This document shows positions 1 through 43,064 of a stretch of 43,064 nucleotides of DNA, in pieces. The translations under genes and the position numbers were made by a program. Positions within the stretch are counted from its first letter, which is position 1. The number at the start of each line of letters is the position of its first letter. This DNA comes from Phycisphaerales bacterium (lineage in GTDB: Bacteria; Planctomycetota; Phycisphaerae; UBA1845): the NCBI GenBank assembly GCA_013140575.1, contig JABFSN010000027.1:1-43064 (forward strand), read 5' to 3'. The notes below the pieces were generated by a model. The model saw only the letters and a program-made list of their open reading frames with translations. It was not told where the DNA came from and made no database searches.

Positions 1-126
1 TGGCACCCATGCGATAAATCCCTCGCGGCGCAGCCGCGAGTCCTTGCCGATCCAAACGCCGGGAGACGGTCTCCCGGTAACGAACACCCAGCGGCCGAAA
101 CTCCAATTCACGCTGAACCAGTACAT
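1..126 (-). CDS. Small unknown protein, 5' part only (left copy)
   Basis: An ATG at 126-124 opens a frame that stays open to the window edge (42 codons) and begins MYWFSVNW. It is rich in Trp, Phe, Gly and Arg and I do not recognise the family. It overlaps the last 19 bases of the upstream ATPase gene in another frame, the kind of overlap seen in translationally coupled operons, so the two products probably work together. The same coding segment from codon 2 onward recurs inverted at the right end of the window, where it starts with MQLYWFSVNW. The conserved open frame in both copies supports it as a real gene. Confidence 0.6.
   Translation of the reverse strand, partial: MYWFSVNWSFGRWVFVTGRPSPGVWIGKDSRLRREGFIAWVP
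3..125. repeat. Left copy of 123-bp terminal inverted repeat
   Basis: Positions 3-125 are the exact reverse complement of 42942-43064, with no mismatch over 123 bases; identity stops at 126 on the inner side. The repeat lies almost wholly inside the 5' end of a small outward-facing gene. It contains two adjacent hairpins: an 8-bp stem at 22-29/33-40 with loop GCA and an 8-bp stem at 59-66/70-77 with loop CGG. Whether this is a true terminal repeat of a linear molecule, the edge of a longer inverted repeat, or an assembly effect cannot be told from the window. Confidence 0.97.
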
Positions 127-944
127 GTCCGCGCCGGCAGCATCAGCCGGATGTTCGTCGCCTCTGCGGTCAGGTCAACGAGGTACGTGAGTTCGCCTTC
201 TTCGATTGGCCGATACACGAAGTTGACCACCTGGCCGTGGAAGTTCACGAGGACGTTGTTGCGCGAATAGCCGCTGCGAACGCATCGTTGGTGATGCCGA
301 GTCAGTTCGGTTTCCGGTACGACCTCGATGCGACAACCCAGCGATTCCCAATGCGTGGCCGCGTCGGAAACGAAGGACACGCGCCGACACTCCTTCCCGT
401 CCACCGAAACGTGCAGTCCCGAAAAAACCGCTTGTTCCTCGACGGCTTCGGCGCTCCAGGGCTGGTCTTCAAACCTGAGAAGCGTGGCCTCGATAGGTTC
501 GTTGTCCAGGCGAACGTCGACGCTTGCCCCCATCCAGCCGTCTCCTTCGATGACGGCCAGCCGTCCGCGTGAACGTATCACCAGTTTTCGCGGCGAGAGG
601 CAGAAAAGCCCAACGCCGGCTGGGTCTTCGCTCGCCTCGGTGTCGGCATCCCAGCCCGACTTTCCCATGTCCAGCAAGGTCGAGAAGTCCTCGATGCCCT
701 TCCCGTTGTCATGAACTTCGACGAAGCCGTCTCGATTCACGATGTCCACGCGCGTTGCACCCGCCCGCCGGGCGTTCTGAAGCATTTCAGCGATGCGACC
801 CTCCAGCGAGCCGGTAAACAGGCGGTCGGCCTTCCTCAATAAACGCTCGTGCACGGTGGCTCGAATCGTCATTGTTGCGGGCTTCTCGCCAACGGGTTTG
901 CCGTCCGAAATGGTTGGTTCAATCGTATCCGTATGCTTTTTCAT
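108..944 (-). CDS. GHKL (HSP90-like) ATPase domain protein
   Basis: This 278-aa protein carries the Bergerat ATP-binding fold. The N-box is EMLQNARRAGA (residues 53-63), the G1 box is DNGKGI (79-84) and the G2 box is AGVGL (109-113), all in the expected order. The rest of the protein, about 115-278, has no family I recognise; it lacks an obvious histidine-kinase phosphorylation domain or MutL/Hsp90 middle domain. The start at 944 is chosen because GGAG lies about ten bases upstream; the open frame runs further but the upstream residues look random. The stop overlaps the next gene by 19 bases. Upstream in the same direction are a 78-aa protein and a DUF2726-like nuclease. ATP-dependent remodelling or signalling is an inference from the fold only. 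Confidence 0.8.
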   Translation of the reverse strand: MKKHTDTIEPTISDGKPVGEKPATMTIRATVHERLLRKADRLFTGSLEGRIAEMLQNARRAGATRVDIVNRDGFVEVHDNGKGIEDFSTLLDMGKSGWDADTEASEDPAGVGLFCLSPRKLVIRSRGRLAVIEGDGWMGASVDVRLDNEPIEATLLRFEDQPWSAEAVEEQAVFSGLHVSVDGKECRRVSFVSDAATHWESLGCRIEVVPETELTRHHQRCVRSGYSRNNVLVNFHGQVVNFVYRPIEEGELTYLVDLTAEATNIRLMLPARTCTGSA

Positions 945-1020
945 CGTTCGTATCTCCAAAGTCCAACGCTGCCCCTCGCGCGTCGGAAGTTTCGCCGCCG
1001 GTCGCCGCTGCAACGCAGCA

Positions 1021-1092
1021 GCTTTTTCCCGGAAGGGGGCCGGCTTGTTCACTCGCAGATTTCGTGAACAAGACGGCCCCCCGGTAAAAAGC
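1021..1092. repeat. Long imperfect inverted repeat upstream of the ATPase gene
   Basis: Arms 1035-1052 and 1064-1081 pair over 18 bases with one mismatch around an 11-base spacer. Outside a two- to three-base asymmetry the pairing continues (1021-1032 GCTTTTTCCCGG with 1082-1092). It lies in the 433-bp gap between the ATPase gene and the 78-aa gene. It could be a bidirectional terminator, an operator or a small MITE-like insertion; there is no clear run of T after the stem on either strand. I see no gene in the rest of 945-1377. Confidence 0.75.
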
Positions 1093-1377
1093 CAAAAATG
1101 CTGTTCAGTATCGGGCTTTGCCCGATGCGCTTTGAAATGAAGAACCGCAGGCGATTGAGAATGGCACGAGCGGTGCGACAGCAAGGGGCATGACACGACC
1201 CCAGGAGTGGCGTGACCCTTGCCGCACCGCGTCGAACACGCAGGGGATGAACGGCGGGGGCTGATGACAAGCCGAAAGAACTTGACCGACGCGAATGGGA
1301 AAATGGGTTCAGGTGGAGCGCGAACCCTCTCGGTCAAACATTCATCGATCGAACCACAATTCCGACACGCGAGCCGA

Positions 1378-1614
1378 CTACGCGGCTTTCTGACTGTGAA
1401 TCCAGGAGTGCGCTTGATCGAGCGCTTTGGCGAGAGCAAGAAGATCCTCCTGGCCGAAACCGGAAGACTCTTTCCATTCTTCGCCGTCCTTGTAGATTCG
1501 AGCCACGGTCACGTTGTGCATCGGGCCGTTGGTCGTCTGGTTGCACCAGATGACGGCCTTGACGCTGCCGAACCGAATCTCATGTACCGGTCGATTGGTC
1601 GCGTTCTTGGACAT
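1378..1614 (-). CDS. Conserved-looking 78-aa hypothetical protein
   Basis: This 78-aa protein starts MSKNATNRPVHEIRFG and has a very good ribosome binding site (GGAGG six bases before the ATG at 1614). The composition is that of a small soluble globular protein: a beta-rich first half with VKAVIW and HNVTVARIY segments, then a helical end with DLLALAKALDQAHSWIH. There is no signal peptide or membrane segment. I do not recognise a named family; small proteins of this look are common on planctomycete plasmids (general knowledge). It lies between the DUF2726-like gene and the ATPase gene in the same direction, with gaps of 150 and 430 bp, so cotranscription is possible but not shown. Confidence 0.7.
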   Translation of the reverse strand: MSKNATNRPVHEIRFGSVKAVIWCNQTTNGPMHNVTVARIYKDGEEWKESSGFGQEDLLALAKALDQAHSWIHSQKAA

Positions 1615-1768
1615 AAAACACCTCCAAACCTTGGACTGCGAGGGTCCGGACGTTCCACCTGACATGGTTGTTATGGAGGCGAGCCAGCGGGATGTAACAC
1701 GCGAGTTGCGGACTACTGAAAGTGCGCATTCGACCGCGACGACGCGGCCGTCACGGTGCGTCCGCCGG

Positions 1769-2377
1769 CTAGCCGAGAATGGCATCGAGGCGCCGGCGAA
1801 TCTCATCGACGCGATACCGCGCTCGCGCCCGGACCCGCATGATGCGGACTCCGGCCATGCGGAGGACGTAGTCGACGAAACGGTCCCGCCGCCGGCGGTC
1901 GTCAGCCTCGTGCGACCGATCATCCAACTCGACGGCCAAAACAATTCGCGTCGTACGCGGGTCACACAAAACGAAATCGAGGTGCTTCTGCGATATCGCG
2001 CTAAACGGGCCGGGGTCGTCCGTCGAAAAACGACACGACACCACGTCCGCCAGCCGCACCTTGCACATGACGAGGTACTTGCTTCCGACCGCCGCCTTGA
2101 GCGGTCCGAAGAACGCTGCCTCTCCGCGGGACAACAACGCCAACCGCCGACGATAGGCCACGGCTTCACTGCGGCTTCGCGGCGACAACGTCGGTTGCCC
2201 GTAAGGCTCGGGGTCGCGAACGTCCGCACGTCGATCGCCTGCCTCGCATGGCCTACCACGCACGGTGTCGCGAATCGGTCGATTGCTCCTATTCCGCCGT
2301 GTCTGACGAGTCCGGCGACTGAAGCGGTAGTTTGGATTTCGTAATGCGGATTTCTCGCCGGGGCGTCGGTTGCTCAT
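1769..2377 (-). CDS. DUF2726-like / PD-(D/E)XK-type nuclease domain protein
   Basis: The protein is 202 aa. Residues about 80-200 fit the DUF2726 pattern, which belongs to the restriction-endonuclease-like fold: LSRGEAAFF at the start, then a strand with HLDFVLCD, a second strand AVELDDRSH holding the acidic pair, and a closing arginine-rich helical part. The D in HLDF and the E in VELDD are candidates for the PD-(D/E)XK metal site, although the usual lysine is not obvious. The first 75 residues are Arg-rich and of low complexity, so a later start is possible. DNA or RNA cleavage is inferred from the fold. The gene heads the minus-strand group that ends with the ATPase at the window edge. Confidence 0.65.
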   Translation of the reverse strand: MSNRRPGEKSALRNPNYRFSRRTRQTRRNRSNRPIRDTVRGRPCEAGDRRADVRDPEPYGQPTLSPRSRSEAVAYRRRLALLSRGEAAFFGPLKAAVGSKYLVMCKVRLADVVSCRFSTDDPGPFSAISQKHLDFVLCDPRTTRIVLAVELDDRSHEADDRRRRDRFVDYVLRMAGVRIMRVRARARYRVDEIRRRLDAILG

Positions 2378-2771
2378 CCACCATCGGTAGCACGATTGCC
2401 AGTGCTACTCAAATGGTGTCGTGGGTGGTTTGCTCCTGCCGTATTCGGCCGTCGTCGTCGGGGCTCACCGGACGGGGCCCCCGGCGATGACGGCCGATGG
2501 AGGAAGCACCTGCTCCTCCTCCGTTACCCCTGCCGGATCGGTCCCGAGTCCGAGGGCGCTCGCTTCACGCAACTGGCGGCCTTCGATGCCCGTCGGAATC
2601 TTGTGCATGCCTTCCGCTTTGACGCTATAATCCGCGGCATCGTTTGTGCTTCGCCGACCGCACTCTAAACATCGTCGGCTTTCGGCGTCACGGGGTTCCC
2701 TCCGTTGGCGAGCATGTCCCGTTCGACCTGCTGTCGAACAGGACGCTTTAACCAACAAACAAGGAGGACTT
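2378..2771. other. Intergenic region with a candidate -10 box
   Basis: I see no convincing gene here. A perfect TATAAT lies at 2629-2634 on the plus strand with only a weak TTGTGC upstream (spacer 19), so it is at best a candidate promoter for the small membrane-protein gene at 2772. Short minus-strand frames exist but lack ribosome binding sites. Confidence 0.35.
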
Positions 2772-2957
2772 ATGAACCCAATCGTATTGACGTCGGAAGG
2801 AAGCGGACACCAGGTGGTGGTCGTACTCGTACCCTACCCGGTTCCTTTCCTAGGGCGGTTCGCGTTGGCTGGTGCCCTTCAGCGACTGTCCGGTCTCGCC
2901 ATCGGCGTTCTCGCCGGCGCGGCCATCATGACAGGGCTCTTGCGATTCTTTGCATGA
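2772..2957 (+). CDS. Small single-pass membrane protein (61 aa)
   Basis: The ATG at 2772 follows AAGGAGG at ideal spacing, so the gene is well supported despite its size. The 61-aa product starts MNPIVLTSEG, has a short polar-to-hydrophobic N-terminus (VVVVLVPYPVPF) and one clear membrane helix at about residues 35-60, rich in Ala, Gly and Leu. No family is recognised. A perfect 10-bp stem-loop follows 20 bases after the stop and probably ends the transcript. A second tiny membrane protein gene converges on the same stem-loop from the other side. Confidence 0.65.
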   Translation: MNPIVLTSEGSGHQVVVVLVPYPVPFLGRFALAGALQRLSGLAIGVLAGAAIMTGLLRFFA

Positions 2958-2976
2958 GCGACATTTGCACCAGCTC

Positions 2977-3000
2977 AAGGCCGAACATCTGTTCGGCCTT
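2977..3000 (+). terminator. Stem-loop between two convergent small genes
   Basis: AAGGCCGAAC and GTTCGGCCTT form a perfect 10-bp stem around ATCT. It sits between convergent genes ending at 2957 and 3038 and can serve both directions. The flanking T runs are short, so efficiency is uncertain. Confidence 0.6.
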
Positions 3001-3037
3001 CGGGCTTTGTGGACCAACACGTGACGCGATAGCGGGC

Positions 3038-3178
3038 CTACAAATTCTGGAGCAACACGATCAGGGCGCCGATGACGAGTCCCATCGGGAAAAGTTCCCA
3101 AAGGGCGCTCCATCCCGATTCGTTTTGACGTGCGGCGAGGAACTGATCCAATGGTTTCATCCGGTGTTTCGTATTCAT
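3038..3178 (-). CDS. Small single-pass membrane protein (46 aa)
   Basis: The start at 3178 is chosen for GGAG nine bases upstream; the upstream in-frame codons look random. The 46-aa product starts MNTKHRMKPLDQF, has a polar N-terminal half and a hydrophobic C-terminal helix (about residues 30-46, PMGLVIGALIVLL). This is the layout of a tail-anchored or small single-pass membrane protein. No family or function is recognised. It converges with the 61-aa membrane protein gene. Confidence 0.5.
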   Translation of the reverse strand: MNTKHRMKPLDQFLAARQNESGWSALWELFPMGLVIGALIVLLQNL

Positions 3179-3308
3179 AGCGGGTTCTCCTTCGATGGGC
3201 GATCCATAGATCGCTTGCGCAGGGCGTGTCAACACCTAAGTTTGGTGAGAAACGTTGTTCCGGGCGAATCCGCGCGGCACGCGAGCGCCGAAGTGAAGCC
3301 AACGGCCC

Positions 3309-3785
3309 TCACTTGTCGTCGCGTTCGTAGGCAGCGGACGCCCGCATACCGTTGACGACCACGCCTGCGAGTCGATGCTCAAAGCGTTCGCGTTCGGCTT
3401 CTCGCCCGCGGGCGTTGCTGGGAAGTCTGAGCCTGCCGACGCGGCCTGCTTCGCGTTCCAGCGAACCCATGCAATGGGCAACGCCTTTCAAAAGGGCGCG
3501 AAGGGCGTGGCTGGTGCTGAGCCGCGTTCCTGTGGAACGACGGAAGAGGTCCACCAGCCGGGTCAACGTCGCATCGGCTTCTGCGTTGAGGACGACCTCG
3601 CGTTTGATCAATGGGATATCGTCAGGGGGCGTCGATTGGCGGGTTGCGGCCTGTTGCAAATACCCACTTGATGATGCGGCGGATTCGATTTCCGACGGTT
3701 GGGCGACCGCACGCGCAGCCGCCTGCGGATCGAGCAATCGGGCGATGGAACTGGAAGGCGGTGGATGTCGAAGCGGTCTGGGCAT
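3309..3785 (-). CDS. Putative partition partner of ParA
   Basis: The gene follows parA by 12 bases (or 6 if the GTG at 3791 is used), so the two are almost certainly one operon. The product is about 158 aa. The first 60 residues are Pro/Ala/Ser-rich and probably disordered. The middle, REVVLNAEADATLTRLVDL followed by STSHALRALLKGV, has the look of a ribbon-helix-helix or helical DNA-binding unit. The C-terminus is basic. Centromere-binding proteins next to small ParA ATPases are often this size and poorly conserved. The role is therefore inferred from position and layout; there is no ParB/Spo0J motif. Confidence 0.55.
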   Translation of the reverse strand: MPRPLRHPPPSSSIARLLDPQAAARAVAQPSEIESAASSSGYLQQAATRQSTPPDDIPLIKREVVLNAEADATLTRLVDLFRRSTGTRLSTSHALRALLKGVAHCMGSLEREAGRVGRLRLPSNARGREAERERFEHRLAGVVVNGMRASAAYERDDK

Positions 3786-3797
3786 GGGCACTCGCTG

Positions 3798-4709
3798 TTA
3801 CGCCGGACTCGTGACGAGGTCCTCGGGCACCTCGGTGTGCAGTTCAAGCGTGTGCGGCGTGCGTACGGTGGCGGACTCAAATGGCGGCAATTCACCGCGT
3901 AGGAACACTTCTCGATTGAGAACTCGGTGCTCGATCTCGGCGGCCAATCGCAGATACTGGTTGGCGACGGCGAGCTTGGTGTAGCCCGGCACCTGAAAAA
4001 CCGTTTTGCCCCGCCCGGACAATTCGGGAAGGATCACGGCTTGCGAAATCGAGGTCTCGAAGGCACGACCCGGCAACGCTTGGGTCACCACCGCCTGCAA
4101 TTCCGAGCGCAGCTTCGTGGCCCGGCCATCGACGTTGGTAAAGACGACACCGAGAACCTCAAGGTTCGGGTTGCGTTGCCGACGCACATCGGCGATGTCC
4201 TTGAATGCTTCAGTCAATCCGCCCAACGACAGGGGGTGCGGAAAGGCTGACAGTAGGAACCACTCCACCGATGAGTATGCGGCCACGGTGGTGGTTTCCG
4301 CAGCGGCCGGCGCCGTATCGAGGAAAATGAAGTCGTAGCGCTTTCTTGCCTCGGCCAGGGGTCGTTCCAGGATTTTCGCGCGGTCGGCGAACTTGGATAG
4401 CAGCGTGTCGAGTTCGGAGAGTTGCGGGCGCGAGGGAACCAGATTAACACCGCGCGGCATCTTGTCCGTAATGACCAGGTGCTCAATGCTCTCGCAGGCG
4501 GTGAGCATCTCCAGGGTGCCGGCATAGCTGTTTTCCGGCACGCCCAGGTGCTTCGTCGCTCCGGCGGCTGGATCGAGGTCGATGATCAGACAGCGGTAAC
4601 CGCCCTGACCTAATGCGGCCGCCGTGTTGACGCTGTTGGTCGTCTTGCCGACCCCGCCTTTCTGATTGCCGACAGTGATCGAGATTCCGAGTGGCTTATT
4701 TGTCATCAT
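3798..4709 (-). CDS. parA: ParA-family partition ATPase
   Basis: The product is about 303 aa and begins with ISITVGNQKGGVGKTTN, the deviant Walker A motif of ParA/MinD proteins. The switch region IIDLDPAAGATKHLG and the Walker B strand FIFLDTAPA follow. There is no N-terminal HTH, so it is of the small ParA class. Such proteins bind DNA non-specifically as ATP dimers and move plasmid copies apart with a centromere-binding partner, which should be the next gene. The ATG at 4709, just before a second ATG at 4706, follows GGAGGAG. ParA marks the window as a low-copy replicon or an element that once was one. Confidence 0.93.
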   Translation of the reverse strand: MMTNKPLGISITVGNQKGGVGKTTNSVNTAAALGQGGYRCLIIDLDPAAGATKHLGVPENSYAGTLEMLTACESIEHLVITDKMPRGVNLVPSRPQLSELDTLLSKFADRAKILERPLAEARKRYDFIFLDTAPAAAETTTVAAYSSVEWFLLSAFPHPLSLGGLTEAFKDIADVRRQRNPNLEVLGVVFTNVDGRATKLRSELQAVVTQALPGRAFETSISQAVILPELSGRGKTVFQVPGYTKLAVANQYLRLAAEIEHRVLNREVFLRGELPPFESATVRTPHTLELHTEVPEDLVTSPA

Positions 4710-5339
4710 GTCTCCTCCAATGTGTAAAGCGGTTTGGTGGTCCCAACGCCGAAAGCGATTAGCAATGCCGCGTTCCGGCGATTCGGACTGCGGGCGTGCC
4801 TGACTTTCCGCTCTCAGGCATTCCCGCATTCGCCTGAAGATCGAGTAGCACACGAGTGGGTCATTTGGCAAGAAAAAATGTGCGTGACGCGGCGAATGAG
4901 CCTTTGGCGACAACGTGGAACCGGAACCACTTGGTGAGCAAGTTGCCCGCCTTCCCGCTCGCGGGATAGCCCGCCGGCCAATTCGCGTAACTACAAAGAA
5001 ACGGTCTTGCGCGGTCTGGTGAAGAGAGTTAGCGTCGAACCGTGCGATCGTCCGCCCGCATCTCCATTGCCGGGCGCGCAACGTCGCTACAAGTGTAAGG
5101 GTGATGAACTGAGCACCGGCATGAAACGAAAATGGCGACTCTTAGGTCGCCATTCATGCGGCTCACGATCGACGGGAGGTCGAGCGCTGCACGGGTGATT
5201 CTCGCAAGATCAACCTAGCGCAGTTTCGCATGGACTGTCAACCCCACGATCGCACCAATCGGCGACATGGCCGAATGGGTGTCCATCTCCTCGGGCAACC
5301 CGGACGCCCGTCGAGTGTCCGTTCAAATGGTGTTCGATC
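4710..5339. other. Divergent intergenic region parA/rep with hairpin
   Basis: This 630-bp gap separates the minus-strand parA operon from the plus-strand winged-helix gene and holds no convincing gene. A perfect 9-bp stem around six bases lies at 5131-5154 (AATGGCGAC/GTCGCCATT). A direct repeat GTGGAACAA with 12-base period begins just downstream at 5342 and 5354. An origin or centromere would be expected here, but I see no iteron array, so this is only a candidate location. Confidence 0.45.
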
Positions 5340-6746
5340 GTGTGGAACAATTCGTGGAACAAGTGTCGATCTGCCCGAAAAACAGCCTACGCGCTGCCAA
5401 AGCCGGAAGGAGGGTTCGTCTTCATCTCGGCGATGGCTCTTATTCGAGCGTGGTGGGCCTACAGACGCGCGATGATTCGGTTGTACGACCTTCGGGTGTG
5501 GTTCGCATGTTTTGAGGTCGTGGCAAGGCGCTGCGGCGCTGCTCCCAATCGATCCCCGCGATACTCATTCGATGAGCTTCGCAGATTGGCCGGAGGCAAA
5601 TCGGTTGAGGTCGTTAAAACAGCGGTCGGCAGACTTGTGCGGGCCGGGGTCTTGTCATGGTCGGAGAATCTCATCCGGTTCCCGTCACTCGCCCACGACG
5701 CCGCCGAAAGCGCCGATTCCGAATTGCGGAGGATGATCGATCTTGTCGCGAACCATCGCCGTAAAGTCCCCGTCCCACGGCGGATCATCCGATTCGTCGC
5801 CGGCTGCTCTAAGCCGGTCACCATCGCGACGATTCTGGGGATCATGCTACGTTGCCTGTACTACCGCGACGGGGCTTGCGCGCCTGATGGGCGCTGCAAG
5901 GCGTCGTGGATTGCCGGAGTTTTCGGCGTCGATGAGAGAAACGTGAAGGCGGCGCGTGGGTACCTGAAAGACGTCGGTTGGCTCATCGTCGAACAATCGT
6001 CACAGACCGCCCTGAACCGCTGGGGCAGTCGCCTGCGAGTCAACCTTTGCTGGCAAGCAGTGCAGCCGCACCAGCGCATTGAACCGCCGCGCCCTCAGCG
6101 TCACGCATCACCACCCCTCGCGCCCGCGAATCCGCGCGAATCACCACCCCCAAGAAATGACCGGGAACTCTCTTCGAGATCGATCCACCAGAAACCCGCC
6201 CCGCGGGGTTCTGGTGTTTGTGAACCTGCTTTGTCGTCAGCTCAAGAAGCTCCCTGGCCCAACACGGGACGTCGTGTACCCGAAGAGCCACGCCTGCATC
6301 CGTCCGGCGTCAGTACGATTCCCGATCTTCGCGACGTCTGCGCGGAGGATTTGAAGGTGCCCGCACGCCTCAGCGTGTTGTTCGCGCAGGCCACTGCACG
6401 CGGCCTCATCGACGGCGGCGAAGCCGCGAGACTCCGGTTTTTCGCGGCGGCGCAGCACGCGCTCCGCGTCGGTACGACGAACCCGTGTGGACTCTTCGCT
6501 GTCGTGGTGCGCCGCAACCTTTGGCGGTTCGTTTCCACAGGTGATGAAGACCGCGCCCGGGCATTGATGGCCCTCGGGCGCGACCTGCAATCGCATCGGC
6601 GCCGACCCATTTGCGTCCCAGGCTCTGGAGATCCGGTCCTCGCCAAGGACGTGCTGCGCACTCTGTTGCGAAGTCTACGAGCGCGTTGGTCGTTCGCTGG
6701 TTCGTGTCGCTCGCGTACGCTTGTTGCCCACCATGCACATCGTTAG
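5340..6746 (+). CDS. Winged-helix protein, possible replication initiator
   Basis: The open frame gives 468 aa from a GTG at 5340; an ATG at 5433 is an alternative and neither has a convincing ribosome binding site. Two winged-helix-like units can be seen: about residues 70-120 (DELRRLAGGKSVEVVKTAVGRLVRAG) and 165-235 (CKASWIAGVFGVDERNVKAARGYLKD). A Pro/Arg/Ser-rich linker and a helical C-terminal part follow. Tandem winged helices near a divergent parA operon fit plasmid replication initiators, but a regulator with the same folds is possible. No Rep family is named with confidence. The last 72 bases overlap the end of the convergent Het-C/VWA gene. Confidence 0.55.
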   Translation: MWNNSWNKCRSARKTAYALPKPEGGFVFISAMALIRAWWAYRRAMIRLYDLRVWFACFEVVARRCGAAPNRSPRYSFDELRRLAGGKSVEVVKTAVGRLVRAGVLSWSENLIRFPSLAHDAAESADSELRRMIDLVANHRRKVPVPRRIIRFVAGCSKPVTIATILGIMLRCLYYRDGACAPDGRCKASWIAGVFGVDERNVKAARGYLKDVGWLIVEQSSQTALNRWGSRLRVNLCWQAVQPHQRIEPPRPQRHASPPLAPANPRESPPPRNDRELSSRSIHQKPAPRGSGVCEPALSSAQEAPWPNTGRRVPEEPRLHPSGVSTIPDLRDVCAEDLKVPARLSVLFAQATARGLIDGGEAARLRFFAAAQHALRVGTTNPCGLFAVVVRRNLWRFVSTGDEDRARALMALGRDLQSHRRRPICVPGSGDPVLAKDVLRTLLRSLRARWSFAGSCRSRTLVAHHAHR

Positions 6747-9700
6747 CAGCGACATTGAAAGCATGCCGATTGCCCCTGTGCCGCAAGCTTGTGGACTTGC
6801 CATGGGCGGGGATGGAACCACCTGAAAAACCGGAGATTCGACACAACCATCGCCTATGCCGTCCATGTCTATGTCCGTTTGGTTCGGATTGGCCAGACCG
6901 ACGCAGTTGTCGCATCGATCAAGGACCGCATCGTTATCCGTGTCACTTGAAGGGCCGGTCAGGCACAACTCGCACCCGTCGTCGATTCCGTTGTCGTCAC
7001 AGTCTACGAATCCAGAGTTCGTTGGATCACGGTCGCACGCAGTACACCCCGTGACCAGGAAGAGGAGCGACCCGGAGTTTCCTGCCTCCGCCTGTGACTC
7101 GCTGACGGCACTCAACGTGATCTGCACATCGGTGAAACTGAGTGGCTGGTCGTCGCATTGCCCGTTCAAGGCCAAAACGCAGGAATCACTGCAAGTGGCG
7201 GGTGCCGACGCCGAATCCCGGGGACCACAATCTCCGCAGTCGGTGCCGTAATCACAATTGCTGTAATCGGATCCGGGACCCCCGTCGTCGCAGTCGTTGT
7301 CAAAGTCGAAGCGGCAGTCATTCGAGCAGATCGGTTCGCCGCCGGAATAAGCTGCGGGGCCACAATCGGAGCAATCGGTTCCTGGCGGGCAGATTTCCCG
7401 TTCCAGAAAATCGGCGGGTACCACTACATCCACCTCCACCGTGGCGACACCGCCGCTCTCGATGCTCACCGAGCTGGGTTCGGCTCGGGTGACAAGTCCA
7501 CGGTTGTCGGTGACGGTCACGCGGAACGTGTCCGACGGTCCCAGATTCCGCACATGAAATCGCGGGGAACTCTTCGCGCCGAGCGGAAGGAGTCCGAGGG
7601 ATAGCGGCATGGGCAGATCGGCGTCCGTCGTAACCTGAACCGACTGCCCGCGAAACTGGCCGGGAAACACACGCTCAAACGGAAAACCGTTGCCGTCTTC
7701 CCCGCTCACCGCGACCAGGAATGGTTGATCCGGCAAGCTGACCGTCCCGACGAAATCCGAAGGGGCGGCGAGTGGGTTGCCGGTTGCCAACTCAATCACA
7801 CCGATTTCATCGCCGGTGGGGCTGATCATGTGGAACGATGGGTTTACAAAGGGACCGAAAACGTTGGCCGCCGCCAACACCGGGCCTCCCACCAGCGGCT
7901 GACCCGGAAACGGAAAAAGTGCCTCATGCCCGGCGCGACCCGACTCAACCACGAATTCGAAGGAGAGGGCGTCGATTTCGCTGGCGGCTCTGGCGGTCAT
8001 CGAGAACGCCCCACCCCCGATGGCCTGCAGGGTCCAACGGCCGGGTTGGGGGGCAACAATGGAGACGATGCAACCGTTCGCGAAATTGCTCACAGTCACA
8101 CCGGGATCCCCTTCGCTTAACAAAACCCCGGCCGGGCTTCGCAACGTCACAGATTCCTTCGTTTCCATCGACACCGCCACCACAAGCTGTTCGATGGTGG
8201 AATCCACAACGATGGGAATGTCCCTCACGCCCGACGCTCCCTCACGCGGACCGCAGTCCAAACAATCCGTTCCCAAGTCACAGATTGAATAATCAGATCC
8301 CGGACCGCCGTCATCGCATTCACCATCTGAGGCCGTTCGGCAGGCGTCTGAGCATAGTGCCACCGACTCAAGCACGTCGCTGATCGTCTTTACATTCGTG
8401 AGCCGGCGAGCAAGTTGAGGGCGTACCAGTTGGAAAACATCGTGAACCTCTCGTTCGCCGAGAAAGAATGCTTGGCCGCCCGTCTCCGCGGCGTTGCGCA
8501 GGAACACCGGATCGAGGGATGAGCACGATCCGGAAAGCACAGGCGACACCGTGATGCGCTTGTCCTTCGCAACTTTGATGGCTGCATCTGCGACTTCCGG
8601 GTCAGAGCTGCTGGCGTCGGTGAAAAGGAGGAGCGTTGAATCCTTCTGGCTGGCACTCAAGGCGCGAAGCAACGCTGTCTGCGACGGTTCGGGACAATCG
8701 CCCCCCTCGCTGACCCGGATGTTTTCGACAACCCGTTGAAACGTCATGGCGTCTCGCGTCACGACGGGCTCGCCGATATCCGGATCGTTGAAGGGCAAAA
8801 ACAGGTACTCGGCCGGCTCTTCACCGGATGCGACAATCTCGCTGACCAGGGAAGTGATTTCCGCTTTGACTTGCGCGATCTCATCCTCCATGCTGCTGGT
8901 GACATCCACGACGAAGGCCAGCGTGCCGCGCCCGGTTATCCCCATCAGCGCCCTGATCGCTTTGGCATTTCCGGCCACGCCTCGCTCATTCAGAATGCCC
9001 TCGATGAAATCACGCGTGCTGGTTTCCGCGAACTCCCGAGCGCGTTCGTGCCCGGAAAGACTGGCATCATCCTTGTGAGTGCCGACGCAGCCGCCAAGGG
9101 CGCCGGACGCCAAGAGGTTTCCATGCAAGCATCGCCCCGGAGGTGGAAACTGATCGCAGCCGCTTGCACCGTACCAATAGCCCGACGTGAGCGGGTGGGT
9201 GGAGGACAAACCTGTCGGATCGTTGAGGAACGTGCCAAGCACATCCGCTGGCTGACGCGTCTGACTGCAATACTGTGTATTGTTGTCCGGGAAGCGGGGG
9301 TCATAGGGCGGAGGGTCGGGCAGGACTCGGGTTCCGAAGCCTTCGAGCGGCAGCGGACTTAACACACCGGCGTCGGTCAACTCCACGTAATTGGAGTGGG
9401 CGTAAAAATCCTGAATCGCGTGGAGCGCACGACCGAGTTCACGTCGCGCTTCCGCACCATCGGGACTTGGCGCCGTGATGAACTCGATGATCTTGCTGCG
9501 CCGCTCAATGATTGCGGCGCTACCAGCCGAAAAATGATCGCTGTCGAAGTGTAATTCATGCAGGTTGAACGAGTTGGCATTCTGGGGCAAACAGGTACGT
9601 AGGCCGGAGGGAATCGGATAGCCGTACAAGTGCCAGGCGAGAAACTGCAAACAATCCGACTGCTGGTTGTGAAGGCTTACCTCGTTAAGAGCAACCGGCG

Positions 9701-9905
9701 TGAAGCTGAGCGTCTCTCCATCGACCACGCGCTGTACGCGCCGGAGCGCGTCGTCCGTAATGGCCGCGTGGGTCGGTGATTTGAAACCCATTGCATCAGG
9801 ATTCAGAACTGAAACGGCCGCCGCCGTGAGAAACGGCAGCAGTAACCAATGCAGGCCGGACTCCGCTACGACTCCGTCGGCAGACATGCGAGACCGAGAA
9901 TTCAT
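6675..9905 (-). CDS. Secreted Het-C / VWA protein with Cys-rich and TSP3-like repeats
   Basis: This 1076-aa exported protein has a hydrophobic N-terminal segment (about residues 18-40). A Het-C-like domain follows (MGFKSPTHAAITDDAL, then LHELHFDSDHF and ALHAIQDFYAHSNY with conserved His/Asp). A VWA domain starts at about residue 310 with the MIDAS-type DVTSSM and LLFTDASSSD. Near 535 and 865 are copies of a Cys-rich unit CDDGGPGSDYS-CD-GTDC-DCGPR. The end carries thrombospondin type-3-like Asp-rich segments (DTDNDAVLDRCDNC, TDIDMDGIGDGC). A terminal Cys-Gly, hydrophobic stretch and basic tail resemble a C-terminal sorting signal. The start at 9905 follows GGAGAGG. The VWA and TSP3 units should bind Ca or Mg; the role is probably cell-surface binding, not known. 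Confidence 0.85.
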   Translation of the reverse strand: MNSRSRMSADGVVAESGLHWLLLPFLTAAAVSVLNPDAMGFKSPTHAAITDDALRRVQRVVDGETLSFTPVALNEVSLHNQQSDCLQFLAWHLYGYPIPSGLRTCLPQNANSFNLHELHFDSDHFSAGSAAIIERRSKIIEFITAPSPDGAEARRELGRALHAIQDFYAHSNYVELTDAGVLSPLPLEGFGTRVLPDPPPYDPRFPDNNTQYCSQTRQPADVLGTFLNDPTGLSSTHPLTSGYWYGASGCDQFPPPGRCLHGNLLASGALGGCVGTHKDDASLSGHERAREFAETSTRDFIEGILNERGVAGNAKAIRALMGITGRGTLAFVVDVTSSMEDEIAQVKAEITSLVSEIVASGEEPAEYLFLPFNDPDIGEPVVTRDAMTFQRVVENIRVSEGGDCPEPSQTALLRALSASQKDSTLLLFTDASSSDPEVADAAIKVAKDKRITVSPVLSGSCSSLDPVFLRNAAETGGQAFFLGEREVHDVFQLVRPQLARRLTNVKTISDVLESVALCSDACRTASDGECDDGGPGSDYSICDLGTDCLDCGPREGASGVRDIPIVVDSTIEQLVVAVSMETKESVTLRSPAGVLLSEGDPGVTVSNFANGCIVSIVAPQPGRWTLQAIGGGAFSMTARAASEIDALSFEFVVESGRAGHEALFPFPGQPLVGGPVLAAANVFGPFVNPSFHMISPTGDEIGVIELATGNPLAAPSDFVGTVSLPDQPFLVAVSGEDGNGFPFERVFPGQFRGQSVQVTTDADLPMPLSLGLLPLGAKSSPRFHVRNLGPSDTFRVTVTDNRGLVTRAEPSSVSIESGGVATVEVDVVVPADFLEREICPPGTDCSDCGPAAYSGGEPICSNDCRFDFDNDCDDGGPGSDYSNCDYGTDCGDCGPRDSASAPATCSDSCVLALNGQCDDQPLSFTDVQITLSAVSESQAEAGNSGSLLFLVTGCTACDRDPTNSGFVDCDDNGIDDGCELCLTGPSSDTDNDAVLDRCDNCVGLANPNQTDIDMDGIGDGCVESPVFQVVPSPPMASPQACGTGAIGMLSMSLLTMCMVGNKRTRATRTSERPTRS

Positions 9906-10133
9906 CGTGTCCTCTCCTAGCATCGCGGACTCACGCTTGCAGCGCCGAGAATCCGCTGTCCGTTAGTTTTTGAGTCAAGCGCCGTTGCACCGGCGCACGT
10001 TTCGTCATCAGAAACGGGCATCACCGCCCGAGTTCCATTTGTGAAGGCTACTCGCCTGATTCTGGGTTTCTCAATCCGCCCCACGTGGTAAGGTGCTTGT
10101 ATGCGGAGGTCCCATGCGTCATCCCGCAATTCC

Positions 10134-10469
10134 TTACTCCGTAGGTTTTTGCTTCGGCTTGCGGACCGCGCGATGTGCGGCGACGAGCCGCGCCGGCACA
10201 TCCGCGCGGTCGGTGGCGTTGAGCCGCTCGAACAGCCCCTTGCGGTGGATCCGCACGGTGTCACGCTTCATCACGAGGAGTTCGGCGATCCGCCCGTTGT
10301 CGTGGCCCAAGCAAATGAGCCTCGCGAACTCCGACTGAAGGGGCGTCAACCTGAACCGCCTTGCAAGCGTTTTCCGTTGGTACGGCGTAAACAGTTCGGG
10401 CAGCGGATGCTTGGCAAACGAATCCGATCCGCCGTTTTCCACGCCGCCAACCTCGCTCCGAAATCTCAC
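10134..10469 (-). CDS. LuxR/GerE-type helix-turn-helix protein
   Basis: The protein is 111 aa. Residues about 40-95 match the LuxR C-terminal HTH: RLTPLQSEFARLICLGHDNGRIAELLVMKRDTVRIH, where the usual 'T.RE.eVl.l...G.s.keIA..L..s..TV..H' spacing can be followed. There is no receiver or PAS domain, so it is a single-domain regulator or fragment. The start is a GTG at 10469; the only SD-like sequence is weak. It is divergent from the ECF sigma/kinase pair, which suggests local regulation but proves nothing. Confidence 0.7.
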   Translation of the reverse strand: MRFRSEVGGVENGGSDSFAKHPLPELFTPYQRKTLARRFRLTPLQSEFARLICLGHDNGRIAELLVMKRDTVRIHRKGLFERLNATDRADVPARLVAAHRAVRKPKQKPTE

Positions 10470-10693
10470 GTGCGGCCTTGGCCCGTTCCAAACTCGGCCT
10501 TCGGTCGCGGCGAAGACCGTCGGGACACCGCTGCAAACCCCTACGGCGAGGAAGCACCGACCCCCTTCACGCGGAAAATGAAAAAAAATCGCGACCCGCT
10601 ACAATCGCGGAAGATGGGCCCCGGCACCGAGCGGGGTCGGAGTCCAAACGTGCTGGAACGCTGAGGCCGGTCGGGACCGATGGAGTCAATACT

Positions 10694-11323
10694 TTGATTG
10701 GGATCGCCGAGGACACGATCACTGCCGCCGTCAGTGGCGATACCGACGCCGTTGGTCGGCTATTGGTGGCCGTTGACCCCGAGCTTCGCCGGCATATCGT
10801 CGGCAAAATAGGCAAAGTCTACCGCGCTGCCCTTTCGGACGACGACGTGATTCAGGTGACCTTTGTTGAGGCGTACCTGCGCATCGGCCAACTGGTGACG
10901 CTGTCGGTTGAAGCGTTCACCGCGTGGTTAAAGCGAATCGCGGACCGCAACTTGATCGACGCGATTAGGGAACTCGATTGCGACAAGCGTCCGCCACGCC
11001 GACGGCAGGTTGTAAGCGTCGAGTCGAACGACTCTTACACCACGTTGCTGGCGACGCTGGGAAGCACGGGGACCAGTCCGACGCAGGGAGCAAGTCGAGA
11101 GGAAATAAGGGCCATCATGGACCGGGCCATCAGCCAGCTCCCGACGGACTACGCCAAGGTCATGCGGTTGTATGACTTGCAAGAGCGGTCTATCGACGAA
11201 GTCGCTGCGGCATTCGATCCACCCCGAAATCGGGGAGCGATTCACATGCTACGTGCGCGGGCCCATGATCGGCTCCACGAATTGCTCGGCGACACGGCCC
11301 AGTTTTTTTCGGATGGCGCGTGA
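10694..11323 (+). CDS. ECF-type RNA polymerase sigma factor
   Basis: The product has a sigma region 2 (DVIQVTFVEAYLRIG through FTAWLKRIADRNLIDAIRE) and a region 4 (AISQLPTDYAKVMRLYDLQERSIDEVAAAF plus a final recognition helix). I place the start at TTG 10694, eight bases after GGAG, giving 209 aa. The frame is open back to 10478 but the extra residues look non-coding. Only 30 bases separate it from the kinase/TPR gene. ECF factors paired with Ser/Thr kinases are typical of Planctomycetes, where the kinase is thought to control the sigma factor. The promoters it serves are unknown. Confidence 0.85.
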   Translation: MIGIAEDTITAAVSGDTDAVGRLLVAVDPELRRHIVGKIGKVYRAALSDDDVIQVTFVEAYLRIGQLVTLSVEAFTAWLKRIADRNLIDAIRELDCDKRPPRRRQVVSVESNDSYTTLLATLGSTGTSPTQGASREEIRAIMDRAISQLPTDYAKVMRLYDLQERSIDEVAAAFDPPRNRGAIHMLRARAHDRLHELLGDTAQFFSDGA

Positions 11324-11353
11324 AGCAGGGCATCCGTTTCTCGCCATGACCTG

Positions 11354-13897
11354 ATGGACGACATCTGTATGGCCAAACCGCTTCTTGACGCAGGGAGCCA
11401 AGGTGCCGACGCGCAAGCGCTGGTCGATTATGCCTGCCGGCAGACTGCGAGCGCTGTCAAGGCCGCGCCGCTGGAGCGTGCAGCCCTCCCGGCCGCCGGG
11501 TCCATTCCCGGCTACGAGCTTGTCGAGGAAATCCGCCGCGGCGGCCAGGGCGTAGTCTACCGGGCGATTCAGAAATCCACCGGCAAGCCCGTGGCCATTA
11601 AGGTGCTGCGCGATCGCCTGGTTGTGCGACCAAAGGAGCGGGCCAGGTTCGAACGGGAAGCCGACATCCTCGTTGCGCTTGACCACCCAAACATCGTGGG
11701 CATCGGCAACAGGGGGTCGTTTGGCGGTCATTTTTTCATAGTGATGGACTTCATCGAGGGCCAGCCGCTGGATGAATTTGTTCGTCGAATGCAGCCCACT
11801 CTCCAAGTATCACTTCGGCTCTTCGCCCGTATCTGCGATGCAATCCAAACCGCTCACAGTTGCAAGATCGTTCACCGCGACCTTAAGCCGAGTAACATCC
11901 TGGTCGACGATCGCGGCGAACCCCGCGTGCTCGATTTCGGCCTTGCCAAGCTCGGCTCCGATTCGGCACTCCGCGACGGGGACATGTCTTTGACACTCAC
12001 CGGTGAATTCTACGGGTCGTTGCCCTGGGCTGCGCCGGAACAAGTCGAGGGAGCCAATGACCGGATCGACGCCCGCACCGACGTACACGCTTTGGGCCTC
12101 ATCCTGTTCCACATGCTCACGGGACGGTTTCCATACTCCGTCGTTGGCCCGAAGCGCATGGTACTCAATACCATCGTACAGGCGGAGCCGACTCGGCTCG
12201 GCACGATTTGCCAGGACATCGACGACGACGTGAACACGATCGTGCAAAAGTGTCTCCAGAAAGACCCGGAGCGGCGCTACCGAGACGTCGCCGCGTTGCA
12301 GGAAGACGTTCGCCGGTATCTGGCCAACGAACCTATCTGCGCCCGTCGGCCCACCGCGGTGTACCGATTCCGTAAATTCGCAAGACGCAACAAGGCCGCG
12401 GTAGCTGGCGTCGGTGGGGTTTTTGTGGCGCTCATCGCGGGAGCGACAGTCTCGGTAGGGTTTGCAATCCGGGAGAGCGAGCAGCGCCATTTGGCTGAAC
12501 AACGCCTGGAACAGACGGAGGATGCTCGCGCAGAAACGGAACTACGCCGGAATGAGGCTGAACAGGTTGCCGCCTTCCAGGCCACGCAACTTGCCGACAT
12601 CGACACGGAGTTGATGGGCGTGCGCCTACGAGCTAGGGTGATTGCCGAGCGCCGCTCCGCACTTGAAGCGCGCGGGTCTGAGCGGTCCGTCGTCGCAGCC
12701 GAAATGCGGGAGTTTGAGACGTCACTTTCAGGCGTGAACTTCACCGTTGTTGCCCTTGAGATGCTGGACGAGAACATCTTCGATCGTGCCCTTGCGGCGA
12801 TCGAAGGCCAATTCGCCGATCAACCGCTCGTCAAGGCGCGACTTTTGCAGGCGATTGCCGACACACTTCGCGACCTCGGTCTGCTCGACAGCGCGGCGAC
12901 CCCGCAGAAAGAGGCATTGCACATCCGCCGGGAACAATTGGGAGATGATGATCCCGACACGCTGTCGTCCTTCAACAGCATGGGACAAGTGTTGCGTGAT
13001 AGAGGAGATCTTGCGAGCGCCGAACAACATTTCCGCAAAGCGATGGACGCACGTCTTCAACAGTTCGGAAGAGACGATTGCAGGACGCTCTCGTCAATCA
13101 ACAACATGGGTGCGTTGCTTCAAGCCCAGAGCAGGCTGGCGGAAGCGGAAGCGTATTTCCGACAGGCGTTTGAGGGGCGCCTGCGTGTACTGGGAACCGG
13201 GCATTACGACACACTGCAATCGGCAACCAATCTGGTTGGCCTTCTGAAGGAGCGGGGCGAGACAACTGAGGCTACGGTGATCTCTCAAATGGCCGTAACA
13301 TGGCTCAAGACATTGCCGCGGGATGACCATCCGAAGTCGATTCAATCGATGAGCAATATCGCCTCCCTGCTTAGAAGTCTCGGAATGCCTATGGATGCAG
13401 AGCCCTTGTATCGCCAAGTTCTAGACCGTCGCCGTCGGGTGCTGGGCGACGATCATCCCGACACTCTCCAATCGATCGCCAACGTGGGACGTGTGTTGCT
13501 GATGCAGGAAAAGTTTGCGGAGGCAGACTCGTTTTTGTTCGAAGCCTTGGAGCGGCGACGACGTACTTTGGGCAGCGATCATCCCGACACGCTGAGCACA
13601 ATCGAGGCGATCGGCGATCTGTTCTCAGCTCAGGGCAGGCTGTTTGAGGCCGAATCGTACCTTTGCGAGGCCTTGGCTGCGCGTCGTCGTACGCAAGGAA
13701 ACGACCATCGAGTCACGCTGTTGTTGTTGCACAAACTGGGATCACTTTTTGAGGCCGAGGGTAAGTTGGTTGAAGCCGAGGACTGCTACCGCGAGGCTTT
13801 CGAGGGGCTGCATCGATTGCTAGGCCATGACCACCCGGATACGTTGGCTTCGATCCACGCACTAGGCCAACTACTTGTCGACGGGAATCAGCATTAG
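11354..13897 (+). CDS. Transmembrane Ser/Thr protein kinase with TPR domain
   Basis: This 847-aa protein has a Hanks-type kinase domain at about 53-325. Visible parts are the Gly loop RRGGQGVVY (61-69), VAIKVL with Lys83, HRDLKPSN (174-181) with Asp176, DFG (195-197) and APEQ (227-230). A membrane helix follows at about 348-371, then a coiled-coil-prone stretch rich in Glu, Arg and Ala. From about 490 to 840 there are repeated ~42-residue TPR units of the kinesin-light-chain type (recurring LG-DHPDTL and LFEAES patterns). The kinase faces the cytoplasm and the TPRs should lie outside. It is coupled to the ECF sigma gene 30 bases upstream. The start codon is uncertain (11354 or 11369). Confidence 0.93.
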   Translation: MDDICMAKPLLDAGSQGADAQALVDYACRQTASAVKAAPLERAALPAAGSIPGYELVEEIRRGGQGVVYRAIQKSTGKPVAIKVLRDRLVVRPKERARFEREADILVALDHPNIVGIGNRGSFGGHFFIVMDFIEGQPLDEFVRRMQPTLQVSLRLFARICDAIQTAHSCKIVHRDLKPSNILVDDRGEPRVLDFGLAKLGSDSALRDGDMSLTLTGEFYGSLPWAAPEQVEGANDRIDARTDVHALGLILFHMLTGRFPYSVVGPKRMVLNTIVQAEPTRLGTICQDIDDDVNTIVQKCLQKDPERRYRDVAALQEDVRRYLANEPICARRPTAVYRFRKFARRNKAAVAGVGGVFVALIAGATVSVGFAIRESEQRHLAEQRLEQTEDARAETELRRNEAEQVAAFQATQLADIDTELMGVRLRARVIAERRSALEARGSERSVVAAEMREFETSLSGVNFTVVALEMLDENIFDRALAAIEGQFADQPLVKARLLQAIADTLRDLGLLDSAATPQKEALHIRREQLGDDDPDTLSSFNSMGQVLRDRGDLASAEQHFRKAMDARLQQFGRDDCRTLSSINNMGALLQAQSRLAEAEAYFRQAFEGRLRVLGTGHYDTLQSATNLVGLLKERGETTEATVISQMAVTWLKTLPRDDHPKSIQSMSNIASLLRSLGMPMDAEPLYRQVLDRRRRVLGDDHPDTLQSIANVGRVLLMQEKFAEADSFLFEALERRRRTLGSDHPDTLSTIEAIGDLFSAQGRLFEAESYLCEALAARRRTQGNDHRVTLLLLHKLGSLFEAEGKLVEAEDCYREAFEGLHRLLGHDHPDTLASIHALGQLLVDGNQH

Positions 13898-13971
13898 AAC
13901 GCTATCGGTTTGCCTGCCGGCGGAAAGTACGTTGCTCGTCGTGTATGGATGGTAATGGGCGCCCCATTTCG

Positions 13972-14835
13972 CTATCCGGGCCAGACCCTTGTCCAGAATT
14001 CGACAAGTCGACGATGAGCGACGAGAAGATCGCGCTCGTCGATGGCCGTCTCCTCCGCCATTGCCGCGAATTCCTTTGTCCACGCATCCGGTGGTAGGGG
14101 GATTTCCTGCGGCACGGCGTGCGTGCCGCGCGTCTCAAACGTCCGTCGAACCGCGTCACGCACTTCCGCAAGCTCAAGTTGCTCACGTGCCATGAGCAGA
14201 ATGAGGTCCACGAGGTCTTTCGTCCGGGTGTTTGGACGGTCGCTCCAGGGAAAGGTCAGGGCGTGGAGTTTCTCCGCAAACTGCTGGGCTTTCGGCACCG
14301 CCCGCACGGTCGCGGGCGTGATTCCGGCGAATCCGAGCACGTCATCGCCGGCCAACCGTTCAGGCTCGCCCGTCAGTGCGTCGCCGATGCCAACGTCAAC
14401 ATGGAACTGTGCAAATCTCTTGCCGGCGACGAGGGCATCCACAGGGAAGCGAGCGCCGCCCATCGGGGCTCCTTGCAGCTCCGAATAGGCAGCCCCGATT
14501 CGGAATACGAAAAAATCGGCCAAGTCTCGGCTTGCGGCCTCCTGCAGGTGCTCACGGATTTGAAGAATACGGTCCTTGACGGCCGCCGCCGAGGAAACCG
14601 AAAGGTCTACGTCAGTTGTGGCGCGAGCATGGGGCCGGTACCGGAGTTCCATTGCGTACCCGCCCTTGAGCAGCCACGGTGGGTTCGGCGACGCAAACAG
14701 CCGAGCAAGCAGTCGCTCGATGGTGACGTTGAGTCGTAGCGTGTTGAGCGGGATACGCCGCTGGGCCGCAACGCCTTTGAGTCGCTCTTGCAGCGCCTGC
14801 CGAAACGCGGCCGCCGTTTTGTACCGATTGGGCAT
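13972..14835 (-). CDS. abiEii: AbiEii-type nucleotidyltransferase toxin
   Basis: The product is 287 aa. It carries the nucleotidyltransferase signature of the AbiEii/AbiGii family: LLKGGYAMELRY (56-66) and RATTDVDLSV (71-80) with the DxD metal pair at Asp75 and Asp77. The later conserved segments QFAEKLHAL and RTKDLVDLILL are also present. Family members are type IV toxins that add nucleotides to tRNA acceptor ends in related systems (established knowledge); activity here is inference. The start lies 3 bases after the antitoxin stop. The motifs look intact, so the toxin is probably functional. It converges with the kinase/TPR gene. Confidence 0.9.
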   Translation of the reverse strand: MPNRYKTAAAFRQALQERLKGVAAQRRIPLNTLRLNVTIERLLARLFASPNPPWLLKGGYAMELRYRPHARATTDVDLSVSSAAAVKDRILQIREHLQEAASRDLADFFVFRIGAAYSELQGAPMGGARFPVDALVAGKRFAQFHVDVGIGDALTGEPERLAGDDVLGFAGITPATVRAVPKAQQFAEKLHALTFPWSDRPNTRTKDLVDLILLMAREQLELAEVRDAVRRTFETRGTHAVPQEIPLPPDAWTKEFAAMAEETAIDERDLLVAHRRLVEFWTRVWPG

Positions 14836-14838
14836 ACA

Positions 14839-15447
14839 CTAACCGATTCTCTTGAGCGCCTCGGCGAGCCGTGCCGGGATCGTCTTCCCGTCGGCCATGC
14901 GCGTCAGGGCAGCACGGCGAACGAGTCCGCGCTGAAGGGCGTCATTAAGGGCCTTTTCAAGCTGCTCTTGGGGAACCGAATCCCCGGCCGCAACATCGAG
15001 CAGCGTGCGCGCCGCATCGGTGATCCGAAAACCCTCTCGCTCCTCCAGTTCGCCTGCGGCCACCGTCGCTCTATGCAGGACAACGGCGCGGGGCGGCTTC
15101 TTTCGAAACGTGGGCGGAACGGTCAGATGCACCTTTTTCGGAAGCAGCTCGCCGAGTTCCAGGACACCGAGCGCCGTCTCGTGCGAGGCCACCGCCTGGT
15201 GTTCGTCATCCCGACCCCGGCTCCACAGCGATAGGCGAATGAGGTCGTCGTGCTCGGCGACAGGAACTTCGGGCAGCCGATAAAGACCGCGCCCAACGCG
15301 TTGGAAGTTGCCGGCATTCACGTGATAATCCACGTGCTGTTTCGAGTAGCCGGCGCTGATCGCCTGCTTGGCGGTGAAGTAGCCTCCTTGCTGCGAAGCC
15401 AGTTCGTGCAGCGTTCGTCGGGCGGCTTGGGTGTTTCGATAGCTCAT
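14839..15447 (-). CDS. abiEi: AbiEi-type antitoxin / autorepressor
   Basis: The product is 202 aa from the ATG at 15447 (a TTG two codons upstream is possible). The N-terminal winged helix is GGYFTAKQAISAGYSKQHVDYHV followed by NFQRVGRGLYRLPEVP, the usual AbiEi_4 pattern. The rest (HQAVASHETALGVLELGELLP, VLHRATV, FRITDAARTLLDVA) matches the AbiEi C-terminal domain. AbiEi proteins neutralise AbiEii and repress their own operon. A strong predicted promoter with a palindrome over the transcription start lies directly upstream, in keeping with autoregulation. The operon may act in replicon maintenance or phage defence. Confidence 0.9.
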   Translation of the reverse strand: MSYRNTQAARRTLHELASQQGGYFTAKQAISAGYSKQHVDYHVNAGNFQRVGRGLYRLPEVPVAEHDDLIRLSLWSRGRDDEHQAVASHETALGVLELGELLPKKVHLTVPPTFRKKPPRAVVLHRATVAAGELEEREGFRITDAARTLLDVAAGDSVPQEQLEKALNDALQRGLVRRAALTRMADGKTIPARLAEALKRIG

Positions 15448-15455
15448 GCACAAAC

Positions 15456-15502
15456 GTCCAAATTATTTGGACCATTATGCAGACGACGCTGCGACGTGTC
15501 CA
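15456..15502 (-). promoter_or_regulatory. abiE promoter with palindromic operator
   Basis: On the minus strand TGGACA (15502-15497) and CATAAT (15479-15474) are separated by exactly 17 bases, and TG precedes the -10 box. A perfect palindrome GTCCAAAT-T-ATTTGGAC occupies 15456-15472, directly over the expected transcription start and nine bases before the abiEi ATG. AbiEi repressors are known to bind inverted repeats at their own promoter, so this is the likely operator. Confidence 0.75.
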
Positions 15503-15658
15503 CCTCCGAAAACGATCCCGCCGGACCAACCGCAGTAATGTGGCCGCGGCCTGTTGCGGAGTCGAGGCAAGCACTAAAGTTCCGTGTGGGGCTGACCAAG
15601 ATTACCCCACTGAGTAGCATGGTCGTCGCCCCACACACGCGAGTAGGAAGCAACGTCG

Positions 15659-16048
15659 ATGGGTCAGCCAAACACGCCAAGCGTCTTCGAACAGATCAAG
15701 GCAGGGCTGCAAGACAGCGTCGCCTACTCCAAAGGCACGCTGTCGCTGAAAACCACGGAGTTGCCGGTTCCGCCGCCGGCGATCACCCCGGAAGAGGTTT
15801 GAGGCCTGCGCCGGTCGATGCGTATGTCGGAGGCCGTCTTCGCCGCGATGCCGAATGTCTCGGCGAGGACCGTCCAGAGCCGGGAGCAGGGCGTCCGCGA
15901 ACCGAGCGATGCGGCACTGCGAATGATTCAAATCGTAAGAGTGAACCCCGGCATCGTCCGTGAACTTTTCAACGGCAACTGCCGGTCCCCAAAACTCTTG
16001 GTTGCAGGGGCCGGCAATCGTCGCACGTCGCGACGCGTGGCGACGTAA
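15659..16048 (+). pseudogene. HTH regulator (antitoxin-like) broken by an in-frame TGA
   Basis: An ATG at 15659 opens a frame of 47 codons (MGQPNTPSVFEQIKAG onward). A TGA at 15800-15802 interrupts it and it continues in the same frame with GLRRSMRMSEAVFAAMPNVSARTVQSRE and EPSDAALRMIQIVRVNPGIV. Together these look like one Xre/HigA-type antitoxin: the disordered start, the HTH and the closing helix of that family are present in order. The single stop makes it a probable pseudogene. No intact toxin gene lies next to it. The C-terminal end after the HTH is unclear, so the 3' boundary is approximate. Confidence 0.65.
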
Positions 16049-16182
16049 CCCACGCAGCTCGTCGCTATCAGGATACGCAGGGACCAATCGGCGAAAGCCG
16101 CTGTTCTTCGTCGAGCGATCGACATCCGTGCAGGAATGTCCGCATTTTCCCACGGCACGTCTGAAAAACTGGATTCCGTCTC

Positions 16183-16500
16183 CAGGCCTGCGGCGCGGGT
16201 CCCTGTCGGCCGTCGCTCAACCTCCGGGAGACGGGCGGAGCGAGCTTGGCGACTGCCGACAGGGTGCGACGTAGGCCGGGCCTGCGGACGGGTTCCCCGA
16301 GGCCTGAGCCTTAGGCGCGAGGGATGGTCCGAAATGAAGTGATCATCGGTTGGTCGCAGCGGCAACGGGTTCGTGTGGCAAAAATCCCGCTCCGCGAAAA
16401 CACGGTTGTAAAAGGGCATCCCAACGCTCGGTCGTGATTCCGCGCAGCCTCCAGGCCATAGAACCCGCGCAGGCGAACACGTCCGCCGCATCGCGGAGTC
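16183..16500 (+). repeat. Structured repeat, copy A
   Basis: The segment starting CAGGCCTGCGGCGC shares patches of clear similarity with 33142-33490. Examples are the start, GGGAGACG, GACAGGGTGCGA-GTAGGCC, AACACGGTTGT and ACACGT-CGCCGC, in the same order and orientation. A 9-bp stem CCTGTCGGC/GCCGACAGG (16202-16210 with 16255-16263) is visible, with TCGCTC/GAGCGA inside. The copies are diverged (roughly two thirds identical by eye). It may be a structured RNA, part of an att region or a decayed mobile element. The right boundary is approximate. Between the HTH pseudogene and this repeat I see nothing else. Confidence 0.6.
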
Positions 16501-16590
16501 CAATGAAAGTACAGAGGAATCGTGGTTTGTGCGCGTTCTTTGGTCCGGTTGAATTCGCTGTATTCCCCGCCGTGGCGACGGTTCTCCGGT

Positions 16591-16613
16591 TGTGGAGGCG
16601 AGGGGAATCGAAG
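16591..16613 (-). other. Degenerate tmRNA/tRNA 3'-end-like segment
   Basis: On the minus strand this reads CTTCGATTCCCCTCGCCTCCACA, close to the T-loop, T-stem and acceptor end of many tmRNA (ssrA) genes. The 5' T-stem strand is not matched here, so it is not a working RNA gene. A related segment occurs at 35648-35670. The ssrA 3' end is a common integration target, so this may be an old attachment site. Confidence 0.4.
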
Positions 16614-16819
16614 ATTGTTCGAGCCTTTCGGTAACGTGTTGTGAATGAAGGACTTGCGAATCCGCAAATTCTCCAAGCGAGGGGTGTGACCCTCCCAGGT
16701 CCGCGTGCAAAAACGGGGACGAAACGAGAACCGAAGGCCAGCCTCACAAGGGCAGGTCAGGGTCGTTCTTCACGAGACAGCAGGCTGAACCGGGGTCGGT
16801 CATAAGCGACGAAGAAACT

Positions 16820-19800
16820 TCAAGCACCGGCTGTCTCAATTGGGGAGCGTGTGCTTTCGATCCAGGGGTCGTCGAGGGTCTCCCTGCGGTTTCGTGGGCC
16901 AAATAGAGAATAGAGTGCCGGAAGCACAAGTAAGGTCAAAAGATTGTCCGTGATCACGCCACCGATGACGACGGTAGCGAGCGGTCTCTGTACCTCTGCG
17001 CCGATACCCGTGTTGAGGGCCATTGGCACAAAACCAAGGGCGGCGACGAGCCCGGTCATCAGAATCGGGCGCAAGCGGATGAGACGAGCTTCTTCGATGG
17101 CTTGGTTCAGCTCCGCGCCGGCGGCCCACCGCTGCTTGATCGTCGAAACCAGGACGAGTCCGGTGAGCACGGACACGCCCGATACGGCGATGAAGCCAAT
17201 TCCCGCCGAAATGGTAAACGGCATTTCCCGCAGCCACAGCGCGATGACGCCACCGAGCGCGGCAAAGGGCGCCCCGGTGAAGACGATTAACGAATCACGC
17301 ACCGAATTCGTGCTCAGGTAAAGCAGAATGAAGATCAACGCCAGGGCAACTGGGATCACGATCAACAAACGCGTCGAAGCGCGGATGAGGTTTTCGTACT
17401 GACCTCCGAACTGGAAGAAATACCCTGCCGGCAGTTTGACTTTCTCTTCAATCTCGCGCCGGGCCTCCGCAACAAAACCGCCCAGATCACGACCTCGAAC
17501 GTTGGTTTGCACAACGATCCTGCGCTTGGCCCACTCGCGGTTGATCGCAGACGGGCCCTCGATCTGTTGCACGCGAGCAAGGCGACCAATCGGAACCCTT
17601 TGTCCATCGGGGGCGGGTAGGAGGATGTTGGCAACGGCCTCAGGATCTCTACGGTAACGCTCGGGCAAGCGAACCACGAGGTCAAAACGTTGTTGCCCCT
17701 GACGGACCTGCCCCACGGGAATACCGCCGATCGCCTCAATGATTTCGAGTACGTGCTTCGCGGCGATCCCGTGGCGGGCGACAGCCGTCTGGTTCACCTT
17801 GACCTCAACGACCGGCAAACCGGTCAATTGTTCCGCCGACACATCCTCCGCCCCGGAGAGCCCTACCAGGACTTCCCGAACCTCGGCCGCTTTTTCTCGG
17901 AGAGTTTTGAGATCATCCCCGAAAATCTTGACGCCCAAATCGGAGCGGACTCCGGCGATCATCTCATTCATCCGCATCTCGATCGGTTGCGTAAAGCTGA
18001 TGTTCTGGCCTGGGAAGCCAAACAACTCCGCGTCCATCAACGCGGCCAGTTCCGTTTGTGTGGCGGCGCGTTTCCATTGTTCGCGCGGGGTCAGCGTTAC
18101 GAAGACGTCGGTTACCTCCAGCCCCATCGGATCGGTAGAAACTTCCGGCGTACCGGTTCGGCTCCACACGTCGCGAATCTCGTCGGGGAAGCGTTCCAAG
18201 AGGAACTTCTCAATCTGGGTGTTGTAGCGCATTGTCTCTTCGAGGGAAATTCCGGAAAGCCGAACGGCGTTGAAGACGATTGCCATCTCGTACAGCCGGG
18301 GCACGAATTCACTCCCCAGCCGGGTCGCAAGGAACGTGCCCCAGGTGAGGATTGCGCCGCACACAATGAGCGTGCCGACTCGAAAGCGAAGGGCGAGCTT
18401 AAGCAGTGGCCGGTACAACCACTGCGCTCCTCGTACGACCAGGTTTTCACGTTCCTTGATATTTCGAATCAGAAGCAGACTCGAAAGAACGGGTGTCAGC
18501 GTGAGGGAAAAAATCAGGGAGCTAAGCAACGCGAAGATGACTGTCAGAGCCATGGGACGGAAAAGTTTGCCCTCGATTCCTTCCAACAGGAGGATGGGCA
18601 GGTAAACGACCATAATGATCAGTTCGCCGAACATGGTTGGCTTGCGAACTTCAATGGCCGCGTCGCGGACGATTTCGACGATCGACCGATTGTCCCGCTT
18701 GTGTCCAAGCTTGCGAACACTGTTCTCGACGCTGATGACGGAGCTATCTACTACGAGACCAAAGTCGATGGCGCCGAGGCTTAGCAGGCTGGCGGCAATT
18801 CCAACGTGAAGCATCCAGTTGAACGCGAAAAGCATCGCGAGAGGAATCGCTAGAACGACAATCAAGCCGGCCCGCAAGTTCCCCAGGAAGATGAAGAGTA
18901 CGGCAACCACCAGCAAGGCACCCTCCACGAGGTTTCGTTCCACCGTGGCGATGACCTTGTCAACCAGTTCCGTTCGCTCGTAAACGACCTTGACTTCGAC
19001 ATCGGATGGCAGCGACTTGCGGACTTCAGCGAGGCGCTCTTCCAATCTACGCGTGACGACGTGCGCGTTCTCGCCCATGAGCATGAAACCAAGCCCATGG
19101 ACCACTTCGCCTCGGCCGTTGGCGGTCACGCCGCCGCGACGAAGTTCATGGCCTTCGCGTACATCGGCCACGTCGTGAACATGGATGGGGACACCGTCAT
19201 GTGCGACGATGACGACATTGCCTATTTCCTCTTCGTTCGTGGTCAGACTTACGCCTTGAACCAGGTGCAGCTCTCCTCCGCGCGAGATGTTCCCACCGCC
19301 CACGCTGAGGTTGTTCTCTTCCAGCGCTGCCAGTACGTGGTCAAGAGTCAGTTCGTATTTGATCAGCCGGTCGGGATCAGCGAGTACATGATATTGCTTG
19401 CGTTCACCACCCCAGGTGTTGATCTCCGCGACGCCGGAAACGGATTGGAGTTGGGGGCGGATGACCCAATCTTGCAGCGTCGTGAGCTCCGAAAGGCTGC
19501 GCGTTGGGCTAGTGATGATGTAATGGAAGATTTCGCCGAGGCCGGTGGAGATCGGACCCAACTCGGGCTTCTCAACGCCGACGGGAAGTTCAACGCCGCC
19601 CAGCCGCTCGGCGACCATTTGTCGGGCGAGGTACACACTCGTTCCGTCCTCGAAAATGGTGCTTACCTGGCCGAAACCGAATTTCGAGACCGAGCGAATT
19701 TCAGTGAGTTTCGGCAGGCCACCCAGGGCTCGCTCGACGGGGAGCGTCACCTGCTGCTCGATCTCGACGGGTGAAAGCGCCGGCGCTACTGTGTTGACCT

Positions 19801-19942
19801 GCACCATGACCGGAGTCGTATCGGGAAAAGCGTCGATGGGGAGCTTGGACATGGCGAACACGCCCAGCCCCACCATCACCAGGGACAGTACGACAACCAG
19901 AAAGCGGTTGCGGAGCGACCAGGTGATAATCCAGTTGAGCAT
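16820..19942 (-). CDS. czcA: CzcA-like HME-RND heavy-metal efflux pump (first)
   Basis: The product is 1040 aa, the normal size of an HME-RND inner-membrane pump. It starts MLNWIITWSLRNRFLVVV; the ATG at 19942 follows GAGG. The N-terminal helix is followed by the periplasmic entry LPIDAFPDTTPVMVQVNT. The fourth membrane helix carries GAIDFGLVVDSSVISVEN, with the two Asp and the Glu of the proton relay. The DFG form is typical of divalent-cation (Zn/Co/Cd) pumps rather than the CusA Cu/Ag type. It exports metal across both membranes with its adaptor and an outer-membrane channel. The adaptor gene lies 17 bases upstream; no own TolC gene is present, so it may share the one at 30.9-32.4 kb. Confidence 0.93.
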   Translation of the reverse strand: MLNWIITWSLRNRFLVVVLSLVMVGLGVFAMSKLPIDAFPDTTPVMVQVNTVAPALSPVEIEQQVTLPVERALGGLPKLTEIRSVSKFGFGQVSTIFEDGTSVYLARQMVAERLGGVELPVGVEKPELGPISTGLGEIFHYIITSPTRSLSELTTLQDWVIRPQLQSVSGVAEINTWGGERKQYHVLADPDRLIKYELTLDHVLAALEENNLSVGGGNISRGGELHLVQGVSLTTNEEEIGNVVIVAHDGVPIHVHDVADVREGHELRRGGVTANGRGEVVHGLGFMLMGENAHVVTRRLEERLAEVRKSLPSDVEVKVVYERTELVDKVIATVERNLVEGALLVVAVLFIFLGNLRAGLIVVLAIPLAMLFAFNWMLHVGIAASLLSLGAIDFGLVVDSSVISVENSVRKLGHKRDNRSIVEIVRDAAIEVRKPTMFGELIIMVVYLPILLLEGIEGKLFRPMALTVIFALLSSLIFSLTLTPVLSSLLLIRNIKERENLVVRGAQWLYRPLLKLALRFRVGTLIVCGAILTWGTFLATRLGSEFVPRLYEMAIVFNAVRLSGISLEETMRYNTQIEKFLLERFPDEIRDVWSRTGTPEVSTDPMGLEVTDVFVTLTPREQWKRAATQTELAALMDAELFGFPGQNISFTQPIEMRMNEMIAGVRSDLGVKIFGDDLKTLREKAAEVREVLVGLSGAEDVSAEQLTGLPVVEVKVNQTAVARHGIAAKHVLEIIEAIGGIPVGQVRQGQQRFDLVVRLPERYRRDPEAVANILLPAPDGQRVPIGRLARVQQIEGPSAINREWAKRRIVVQTNVRGRDLGGFVAEARREIEEKVKLPAGYFFQFGGQYENLIRASTRLLIVIPVALALIFILLYLSTNSVRDSLIVFTGAPFAALGGVIALWLREMPFTISAGIGFIAVSGVSVLTGLVLVSTIKQRWAAGAELNQAIEEARLIRLRPILMTGLVAALGFVPMALNTGIGAEVQRPLATVVIGGVITDNLLTLLVLPALYSLFGPRNRRETLDDPWIESTRSPIETAGA

Positions 19943-19959
19943 CGGGAATCCTCGCGGGG

Positions 19960-21708
19960 TTACTTTTTCTTCTTGATGTCGTCGGGACAGCACCCGGCGC
20001 CGATTTCACCCTTGAGGATCTCGGTCTTGAGCAGGAAACTGCCGGCGACCACAACCCGCTCCCCTTCACGCACGCCGTCACGCACCTCGAAGAGATCCTC
20101 GTTGGCCAGGCCGAGGCGAACCTTGCGCGGTTCAAACGTGGTGTCATTCTCTTTTACGAATACCATATTGCAGCAGCCATCCCATTGCACGGCCTCCTTC
20201 GGTACCACGAGCGCCTGCTCGTTGTCTCGGACCTGAACATGTGCCTGGCCGAACATGTTCGCTTTGAGCATGCCCTCCGGGTTTACGAATTCCGCCCGGG
20301 CCTTGAGTGTACGCGTTCTGGGATCGATCTTCGTGCTGACCCATGCGATCTGCCCCGCGAACGAATCGCCCTCGAACCCTTCGAGTTGAAGCGTGACCCG
20401 CATGCCGACTCGAAGCTGTACTCGCGGCTCCGCCAAATCAAGCATGGCCCACATCCGCGCAGTATCAGCCACGCTAAAGAGCATCCGCGACGTCTCGACG
20501 GTTTCACCGATGACGGCGGTTCGCTCCACGACTTCGCCATCGAAAGGAGCCGTTAGCGACAACAGCGACGACGTATCGCTCGTTTCCCTGAGGTAGGCGA
20601 CTTCCTCTTCGGAAAGCCCCAACAAGCGGAGCTTCTGTGCTGCCAGTGATTCTGCGATTCTGGCTTCCGTGAGTCTGTTTTCGATCTCCTGCACGTCTCG
20701 CAGAGGCGATAGCCCGGTTTTCCCCAACGCGGACTCACGCTCAAAGCTCTTGGTCTGAAGGGCAACCGAGGACATGGCCTGGAGCAAGTCGGACTTGGCC
20801 GCCGCTAGTTCAGGCGAATCAATAACCGCCAGCACATTCCCTTGGGCCACCTTCGCGCCTAGATCGACCCGCACTCCACGGACGACCCCGGGCACTCGCG
20901 ACGATAGTTGCGCGAATCGGTTCCCGTCGTAGGCAATTTCGGCATTGCACGTAACGGAATACGTCAAAGGCTGACGGGCGACCTCGAAGAAGGTCAACCC
21001 GGTGCGCCTGGCCATGTCCGCAGAGACGAGCCGAACCGTCGCCTTGTCGTTCGTGCAGGCGGGAGAAGGGGGGCGTTGGCTTCGCGGCATCGCCGCGTAC
21101 TTCTGGTTGAAGTCGGTTGAAATGCGTTCGCGAAGGGTTGCGTTGCACTTCATGCATTGTGACTCCGGCACCTCGTGCTCGGCGCACCAGTCACCTGCCT
21201 TCTTAAAGGATTCGACCAGCGCCGGATTGCATCGCGTGCAGACAGATTTGGGAATGCCGTGTGCCTCGCACGCCTCACCACCGGCTCCCGTACTCGAGTC
21301 GGGAATGACGGGGAATGCTCCGTGTGGCTCGTCCCCCGGTGGAGCGTTGCCCGAGCCTTTGTCGCCGGGTTTGAGCCTCTCCCATCGCTCCTTCACTTCG
21401 GGATGACATTGGACGCATTGAGTCTCGGGCAGCCCATGCTCCTTGCACCAATCGCCCGCCGACTTGAACTTCTCAATGAGTGATTCATCGCAACGGGTAC
21501 ACACCGACTCGGGAACTCCATGCCCCGTGCACCAGCCCTTCGATAGGTCCGGCGATAACGGGCTTGTGTCCGGTCCGAATGCAGCGGCGCTCTTTCCGGC
21601 TGCGGCCGGCGGTTTCGCGGACTGAGGCTCCTCGCTCTTCTTGCACCCGGTAACGGAGATAATCGCCGCAGCCAACAGCAGCGGTGTAGGGATGTAGATT
21701 GTTCTCAT
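19960..21708 (-). CDS. czcB: RND periplasmic adaptor with four N-terminal CxxHx6CxxC motifs
   Basis: This 582-aa lipoprotein (lipobox VTGC, Cys22) has an unusual N-terminal extension. Four copies of C-x2-H-x6-C-x2-C occur at Cys60, Cys88, Cys147 and Cys175, arranged as two pairs 28 residues apart (GHGVPESVCTRC, EHGLPETQCVQC and so on). From about 215 the usual adaptor parts follow: a beta-barrel/lipoyl half (LSSRVPGVVRGVRVDLGAKV), a helical hairpin, the second lipoyl half (LTAPFDGEVVERTAVIGETV) and the C-terminal domain ending GCCPDDIKKKK. The Cys/His units should bind metal and may deliver it to the pump; haem is unlikely since only one CxxCH occurs. AGGAA precedes the start. Confidence 0.92.
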   Translation of the reverse strand: MRTIYIPTPLLLAAAIISVTGCKKSEEPQSAKPPAAAGKSAAAFGPDTSPLSPDLSKGWCTGHGVPESVCTRCDESLIEKFKSAGDWCKEHGLPETQCVQCHPEVKERWERLKPGDKGSGNAPPGDEPHGAFPVIPDSSTGAGGEACEAHGIPKSVCTRCNPALVESFKKAGDWCAEHEVPESQCMKCNATLRERISTDFNQKYAAMPRSQRPPSPACTNDKATVRLVSADMARRTGLTFFEVARQPLTYSVTCNAEIAYDGNRFAQLSSRVPGVVRGVRVDLGAKVAQGNVLAVIDSPELAAAKSDLLQAMSSVALQTKSFERESALGKTGLSPLRDVQEIENRLTEARIAESLAAQKLRLLGLSEEEVAYLRETSDTSSLLSLTAPFDGEVVERTAVIGETVETSRMLFSVADTARMWAMLDLAEPRVQLRVGMRVTLQLEGFEGDSFAGQIAWVSTKIDPRTRTLKARAEFVNPEGMLKANMFGQAHVQVRDNEQALVVPKEAVQWDGCCNMVFVKENDTTFEPRKVRLGLANEDLFEVRDGVREGERVVVAGSFLLKTEILKGEIGAGCCPDDIKKKK

Positions 21709-21852
21709 GAGTTATTCCTCAATGATTCTGCCAGTCGACAGGCGTCGGCGCGTTGTGCGACATGCCAGCGAAATTGTACTGGAAAACGAAATTCGCCACC
21801 GATCGGCGAAACGCCGGGCGGGCGAAGCCAAACGACGCGCGGTAACGCCGGA

Positions 21853-22215
21853 TCAAATCAGCAAAGGAAAAACGCGGCACGCTTCGGGCGTGAAAAATGG
21901 AATGTCGGACAGGCGTTGAGCTACACCGCTTTGCAGGACCAAGGCGGCGTGGCATCTAAGTGGCTGAACGAAGCACGCGACCTGCAAGGGCTCTGTTTTT
22001 TGCACGAAGACACCATGCGCCGAGCAGAAGCAACGGTCGGGCGCATCCCCCTGGGGGACAGCGGGCCCATCCGCTTCACCTTCCCCTGTGCGGCCGTGCC
22101 CGCAGCACGAAGCCGAAGCAGGCGCACGCTGGCTGGCTTCGGCTCGGATCCCGCAAAGGATGGGGCAAGCAAAGCCGACCCAGGCCATTAGAAAGTATGA
22201 AGGAGCCCTTCGCAT
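21853..22215 (-). CDS. Small exported Cys-rich protein
   Basis: The product is 120 aa from the ATG at 22215. It begins with a plausible signal peptide (MRRAPSYFLMAWVGFA, cleavage after AEA near residue 27). The mature part has Cys-Cys-Gly-His and CFCSAHG clusters and further single Cys residues, suggesting metal binding. It resembles in layout, not clearly in sequence, the exported Cys-rich protein at 32552-32911; both precede an efflux module on the minus strand. Ribosome binding sites are weak, and the ATG at 22188 is an alternative. No named family. Confidence 0.5.
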   Translation of the reverse strand: MRRAPSYFLMAWVGFACPILCGIRAEASQRAPASASCCGHGRTGEGEADGPAVPQGDAPDRCFCSAHGVFVQKTEPLQVACFVQPLRCHAALVLQSGVAQRLSDIPFFTPEACRVFPLLI

Positions 22216-22296
22216 CGTCGATACAAGGATAGGGCCGTGACCGTGGTTGTCAATGTCATCGTGTTTCGTGCCGTTGACGACGTTCCCAGCGTGGGG

Positions 22297-22724
22297 TCAC
22301 TCTTTCGTAACTGTACCCCACGAGAGCTTTACGACGCTGCCGCTTGCGGGGACAAGCGGAAGTTCAACCGAAAAACGACCTCCGCCCCCTGGGAGCTTCG
22401 ACGACAGGTGGTACGCGGTGCTTGCCTGGCCAAGTTCGGACTCGTCCGGCGACAAGACTGCAACGCGTACGGTGCCGTCCTGTTCCGCCGCCGAAGCAGC
22501 CTCGGCGATGATGCGACCATGAACCCGAAGGGATGCGCCGCGTATTTCCGCGTGCGCGTGAGGCAGCTTTGTTCCCACAGCGGTGTCGGTCACCAGCTTC
22601 AAGGTGCCGTCGTCGAACAGATCGCGGTGACGAGGTCGAAGCACAAACCAGCCGGCGACCATCGCAACCTGGAGGATCAGGAGCACAGCCACGATCCAGC
22701 TCATGCGTTTTTCGGTCCGCCTTT

Positions 22725-22728
<4 letters not shown>
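22297..22728 (-). CDS. Membrane-anchored small protein coupled to the P-type ATPase
   Basis: The start ATG at 22728 overlaps the stop of the P-type ATPase gene (ATGA), so translation is coupled. The 143-aa product starts MKRRTEKRMSWIVAV and has one N-terminal membrane helix (about residues 9-28). An outside domain of about 110 residues follows, probably beta-rich (GTLKLVTD, HAEIRGASLRVHGRI, GTVRVAVLSPDES, GRFSVELPLVP). I do not recognise the family. Its mature part resembles in composition the lipoprotein upstream of the ATPase. An accessory role in metal export is inferred from position. Confidence 0.6.
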
Positions 22729-24917
<2,189 letters not shown>

Positions 24918-24942
24918 GAGTCACGCATTTGAAACACGCTCA

Positions 24943-25386
24943 TCACTTTCGGCGAGTTTCAGGCACCGACCGGTCGTGTATGATCCGCACCGACGCTGGC
25001 GATGATGGGATGGGAAGTCGTGCCGCAAAGGCTGCATGGCGAATACGTGAGCTCCGCAGCGGCCGGCCGACTTCCACGCGGTCCTCGGCCATGACGGTCG
25101 CGTCCGTCGCGAGTAGTTGAACACGGACATGACCCGGCTCGATGAACCGCTTGACGTAGCCGTGAATAACCACTTTGTCGACCGCGTGTTCCACGTGAAC
25201 ATCTCTGTAGTAGCCTCGGTCGGCGGGGACCAGCTCGAGGCCGAGTAATCCGGAATCGGTGATAGTGGGAGCGGCAATGCGGCATCCACCAAGCGAGAAA
25301 CACCCGGCTAGGGCAGCCAAAGCAATGGAGCGGCACAGCCGTTGCCAGGCGATTGTCAGGAGTGGCGGGGACATTCGTCGAACCAT
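24943..25386 (-). CDS. Putative lipoprotein of the metal cluster
   Basis: From the ATG at 25386 (or 25374) the product is about 147 aa with a signal sequence and a lipobox near FSLGGC. The mature domain of about 115 residues includes GLLGLELVPADRGYYRDV and KVVIHGYVKRFIEPGHVRVQLL, a pattern of alternating strands that suggests a beta-sandwich. No named family is recognised. It lies 25 bases before the P-type ATPase gene and 97 after the His-rich protein gene in one direction. Periplasmic help in metal handling is a guess from position. The start codon is uncertain because the SD is weak. Confidence 0.5.
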   Translation of the reverse strand: MVRRMSPPLLTIAWQRLCRSIALAALAGCFSLGGCRIAAPTITDSGLLGLELVPADRGYYRDVHVEHAVDKVVIHGYVKRFIEPGHVRVQLLATDATVMAEDRVEVGRPLRSSRIRHAAFAARLPIPSSPASVRIIHDRSVPETRRK

Positions 25387-25483
25387 CTCATCTTGTTGTG
25401 GCCTGCACGGGTTGCAGGGTGGTCGCAACCGCCCGGTGACGGCCGGACGGTTGCGCCGCTGTGTAGCACCTGCAAACGAATCC

Positions 25484-25762
25484 TTATGGTTTTTTCGTGC
25501 CGTGGTCGTGGCCGTCGCCCTCCTTGTGATCGTGGCCCTCATGATCCCCATGCGCCTTGCACTCGCCGTGTCCGACACAGCGTAGATTCGTGCCTTCTCG
25601 CACCCAGAGGTGCGCATCATCGCCTTCGCCGGTCACAAAATACTGCGTCTCGCTCTTGACCGGCTGAGCTCCAGTTTGGGCCAGTAGACTCCCGCCGACC
25701 GCTGCAAGACCGATGCCCATTGCGAGACCGACGATAAACCCAAATCGATTCGAACCCTTCAT
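25484..25762 (-). CDS. Small exported His-rich protein
   Basis: The product is 92 aa and starts MKGSNRFGFIVGLAMGIG, a signal peptide or N-terminal anchor ending about residue 30 (LLAQTG). The middle holds TQYFVTGEGDDAHLWVREGTN followed by one CVGHGEC pair. The last 25 residues are very rich in His, Asp and Gly (HGDHEGHDHKEG and on), a likely Zn/Co/Ni-binding tail. It lies between the CzcA-like pump at 25.8-29.3 kb and the lipoprotein/ATPase pair. It probably buffers metal in the periplasm. Confidence 0.7.
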   Translation of the reverse strand: MKGSNRFGFIVGLAMGIGLAAVGGSLLAQTGAQPVKSETQYFVTGEGDDAHLWVREGTNLRCVGHGECKAHGDHEGHDHKEGDGHDHGTKKP

Positions 25763-25832
25763 ACATCACTCCTTGTTCAAGTAGGAACACATGTCGCCTG
25801 CTTGCAGGCCGCCGAACACGCGTCGGCGAAAA

Positions 25833-28800
25833 CTATCCAAATCTTCCTCGCTCAGGGGACGATTCAGCCGATGTGGCTCCAGTTGCCAAGATTGCGTCTC
25901 CAACCGCTTCCCATGCCTCTGGTTGAGGTTGCGGTCGGCCGCTTGGATGCTTTCCGGTGAAGATGCGATAGAGCGCGGGGAGCACGACGAGAGTAAGCAA
26001 TGTGCTGGAGATCAAACCGCCGATGACCACAGTTGCGAGCGGACGCTGAACCTCGGCGCCCGTGCCCGTTGCAAGCGCCATGGGAACAAAACCGAGCGAG
26101 GCAACCAGTGCCGTCATAAGCACAGGTCGTAGACGAGTGAGTGAACCATGAATAATGGCATGCTCGACTGGTTCACCTCGATCTCGAAGCTGGTTGATGA
26201 AGATGATCATCACCAGCCCGTTAAGCACGGCGACGCCGGATAGCGCGATGAAGCCTACCGCCGCCGAAATAGAGAACGGCATATCTCGCATCCACAATGC
26301 GACTACGCCGCCGGTGAGTCCCAACGGAACGGCGCTGAAGACAAGAAGCGAGTACTTGACGCTCTTGAACGTAGCAAAAAGCAGGAGAAAAATGAGTAAA
26401 AAACACACCGGTACGACAACGGTGAGTCGTTGCTTGGCGGCCACAAGGTTCTCGTAGGTGCCGCCCCAGACCAGCCAGCCGCCCGGCGGCAGTTTGACGT
26501 TCGCTACTTTGGCCTGGGCTTCCTGCACAAACGACCCCAGGTCGCGGCCGCGCACGTTGCTTTGAACCACAATGCGTCGTTTACCGTTCTCTCGGCTGAT
26601 TTGGTTGGTGCCTTCCGCGATTGACACATTGGCGATATGACTTAAAGGAATAAAGCCGATCTCCGTTCGCTCCGACGCGCCCCCAAACCGGGGGCTGTCG
26701 GAAACCAACTGAATGGTTGGTTCAGATTCCTCGCTCCGTGGCAAGGGGATGGGCAGCGTTTCTAGTGTTCCAAGTTTGCCGCGAAGCGCCTCGGGGAGAC
26801 GGACAACCAAATCGAAGCGGCGATCGCCTTCAAAGACCAGCCCAGCTTCCCGACCGCCCATCGCGGCCGCGACGACATCCTGTACATCCGCCATGCTCAA
26901 TCCATATCGGGCGACCGCGGCGCGATCGATGTCCACGGTGAGGACGGGCAATCCCGTGGTCTGTTCGACCTTGGCATCGGCGGCCCCCCGAATGCCTTGG
27001 AGCACGCCAAGGATCTCCTCTGCCGTGCGGCGCATGGCATCGAAGTCGTCGCCGTAAACTTTGATGGCTACGTCGCCGCGCACACCGGCGATCAATTCGT
27101 TGAAGCGCATTTGGATGGGCTGGGTGAACTCATAGTTGTTGCCGGGCACGGTCCCGACCGTAAGTTCGATCAGCTTGATGAGCTTACCCTTGTGGCCTTC
27201 CGTCTTGATCTCACCATGCCCATGGCCGTCCTCATGCGCATGCTCGGTATGCTCGTCGCCCCCGTGTGAACCCATTTTTTCAATTTCCTCCGTCTTTTCT
27301 GCCAGGAGCTTGTCGAGTTCGGCTTCGCTGCGCCACTGTCCCTGCGGCTTAAGAATCATGAAGGTGTCGGAAACGTTCGGCGGCATCGGATCTGAAGCAA
27401 GCTCCGCAGTCCCGGTTTTTGAGTAGACAAAAGCCACTTCCGGAAATGCGGAGACGGTTCGCTCTACGTCGAACTGCATGGTCTGTGACTGCGTGATCCC
27501 GGTGGAGGGGATGCGCATGGCGTGCATGGCGATGTCTTTTTCGTCTAATGTGGGAATAAACTCCTGGCCCAATGTAGTAAAGAGCAGGAGCGATCCGGCG
27601 AACGCGAGCACCGCTGCACCGACGACAAGGAATCGCACGCGCACCGCCCGGCGGACGACCGGCTCGTAAAATGCTTTCGCCCATCGCACGAGAAACATTT
27701 CAGTTTCCTTCACGCGCCCTCTGACCAGGATGGCGACCATGGCGGGAACGAATGTGAGAGATAGGATGAAGGCGCCGATCAACGCGAAGATCACAGTCAT
27801 GGCCATGGGGTGGAACATCTTCCCTTCCACACCCGTGAGCGCCAGGATCGGGAAATATACGGTGATGATGATCGCCTCCCCGAACGCGGTGGCTTGCCGA
27901 ACTTCCTTGCTTGCATCGAAGACCGTGTGAAGCCGTTCCTGCAGGGTCAACAATCTGCCTTTCTGATGTTGTTCCTCGGCCAATCGCCGGAGACAGTTCT
28001 CGACGATGATGACGGCGCCATCGACGATCAGACCGAAGTCGATCGCGCCTAGCGACATCAGATTGCCACTGATCTTTCCCTGCACCATGCCCGTTGCGGT
28101 CATGAGCATCGACAAGGGAATGGCCGCTGCGCAGATCATGGCGGCTCGGATGTTGCCCAGCATCAAGAGAAGAACAACGATGACGAGGATAGCGCCTTCA
28201 ACCAGATTCTTTTCGACGGTTTTGATCGTCGCGTCTACGAGCTTGGTGCGGTTAAGCACCGTTTTTGCGTGTATGCCGGTTGGTAAGCTGCGCTGAATTT
28301 CAGGCATCTTCTTGTCGACGGCGGCGGCGACGGTGCGGCTGTTCGCTCCCAGCAGCATGATGGCCGTGCCTACTACAACCTCTTCTCCGTTCTCACTGGC
28401 TGAGCCGGTTCGAAGCTCCCGCCCGATACCGACACCGTTCACTGGCACGATATCCCGCACATAGATAGGTACGCCGTTGCGGCTGCCGACCACGATGCTC
28501 TCAATTTGTTCGACGGATTCAATCCGCCCCGTCGCGCGGACAAGGTACGATTCGCCGTTATGTTCGATATAACCCGCCCCGGTGCTCACGTTGTTTCGCT
28601 CAAGTGCCTCAATCACATCGTGAAACGTAAGTCCGTATGAGACGAGCTTCATGGGATCAGGCTGAACGTGGTACTGCTTGACGTAGCCGCCGATGGCGTC
28701 GATGCCCGCCACTTCCTTCACGCCCTTAAGCTGCGGACGGATGATCCAATCCTGCACCTCTCGGAGATATGCGGCGCGCTCCAGATCATTCGCGAGCCGT

Positions 28801-29324
28801 CGCCCTTCCGGAGTCAGATATGAACCGTCGCTCTGCCAACCCGGCTCGCCGTCATGGACCGGCGCCCCCTCGCCGTCTGGGTGCTCATACTCGACGGTGT
28901 ACATGTAGATCTCACCGAGACCGGTGGCGATGGGTCCCATGATCGGCTCGACGCCGGGTGGAAGTGCCTCTTTGGCTTCGCCCAGGCGCTCCGCGACCTG
29001 TTGGCGCGCGAAGTAAACGCTGATCTCGTCCCCAAAGATTGCGGTCACCTGCGCGAAGCCGTTTCGAGACAAGGAGCGCGTGGACTGCAAGCCGGGGATT
29101 CCCGCCAGGGCATTCTCCATCGTGAATGTGACCTGCTTCTCAACCTCAATAGGCGAGAGGGAAGAGGCCACGGCATTGATCTGCACTTGGTTGTTGGTGA
29201 TGTCCGGCACGGCGTCGATGGGCAACCGTTGAAGCGAATAAACGCCGACGGCCGCCGCCACCGCGGTCAGGATCACGATCAACCAACGGTTGCGTATCGA
29301 AAAATGAAGGACATATTCAAGCAT
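25833..29324 (-). CDS. czcA: CzcA-like HME-RND heavy-metal efflux pump (second)
   Basis: The product is 1163 aa, about 120 longer than the first pump. It starts MLEYVLHFSIRNRWLIV with GGAG nine bases upstream. The fourth membrane helix has GAIDFGLIVDGAVIIVEN, again the DFG-D-E pattern of divalent-cation exporters. Two insertions explain the length: one near residue 170 (EHPDGEGAPVHDGEPGWQSDG) and a His-rich loop near 690 (GGDEHTEHAHEDGHGHGE) in the periplasmic porter domain, probably metal-binding. It forms a complete CzcCBA-type set with the adaptor 21 bases upstream and the TolC-family protein before that. Only about 30-40% of residues look shared with the first pump, so the two are not a recent duplication. 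Confidence 0.93.
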   Translation of the reverse strand: MLEYVLHFSIRNRWLIVILTAVAAAVGVYSLQRLPIDAVPDITNNQVQINAVASSLSPIEVEKQVTFTMENALAGIPGLQSTRSLSRNGFAQVTAIFGDEISVYFARQQVAERLGEAKEALPPGVEPIMGPIATGLGEIYMYTVEYEHPDGEGAPVHDGEPGWQSDGSYLTPEGRRLANDLERAAYLREVQDWIIRPQLKGVKEVAGIDAIGGYVKQYHVQPDPMKLVSYGLTFHDVIEALERNNVSTGAGYIEHNGESYLVRATGRIESVEQIESIVVGSRNGVPIYVRDIVPVNGVGIGRELRTGSASENGEEVVVGTAIMLLGANSRTVAAAVDKKMPEIQRSLPTGIHAKTVLNRTKLVDATIKTVEKNLVEGAILVIVVLLLMLGNIRAAMICAAAIPLSMLMTATGMVQGKISGNLMSLGAIDFGLIVDGAVIIVENCLRRLAEEQHQKGRLLTLQERLHTVFDASKEVRQATAFGEAIIITVYFPILALTGVEGKMFHPMAMTVIFALIGAFILSLTFVPAMVAILVRGRVKETEMFLVRWAKAFYEPVVRRAVRVRFLVVGAAVLAFAGSLLLFTTLGQEFIPTLDEKDIAMHAMRIPSTGITQSQTMQFDVERTVSAFPEVAFVYSKTGTAELASDPMPPNVSDTFMILKPQGQWRSEAELDKLLAEKTEEIEKMGSHGGDEHTEHAHEDGHGHGEIKTEGHKGKLIKLIELTVGTVPGNNYEFTQPIQMRFNELIAGVRGDVAIKVYGDDFDAMRRTAEEILGVLQGIRGAADAKVEQTTGLPVLTVDIDRAAVARYGLSMADVQDVVAAAMGGREAGLVFEGDRRFDLVVRLPEALRGKLGTLETLPIPLPRSEESEPTIQLVSDSPRFGGASERTEIGFIPLSHIANVSIAEGTNQISRENGKRRIVVQSNVRGRDLGSFVQEAQAKVANVKLPPGGWLVWGGTYENLVAAKQRLTVVVPVCFLLIFLLLFATFKSVKYSLLVFSAVPLGLTGGVVALWMRDMPFSISAAVGFIALSGVAVLNGLVMIIFINQLRDRGEPVEHAIIHGSLTRLRPVLMTALVASLGFVPMALATGTGAEVQRPLATVVIGGLISSTLLTLVVLPALYRIFTGKHPSGRPQPQPEAWEAVGDAILATGATSAESSPERGRFG

Positions 29325-29345
29325 GGAAATGTGCTCCGTCGAGTG

Positions 29346-30668
29346 TTAGTGTTCGTGGGCGGCCGAGCCTTTGCCGAGTTCCGCCTTGAGGATGAAGCTC
29401 CCCGCCGCGACGTACTGCTCGCCCTCGACGAGTCCGCTACGGATCGGCACTAACCCTGACACGGGTTTGTCGATGCTGACCGGGCGCTGGACAAAAGTGT
29501 TTTCCTCATTCTGCACCGGAACGAAAATCACCGAGCGGCGATCGATCGTCTGAATCGCCTCCTCGGGAACCGCGATGACCGGCGCCGGGTCCGGGTTGTT
29601 GCGATCAACTGCGGTAATCTCCACTTGGGCGAACATGCCCGGCCACAGCGACCCGTGTTCGCACTTGACCGCGATACGGACCTGTGCGGTGCGGGTGCGG
29701 GCGTCGACCATGGGCGCGATGTATGAGACGGAGCCTTCGTGCTTATGCGCCTCCACTCCGCCTGTCCCAAGCCATGCCGTAGCGCCAATCGCAACGCTCG
29801 GCAACCGCGCCTCCGGCACATCAGCCAACACCCACACGTTCTCTGTGTCCGCCAGCACGAGGAGTGCCTCTTTCTCGGGGTTGACCAACTCGCCGAGAGT
29901 GACCTCCCGCTCCACAACCGTTCCGGGAATTGGGGCGCGGATCGGGAACCGGGACTGCACCTCACCACTTTCAATCAGCGGTTCGATCGCGGTCTGGTCC
30001 ATGCCTAACAGGTGGAGCTTGTTCTCCGCGGCGAGCACGGCGGACTCGGCCGATTTTTGCGCGGCCAGGGCCGCTCGATACTCGGCTTCTCTCTTCTGAA
30101 CCTCATCCAGCGCGATGCCCCGATTCTGATCGTAGAGCTTGGTGGCGCGGTCCAAGGCGTTTTTGGCAAGATCCACCGCAGGCACCGCCGTCTGCGCTTG
30201 GATCCGTTTCTGAAGGAACTCACTTTGCGCTGCCCCCAGTTCGGGGCTCTCCACATGTAGAAGCACGGCTCCCTTTTCAACTTTGTCGCCCAAGCGAACC
30301 AGGAGTTCGACCACGCGCCCCGGAAGCGGCGAACCAACGTGCGCCGTCCGTTCGGCATTGAACGCGACGCGGGCTGGCGCCATGAAAGAAGGCTGAAGCT
30401 TCCACAGAGAAGCCGATTCGACCTTGATTCCATAGCGGCTAATGGCGTCGCCGGTCAGTTTTACCTCGCCGGAATGTTCCTCTTCACCGTGGGCGTGGCC
30501 CGCGTGAGCATCGGTCGACTTGCCTGCGACGACGTCCGTCGTGTCCTTGTCACGGCAACCGAGCCCGAGAACAAGGGCGGCGACGGCAAGGAGCGACGCC
30601 GCGTCCTTCCTGTTCTGTAGGTTGCGGCTGAAAAGCGCGGGGCACGATCTATGTGCGATCACTGTCAT
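29346..30668 (-). CDS. czcB: CzcB-like periplasmic adaptor
   Basis: The product is 440 aa; the ATG at 30668 follows GGAG. It has a lipobox near LVLGLGC and then a His-rich segment (DAHAGHAHGEEEHSG) typical of CzcB proteins. The CzcB N-terminal beta-domain (VKLTGDAISRYGIKVESA) follows. The lipoyl halves are VGSPLPGRVVELLVRLGDKV and IRAPIPGTVVEREVTLGEL, separated by a long helical hairpin. The end (GLVEGEQYVAAGSFILKAEL, then AAHEH) is standard. It links the CzcA-like pump downstream to the CzcC-like channel. It lacks the CxxHx6CxxC extension of the other adaptor in the cluster. Confidence 0.92.
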   Translation of the reverse strand: MTVIAHRSCPALFSRNLQNRKDAASLLAVAALVLGLGCRDKDTTDVVAGKSTDAHAGHAHGEEEHSGEVKLTGDAISRYGIKVESASLWKLQPSFMAPARVAFNAERTAHVGSPLPGRVVELLVRLGDKVEKGAVLLHVESPELGAAQSEFLQKRIQAQTAVPAVDLAKNALDRATKLYDQNRGIALDEVQKREAEYRAALAAQKSAESAVLAAENKLHLLGMDQTAIEPLIESGEVQSRFPIRAPIPGTVVEREVTLGELVNPEKEALLVLADTENVWVLADVPEARLPSVAIGATAWLGTGGVEAHKHEGSVSYIAPMVDARTRTAQVRIAVKCEHGSLWPGMFAQVEITAVDRNNPDPAPVIAVPEEAIQTIDRRSVIFVPVQNEENTFVQRPVSIDKPVSGLVPIRSGLVEGEQYVAAGSFILKAELGKGSAAHEH

Positions 30669-30724
30669 TCGATATCTCCAATGTACGGCGCTTTGTTCAA
30701 TGTGCCGCCATGCGTTGCGTGGAT

Positions 30725-30892
30725 TTAGAGAAGCCATGCAGCAAAAGCCTGCCTGGCGAAATCGAGCGCGAATTCGGCAATAGCGGATGCTGAGCAGGGC
30801 ACTTCCGAGTTCGAGCAACCACCGACAAGAACGAGCATCACCAAGGCGACGACCGTTCGGGCGCCATTGCGTGGATTGGTTACGGCACTCAT
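30725..30892 (-). CDS. Tiny lipoprotein coupled to czcC
   Basis: An ATG at 30892 overlaps the czcC stop codon (ATGA). The 55-aa product starts MSAVTNPRNGARTVVALVM and has a clear lipobox LVGGC with Cys26. The mature peptide of 30 residues (CSNSEVPCSASAIAEF, then FALDFARQAFAAWLL) is mostly one amphipathic helix. The overlap, the lipobox and the position between czcC and czcB support it as a real gene. Function unknown; a small structural part of the envelope complex is possible. Confidence 0.65.
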   Translation of the reverse strand: MSAVTNPRNGARTVVALVMLVLVGGCSNSEVPCSASAIAEFALDFARQAFAAWLL

Positions 30893-32436
30893 GGTTGACC
30901 TCCTTGAGGATTCCCTTTGTCTGACTGGTTGGGCGTCGCGTCCCTGGGCGGCTCCGGTGGAGCGAGAATGACGTCGATCGGCCTGGCCACCGCGCGTTCC
31001 AATTCCACGAAAGCGTTGGCTGCGGCCTGTAGCGCCGTGACGTACCCCCGCCTCGATTCGAGGAGGGACCGTTGAGCGTCGATGACGTTGAGGATCGGCG
31101 TGTTACCGGCCTGATAGGCCGCTTCCGAGATGCTCAGCGTGTTGCGTACCTGGGGCAAGAGCTCGCGGTCGTATAGCGTTGCGACGGACCATGCGGTGGA
31201 GGCCCGGTCGGCCGCTTCTCGCGTCTCCTGCACAATGGCGCGATCTAGCGCTTGGAGAATGGCGATGGCCTGTTCGTGCGCGAATCGAGCTTTAGCAATT
31301 TGGGCTTGATTCTGATCGAAGATCGGAAGCGTGATGCCGAATGACGGGCCCATGAGGAGGTCAATTTCTTCGCTTTGTGCCTGGTTCCGCTGCCCGCGGG
31401 ACTCGATATCCGGCACAGTCAGGCCACCATTTGCGATAGAGGCTCGGGCCGTGTCCGCGAGAATGTTTCGCCCGGGTTGAGCACGGCGTTCAGGTCGTTC
31501 AAGTTCAAGGCCTATGTCCAGGTTGGGAAACACTTTGGCGTATTCCGCCTTCACACGAGCCTCGGTGGCGGCAACGCCGTCGTGGGCGGCGCGAAGATCG
31601 AGGCGGAACTCGCGAGCCATGCTCACAAGGCGTTCGGTGTCGATGACCTGTTCCTGGATCGATGGTAATGGGTCTGTTAGCGACAGATCGGCGGCGAGCG
31701 TGGTGATTGCCAAGGCCTTGGCCAATGTTCGTCGGGCCGAAGCGGCTTCAAGCCTCGCCGTGCGAAAATCGACTTCCGCGCGTAACGCCTGTCCTTTGGC
31801 CAGATTCGAGTCGAGAGCGCCTACGGCTCCCGCTTCAAGCCGCGCCTCGGTAACTTCCATGAGCTTTTTCGTCAGGGCAACGTTGTCCTGAGCAATCGTA
31901 AGCGCCTGATCGGAGGCGACGGCGTTGAAATAAGCCGTTCTCGTATCAATGGTGAGGGATACGACTTCGCGCGCCACTTCGAGGATAGTGCGGTCGAGAT
32001 CCCGCTCGGCGGCCCGTTTGCGCGGCGGGATGAGCCATAAGTCCGCAATGTTCTGGGCCACTCCGGCTTCCAGGTTTGCTAGGCCGCCACCCTCCGGAAA
32101 GCGAAGCGAGAGTCCTAATGTGGGGTTTGTGAACAGGCCAGCCTGCACCGCGTCGGCTCGCGCCATCCCGACTCGTGCCAGGGCGGCACGTACGTTCGTG
32201 TTGTTGAGTAGTGCGATCTTGACGGCCTCATCGACCGTCAAACCAGCGGCAAGAAGCTCGTCAACGAGTGCTTCTCGCGTCGGCGCATCATCTTCGAATT
32301 GTGGAAGCGACTCACCGGCAGCCTCCTTAACGTGCTGCGACGTGCGGTCAAAATCCGGTCGCGGGTCCACCGTGGCGCAGCCGGCCCATACGGAGGGCCA
32401 GATAACGAACACGGCCAAAGCACAACGCTCTTTCAT
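30889..32436 (-). CDS. czcC: CzcC-like outer-membrane efflux protein (TolC family)
   Basis: From the ATG at 32436 (after GAGG; 32451 also possible) the product is about 515 aa with a lipobox VWAGC. Two OEP repeats are present: about 60-270 and 300-500, each with the long coiled helices of TolC (LNNTNVRAALARVGMARADAV; YQAGNTPILNVIDAQRSLLE). It forms the exit duct for the CzcB/CzcA pair. As the only TolC-family gene in the window it may also serve the second RND pair at 16.8-21.7 kb. Downstream it overlaps the tiny lipoprotein gene by four bases. Confidence 0.92.
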   Translation of the reverse strand: MKERCALAVFVIWPSVWAGCATVDPRPDFDRTSQHVKEAAGESLPQFEDDAPTREALVDELLAAGLTVDEAVKIALLNNTNVRAALARVGMARADAVQAGLFTNPTLGLSLRFPEGGGLANLEAGVAQNIADLWLIPPRKRAAERDLDRTILEVAREVVSLTIDTRTAYFNAVASDQALTIAQDNVALTKKLMEVTEARLEAGAVGALDSNLAKGQALRAEVDFRTARLEAASARRTLAKALAITTLAADLSLTDPLPSIQEQVIDTERLVSMAREFRLDLRAAHDGVAATEARVKAEYAKVFPNLDIGLELERPERRAQPGRNILADTARASIANGGLTVPDIESRGQRNQAQSEEIDLLMGPSFGITLPIFDQNQAQIAKARFAHEQAIAILQALDRAIVQETREAADRASTAWSVATLYDRELLPQVRNTLSISEAAYQAGNTPILNVIDAQRSLLESRRGYVTALQAAANAFVELERAVARPIDVILAPPEPPRDATPNQSDKGNPQGGQP

Positions 32437-32551
32437 CCTGTTGGTCCTCATCTGGATGGTAAGAATCCACGCGCAACCGAAGGCGGCAGGGCGACGTGGC
32501 GCGCGGGATTGCCGCGCCCTTAGGTCCGACTGTGAGCGTGAAATGGAGGGA

Positions 32552-32911
32552 TCAGATTAGTAGGACGATCGTGGCTGTTGGACTTGCGAGCAGGTCGCAC
32601 GGAAACCGCAACGGTGGGTAGCTCGCGGCGAGAGAGCCCAACGCACTGGAAGGGAGGGAATTGGAGATAATTCCGGCGAAGGGGTGAACATGGGTGAGCG
32701 ATTCGCACAACCATTGTCCAGTATCATGGCCGTCCTGAGGGCGGACAACGACCGCGCCGCAGGGATCGCTTTCACATTCGGATTCGTGCCCGCAGCCGCC
32801 TTCCTGGCCGCAATCGCACTGATGCAGCAGGACTCCGCCGGTACATAGGGTGGGCATGCCGATGAATGTCCAGCCGGCGGCGACAAGGATTAGTGCACGA
32901 AAGCGGACCAT
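32552..32911 (-). CDS. Small exported Cys-rich protein heading the metal cluster
   Basis: The product is 119 aa. A signal peptide is seen (MVRFRALILVAAGWTFIGMP, end near residue 25). The mature start has a cluster of six Cys and two His (HQCDCGQEGGCGHESECESDPC region), a likely metal site. The C-terminal half is hydrophobic and Pro/Ser-rich. Layout resembles the exported Cys-rich protein at 21853-22215. It is the first gene of the minus-strand metal block, preceded by a possible promoter at 32921-32949. A metal sensor or chaperone is possible; family unknown. Confidence 0.55.
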   Translation of the reverse strand: MVRFRALILVAAGWTFIGMPTLCTGGVLLHQCDCGQEGGCGHESECESDPCGAVVVRPQDGHDTGQWLCESLTHVHPFAGIISNSLPSSALGSLAASYPPLRFPCDLLASPTATIVLLI

Positions 32912-32920
32912 GCTGCTTGT

Positions 32921-32949
32921 AGCTTATGTGTCGGAATCGGCCTCGTCAA
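32921..32949 (-). promoter_or_regulatory. Candidate promoter of the metal cluster
   Basis: On the minus strand TTGACG (32949-32944) and TAAGCT (32926-32921) are separated by 17 bases. The -10 match is poor and lies only about ten bases before the first ATG, so the leader would be very short. No operator palindrome of the ArsR/MerR type is seen. Confidence 0.3.
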
Positions 32950-33141
32950 CCCAGCCAAGGCATCTAATGTTTATCGGCAATTGGGCCCATTCTCAACATG
33001 AAGAGGTATGGTAGCCGACGTCCGGCAAATCCGACCCGCGTCACTCCGATGTGATCGACGTGCACGTCGCGCGCTCGCGGCATAAGGTCATTGACCCGTT
33101 CGCGAGCCTGCCAACCAGTCATGCCTGGTACCGTCCGCCTT

Positions 33142-33490
33142 CAGGCCTGCGGCGCCGGACCCTGTCGGCCGAAGCTCACCGTCCGGGAGACGAGCCGGGC
33201 GAGCCTGGCGACGGGGGACAGGGTGCGAGGTAGGCCTGGCCTGTGCAGCCTTAGGCTCCCTTTGGGGTCGCCTTCAGCCCCGAGGCCCGAGCTTTGACCG
33301 CGTTGGTTACTCCGGAACGCAGTGCCCCTCGCCTGGTGGCAGGGTCGTACGGACTCGTGCGACAAGAACCCCGCGACGCAAGAACACGGTTGTTGAGGGG
33401 CATCCTTGCTCACGGCCGTGATCGTGTGCGACCGCGAAGCGTGGAACCTTGGAAGGTCGACACGTTCGCCGCGTTGAAGGGTACAAAGAA
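33142..33490 (+). repeat. Structured repeat, copy B
   Basis: This segment begins CAGGCCTGCGGCGC and is the diverged direct copy of 16183-16500. An 8-bp stem ACCCTGTC/GACAGGGT (33159-33166 with 33217-33224) corresponds to the stem of copy A, and GCTC/GAGC lies inside it as in copy A. An outer AGGCCT pair closes the structure. The stems persist although the loops differ, which hints at selection on structure. It lies between the metal cluster and the group II intron. The region 32950-33141 shows nothing else. Confidence 0.6.
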
Positions 33491-34096
33491 GGTACAAAAC
33501 AAACCTTGCGCCATGAAGTCTGGGAAAGGAGGACGAGGTATGGAGTAGAACCTCTGAAACCTTTCGCGGAACCCTGCGGGTATCGAATCCCGCCGTGGGC
33601 GTAGCCGGCCCATGATAAGCGAGTCTTGCGTGGCGGCGGAGCGATCCGTCCTGCGAAGCGTAGACAGCGAGTGCTGACGCCGTGTGATTGAGTTCCGAAA
33701 TTGGAGTCGCGGGTGGCCTTTGTTTTGGTTTGGGCGGAGGCTGCCGCTTCGTCGTTCCGGCCAGACGGAGCGGTCCCGCCGGGATCGTAGAGCAGGGCAT
33801 AGGCACAGGAGGGTTCCCCAGGAACATGGGAGACCCGGTCGTCTCCCCGGATGAGATCGGCCATGTGGGGGGCCGAGCAATGACCCCAGGCCCCGGCGCG
33901 GCATCCGGCGCCGCGGGAGCGAACATGCGGATGCGACCGAAGGGTACCGCCAAGCGAAGGCAACGAAGCGCGGCGGAACGGGCGACCGGGAGTCGTAGCG
34001 TCCTGATAGTACCGTGGAAGTCGGGACAGGCCGGCGCGCCGGCCGACCCGGCGGAGGGAAGCGGGGCGTCAGGTGATGGACTCGTTGGAGGGAAAC

Positions 34097-35458
34097 ATGA
34101 CAGGGGCATCGAACCCTGAGATCGTGTCAACGCGACAACAACGGATAGCGGCGTTGGCCAGGCAATCCCCGCAGATGGGGTTTACCTCTCTGAATCACTT
34201 CATCGACCTGCCCTGGTTGCACGAGGCCTACCGGCGAACCCGGAAGGACGGGGCCGTGGGGGTGGACGGACAGACGGCGGCGGACTACGAGCGGAACCTG
34301 GAGGCCAACCTCCAGTCCCTTCTGGACCGTGCCAAGTCCGGCGCATACCACGCTCCTCCCGTGCGCAGGGTGCACATTCCCAAGGGTACGGGGACCGACA
34401 CCCGGCCCATTGGGATTCCGACGTTTGAAGACAAGGTGCTTCAACGGGCGGTGGTCATGGTGTTGGAGGCAATATACGAGCAGGACTTCTACCCATGCTC
34501 GTACGGCTTCCGGCCCGGGCGCTCGGCCCACCAGGCGCTGCTGTCCCTCTGGGAACAGACGACGCGCACGGCGGGCGGGTGGATTCTGGAGGTGGACATC
34601 CGCAAGTTCTTCGACACGCTGGATCACGCTCACCTGCGGGAACTGCTCCAACGTCGAGTACGCGATGGCGTGCTGCTGAGACTGATCGGGAAATGGCTGA
34701 ATGCGGGCGTGCTGGAAGACGGGAGCGTATCGCACCCGCAGTCCGGGTCGCCCCAGGGCGGAGTGATCTCTCCGCTGCTGGCGAACGTGTATCTGCACTA
34801 CGTGCTGGACGCATGGTTCGAGCAGGACGTGAAGCCGCGACTTCGCGGCCGGGCCTTCCTGATCCGCTATGCCGACGACTTCGTCGTGGGGTTCACCCGC
34901 GAGGAGGACGCCCGGCGGGTGCAGGACGTGCTGCCGAAGAGATTCGGCAAGTACGGCCTCGCCATTCACCCGGACAAGAGCCGGCTGGTGCCGTTCCATC
35001 GCCCGGACCGTCGACCCAATCGTTCGAGCGGTTCGGACGCGTCGGGGCCCGGAACGTTCGACTTGCTGGGCTTCACCCACGTCTGGGGTCAGTCCTGGAC
35101 GAGGAAGGGGCACTGGGTGATTCAGCGGCGGACGGCCAGAGGGCGGTTCAAACGGGCGTTGCTGGCGATCAGCCAATGGTGCCGCACGAACCGTCACCGG
35201 TCGCTCGCGGAGCAGCACCAGAAACTATGCCAGAAGATACGCGGTCACTACGGCTACTACGGAATCACGACCAACGGCAAAGCGTTGACGCGATTCGGGT
35301 CGTCGGTGAACCGCGTCTGGCGCAAGTGGCTGAGCCGCCGCCGGGCGGGGAATGCGATGACCTGGAAACGGTTCAACCAGATCCTGGCACGCTACCCTCT
35401 GCCGCGGCCGACGGTGGTCCATTCCGTGTACAAAGCGCGAGGCAAACCCATCACTTGA
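34097..35458 (+). CDS. ltrA: Group II intron reverse transcriptase/maturase
   Basis: The ATG at 34097 directly follows GGAGGGAAAC, so it is preferred over upstream frame codons; the product is 453 aa. RT blocks are clear: [73 protein letters not shown] and the catalytic [12 protein letters not shown] maturase (domain X) part and the short C-terminal end with HGYYGITTN-like sequence follow. No HNH endonuclease domain is seen after it. It helps the intron splice and copies it into DNA targets. The frame is intact, so the intron may still be active. Confidence 0.95.
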
Positions 35459-35533
35459 GGAACCGTATGCGTGAGTTGCGCACGTACGGGTCTGTGGGAG
35501 CCGGGGGCGGGAAACCGCCCTCGGCCACCCGGC
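35459..35533 (+). ncRNA. Group II intron domains V and VI
   Basis: GAACCGTATGCG-TGAGT-TGCGCACGTACGGGTC forms the 34-nt domain V hairpin with the usual two-base bulge, starting 1-2 bases after the RT stop codon. Domain VI follows as a GC stem, GGGGGCGG-GAAA-CCGCCC, with an outer GCCG/CGGC pair and an unpaired A on the 5' side that can serve as branch point. Confidence 0.8.
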
Positions 35534-35647
35534 CGGTTTTGATGGTCCCCGTGGGCTTGAATGGTCAGATTGAGTTCGCCGTTTTCCCCACACAAAACCG
35601 CTGTTTTTCGCCGTTTTTCTCGCAGAAGCGGCCAATTTCACACATTT

Positions 35648-35670
35648 GAGGTGGGGGGAATCGAAGCCCC
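35648..35670 (-). other. Second tmRNA/tRNA 3'-end-like segment
   Basis: On the minus strand this reads GGGGCTTCGATTCCCCCCACCTC, a T-arm plus acceptor end like that of ssrA genes. The T-loop has an extra base and the rest of a tRNA or tmRNA is not found, so it is a remnant. It lies just after the intron and is related to 16591-16613; both are followed on the minus strand by a GGCGAACTCAA/AGCGAATTCAA-type sequence. It may be an old integration site. Confidence 0.45.
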
Positions 35671-35981
35671 GACCCCTCTGGCCGTATGCGGCATTTCGGC
35701 CATGACTCCTGGTTTCGGCACAGATGTTGGTACGTCGATCAAACAGGATAGGTCGCGGCGGGTCCAGTGGTTTGCAATTGAGTGACGAGATGGAGGGCTG
35801 TCCATGGAGAACCGCAGCTCGGCGATTGATCAGAATCAAAAGTTGCGTCAAATTTGCGTCAGAACGACTCCAAAAACAGTCGTTAGCTAGTCCGCTGACA
35901 GACAAACGTCAGTGACGCAACTCCTTGCACGACAAGCGTTAACCATTGTCAGCACTGGGGTTAGGTCCGCCCTCTGGTGAA

Positions 35982-36023
35982 TTCCCAAGCTGGACGTCGT
36001 CGGTTCGAATCCGATCGCCCGCT
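35982..36023 (+). repeat. Attachment site: 3' half of tRNA-Gly(CCC)
   Basis: From TTCCCAA (anticodon loop, anticodon CCC) the sequence runs as a perfect tRNA-Gly 3' half: GCTGG anticodon stem, variable region, T-arm GTCGG-TTCGAAT-CCGAT, and acceptor CGCCCGC plus T. The 5' anticodon stem does not match (GTGAA instead of CCAGC) and there is no 5' half, so no functional tRNA is present. A tyrosine recombinase gene starts 118 bases later. This is the standard arrangement of an element integrated at the anticodon loop of a tRNA gene. Confidence 0.8.
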
Positions 36024-36140
36024 TTGATATAACCTACGCCGACTCCAAGAGTTATGGAGACCTGCCGACGTCGGCAGTGCGGCCAAGGACGCGAAAAACG
36101 CGCGGTGCTACACCGCGCAAAAGCGTCAAGGAGCCGCAAA

Positions 36141-37667
36141 ATGCCGCAACCCAGTGCAAACCGGCGCAAGATTCCGGCCGAGCAAACCTGCGAGATTTCC
36201 AGAAGACCCCGCAGGATTCCCGAAAAACCGGCACGTCAACCGGCGGCCGATCCGCCAAGTCCGTTACCATTCGCAGGTGCAACGGAATCATCTCTACAAC
36301 CGGTCCGGCCCAAGCCCAACCCGTCGCGGGCACGTCGTACACCCTCGTACCGCCAGCGGCCGGGGTACGATCAGGCGATCGTCACGTTGACCGACGCGGT
36401 CACCAAACAGCGCCGCGATTACTGGCTGGGTGAATTCGATTCCCGCGAGAGCCGGGAGCGTTACCACCGCGTCATCGCACTGTGGGAGGCGGGGGATCGG
36501 CGACTGCCTCCGCCCGATGCGGACGGGAACCCCGGCCGGACAGGGGCCAACGGCCACGCGGTCACCGTGGTCGAGATCATCCACGAGTATTGGAACTGGG
36601 CCCAAGGGTACTACCGGCCCAAGCATTGTCAGGCGCTGATCGGAGCGCTGGCACTGTTGCGGAAGTTCTACGGCAGGACGGCGGCGGTCGAGTTCGGGCC
36701 GAAGAAGCTCCGCCTGCTTCGCGAGGAAATGATCCGCGGCAACGGGGCCGATCGCCGGCCGTGGTCGCGGAAGTACATCAACGCCCAGATCGGGCGCATC
36801 AAGCATCTTTTCAAGTGGGCGGCGGCGCGGGAGATGGCGCCGGTCTCGGTCTACGAATCGCTGCGCACGCTGGAGCCGCTCCGCCGCGGCAAGTGCCAGG
36901 CGCGGGAGACGGCCAGGGTGCTGCCCGTGCCGGACGAGATGCTGGACGCGGTGCGGCCGCACCTGACCCGACCGGTTCGCGCGCTGGTCGAACTACAATT
37001 GCTCACCGGCGCCCGGCCCGGCGAACTGGTCGAGCTTCGGGCCTGCGACATCGAACGCAAGCCGGAGGCGGCCGTGTGGGTCTACAAGCCGGAGCATCAC
37101 AAGAACTCGCACCTGGAGCGCGAACGGACCATCTACTTCGGGCCGAAGTCGCAGGAGATTCTGAAAGAGTTCATCGTCAGCCGCGCCGAGGATGCCCACC
37201 TGTTTAGCCCCAAGGAGTCGATCGCTGAACATCGCGACCGGCGGCGCGCCGCACGAAAGACCGCATTGAAGTACGGCAACCGGATCGGGACCAACCGGCG
37301 GGAAGTTCCAATACGCGAGCCCGGAGACCGCTTCACCACCGGTTCCTACAATCATGCGGTGCGGACCGCCTGCGCCCGAGCCTATCCTCCGCCCGCGCCG
37401 TTGGCCCGACCCAAGGGCGAAAACCGCGCAGAATGGGTATTGAGACTCCGGACCGGCGGGTTAATGGAAGTCTTGGCCGAATGGCGGCGGACGCATCGTT
37501 TTCATGTCCACCAGCTGCGGCATAATTGTGCGTCGCGACTACGGCGCGAATACGGGCTGGAGGCGGCGCAACTGGCACTGGGCCACGCCAGTGCGTTGCT
37601 GACCGACGCGGTGTACGCCGAAAGAGATTTGACTCGGGTGACGGAAATCATGCGACACATCGGATGA
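36141..37667 (+). CDS. Tyrosine recombinase / integrase
   Basis: The ATG at 36141 follows AAGGAG at good spacing, giving 508 aa. The first 70 residues are basic and disordered. An arm-type and SAM-like DNA-binding part follows (VTVVEIIHEYWNWAQG to HLFKWAAAREM). The catalytic domain has Arg292 in LTGARPGELVEL, Lys321 in HHKNSH, His457 and Arg460 in HQLRHNCASRL, His482 in LGHAS and the nucleophile Tyr492 in VYAERD. All six catalytic positions are present, so the enzyme is probably active. Its gene is next to the tRNA-Gly half-site, its likely target. An inserted loop of about 80 residues between the Lys and His motifs is usual in planctomycete integrases. Confidence 0.93.
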   Translation: MPQPSANRRKIPAEQTCEISRRPRRIPEKPARQPAADPPSPLPFAGATESSLQPVRPKPNPSRARRTPSYRQRPGYDQAIVTLTDAVTKQRRDYWLGEFDSRESRERYHRVIALWEAGDRRLPPPDADGNPGRTGANGHAVTVVEIIHEYWNWAQGYYRPKHCQALIGALALLRKFYGRTAAVEFGPKKLRLLREEMIRGNGADRRPWSRKYINAQIGRIKHLFKWAAAREMAPVSVYESLRTLEPLRRGKCQARETARVLPVPDEMLDAVRPHLTRPVRALVELQLLTGARPGELVELRACDIERKPEAAVWVYKPEHHKNSHLERERTIYFGPKSQEILKEFIVSRAEDAHLFSPKESIAEHRDRRRAARKTALKYGNRIGTNRREVPIREPGDRFTTGSYNHAVRTACARAYPPPAPLARPKGENRAEWVLRLRTGGLMEVLAEWRRTHRFHVHQLRHNCASRLRREYGLEAAQLALGHASALLTDAVYAERDLTRVTEIMRHIG

Positions 37668-37779
37668 ATGCGTATCGCCGACGGGGAAACTGGAAGTCGC
37701 GATCGGCGATGAACCATAGTAGTACCGTTTGGAATGAGTTCGAATGCGGGTATTGGACCGGAAACGGAGGAAAGCAGGG

Positions 37780-38508
37780 ATGTCAGTGAATCAGGTTGAT
37801 CAGGAGCGGCAAGCGTCGCCAGAGACGATGGGCGGGTCAACGGTGGGTGCTGTCACCGGTGTAAGCTGCACGGGCATATACACCAAAGTCAGCAGAAGCG
37901 TCACCACCGCCGAAGCATCCGCCCAATTACGGAAGTCGTTGAACCTGGACGAGCAACTCAACAACATCGAATCGATCGCACGAGCCATCCTTTCGGCGCA
38001 CGGATACGAAGTCTGGCCCGTCCGCATCTTCGAGGAAGTCACATTCACGCTTCCCGACGGCAAACCGCGCACCTACCGGAACATGCACGGGATACCTTCG
38101 GGAAATTCCATTCTCAACGACGCCGACGACGCGATGGTACGAATTCAATTCATCCGCCAATTCATCGAGAAGAGCGACGCGGCGCACGCCGCGCTCAACG
38201 GTTTGTTCCTGGGTGAAATCGCAGAGCGCCTCTTTATGCGACAGTTTGAACCGGCCGTTCGCGCCTCGAAGAGCGTCAAGGGTGGGCAAGCCACATCGCT
38301 GACGACTCGGCAGTCGACCGCACAGCGGCGAAGGGAGGAGATCATTCGGTTGTACCAAACCGACGGCATGCGGGCCGACCACCTGACGGCCAAGCAGAAC
38401 TACACGAACATCGCCGCGGCTCTCCCCGGCGACCTCAAGTGCGGTCCGGACTGGGTCGCGAAGGTGCTGAGGAAGGCTGGCCTCGTTCGGCGATCGACCC
38501 GTCGCTGA
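37780..38508 (+). CDS. Hypothetical protein of the integrative element
   Basis: The ATG at 37780 follows GGAGG nine bases upstream, giving 242 aa. The N-terminal 45 residues are polar and Thr/Ser-rich. The middle is alpha/beta (SIARAILSAHGYEVWPVRIFEEVTF; RTYRNMHGIPSGNSILND). A helical C-terminal third (TAQRRREEIIRLYQTDG, then YTNIAAALPGDLKCGPDWVAKVLRKAGL) looks like a basic HTH. No known family is recognised. It lies between the integrase and the DUF1580 protein, all in one direction, so a role in the element's control or transfer is possible. Confidence 0.65.
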   Translation: MSVNQVDQERQASPETMGGSTVGAVTGVSCTGIYTKVSRSVTTAEASAQLRKSLNLDEQLNNIESIARAILSAHGYEVWPVRIFEEVTFTLPDGKPRTYRNMHGIPSGNSILNDADDAMVRIQFIRQFIEKSDAAHAALNGLFLGEIAERLFMRQFEPAVRASKSVKGGQATSLTTRQSTAQRRREEIIRLYQTDGMRADHLTAKQNYTNIAAALPGDLKCGPDWVAKVLRKAGLVRRSTRR

Positions 38509-38622
38509 AAACTCCCGAGCAATCTGGCGCACTTTGGCCCAAAGTGCGCCGACTGACCGTGGACTCGTCCAATTGCCGTGCCATAACTGTTTGCAGACCA
38601 AGGCAAGCAGGAGGCAAGGCGC

Positions 38623-39048
38623 ATGGACGAGCACAGACCGATCACGGCCGTCGGCGATTCTCGAAGGGATCTCGGAGCCGTTGACGTTTCGGAAACCCAC
38701 GGCGACGGCGGTGCGAATTCGCCCGAGTACATTGAGCTCGCGGCGGCGGCACGACTGATACCGGGTCGTCCATCGACGAACGCCATCTGGCGATGGGCTC
38801 GCCGCGGCGTCCGGGCCCGTAATGGCGCGCGCATCCATCTCCGACACGTCCGTCTCGGCGGGCGTTTGCTCACCACCCGACTCTGGGTTGACCAGTTCGG
38901 CCAAACCGTGGCCGCGGCAGATGCTCTATTCTTCGACCAATCACCCGACCCAACGTCGGACACGCGATCCGACAAACCCAATGTCAATGCTTGTCGAGCA
39001 CGAAACCTCGATCGCGTCGAACGCGAACTCGATCAGGCAGGAATCTGA
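38623..39048 (+). CDS. DUF1580-like protein (excisionase-type HTH)
   Basis: The product is 141 aa. Residues about 35-100 fit the planctomycete DUF1580 pattern: YIELAAAARLIPGRPSTNAIWRWARRGVRARNG, then HLRHVRLGGRLLTTRLWVDQF, a MerR/excisionase-like winged helix. The tail is Asp/Asn/Arg-rich. Its stop codon overlaps the start of the primase gene (TGATG), so the two are coupled. Such proteins next to integrases may act as directionality factors (inference). Confidence 0.8.
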   Translation: MDEHRPITAVGDSRRDLGAVDVSETHGDGGANSPEYIELAAAARLIPGRPSTNAIWRWARRGVRARNGARIHLRHVRLGGRLLTTRLWVDQFGQTVAAADALFFDQSPDPTSDTRSDKPNVNACRARNLDRVERELDQAGI

Positions 39049-40739
39049 TGAGCACCCAACCCGACTCCACGAATACGACGACCGAATCATCAGCAGCCCC
39101 GGTCGATGCGGCGGCGATTGCGGATGCCCTGCTTCGCATTTCCGCGCCGGGGCAGGTCATTGAATTGCGAGCCTTGGAGGCGTCGCTGGGAAAACGGCAA
39201 CCGGGCACGTTGTCGGGTTACTTCAATGACCCACAAAGACTCGCGCATGAAGTTGGCCGCATCACGTCCGCGAAGGGCATCTACTTCACCCTGAATCCGC
39301 TGAACCCTGCGCTGCTGGCGCGGGCCGAGAACCGCATCAAGTACGCGAGTCGCGGCGAGTCGGCGGCGGACGGGGACGTCACGGCTCGGCGGCGGATGCT
39401 GGTCGATCTCGACCCTGTGCGGCCGTCGGGTGTTTCGGCAACGGACGCGGAGCACGAGGCGGCACTCGCCAAGGCGTTCGCGATCGTCGCCGCCATGTGC
39501 GCACTGGGGTGGCCGGAGCCGATTATCGCTGACTCGGGGAACGGGGCGCACCTGCTCTACTGGATCGACCTTCCGGCAGTCGACGATGGCCTGATCGAGC
39601 GCTGCCTGGCGGCGTTTGCAAAACAATTCAACGACAAGGCCGTCACGATCGATCTCAAAGTCTTCAATCCGGCGCGTATCTGCCGGCTGTACGGAACCTG
39701 GGCGCGGAAGGGGGACAACACGGTCGAGCGCCCGCATCGCTGTTCGCGGATCGTGAAGGCGCCGGCCGAATTGCAGGTGGTCGAGCGATCGAAACTCGAG
39801 GAGTTTGCCGGACCCAAGCCGGTCGCGGAACCCAAGACAACGGGTAAGAAGCGATCGTCGCGTTCTGGCGCGCCGTTTGATCTGACCGCGTGGATTCAGC
39901 TGCACAACCTACCTGTCGACGGACCGTCGCCGTGGAAGGATAAGGACGGAGTCGAGGGTGTTCGTTGGGTCTTTGACGTTTGTCCATTCAATTCGGCGCA
40001 CACGAACAAGAGTGCGTTCATCATCCAGTTTGAGAACGGCGCCATCTCGGCGGGCTGCCACCACAGCGGGTGTGCCGACAAGGACTGGCACGCGCTGCGT
40101 GACTTGGTGGAGCCGGGTTGGCGGGCCCCGCAGTACGTGGCGACGTCTTCCGGCCTGTTTTGGAAGAGGGACACCAACAACGGTGTAGTTTACGTTCCGC
40201 TGACCAACTTCACGGCCCGCATCGTGGCCGACGTGGCCCGGGACGACGGCGTGGAGACGGCGCACGTCTTCGCCATCGAGGCCATGCTGCACCGTCGCCG
40301 ACATTCGTTCGATGTGCCGGCCATCGCCCGCGGCTGTCGCAACGCGTTTTCCGTGCCGCATGGCCTCACCACTGACAATGCCCGCCGATGGAAATCGGAC
40401 CACCATTGGTCGCCTAATCGGCTTCGACACAACGCGGCTACGTTTCTGCGAAAAGAGTTCGGTATCGAGGTAGCGCGTGTTGTTCTTGGGCACACGTCCG
40501 CGGGAACAACGGAAATCTACGCCGAAATTGATCAGACGAAGGCGGCCGAAGTGATGGCGCAGGTTGGGTACGCCGTGGAAGTGAAGAAGTCTGCCGCTCC
40601 GCGGCCGGAGTGGGCATCCGCGTTTGGACCGCTCGAACGGCTCGAGCCGTCCTGTTCAGAGGCGGGCGTCGTCTGCCTATGCCGGGAGCGCCTTCCGCTC
40701 ACCGCCAAGGTCAGCGCCATCCCAGTCGGTCTTCTCTGA
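39048..40739 (+). CDS. Chimeric protein: primase-like N-terminus fused to an integrase tail
   Basis: The product is 563 aa, starting at ATG 39048 coupled to the previous gene. Residues 1-425 are a primase-type replication protein. AEP-like catalytic residues are LVDLDP (Asp120, Asp122), GNGAHLLYW (His168) and TIDLK (Asp202). A zinc ribbon CPFNSAH...CHHSGC lies at 312-342, and the start of a helicase-type domain (VPLTNFTARIVADVARDDG) at 384-401. After FDVPA (about residue 425, base 40320) the helicase is lost. Residues about 443-507 are instead the end of a tyrosine recombinase: PNRLRHNAATFLRKEFGIEVARVVLGH with Tyr491 in IYAE. The last 55 residues look random. The primase half may retain activity, but helicase function is gone. 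The catalytic His of the recombinase is Asn here. Confidence 0.88.
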   Translation: MSTQPDSTNTTTESSAAPVDAAAIADALLRISAPGQVIELRALEASLGKRQPGTLSGYFNDPQRLAHEVGRITSAKGIYFTLNPLNPALLARAENRIKYASRGESAADGDVTARRRMLVDLDPVRPSGVSATDAEHEAALAKAFAIVAAMCALGWPEPIIADSGNGAHLLYWIDLPAVDDGLIERCLAAFAKQFNDKAVTIDLKVFNPARICRLYGTWARKGDNTVERPHRCSRIVKAPAELQVVERSKLEEFAGPKPVAEPKTTGKKRSSRSGAPFDLTAWIQLHNLPVDGPSPWKDKDGVEGVRWVFDVCPFNSAHTNKSAFIIQFENGAISAGCHHSGCADKDWHALRDLVEPGWRAPQYVATSSGLFWKRDTNNGVVYVPLTNFTARIVADVARDDGVETAHVFAIEAMLHRRRHSFDVPAIARGCRNAFSVPHGLTTDNARRWKSDHHWSPNRLRHNAATFLRKEFGIEVARVVLGHTSAGTTEIYAEIDQTKAAEVMAQVGYAVEVKKSAAPRPEWASAFGPLERLEPSCSEAGVVCLCRERLPLTAKVSAIPVGLL

Positions 40740-41076
40740 CGACACAGGGCGTCCGGCGTGACGCTATCGAATGCCGTGGTGGCGTTGAAGGTCGAGGACT
40801 TGAACAACGGTTCGGCCTCCGACCCCGCACCGTTGTGCAGCGCCGGAGGCCGCTCGGCAACGCGTTGCCGGTACCGGAGAACAGGTTATCCGACGTCGGC
40901 TGCGGTGTCAGCAGTGCATTGGGGGGACAACGTGGCCCGGCGCGTTCGCGAGTCCCCGCGTCGTCAAGCGGCCGATCTCCATGTTTCGTTTCACGGATTC
41001 CGTGGCGCGCTCGGTTCATGGGATCAAGAGCGTTTTCGAATGTGAAAACAACTTGACAGGTTATTAGCGATTCACG
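40740..41076. other. Intergenic region upstream of fic
   Basis: No convincing gene. A TTGACA lies at 41053-41058 but has no good -10 box at normal spacing before the fic start codon. This stretch follows the chimeric gene and may be decayed remains of the same recombination event. Confidence 0.4.
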
Positions 41077-42282
41077 ATGATTTCGATAATAACGGAGTCG
41101 CGTATTTGCGGCATCGAAAACGCCGCCGGAGACCAGCTTGTGGCCAAGGCCGCCGGAAAGCCCGCTCGTCAGTCCACCGGATACACGGCGTTCATGCCCG
41201 ATCCGTTGCCACCGAACATCCAATGGACTGAGACACTGGTCCGATGTCTTTCCGATGCGGACCGGCTGGTCGGCCAATTGGCGGGACAGGGTTCGCAGCT
41301 TCCGAATCCGCATGTCCTGATTCGCCCGTTCATTCGACGGGAGGCCGTGCTCTCCAGCAAGATCGAGGGCACGCAGGCGACGCTCGGCGAATTGCTGGCC
41401 GCGGAGGCCGGTGTTGTCGTCGAAAGGAGTCCGGATGATTTGCGCGAAGTGGGCAACTACGTCACCGCGCTTGAATTCGGCGTGGAGCGTCTGGCCAGGT
41501 TGCCGCTCTCAATCCGACTCGTCCGCGAGCTTCACGAGAAGCTGATGACGGGCGTTCGCGGCGGCCACGCGACGCCGGGTGAATTTCGGCGGACGCAGAA
41601 CTGGATCGGACCGGCCGGCTGCACGCTGGCCAACGCGACGTACGTACCGCCGCCGGCGGATCGGCTGATGGAATGCCTTGGCGATTGGGAGAAGGCGCTT
41701 CGCGACACGCGGCTGCCCGTGCTCGTTCAGGCGGCCCTGCTGCACTATCAGTTCGAGGCCATTCACCCGTTCATCGACGGGAACGGGCGCGTGGGCCGGT
41801 TGCTGATCACGCTGCTGCTCGTGGAGCGCACCGTGCTGCCGACGCCGTTGCTCTACTTGAGCGCCTTCTTCGAGGCCACACGCGACGAGTACTACCGGCG
41901 GCTGCTCGCGGTCAGCCGCGAGAGCGCATGGAGCGCATGGCTGGAATACTTCCTGAACGGGGCGGCCCGCCAGGCAGAGGACGCGCTGTCGCGGGCGGCG
42001 CGAATCAATCAGCTTCTGGCACGCTGGCGGCGCGCCGTGGCCGGGCGCGGGACGAAAAACGCGTTGCTGTTGGTGGGTGCCGTCGCGGAAAACCCCTACG
42101 TGACGATCCGGGGCGCCGCCGACAAGCTCGGCGTCGCGTTCACGACCGCGCAGCGCGCGATTGACGCCCTGCGCCGGGAGAAGATCCTGACCGATGTTTC
42201 CAGGACGAAGCGCGAGCGGGTGTTCTGCGCCATGGGAATCCTCGATATCCTGGAAGAGCCCGCGAAACTCGTGCCGGGGTAG
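41077..42282 (+). CDS. fic: Fic-family AMP transferase (class II)
   Basis: The product is 401 aa. The Fic motif HPFIDGNGRVGR lies at 230-241 with catalytic His230. An inhibitory helix motif SSKIEGT at 93-99 precedes it, which makes this a class II, self-inhibited enzyme without a separate antitoxin. An N-terminal Fic_N part (NPHVLIRPFIRREAVLSSKIEGT) and a C-terminal winged helix (VTIRGAADKLGVAFTTAQRAIDAL) are as in the common bacterial Fic fold. It modifies target proteins with AMP; the target is unknown. No ribosome binding site is seen at 41077, and the ATG at 41194 is another possible start. It stands alone, after the integrative cassette. Confidence 0.93.
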   Translation: MISIITESRICGIENAAGDQLVAKAAGKPARQSTGYTAFMPDPLPPNIQWTETLVRCLSDADRLVGQLAGQGSQLPNPHVLIRPFIRREAVLSSKIEGTQATLGELLAAEAGVVVERSPDDLREVGNYVTALEFGVERLARLPLSIRLVRELHEKLMTGVRGGHATPGEFRRTQNWIGPAGCTLANATYVPPPADRLMECLGDWEKALRDTRLPVLVQAALLHYQFEAIHPFIDGNGRVGRLLITLLLVERTVLPTPLLYLSAFFEATRDEYYRRLLAVSRESAWSAWLEYFLNGAARQAEDALSRAARINQLLARWRRAVAGRGTKNALLLVGAVAENPYVTIRGAADKLGVAFTTAQRAIDALRREKILTDVSRTKRERVFCAMGILDILEEPAKLVPG

Positions 42283-42677
42283 TTGGACCGGTTGGGAAAT
42301 CGTTGACGCCGAATGGGAAGCGTATCGAGGCTGGGTGGTAGTAGCGCAGTAGGGCGTGGATGCCTCAACCATGTGGCAGGGTCGTAACTTCTTGTCCCGA
42401 CAATTGTTACACCGGGGCCTGTAACGCCAATCCCCAGCTGGCCAGGCTGGCAATCACAGAATTCGTTCGCAGTGAGGTGCCAACGACGGCAGGATCCGCG
42501 ATCGTCGGCAGTACGCCGTCACCGTATCGCCGCTGGCCCGATTTTTTGGAAAAACCCTGCGCCACGCATCCGGCGAATCGCTTGTCCTGACCATACGCTC
42601 ATCATGCTAACCCGCCCCCGCGGCACAAATATGCAGTTGCTCAAACGGACACGCTTCGCAGGGCTCATCTCGACCTG
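42283..42677. other. Intergenic region, no gene seen
   Basis: No frame here has a ribosome binding site or a recognisable product. It runs from the fic stop to the istA relic and may be decayed mobile-element sequence. Confidence 0.4.
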
Positions 42678-42876
42678 TTGAGCATTCGGGCGATCGCTCA
42701 GACGCTTCATCGCTCGTCGCGGAGCGTTTGGGACGCGTCGACGACTCCCGAGCCGTGAGGTTGCGAGTGGACGAAGTACCCACCGGCGACGAAACTCGGG
42801 CAGTTCAAGCCGACCATCGATGCGATACTTGAAGCGGACGATTAGGCTTCGCGCAAGCAGCAGTACACGCTGTCGG
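42678..42876 (+). pseudogene. istA: IS21-family istA transposase fragment
   Basis: The frame reads LSIRAIAQTLHRSSRSVWDA, the HTH near the IstA N-terminus, and then meets a stop. In a shifted frame it continues LGQFKPTIDAILEADD, a stop, then ASRKQQYTLS, which matches the IstA segment before the HTAxRI(F/W) motif. Two stops and at least one frameshift show it is dead. Neither istB nor IS ends are present. It abuts the right terminal repeat. Confidence 0.75.
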
Positions 42877-42934
42877 TGAGAGGTTCTGGGTGTTTCCAGT
42901 AGAGGCCATTGAGTATGAGTGACAAGAGTCGTGA

Positions 42935-43064
42935 ATGCAGCTGTACTGGTTCAGCGTGAATTGGAGTTTCGGCCGCTGGGTGTTCGTTACCGGGAGACCG
43001 TCTCCCGGCGTTTGGATCGGCAAGGACTCGCGGCTGCGCCGCGAGGGATTTATCGCATGGGTGC
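42935..43064 (+). CDS. Small unknown protein, 5' part only (right copy)
   Basis: An ATG at 42935 opens a frame to the window end that begins MQLYWFSVNW and is identical to the left-end gene from its second codon on. Just upstream, a short frame ends in CTGSA-stop, the same last five codons as the left-end ATPase gene, so the copy includes the junction between the two genes but not the ATPase itself. GTGA precedes the ATG without a good SD. The product is truncated by the window edge. Confidence 0.55.
   Translation, partial: MQLYWFSVNWSFGRWVFVTGRPSPGVWIGKDSRLRREGFIAWV
42942..43064. repeat. Right copy of 123-bp terminal inverted repeat
   Basis: Exact reverse complement of 3-125. The homology ends sharply at 42942, ten bases inside the small gene's start and about 65 bases after the istA relic. 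The two internal hairpins lie at 42990-43008 and 43027-43045. Confidence 0.97.

Follow-up and report, generated by a model that had tools for sequence, protein, structure and literature searches.

The hand-over of metal from a chaperone to the adaptor of an RND metal pump is, to our knowledge, known as a methionine-based process for Cu(I) and Ag(I). CusF is a small Met-based beta-barrel serving these two ions. The N-terminus of CusB takes the metal in from CusF and then passes it on, and SilB carries a CusF-like chaperone domain, in single copy, at its C-terminus, so that the chaperone module of the CusCFBA and SilCBA systems is found free in the operon as well as fused to the RND adaptor (PMC4446572). 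A second described domain, HMBD (PF19335) of CusB-type adaptors and ATPases, is the nearest one in pattern to the repeat reported here: it is a small metal-binding domain which sometimes occurs several times per protein and has a C-x2-H followed by a C-x2-C. The CzcCBA and ZneCAB systems, finally, have adaptors with His tails and pumps with the TM4 motif DFGX3DGA.

Here we describe an RND adaptor with an N-terminal array of Cys/His units which is encoded on a 43,064-nucleotide stretch of a Phycisphaerales bacterium (JABFSN010000027.1, in the following called the window). As with CusF and SilB, the module exists as a free protein of the operon and as a part of an RND adaptor; in contrast to them it is built from Cys3His knuckle-plus-helix repeats in one to nine copies, is located N-terminally and accompanies pumps without the Met triad of CusA. 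We think it rather likely that the extension of this adaptor consists of four Cys3His metal-binding units which serve as a periplasmic metallochaperone array for the adjacent RND pump.

The adaptor and its repeat array

The adaptor gene reads from an ATG at 21708 to a stop at 19960 (582 codons, minus strand; Table 1). Its product is an RND periplasmic adaptor of the HlyD/MFP type with 161 bits against RND_mfp TIGR01730 (cut-off 95), and HlyD_D23 (PF16576) covers residues 248–486 with an E-value of 5e-46 (157 bits, cut-off 30), whereas the score of 178.8 bits against the CzcB/NccB subfamily TIGR00999 stays below the cut-off of 319.3. Among solved structures the adaptor core is nearest to ZneB (PDB 3lnn) and the pump to ZneA. 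In this respect the system resembles CzcCBA and ZneCAB, but it differs from them by a Cys instead of a His tail, by the Cys/His array extension and by a TM4 motif DFGX3DSS instead of DFGX3DGA.

The initial annotation had placed a 190-residue extension in front of a normal adaptor fold, and indeed the core begins around residue 218–248. Exactly as it had claimed, the motif C-x2-H-x6-C-x2-C is present four times in two pairs, starting at Cys60, 88, 147 and 175. The array is also a duplicated pair, as the spacing is 28 residues inside each pair and 87 residues between the pair starts and the 52-residue pairs are 54% identical. Twelve of the 13 cysteines in residues 1–210 are motif cysteines and the remaining one is Cys22 of the lipobox. 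When residues 1–210 were shuffled 200,000 times with preserved composition, one motif arose in 227 cases and two motifs in none. Even the contrast that had been drawn with the His-rich ends of CzcB proteins holds inside the window, where the second adaptor is His-rich and devoid of the unit.

Table 1. Position and strand of the features of the metal cluster in the window
Feature	Position	Strand	Evidence
Cognate HME-RND pump RND1, TM4 motif DFGLVVDSSVISVEN	16820..19942	-	
RND periplasmic adaptor, CzcB/CusB-like lipoprotein with N-terminal Cys/His array, 582 aa	19960..21708	-	PF16576, TIGR01730, ZneB
C-terminal GAGCC of adaptor, Cys573-574	19987..19992	-	Cys573 in 45/47 module adaptors
Cys-Cys pair 512-513 in adaptor core	20170..20175	-	Cys in 32/47 and 35/47 module adaptors
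Unit 4, CAEHEVPESQCMKC, residues 175-188	21145..21186	-	motif scan, shuffles
Unit 3, CEAHGIPKSVCTRC, residues 147-160	21229..21270	-	motif scan, shuffles
Flexible linker between pairs, residues 113-146	21271..21372	-	AlphaFold pLDDT <50 at 115-150
Unit 2, CKEHGLPETQCVQC, residues 88-101	21406..21447	-	motif scan, shuffles
Unit 1, CTGHGVPESVCTRC, residues 60-73	21490..21531	-	motif scan, shuffles
Adaptor signal peptide and lipobox V-T-G-C22	21643..21708	-	read from sequence
Small secreted Cys-rich ORF upstream of adaptor, 120 aa, without family match	21853..22215	-	
P1B ATPase, Zn/Cd/Pb kind	22725..24917	-	TIGR01512 513 bits, cut-off 313 (cadmium family)
Small His-rich secreted ORF	25484..25762	-	homologue in locus L091
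Second HME-RND pump RND2, CzcA type, DFGLIVDGAVIIVEN, internal His-rich loop	25833..29324	-	
Second adaptor, N- and C-terminus His-rich, without Cys/His unit	29346..30818	-	
TolC/CzcC-like outer-membrane channel	30889..32451	-	

A structure prediction, one of the checks suggested in the initial annotation, gave a confident compact fold for the pair (AlphaFold on 15 aligned pairs, mean pLDDT 91.3) with short strands around each C-x2-H and C-x2-C half and a helix after each. In a prediction of the full window adaptor, aligned with six full-length homologues, the first pair reached about 81–86, the second pair about 60–78 and the core mostly 75–96, and the linker 115–150 was predicted to be disordered. 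According to these models the extension would consist of two folded pairs that are flexibly tethered beside the lipid anchor. CusB, too, has an N-terminal metal site at that position.

Relation to described domains

The expectation that the extension is no known adaptor-fused domain was borne out. Searches of Pfam and NCBIfam with the whole protein and with the isolated pairs gave nothing above the curated cut-offs for the extension, nothing significant was found among the PDB sequences, and a Foldseek comparison of the predicted pair with the PDB remained without match, which does not prove a new fold as a model of 56 residues is a weak query. A literature search likewise found no paper describing the motif in an adaptor or pump setting. 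The best scores of the isolated pairs were marginal (DUF5363, E 0.0009; NrfH, 0.0034; B-box, 0.0037), followed by a weak match to cytochrome c7 (0.024).

Two of these matches, NrfH and cytochrome c7, might hint at a redox domain or one with c-type haem. Haem is bound by CxxCH motifs, and one of the four units of the window contains CVQCH. Multihaem c-type cytochromes, however, have a CxxCH in each repeat, whereas His follows the CxxC in only 53 of 202 units overall and mostly Asn or Asp is found there; it is the CxxH half which is invariant. Haem binding was rejected because CxxCH is confined to this minority, and we consider a haem or redox domain extremely improbable. The weak likeness to B-box zinc fingers brings up a different possibility, namely that zinc is just a cofactor of the fold and that the pairs are protein-interaction domains which dock, for example, the free module protein or another envelope protein. 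The confidently predicted compact fold and the conservation of the non-ligand residues F-K and D-W would fit a structural zinc knuckle of this kind, but in the loci we read the module sits in metal-pump clusters and is repeated up to nine times, and a functional role is the simpler one for soft-metal ligands in a periplasmic metal-efflux setting. We regard a purely structural role as quite unlikely.

Of 30 related genomes, 24 contain HMBD. The unit differs from it (CPMHP...CPxCGM) by a spacing of 6 compared to about 10 residues and by lacking the CPMHP and the terminal Met; PF19335 gave no match at E 1 for the full adaptor or at E 10 for the pairs, and homology was rejected with a profile comparison probability of 12% (hhalign). 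Nor does the unit resemble the Met-based beta-barrel of CusF, as we found no sequence match and as short strands and helices are predicted instead of a barrel. The unit falls outside two known domain families and yet, by analogy, might work like a chaperone–adaptor fusion, which is a known kind. We would give about an even chance to the reading that it represents a new Planctomycetota family of periplasmic metallochaperones, unrelated to CusF and HMBD, which is employed on its own and in adaptor arrays and marks a separate thiol-using class of heavy-metal RND efflux pumps. Separately from the module, some Planctomycetota have single open reading frames rich in HMBD (L123, G403:C68:117440-119806, and G396:C458); these many-copy proteins are a parallel metal-domain array and are not linked to the module.

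Conservation, distribution and copy number

Over 206 profile matches in 69 proteins the four ligands are retained as C 197/197, H 205/205, C 206/206 and C 205/206, counts which are biased upward as the profile rewards Cys and His. As an independent check, the window adaptor was compared with a paralogue that the same genome encodes on contig C113; dN/dS is 0.061 over the shared pair and 0.11 over the core, in agreement with the profile counts despite their bias. Most non-ligand positions are variable, with Asn, His or Asp after the CxxC. The Cys/His unit is real and under selection.

A profile search, which had also been suggested at the outset, found matches to the pair throughout the phylum Planctomycetota (83 of 392 genomes, 66 of 267 genera, and 31 of 60 close relatives), and the metal ligands are conserved in these homologues; relatives from named genomes have five to six units with every ligand retained. 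The unit, which had been treated as a feature of one protein, is a phylum-wide module with one to nine copies. In Pseudomonadota the module was found in one of 398 genomes, the seed genome; a second match (L054) is a chance match to an Fe–S-type CxxC motif of an old-yellow-enzyme-like protein. Two of 72,556 plasmids, both from Planctomycetota, have the module, and none of the viral contigs searched with the module profile carries it.

The C113 paralogue has three units compared to four in the window adaptor, and in other genomes new units come from tandem duplication with near-identical copies (L200, also L060), which indicates that the copy number is evolving. Some adaptors have a single unit and one adaptor of the pump clade described below (L186) has none, so the copy number of the unit is not essential. 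In genome G300 near-identical tandem copies are split across contig ends (L200:1-1430 and L201:4366-4755), and this is a recent repeat amplification.

A separate small secreted module protein, usually with two units and in several cases with a clear lipobox, is encoded in 21 of the 47 fetched neighbourhoods. Its gene directly follows the pump gene in L057, L065, L069 and L093, for example, and adjoins the adaptor gene in L056, L058 and L094. The mobilizable plasmid pK2D_1 carries the free module, annotated as hypothetical, between czcA and cadA, the order being czcC, hypothetical, czcB, czcA, free module, hypothetical, HMA-domain protein, cadA, thioredoxin and czcD. In the genome of the window, which is 96% complete, we searched for a free copy and found none, so not every host requires a free partner. 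A weak match in the host genome (L003) was dismissed as an aconitase. A further free module protein (L202:5591-6253) has a CzcA-type pump and a P1B ATPase as neighbours and is found on a stretch of 11.8 kb without a pump of the clade.

Association with one pump clade

Circularity was avoided by a census with the pump rather than the module as query. Among 119 Planctomycetota genomes 24 pumps exceeded the threshold of 1100 bits, and 22 of their 23 readable adaptors have at least one unit; the adaptor of L187 is unreadable at a contig end. In a tree of 75 pumps module adaptors accompany 54 of the 55 members of one clade (support 100), but most of these pumps had been fetched through the module and the census is the fairer figure. 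Outside the clade there are 18 pumps without module adaptors and a separate group of two pumps with them. The pumps of the clade have DFGX3DSS or DFGX3DGS in TM4. The consensus for HME1 and HME2 pumps is DFGX3DGAX3VEN (PMC3637150); RND1 deviates from it, and RND2 of the same window conforms to it. Both kinds of pump and adaptor stand side by side in the window. Besides their Cys tail the 47 module adaptors often have Cys218 and Cys512/513, whereas the tails of the sampled adaptors of DGA (CzcA-type) pumps mostly consist of His. The alignment of the pump clade has no conserved Cys, so the last step of the proposed transfer would have to use other ligands. We also noted a separate pump group (family f50; L088, L195 and L196) with one unit per adaptor, GEGCAH or GEGCCAH tails and an aberrant TM4 (LGFGNITDGSVCTVEN in L088).

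These data bear on the possibility that the module is a periplasmic metal sponge, that is, that it only sequesters metal like a metallothionein and that the fusion keeps this buffer near the pump, with no directed transfer. One to nine copies and growth by tandem duplication are what one would expect of a capacity trait, and the free forms would also suit a buffer. Against this, the tight link to one pump clade and the fact that core and tail of the adaptor offer matching Cys sites suggest a specific hand-over, and many adaptors have a single unit. We consider pure sequestration unlikely.

Which metal is handled can be approached from the pump and its neighbours. The CusA Met triad, which we take to be residues 573/623/672, is absent from the 46-member clade, the aligned residues being N, L or V, and E. 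The P1B ATPases in the module clusters mostly have the CPCALVIS motif as in Zn/Cd/Pb exporters, with one cluster having a Cu-type ATPase (L085). As both features argue for a divalent rather than a Cu(I) or Ag(I) substrate, Zn, Cd or Pb are favoured over Cu and Ag as the metal of module and pump.

Proposed role of the module

The free secreted forms in the same operons and the tracking of one pump clade make a metal loader the best reading of the module, and the built-in loader of the initial annotation is plausible. Capture of soft divalent ions by the tethered units would take place in the periplasm, each unit binding a single ion, with Zn, Cd or Pb as the most likely metals, via its C-x2-H and C-x2-C. 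The ion could then move by ligand exchange to thiolates which the adaptor has in its core and tail (Cys218, 512/513 and 573/574) and from there to the periplasmic cleft of the pump. Where present, the free secreted protein or lipoprotein may collect metal and supply the adaptor with it, in the way CusB is supplied by CusF. On this view the planctomycete module probably captures toxic soft metals on the outer side of the inner membrane for delivery to the pump. If true, this would be a phylum-wide and sequence-unrelated chaperone-to-pump solution for soft divalent metals. The natural free and fused forms and the copy-number series would make the transfer of Zn, Cd or Pb from chaperone to pump directly testable, many hypothetical proteins of planctomycetes would obtain an annotation, and the unit might possibly be of use as a compact metal-capture peptide.

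Surroundings of the cluster

An apparent group II intron reverse transcriptase is encoded on the plus strand at 34073–35458, and an integrase-like open reading frame comes after it at 36054–37667. The metal cluster may be part of a mobile region. At 38991–40739 (plus strand) an open reading frame resembles a primase-like N-terminus joined to a C-terminal integrase fragment. On the minus strand an AbiEii toxin/AbiEi antitoxin pair is found at 13972–15453, and a large VWA7-like secreted protein with more Cys-rich repeats is encoded at 6675–9923.
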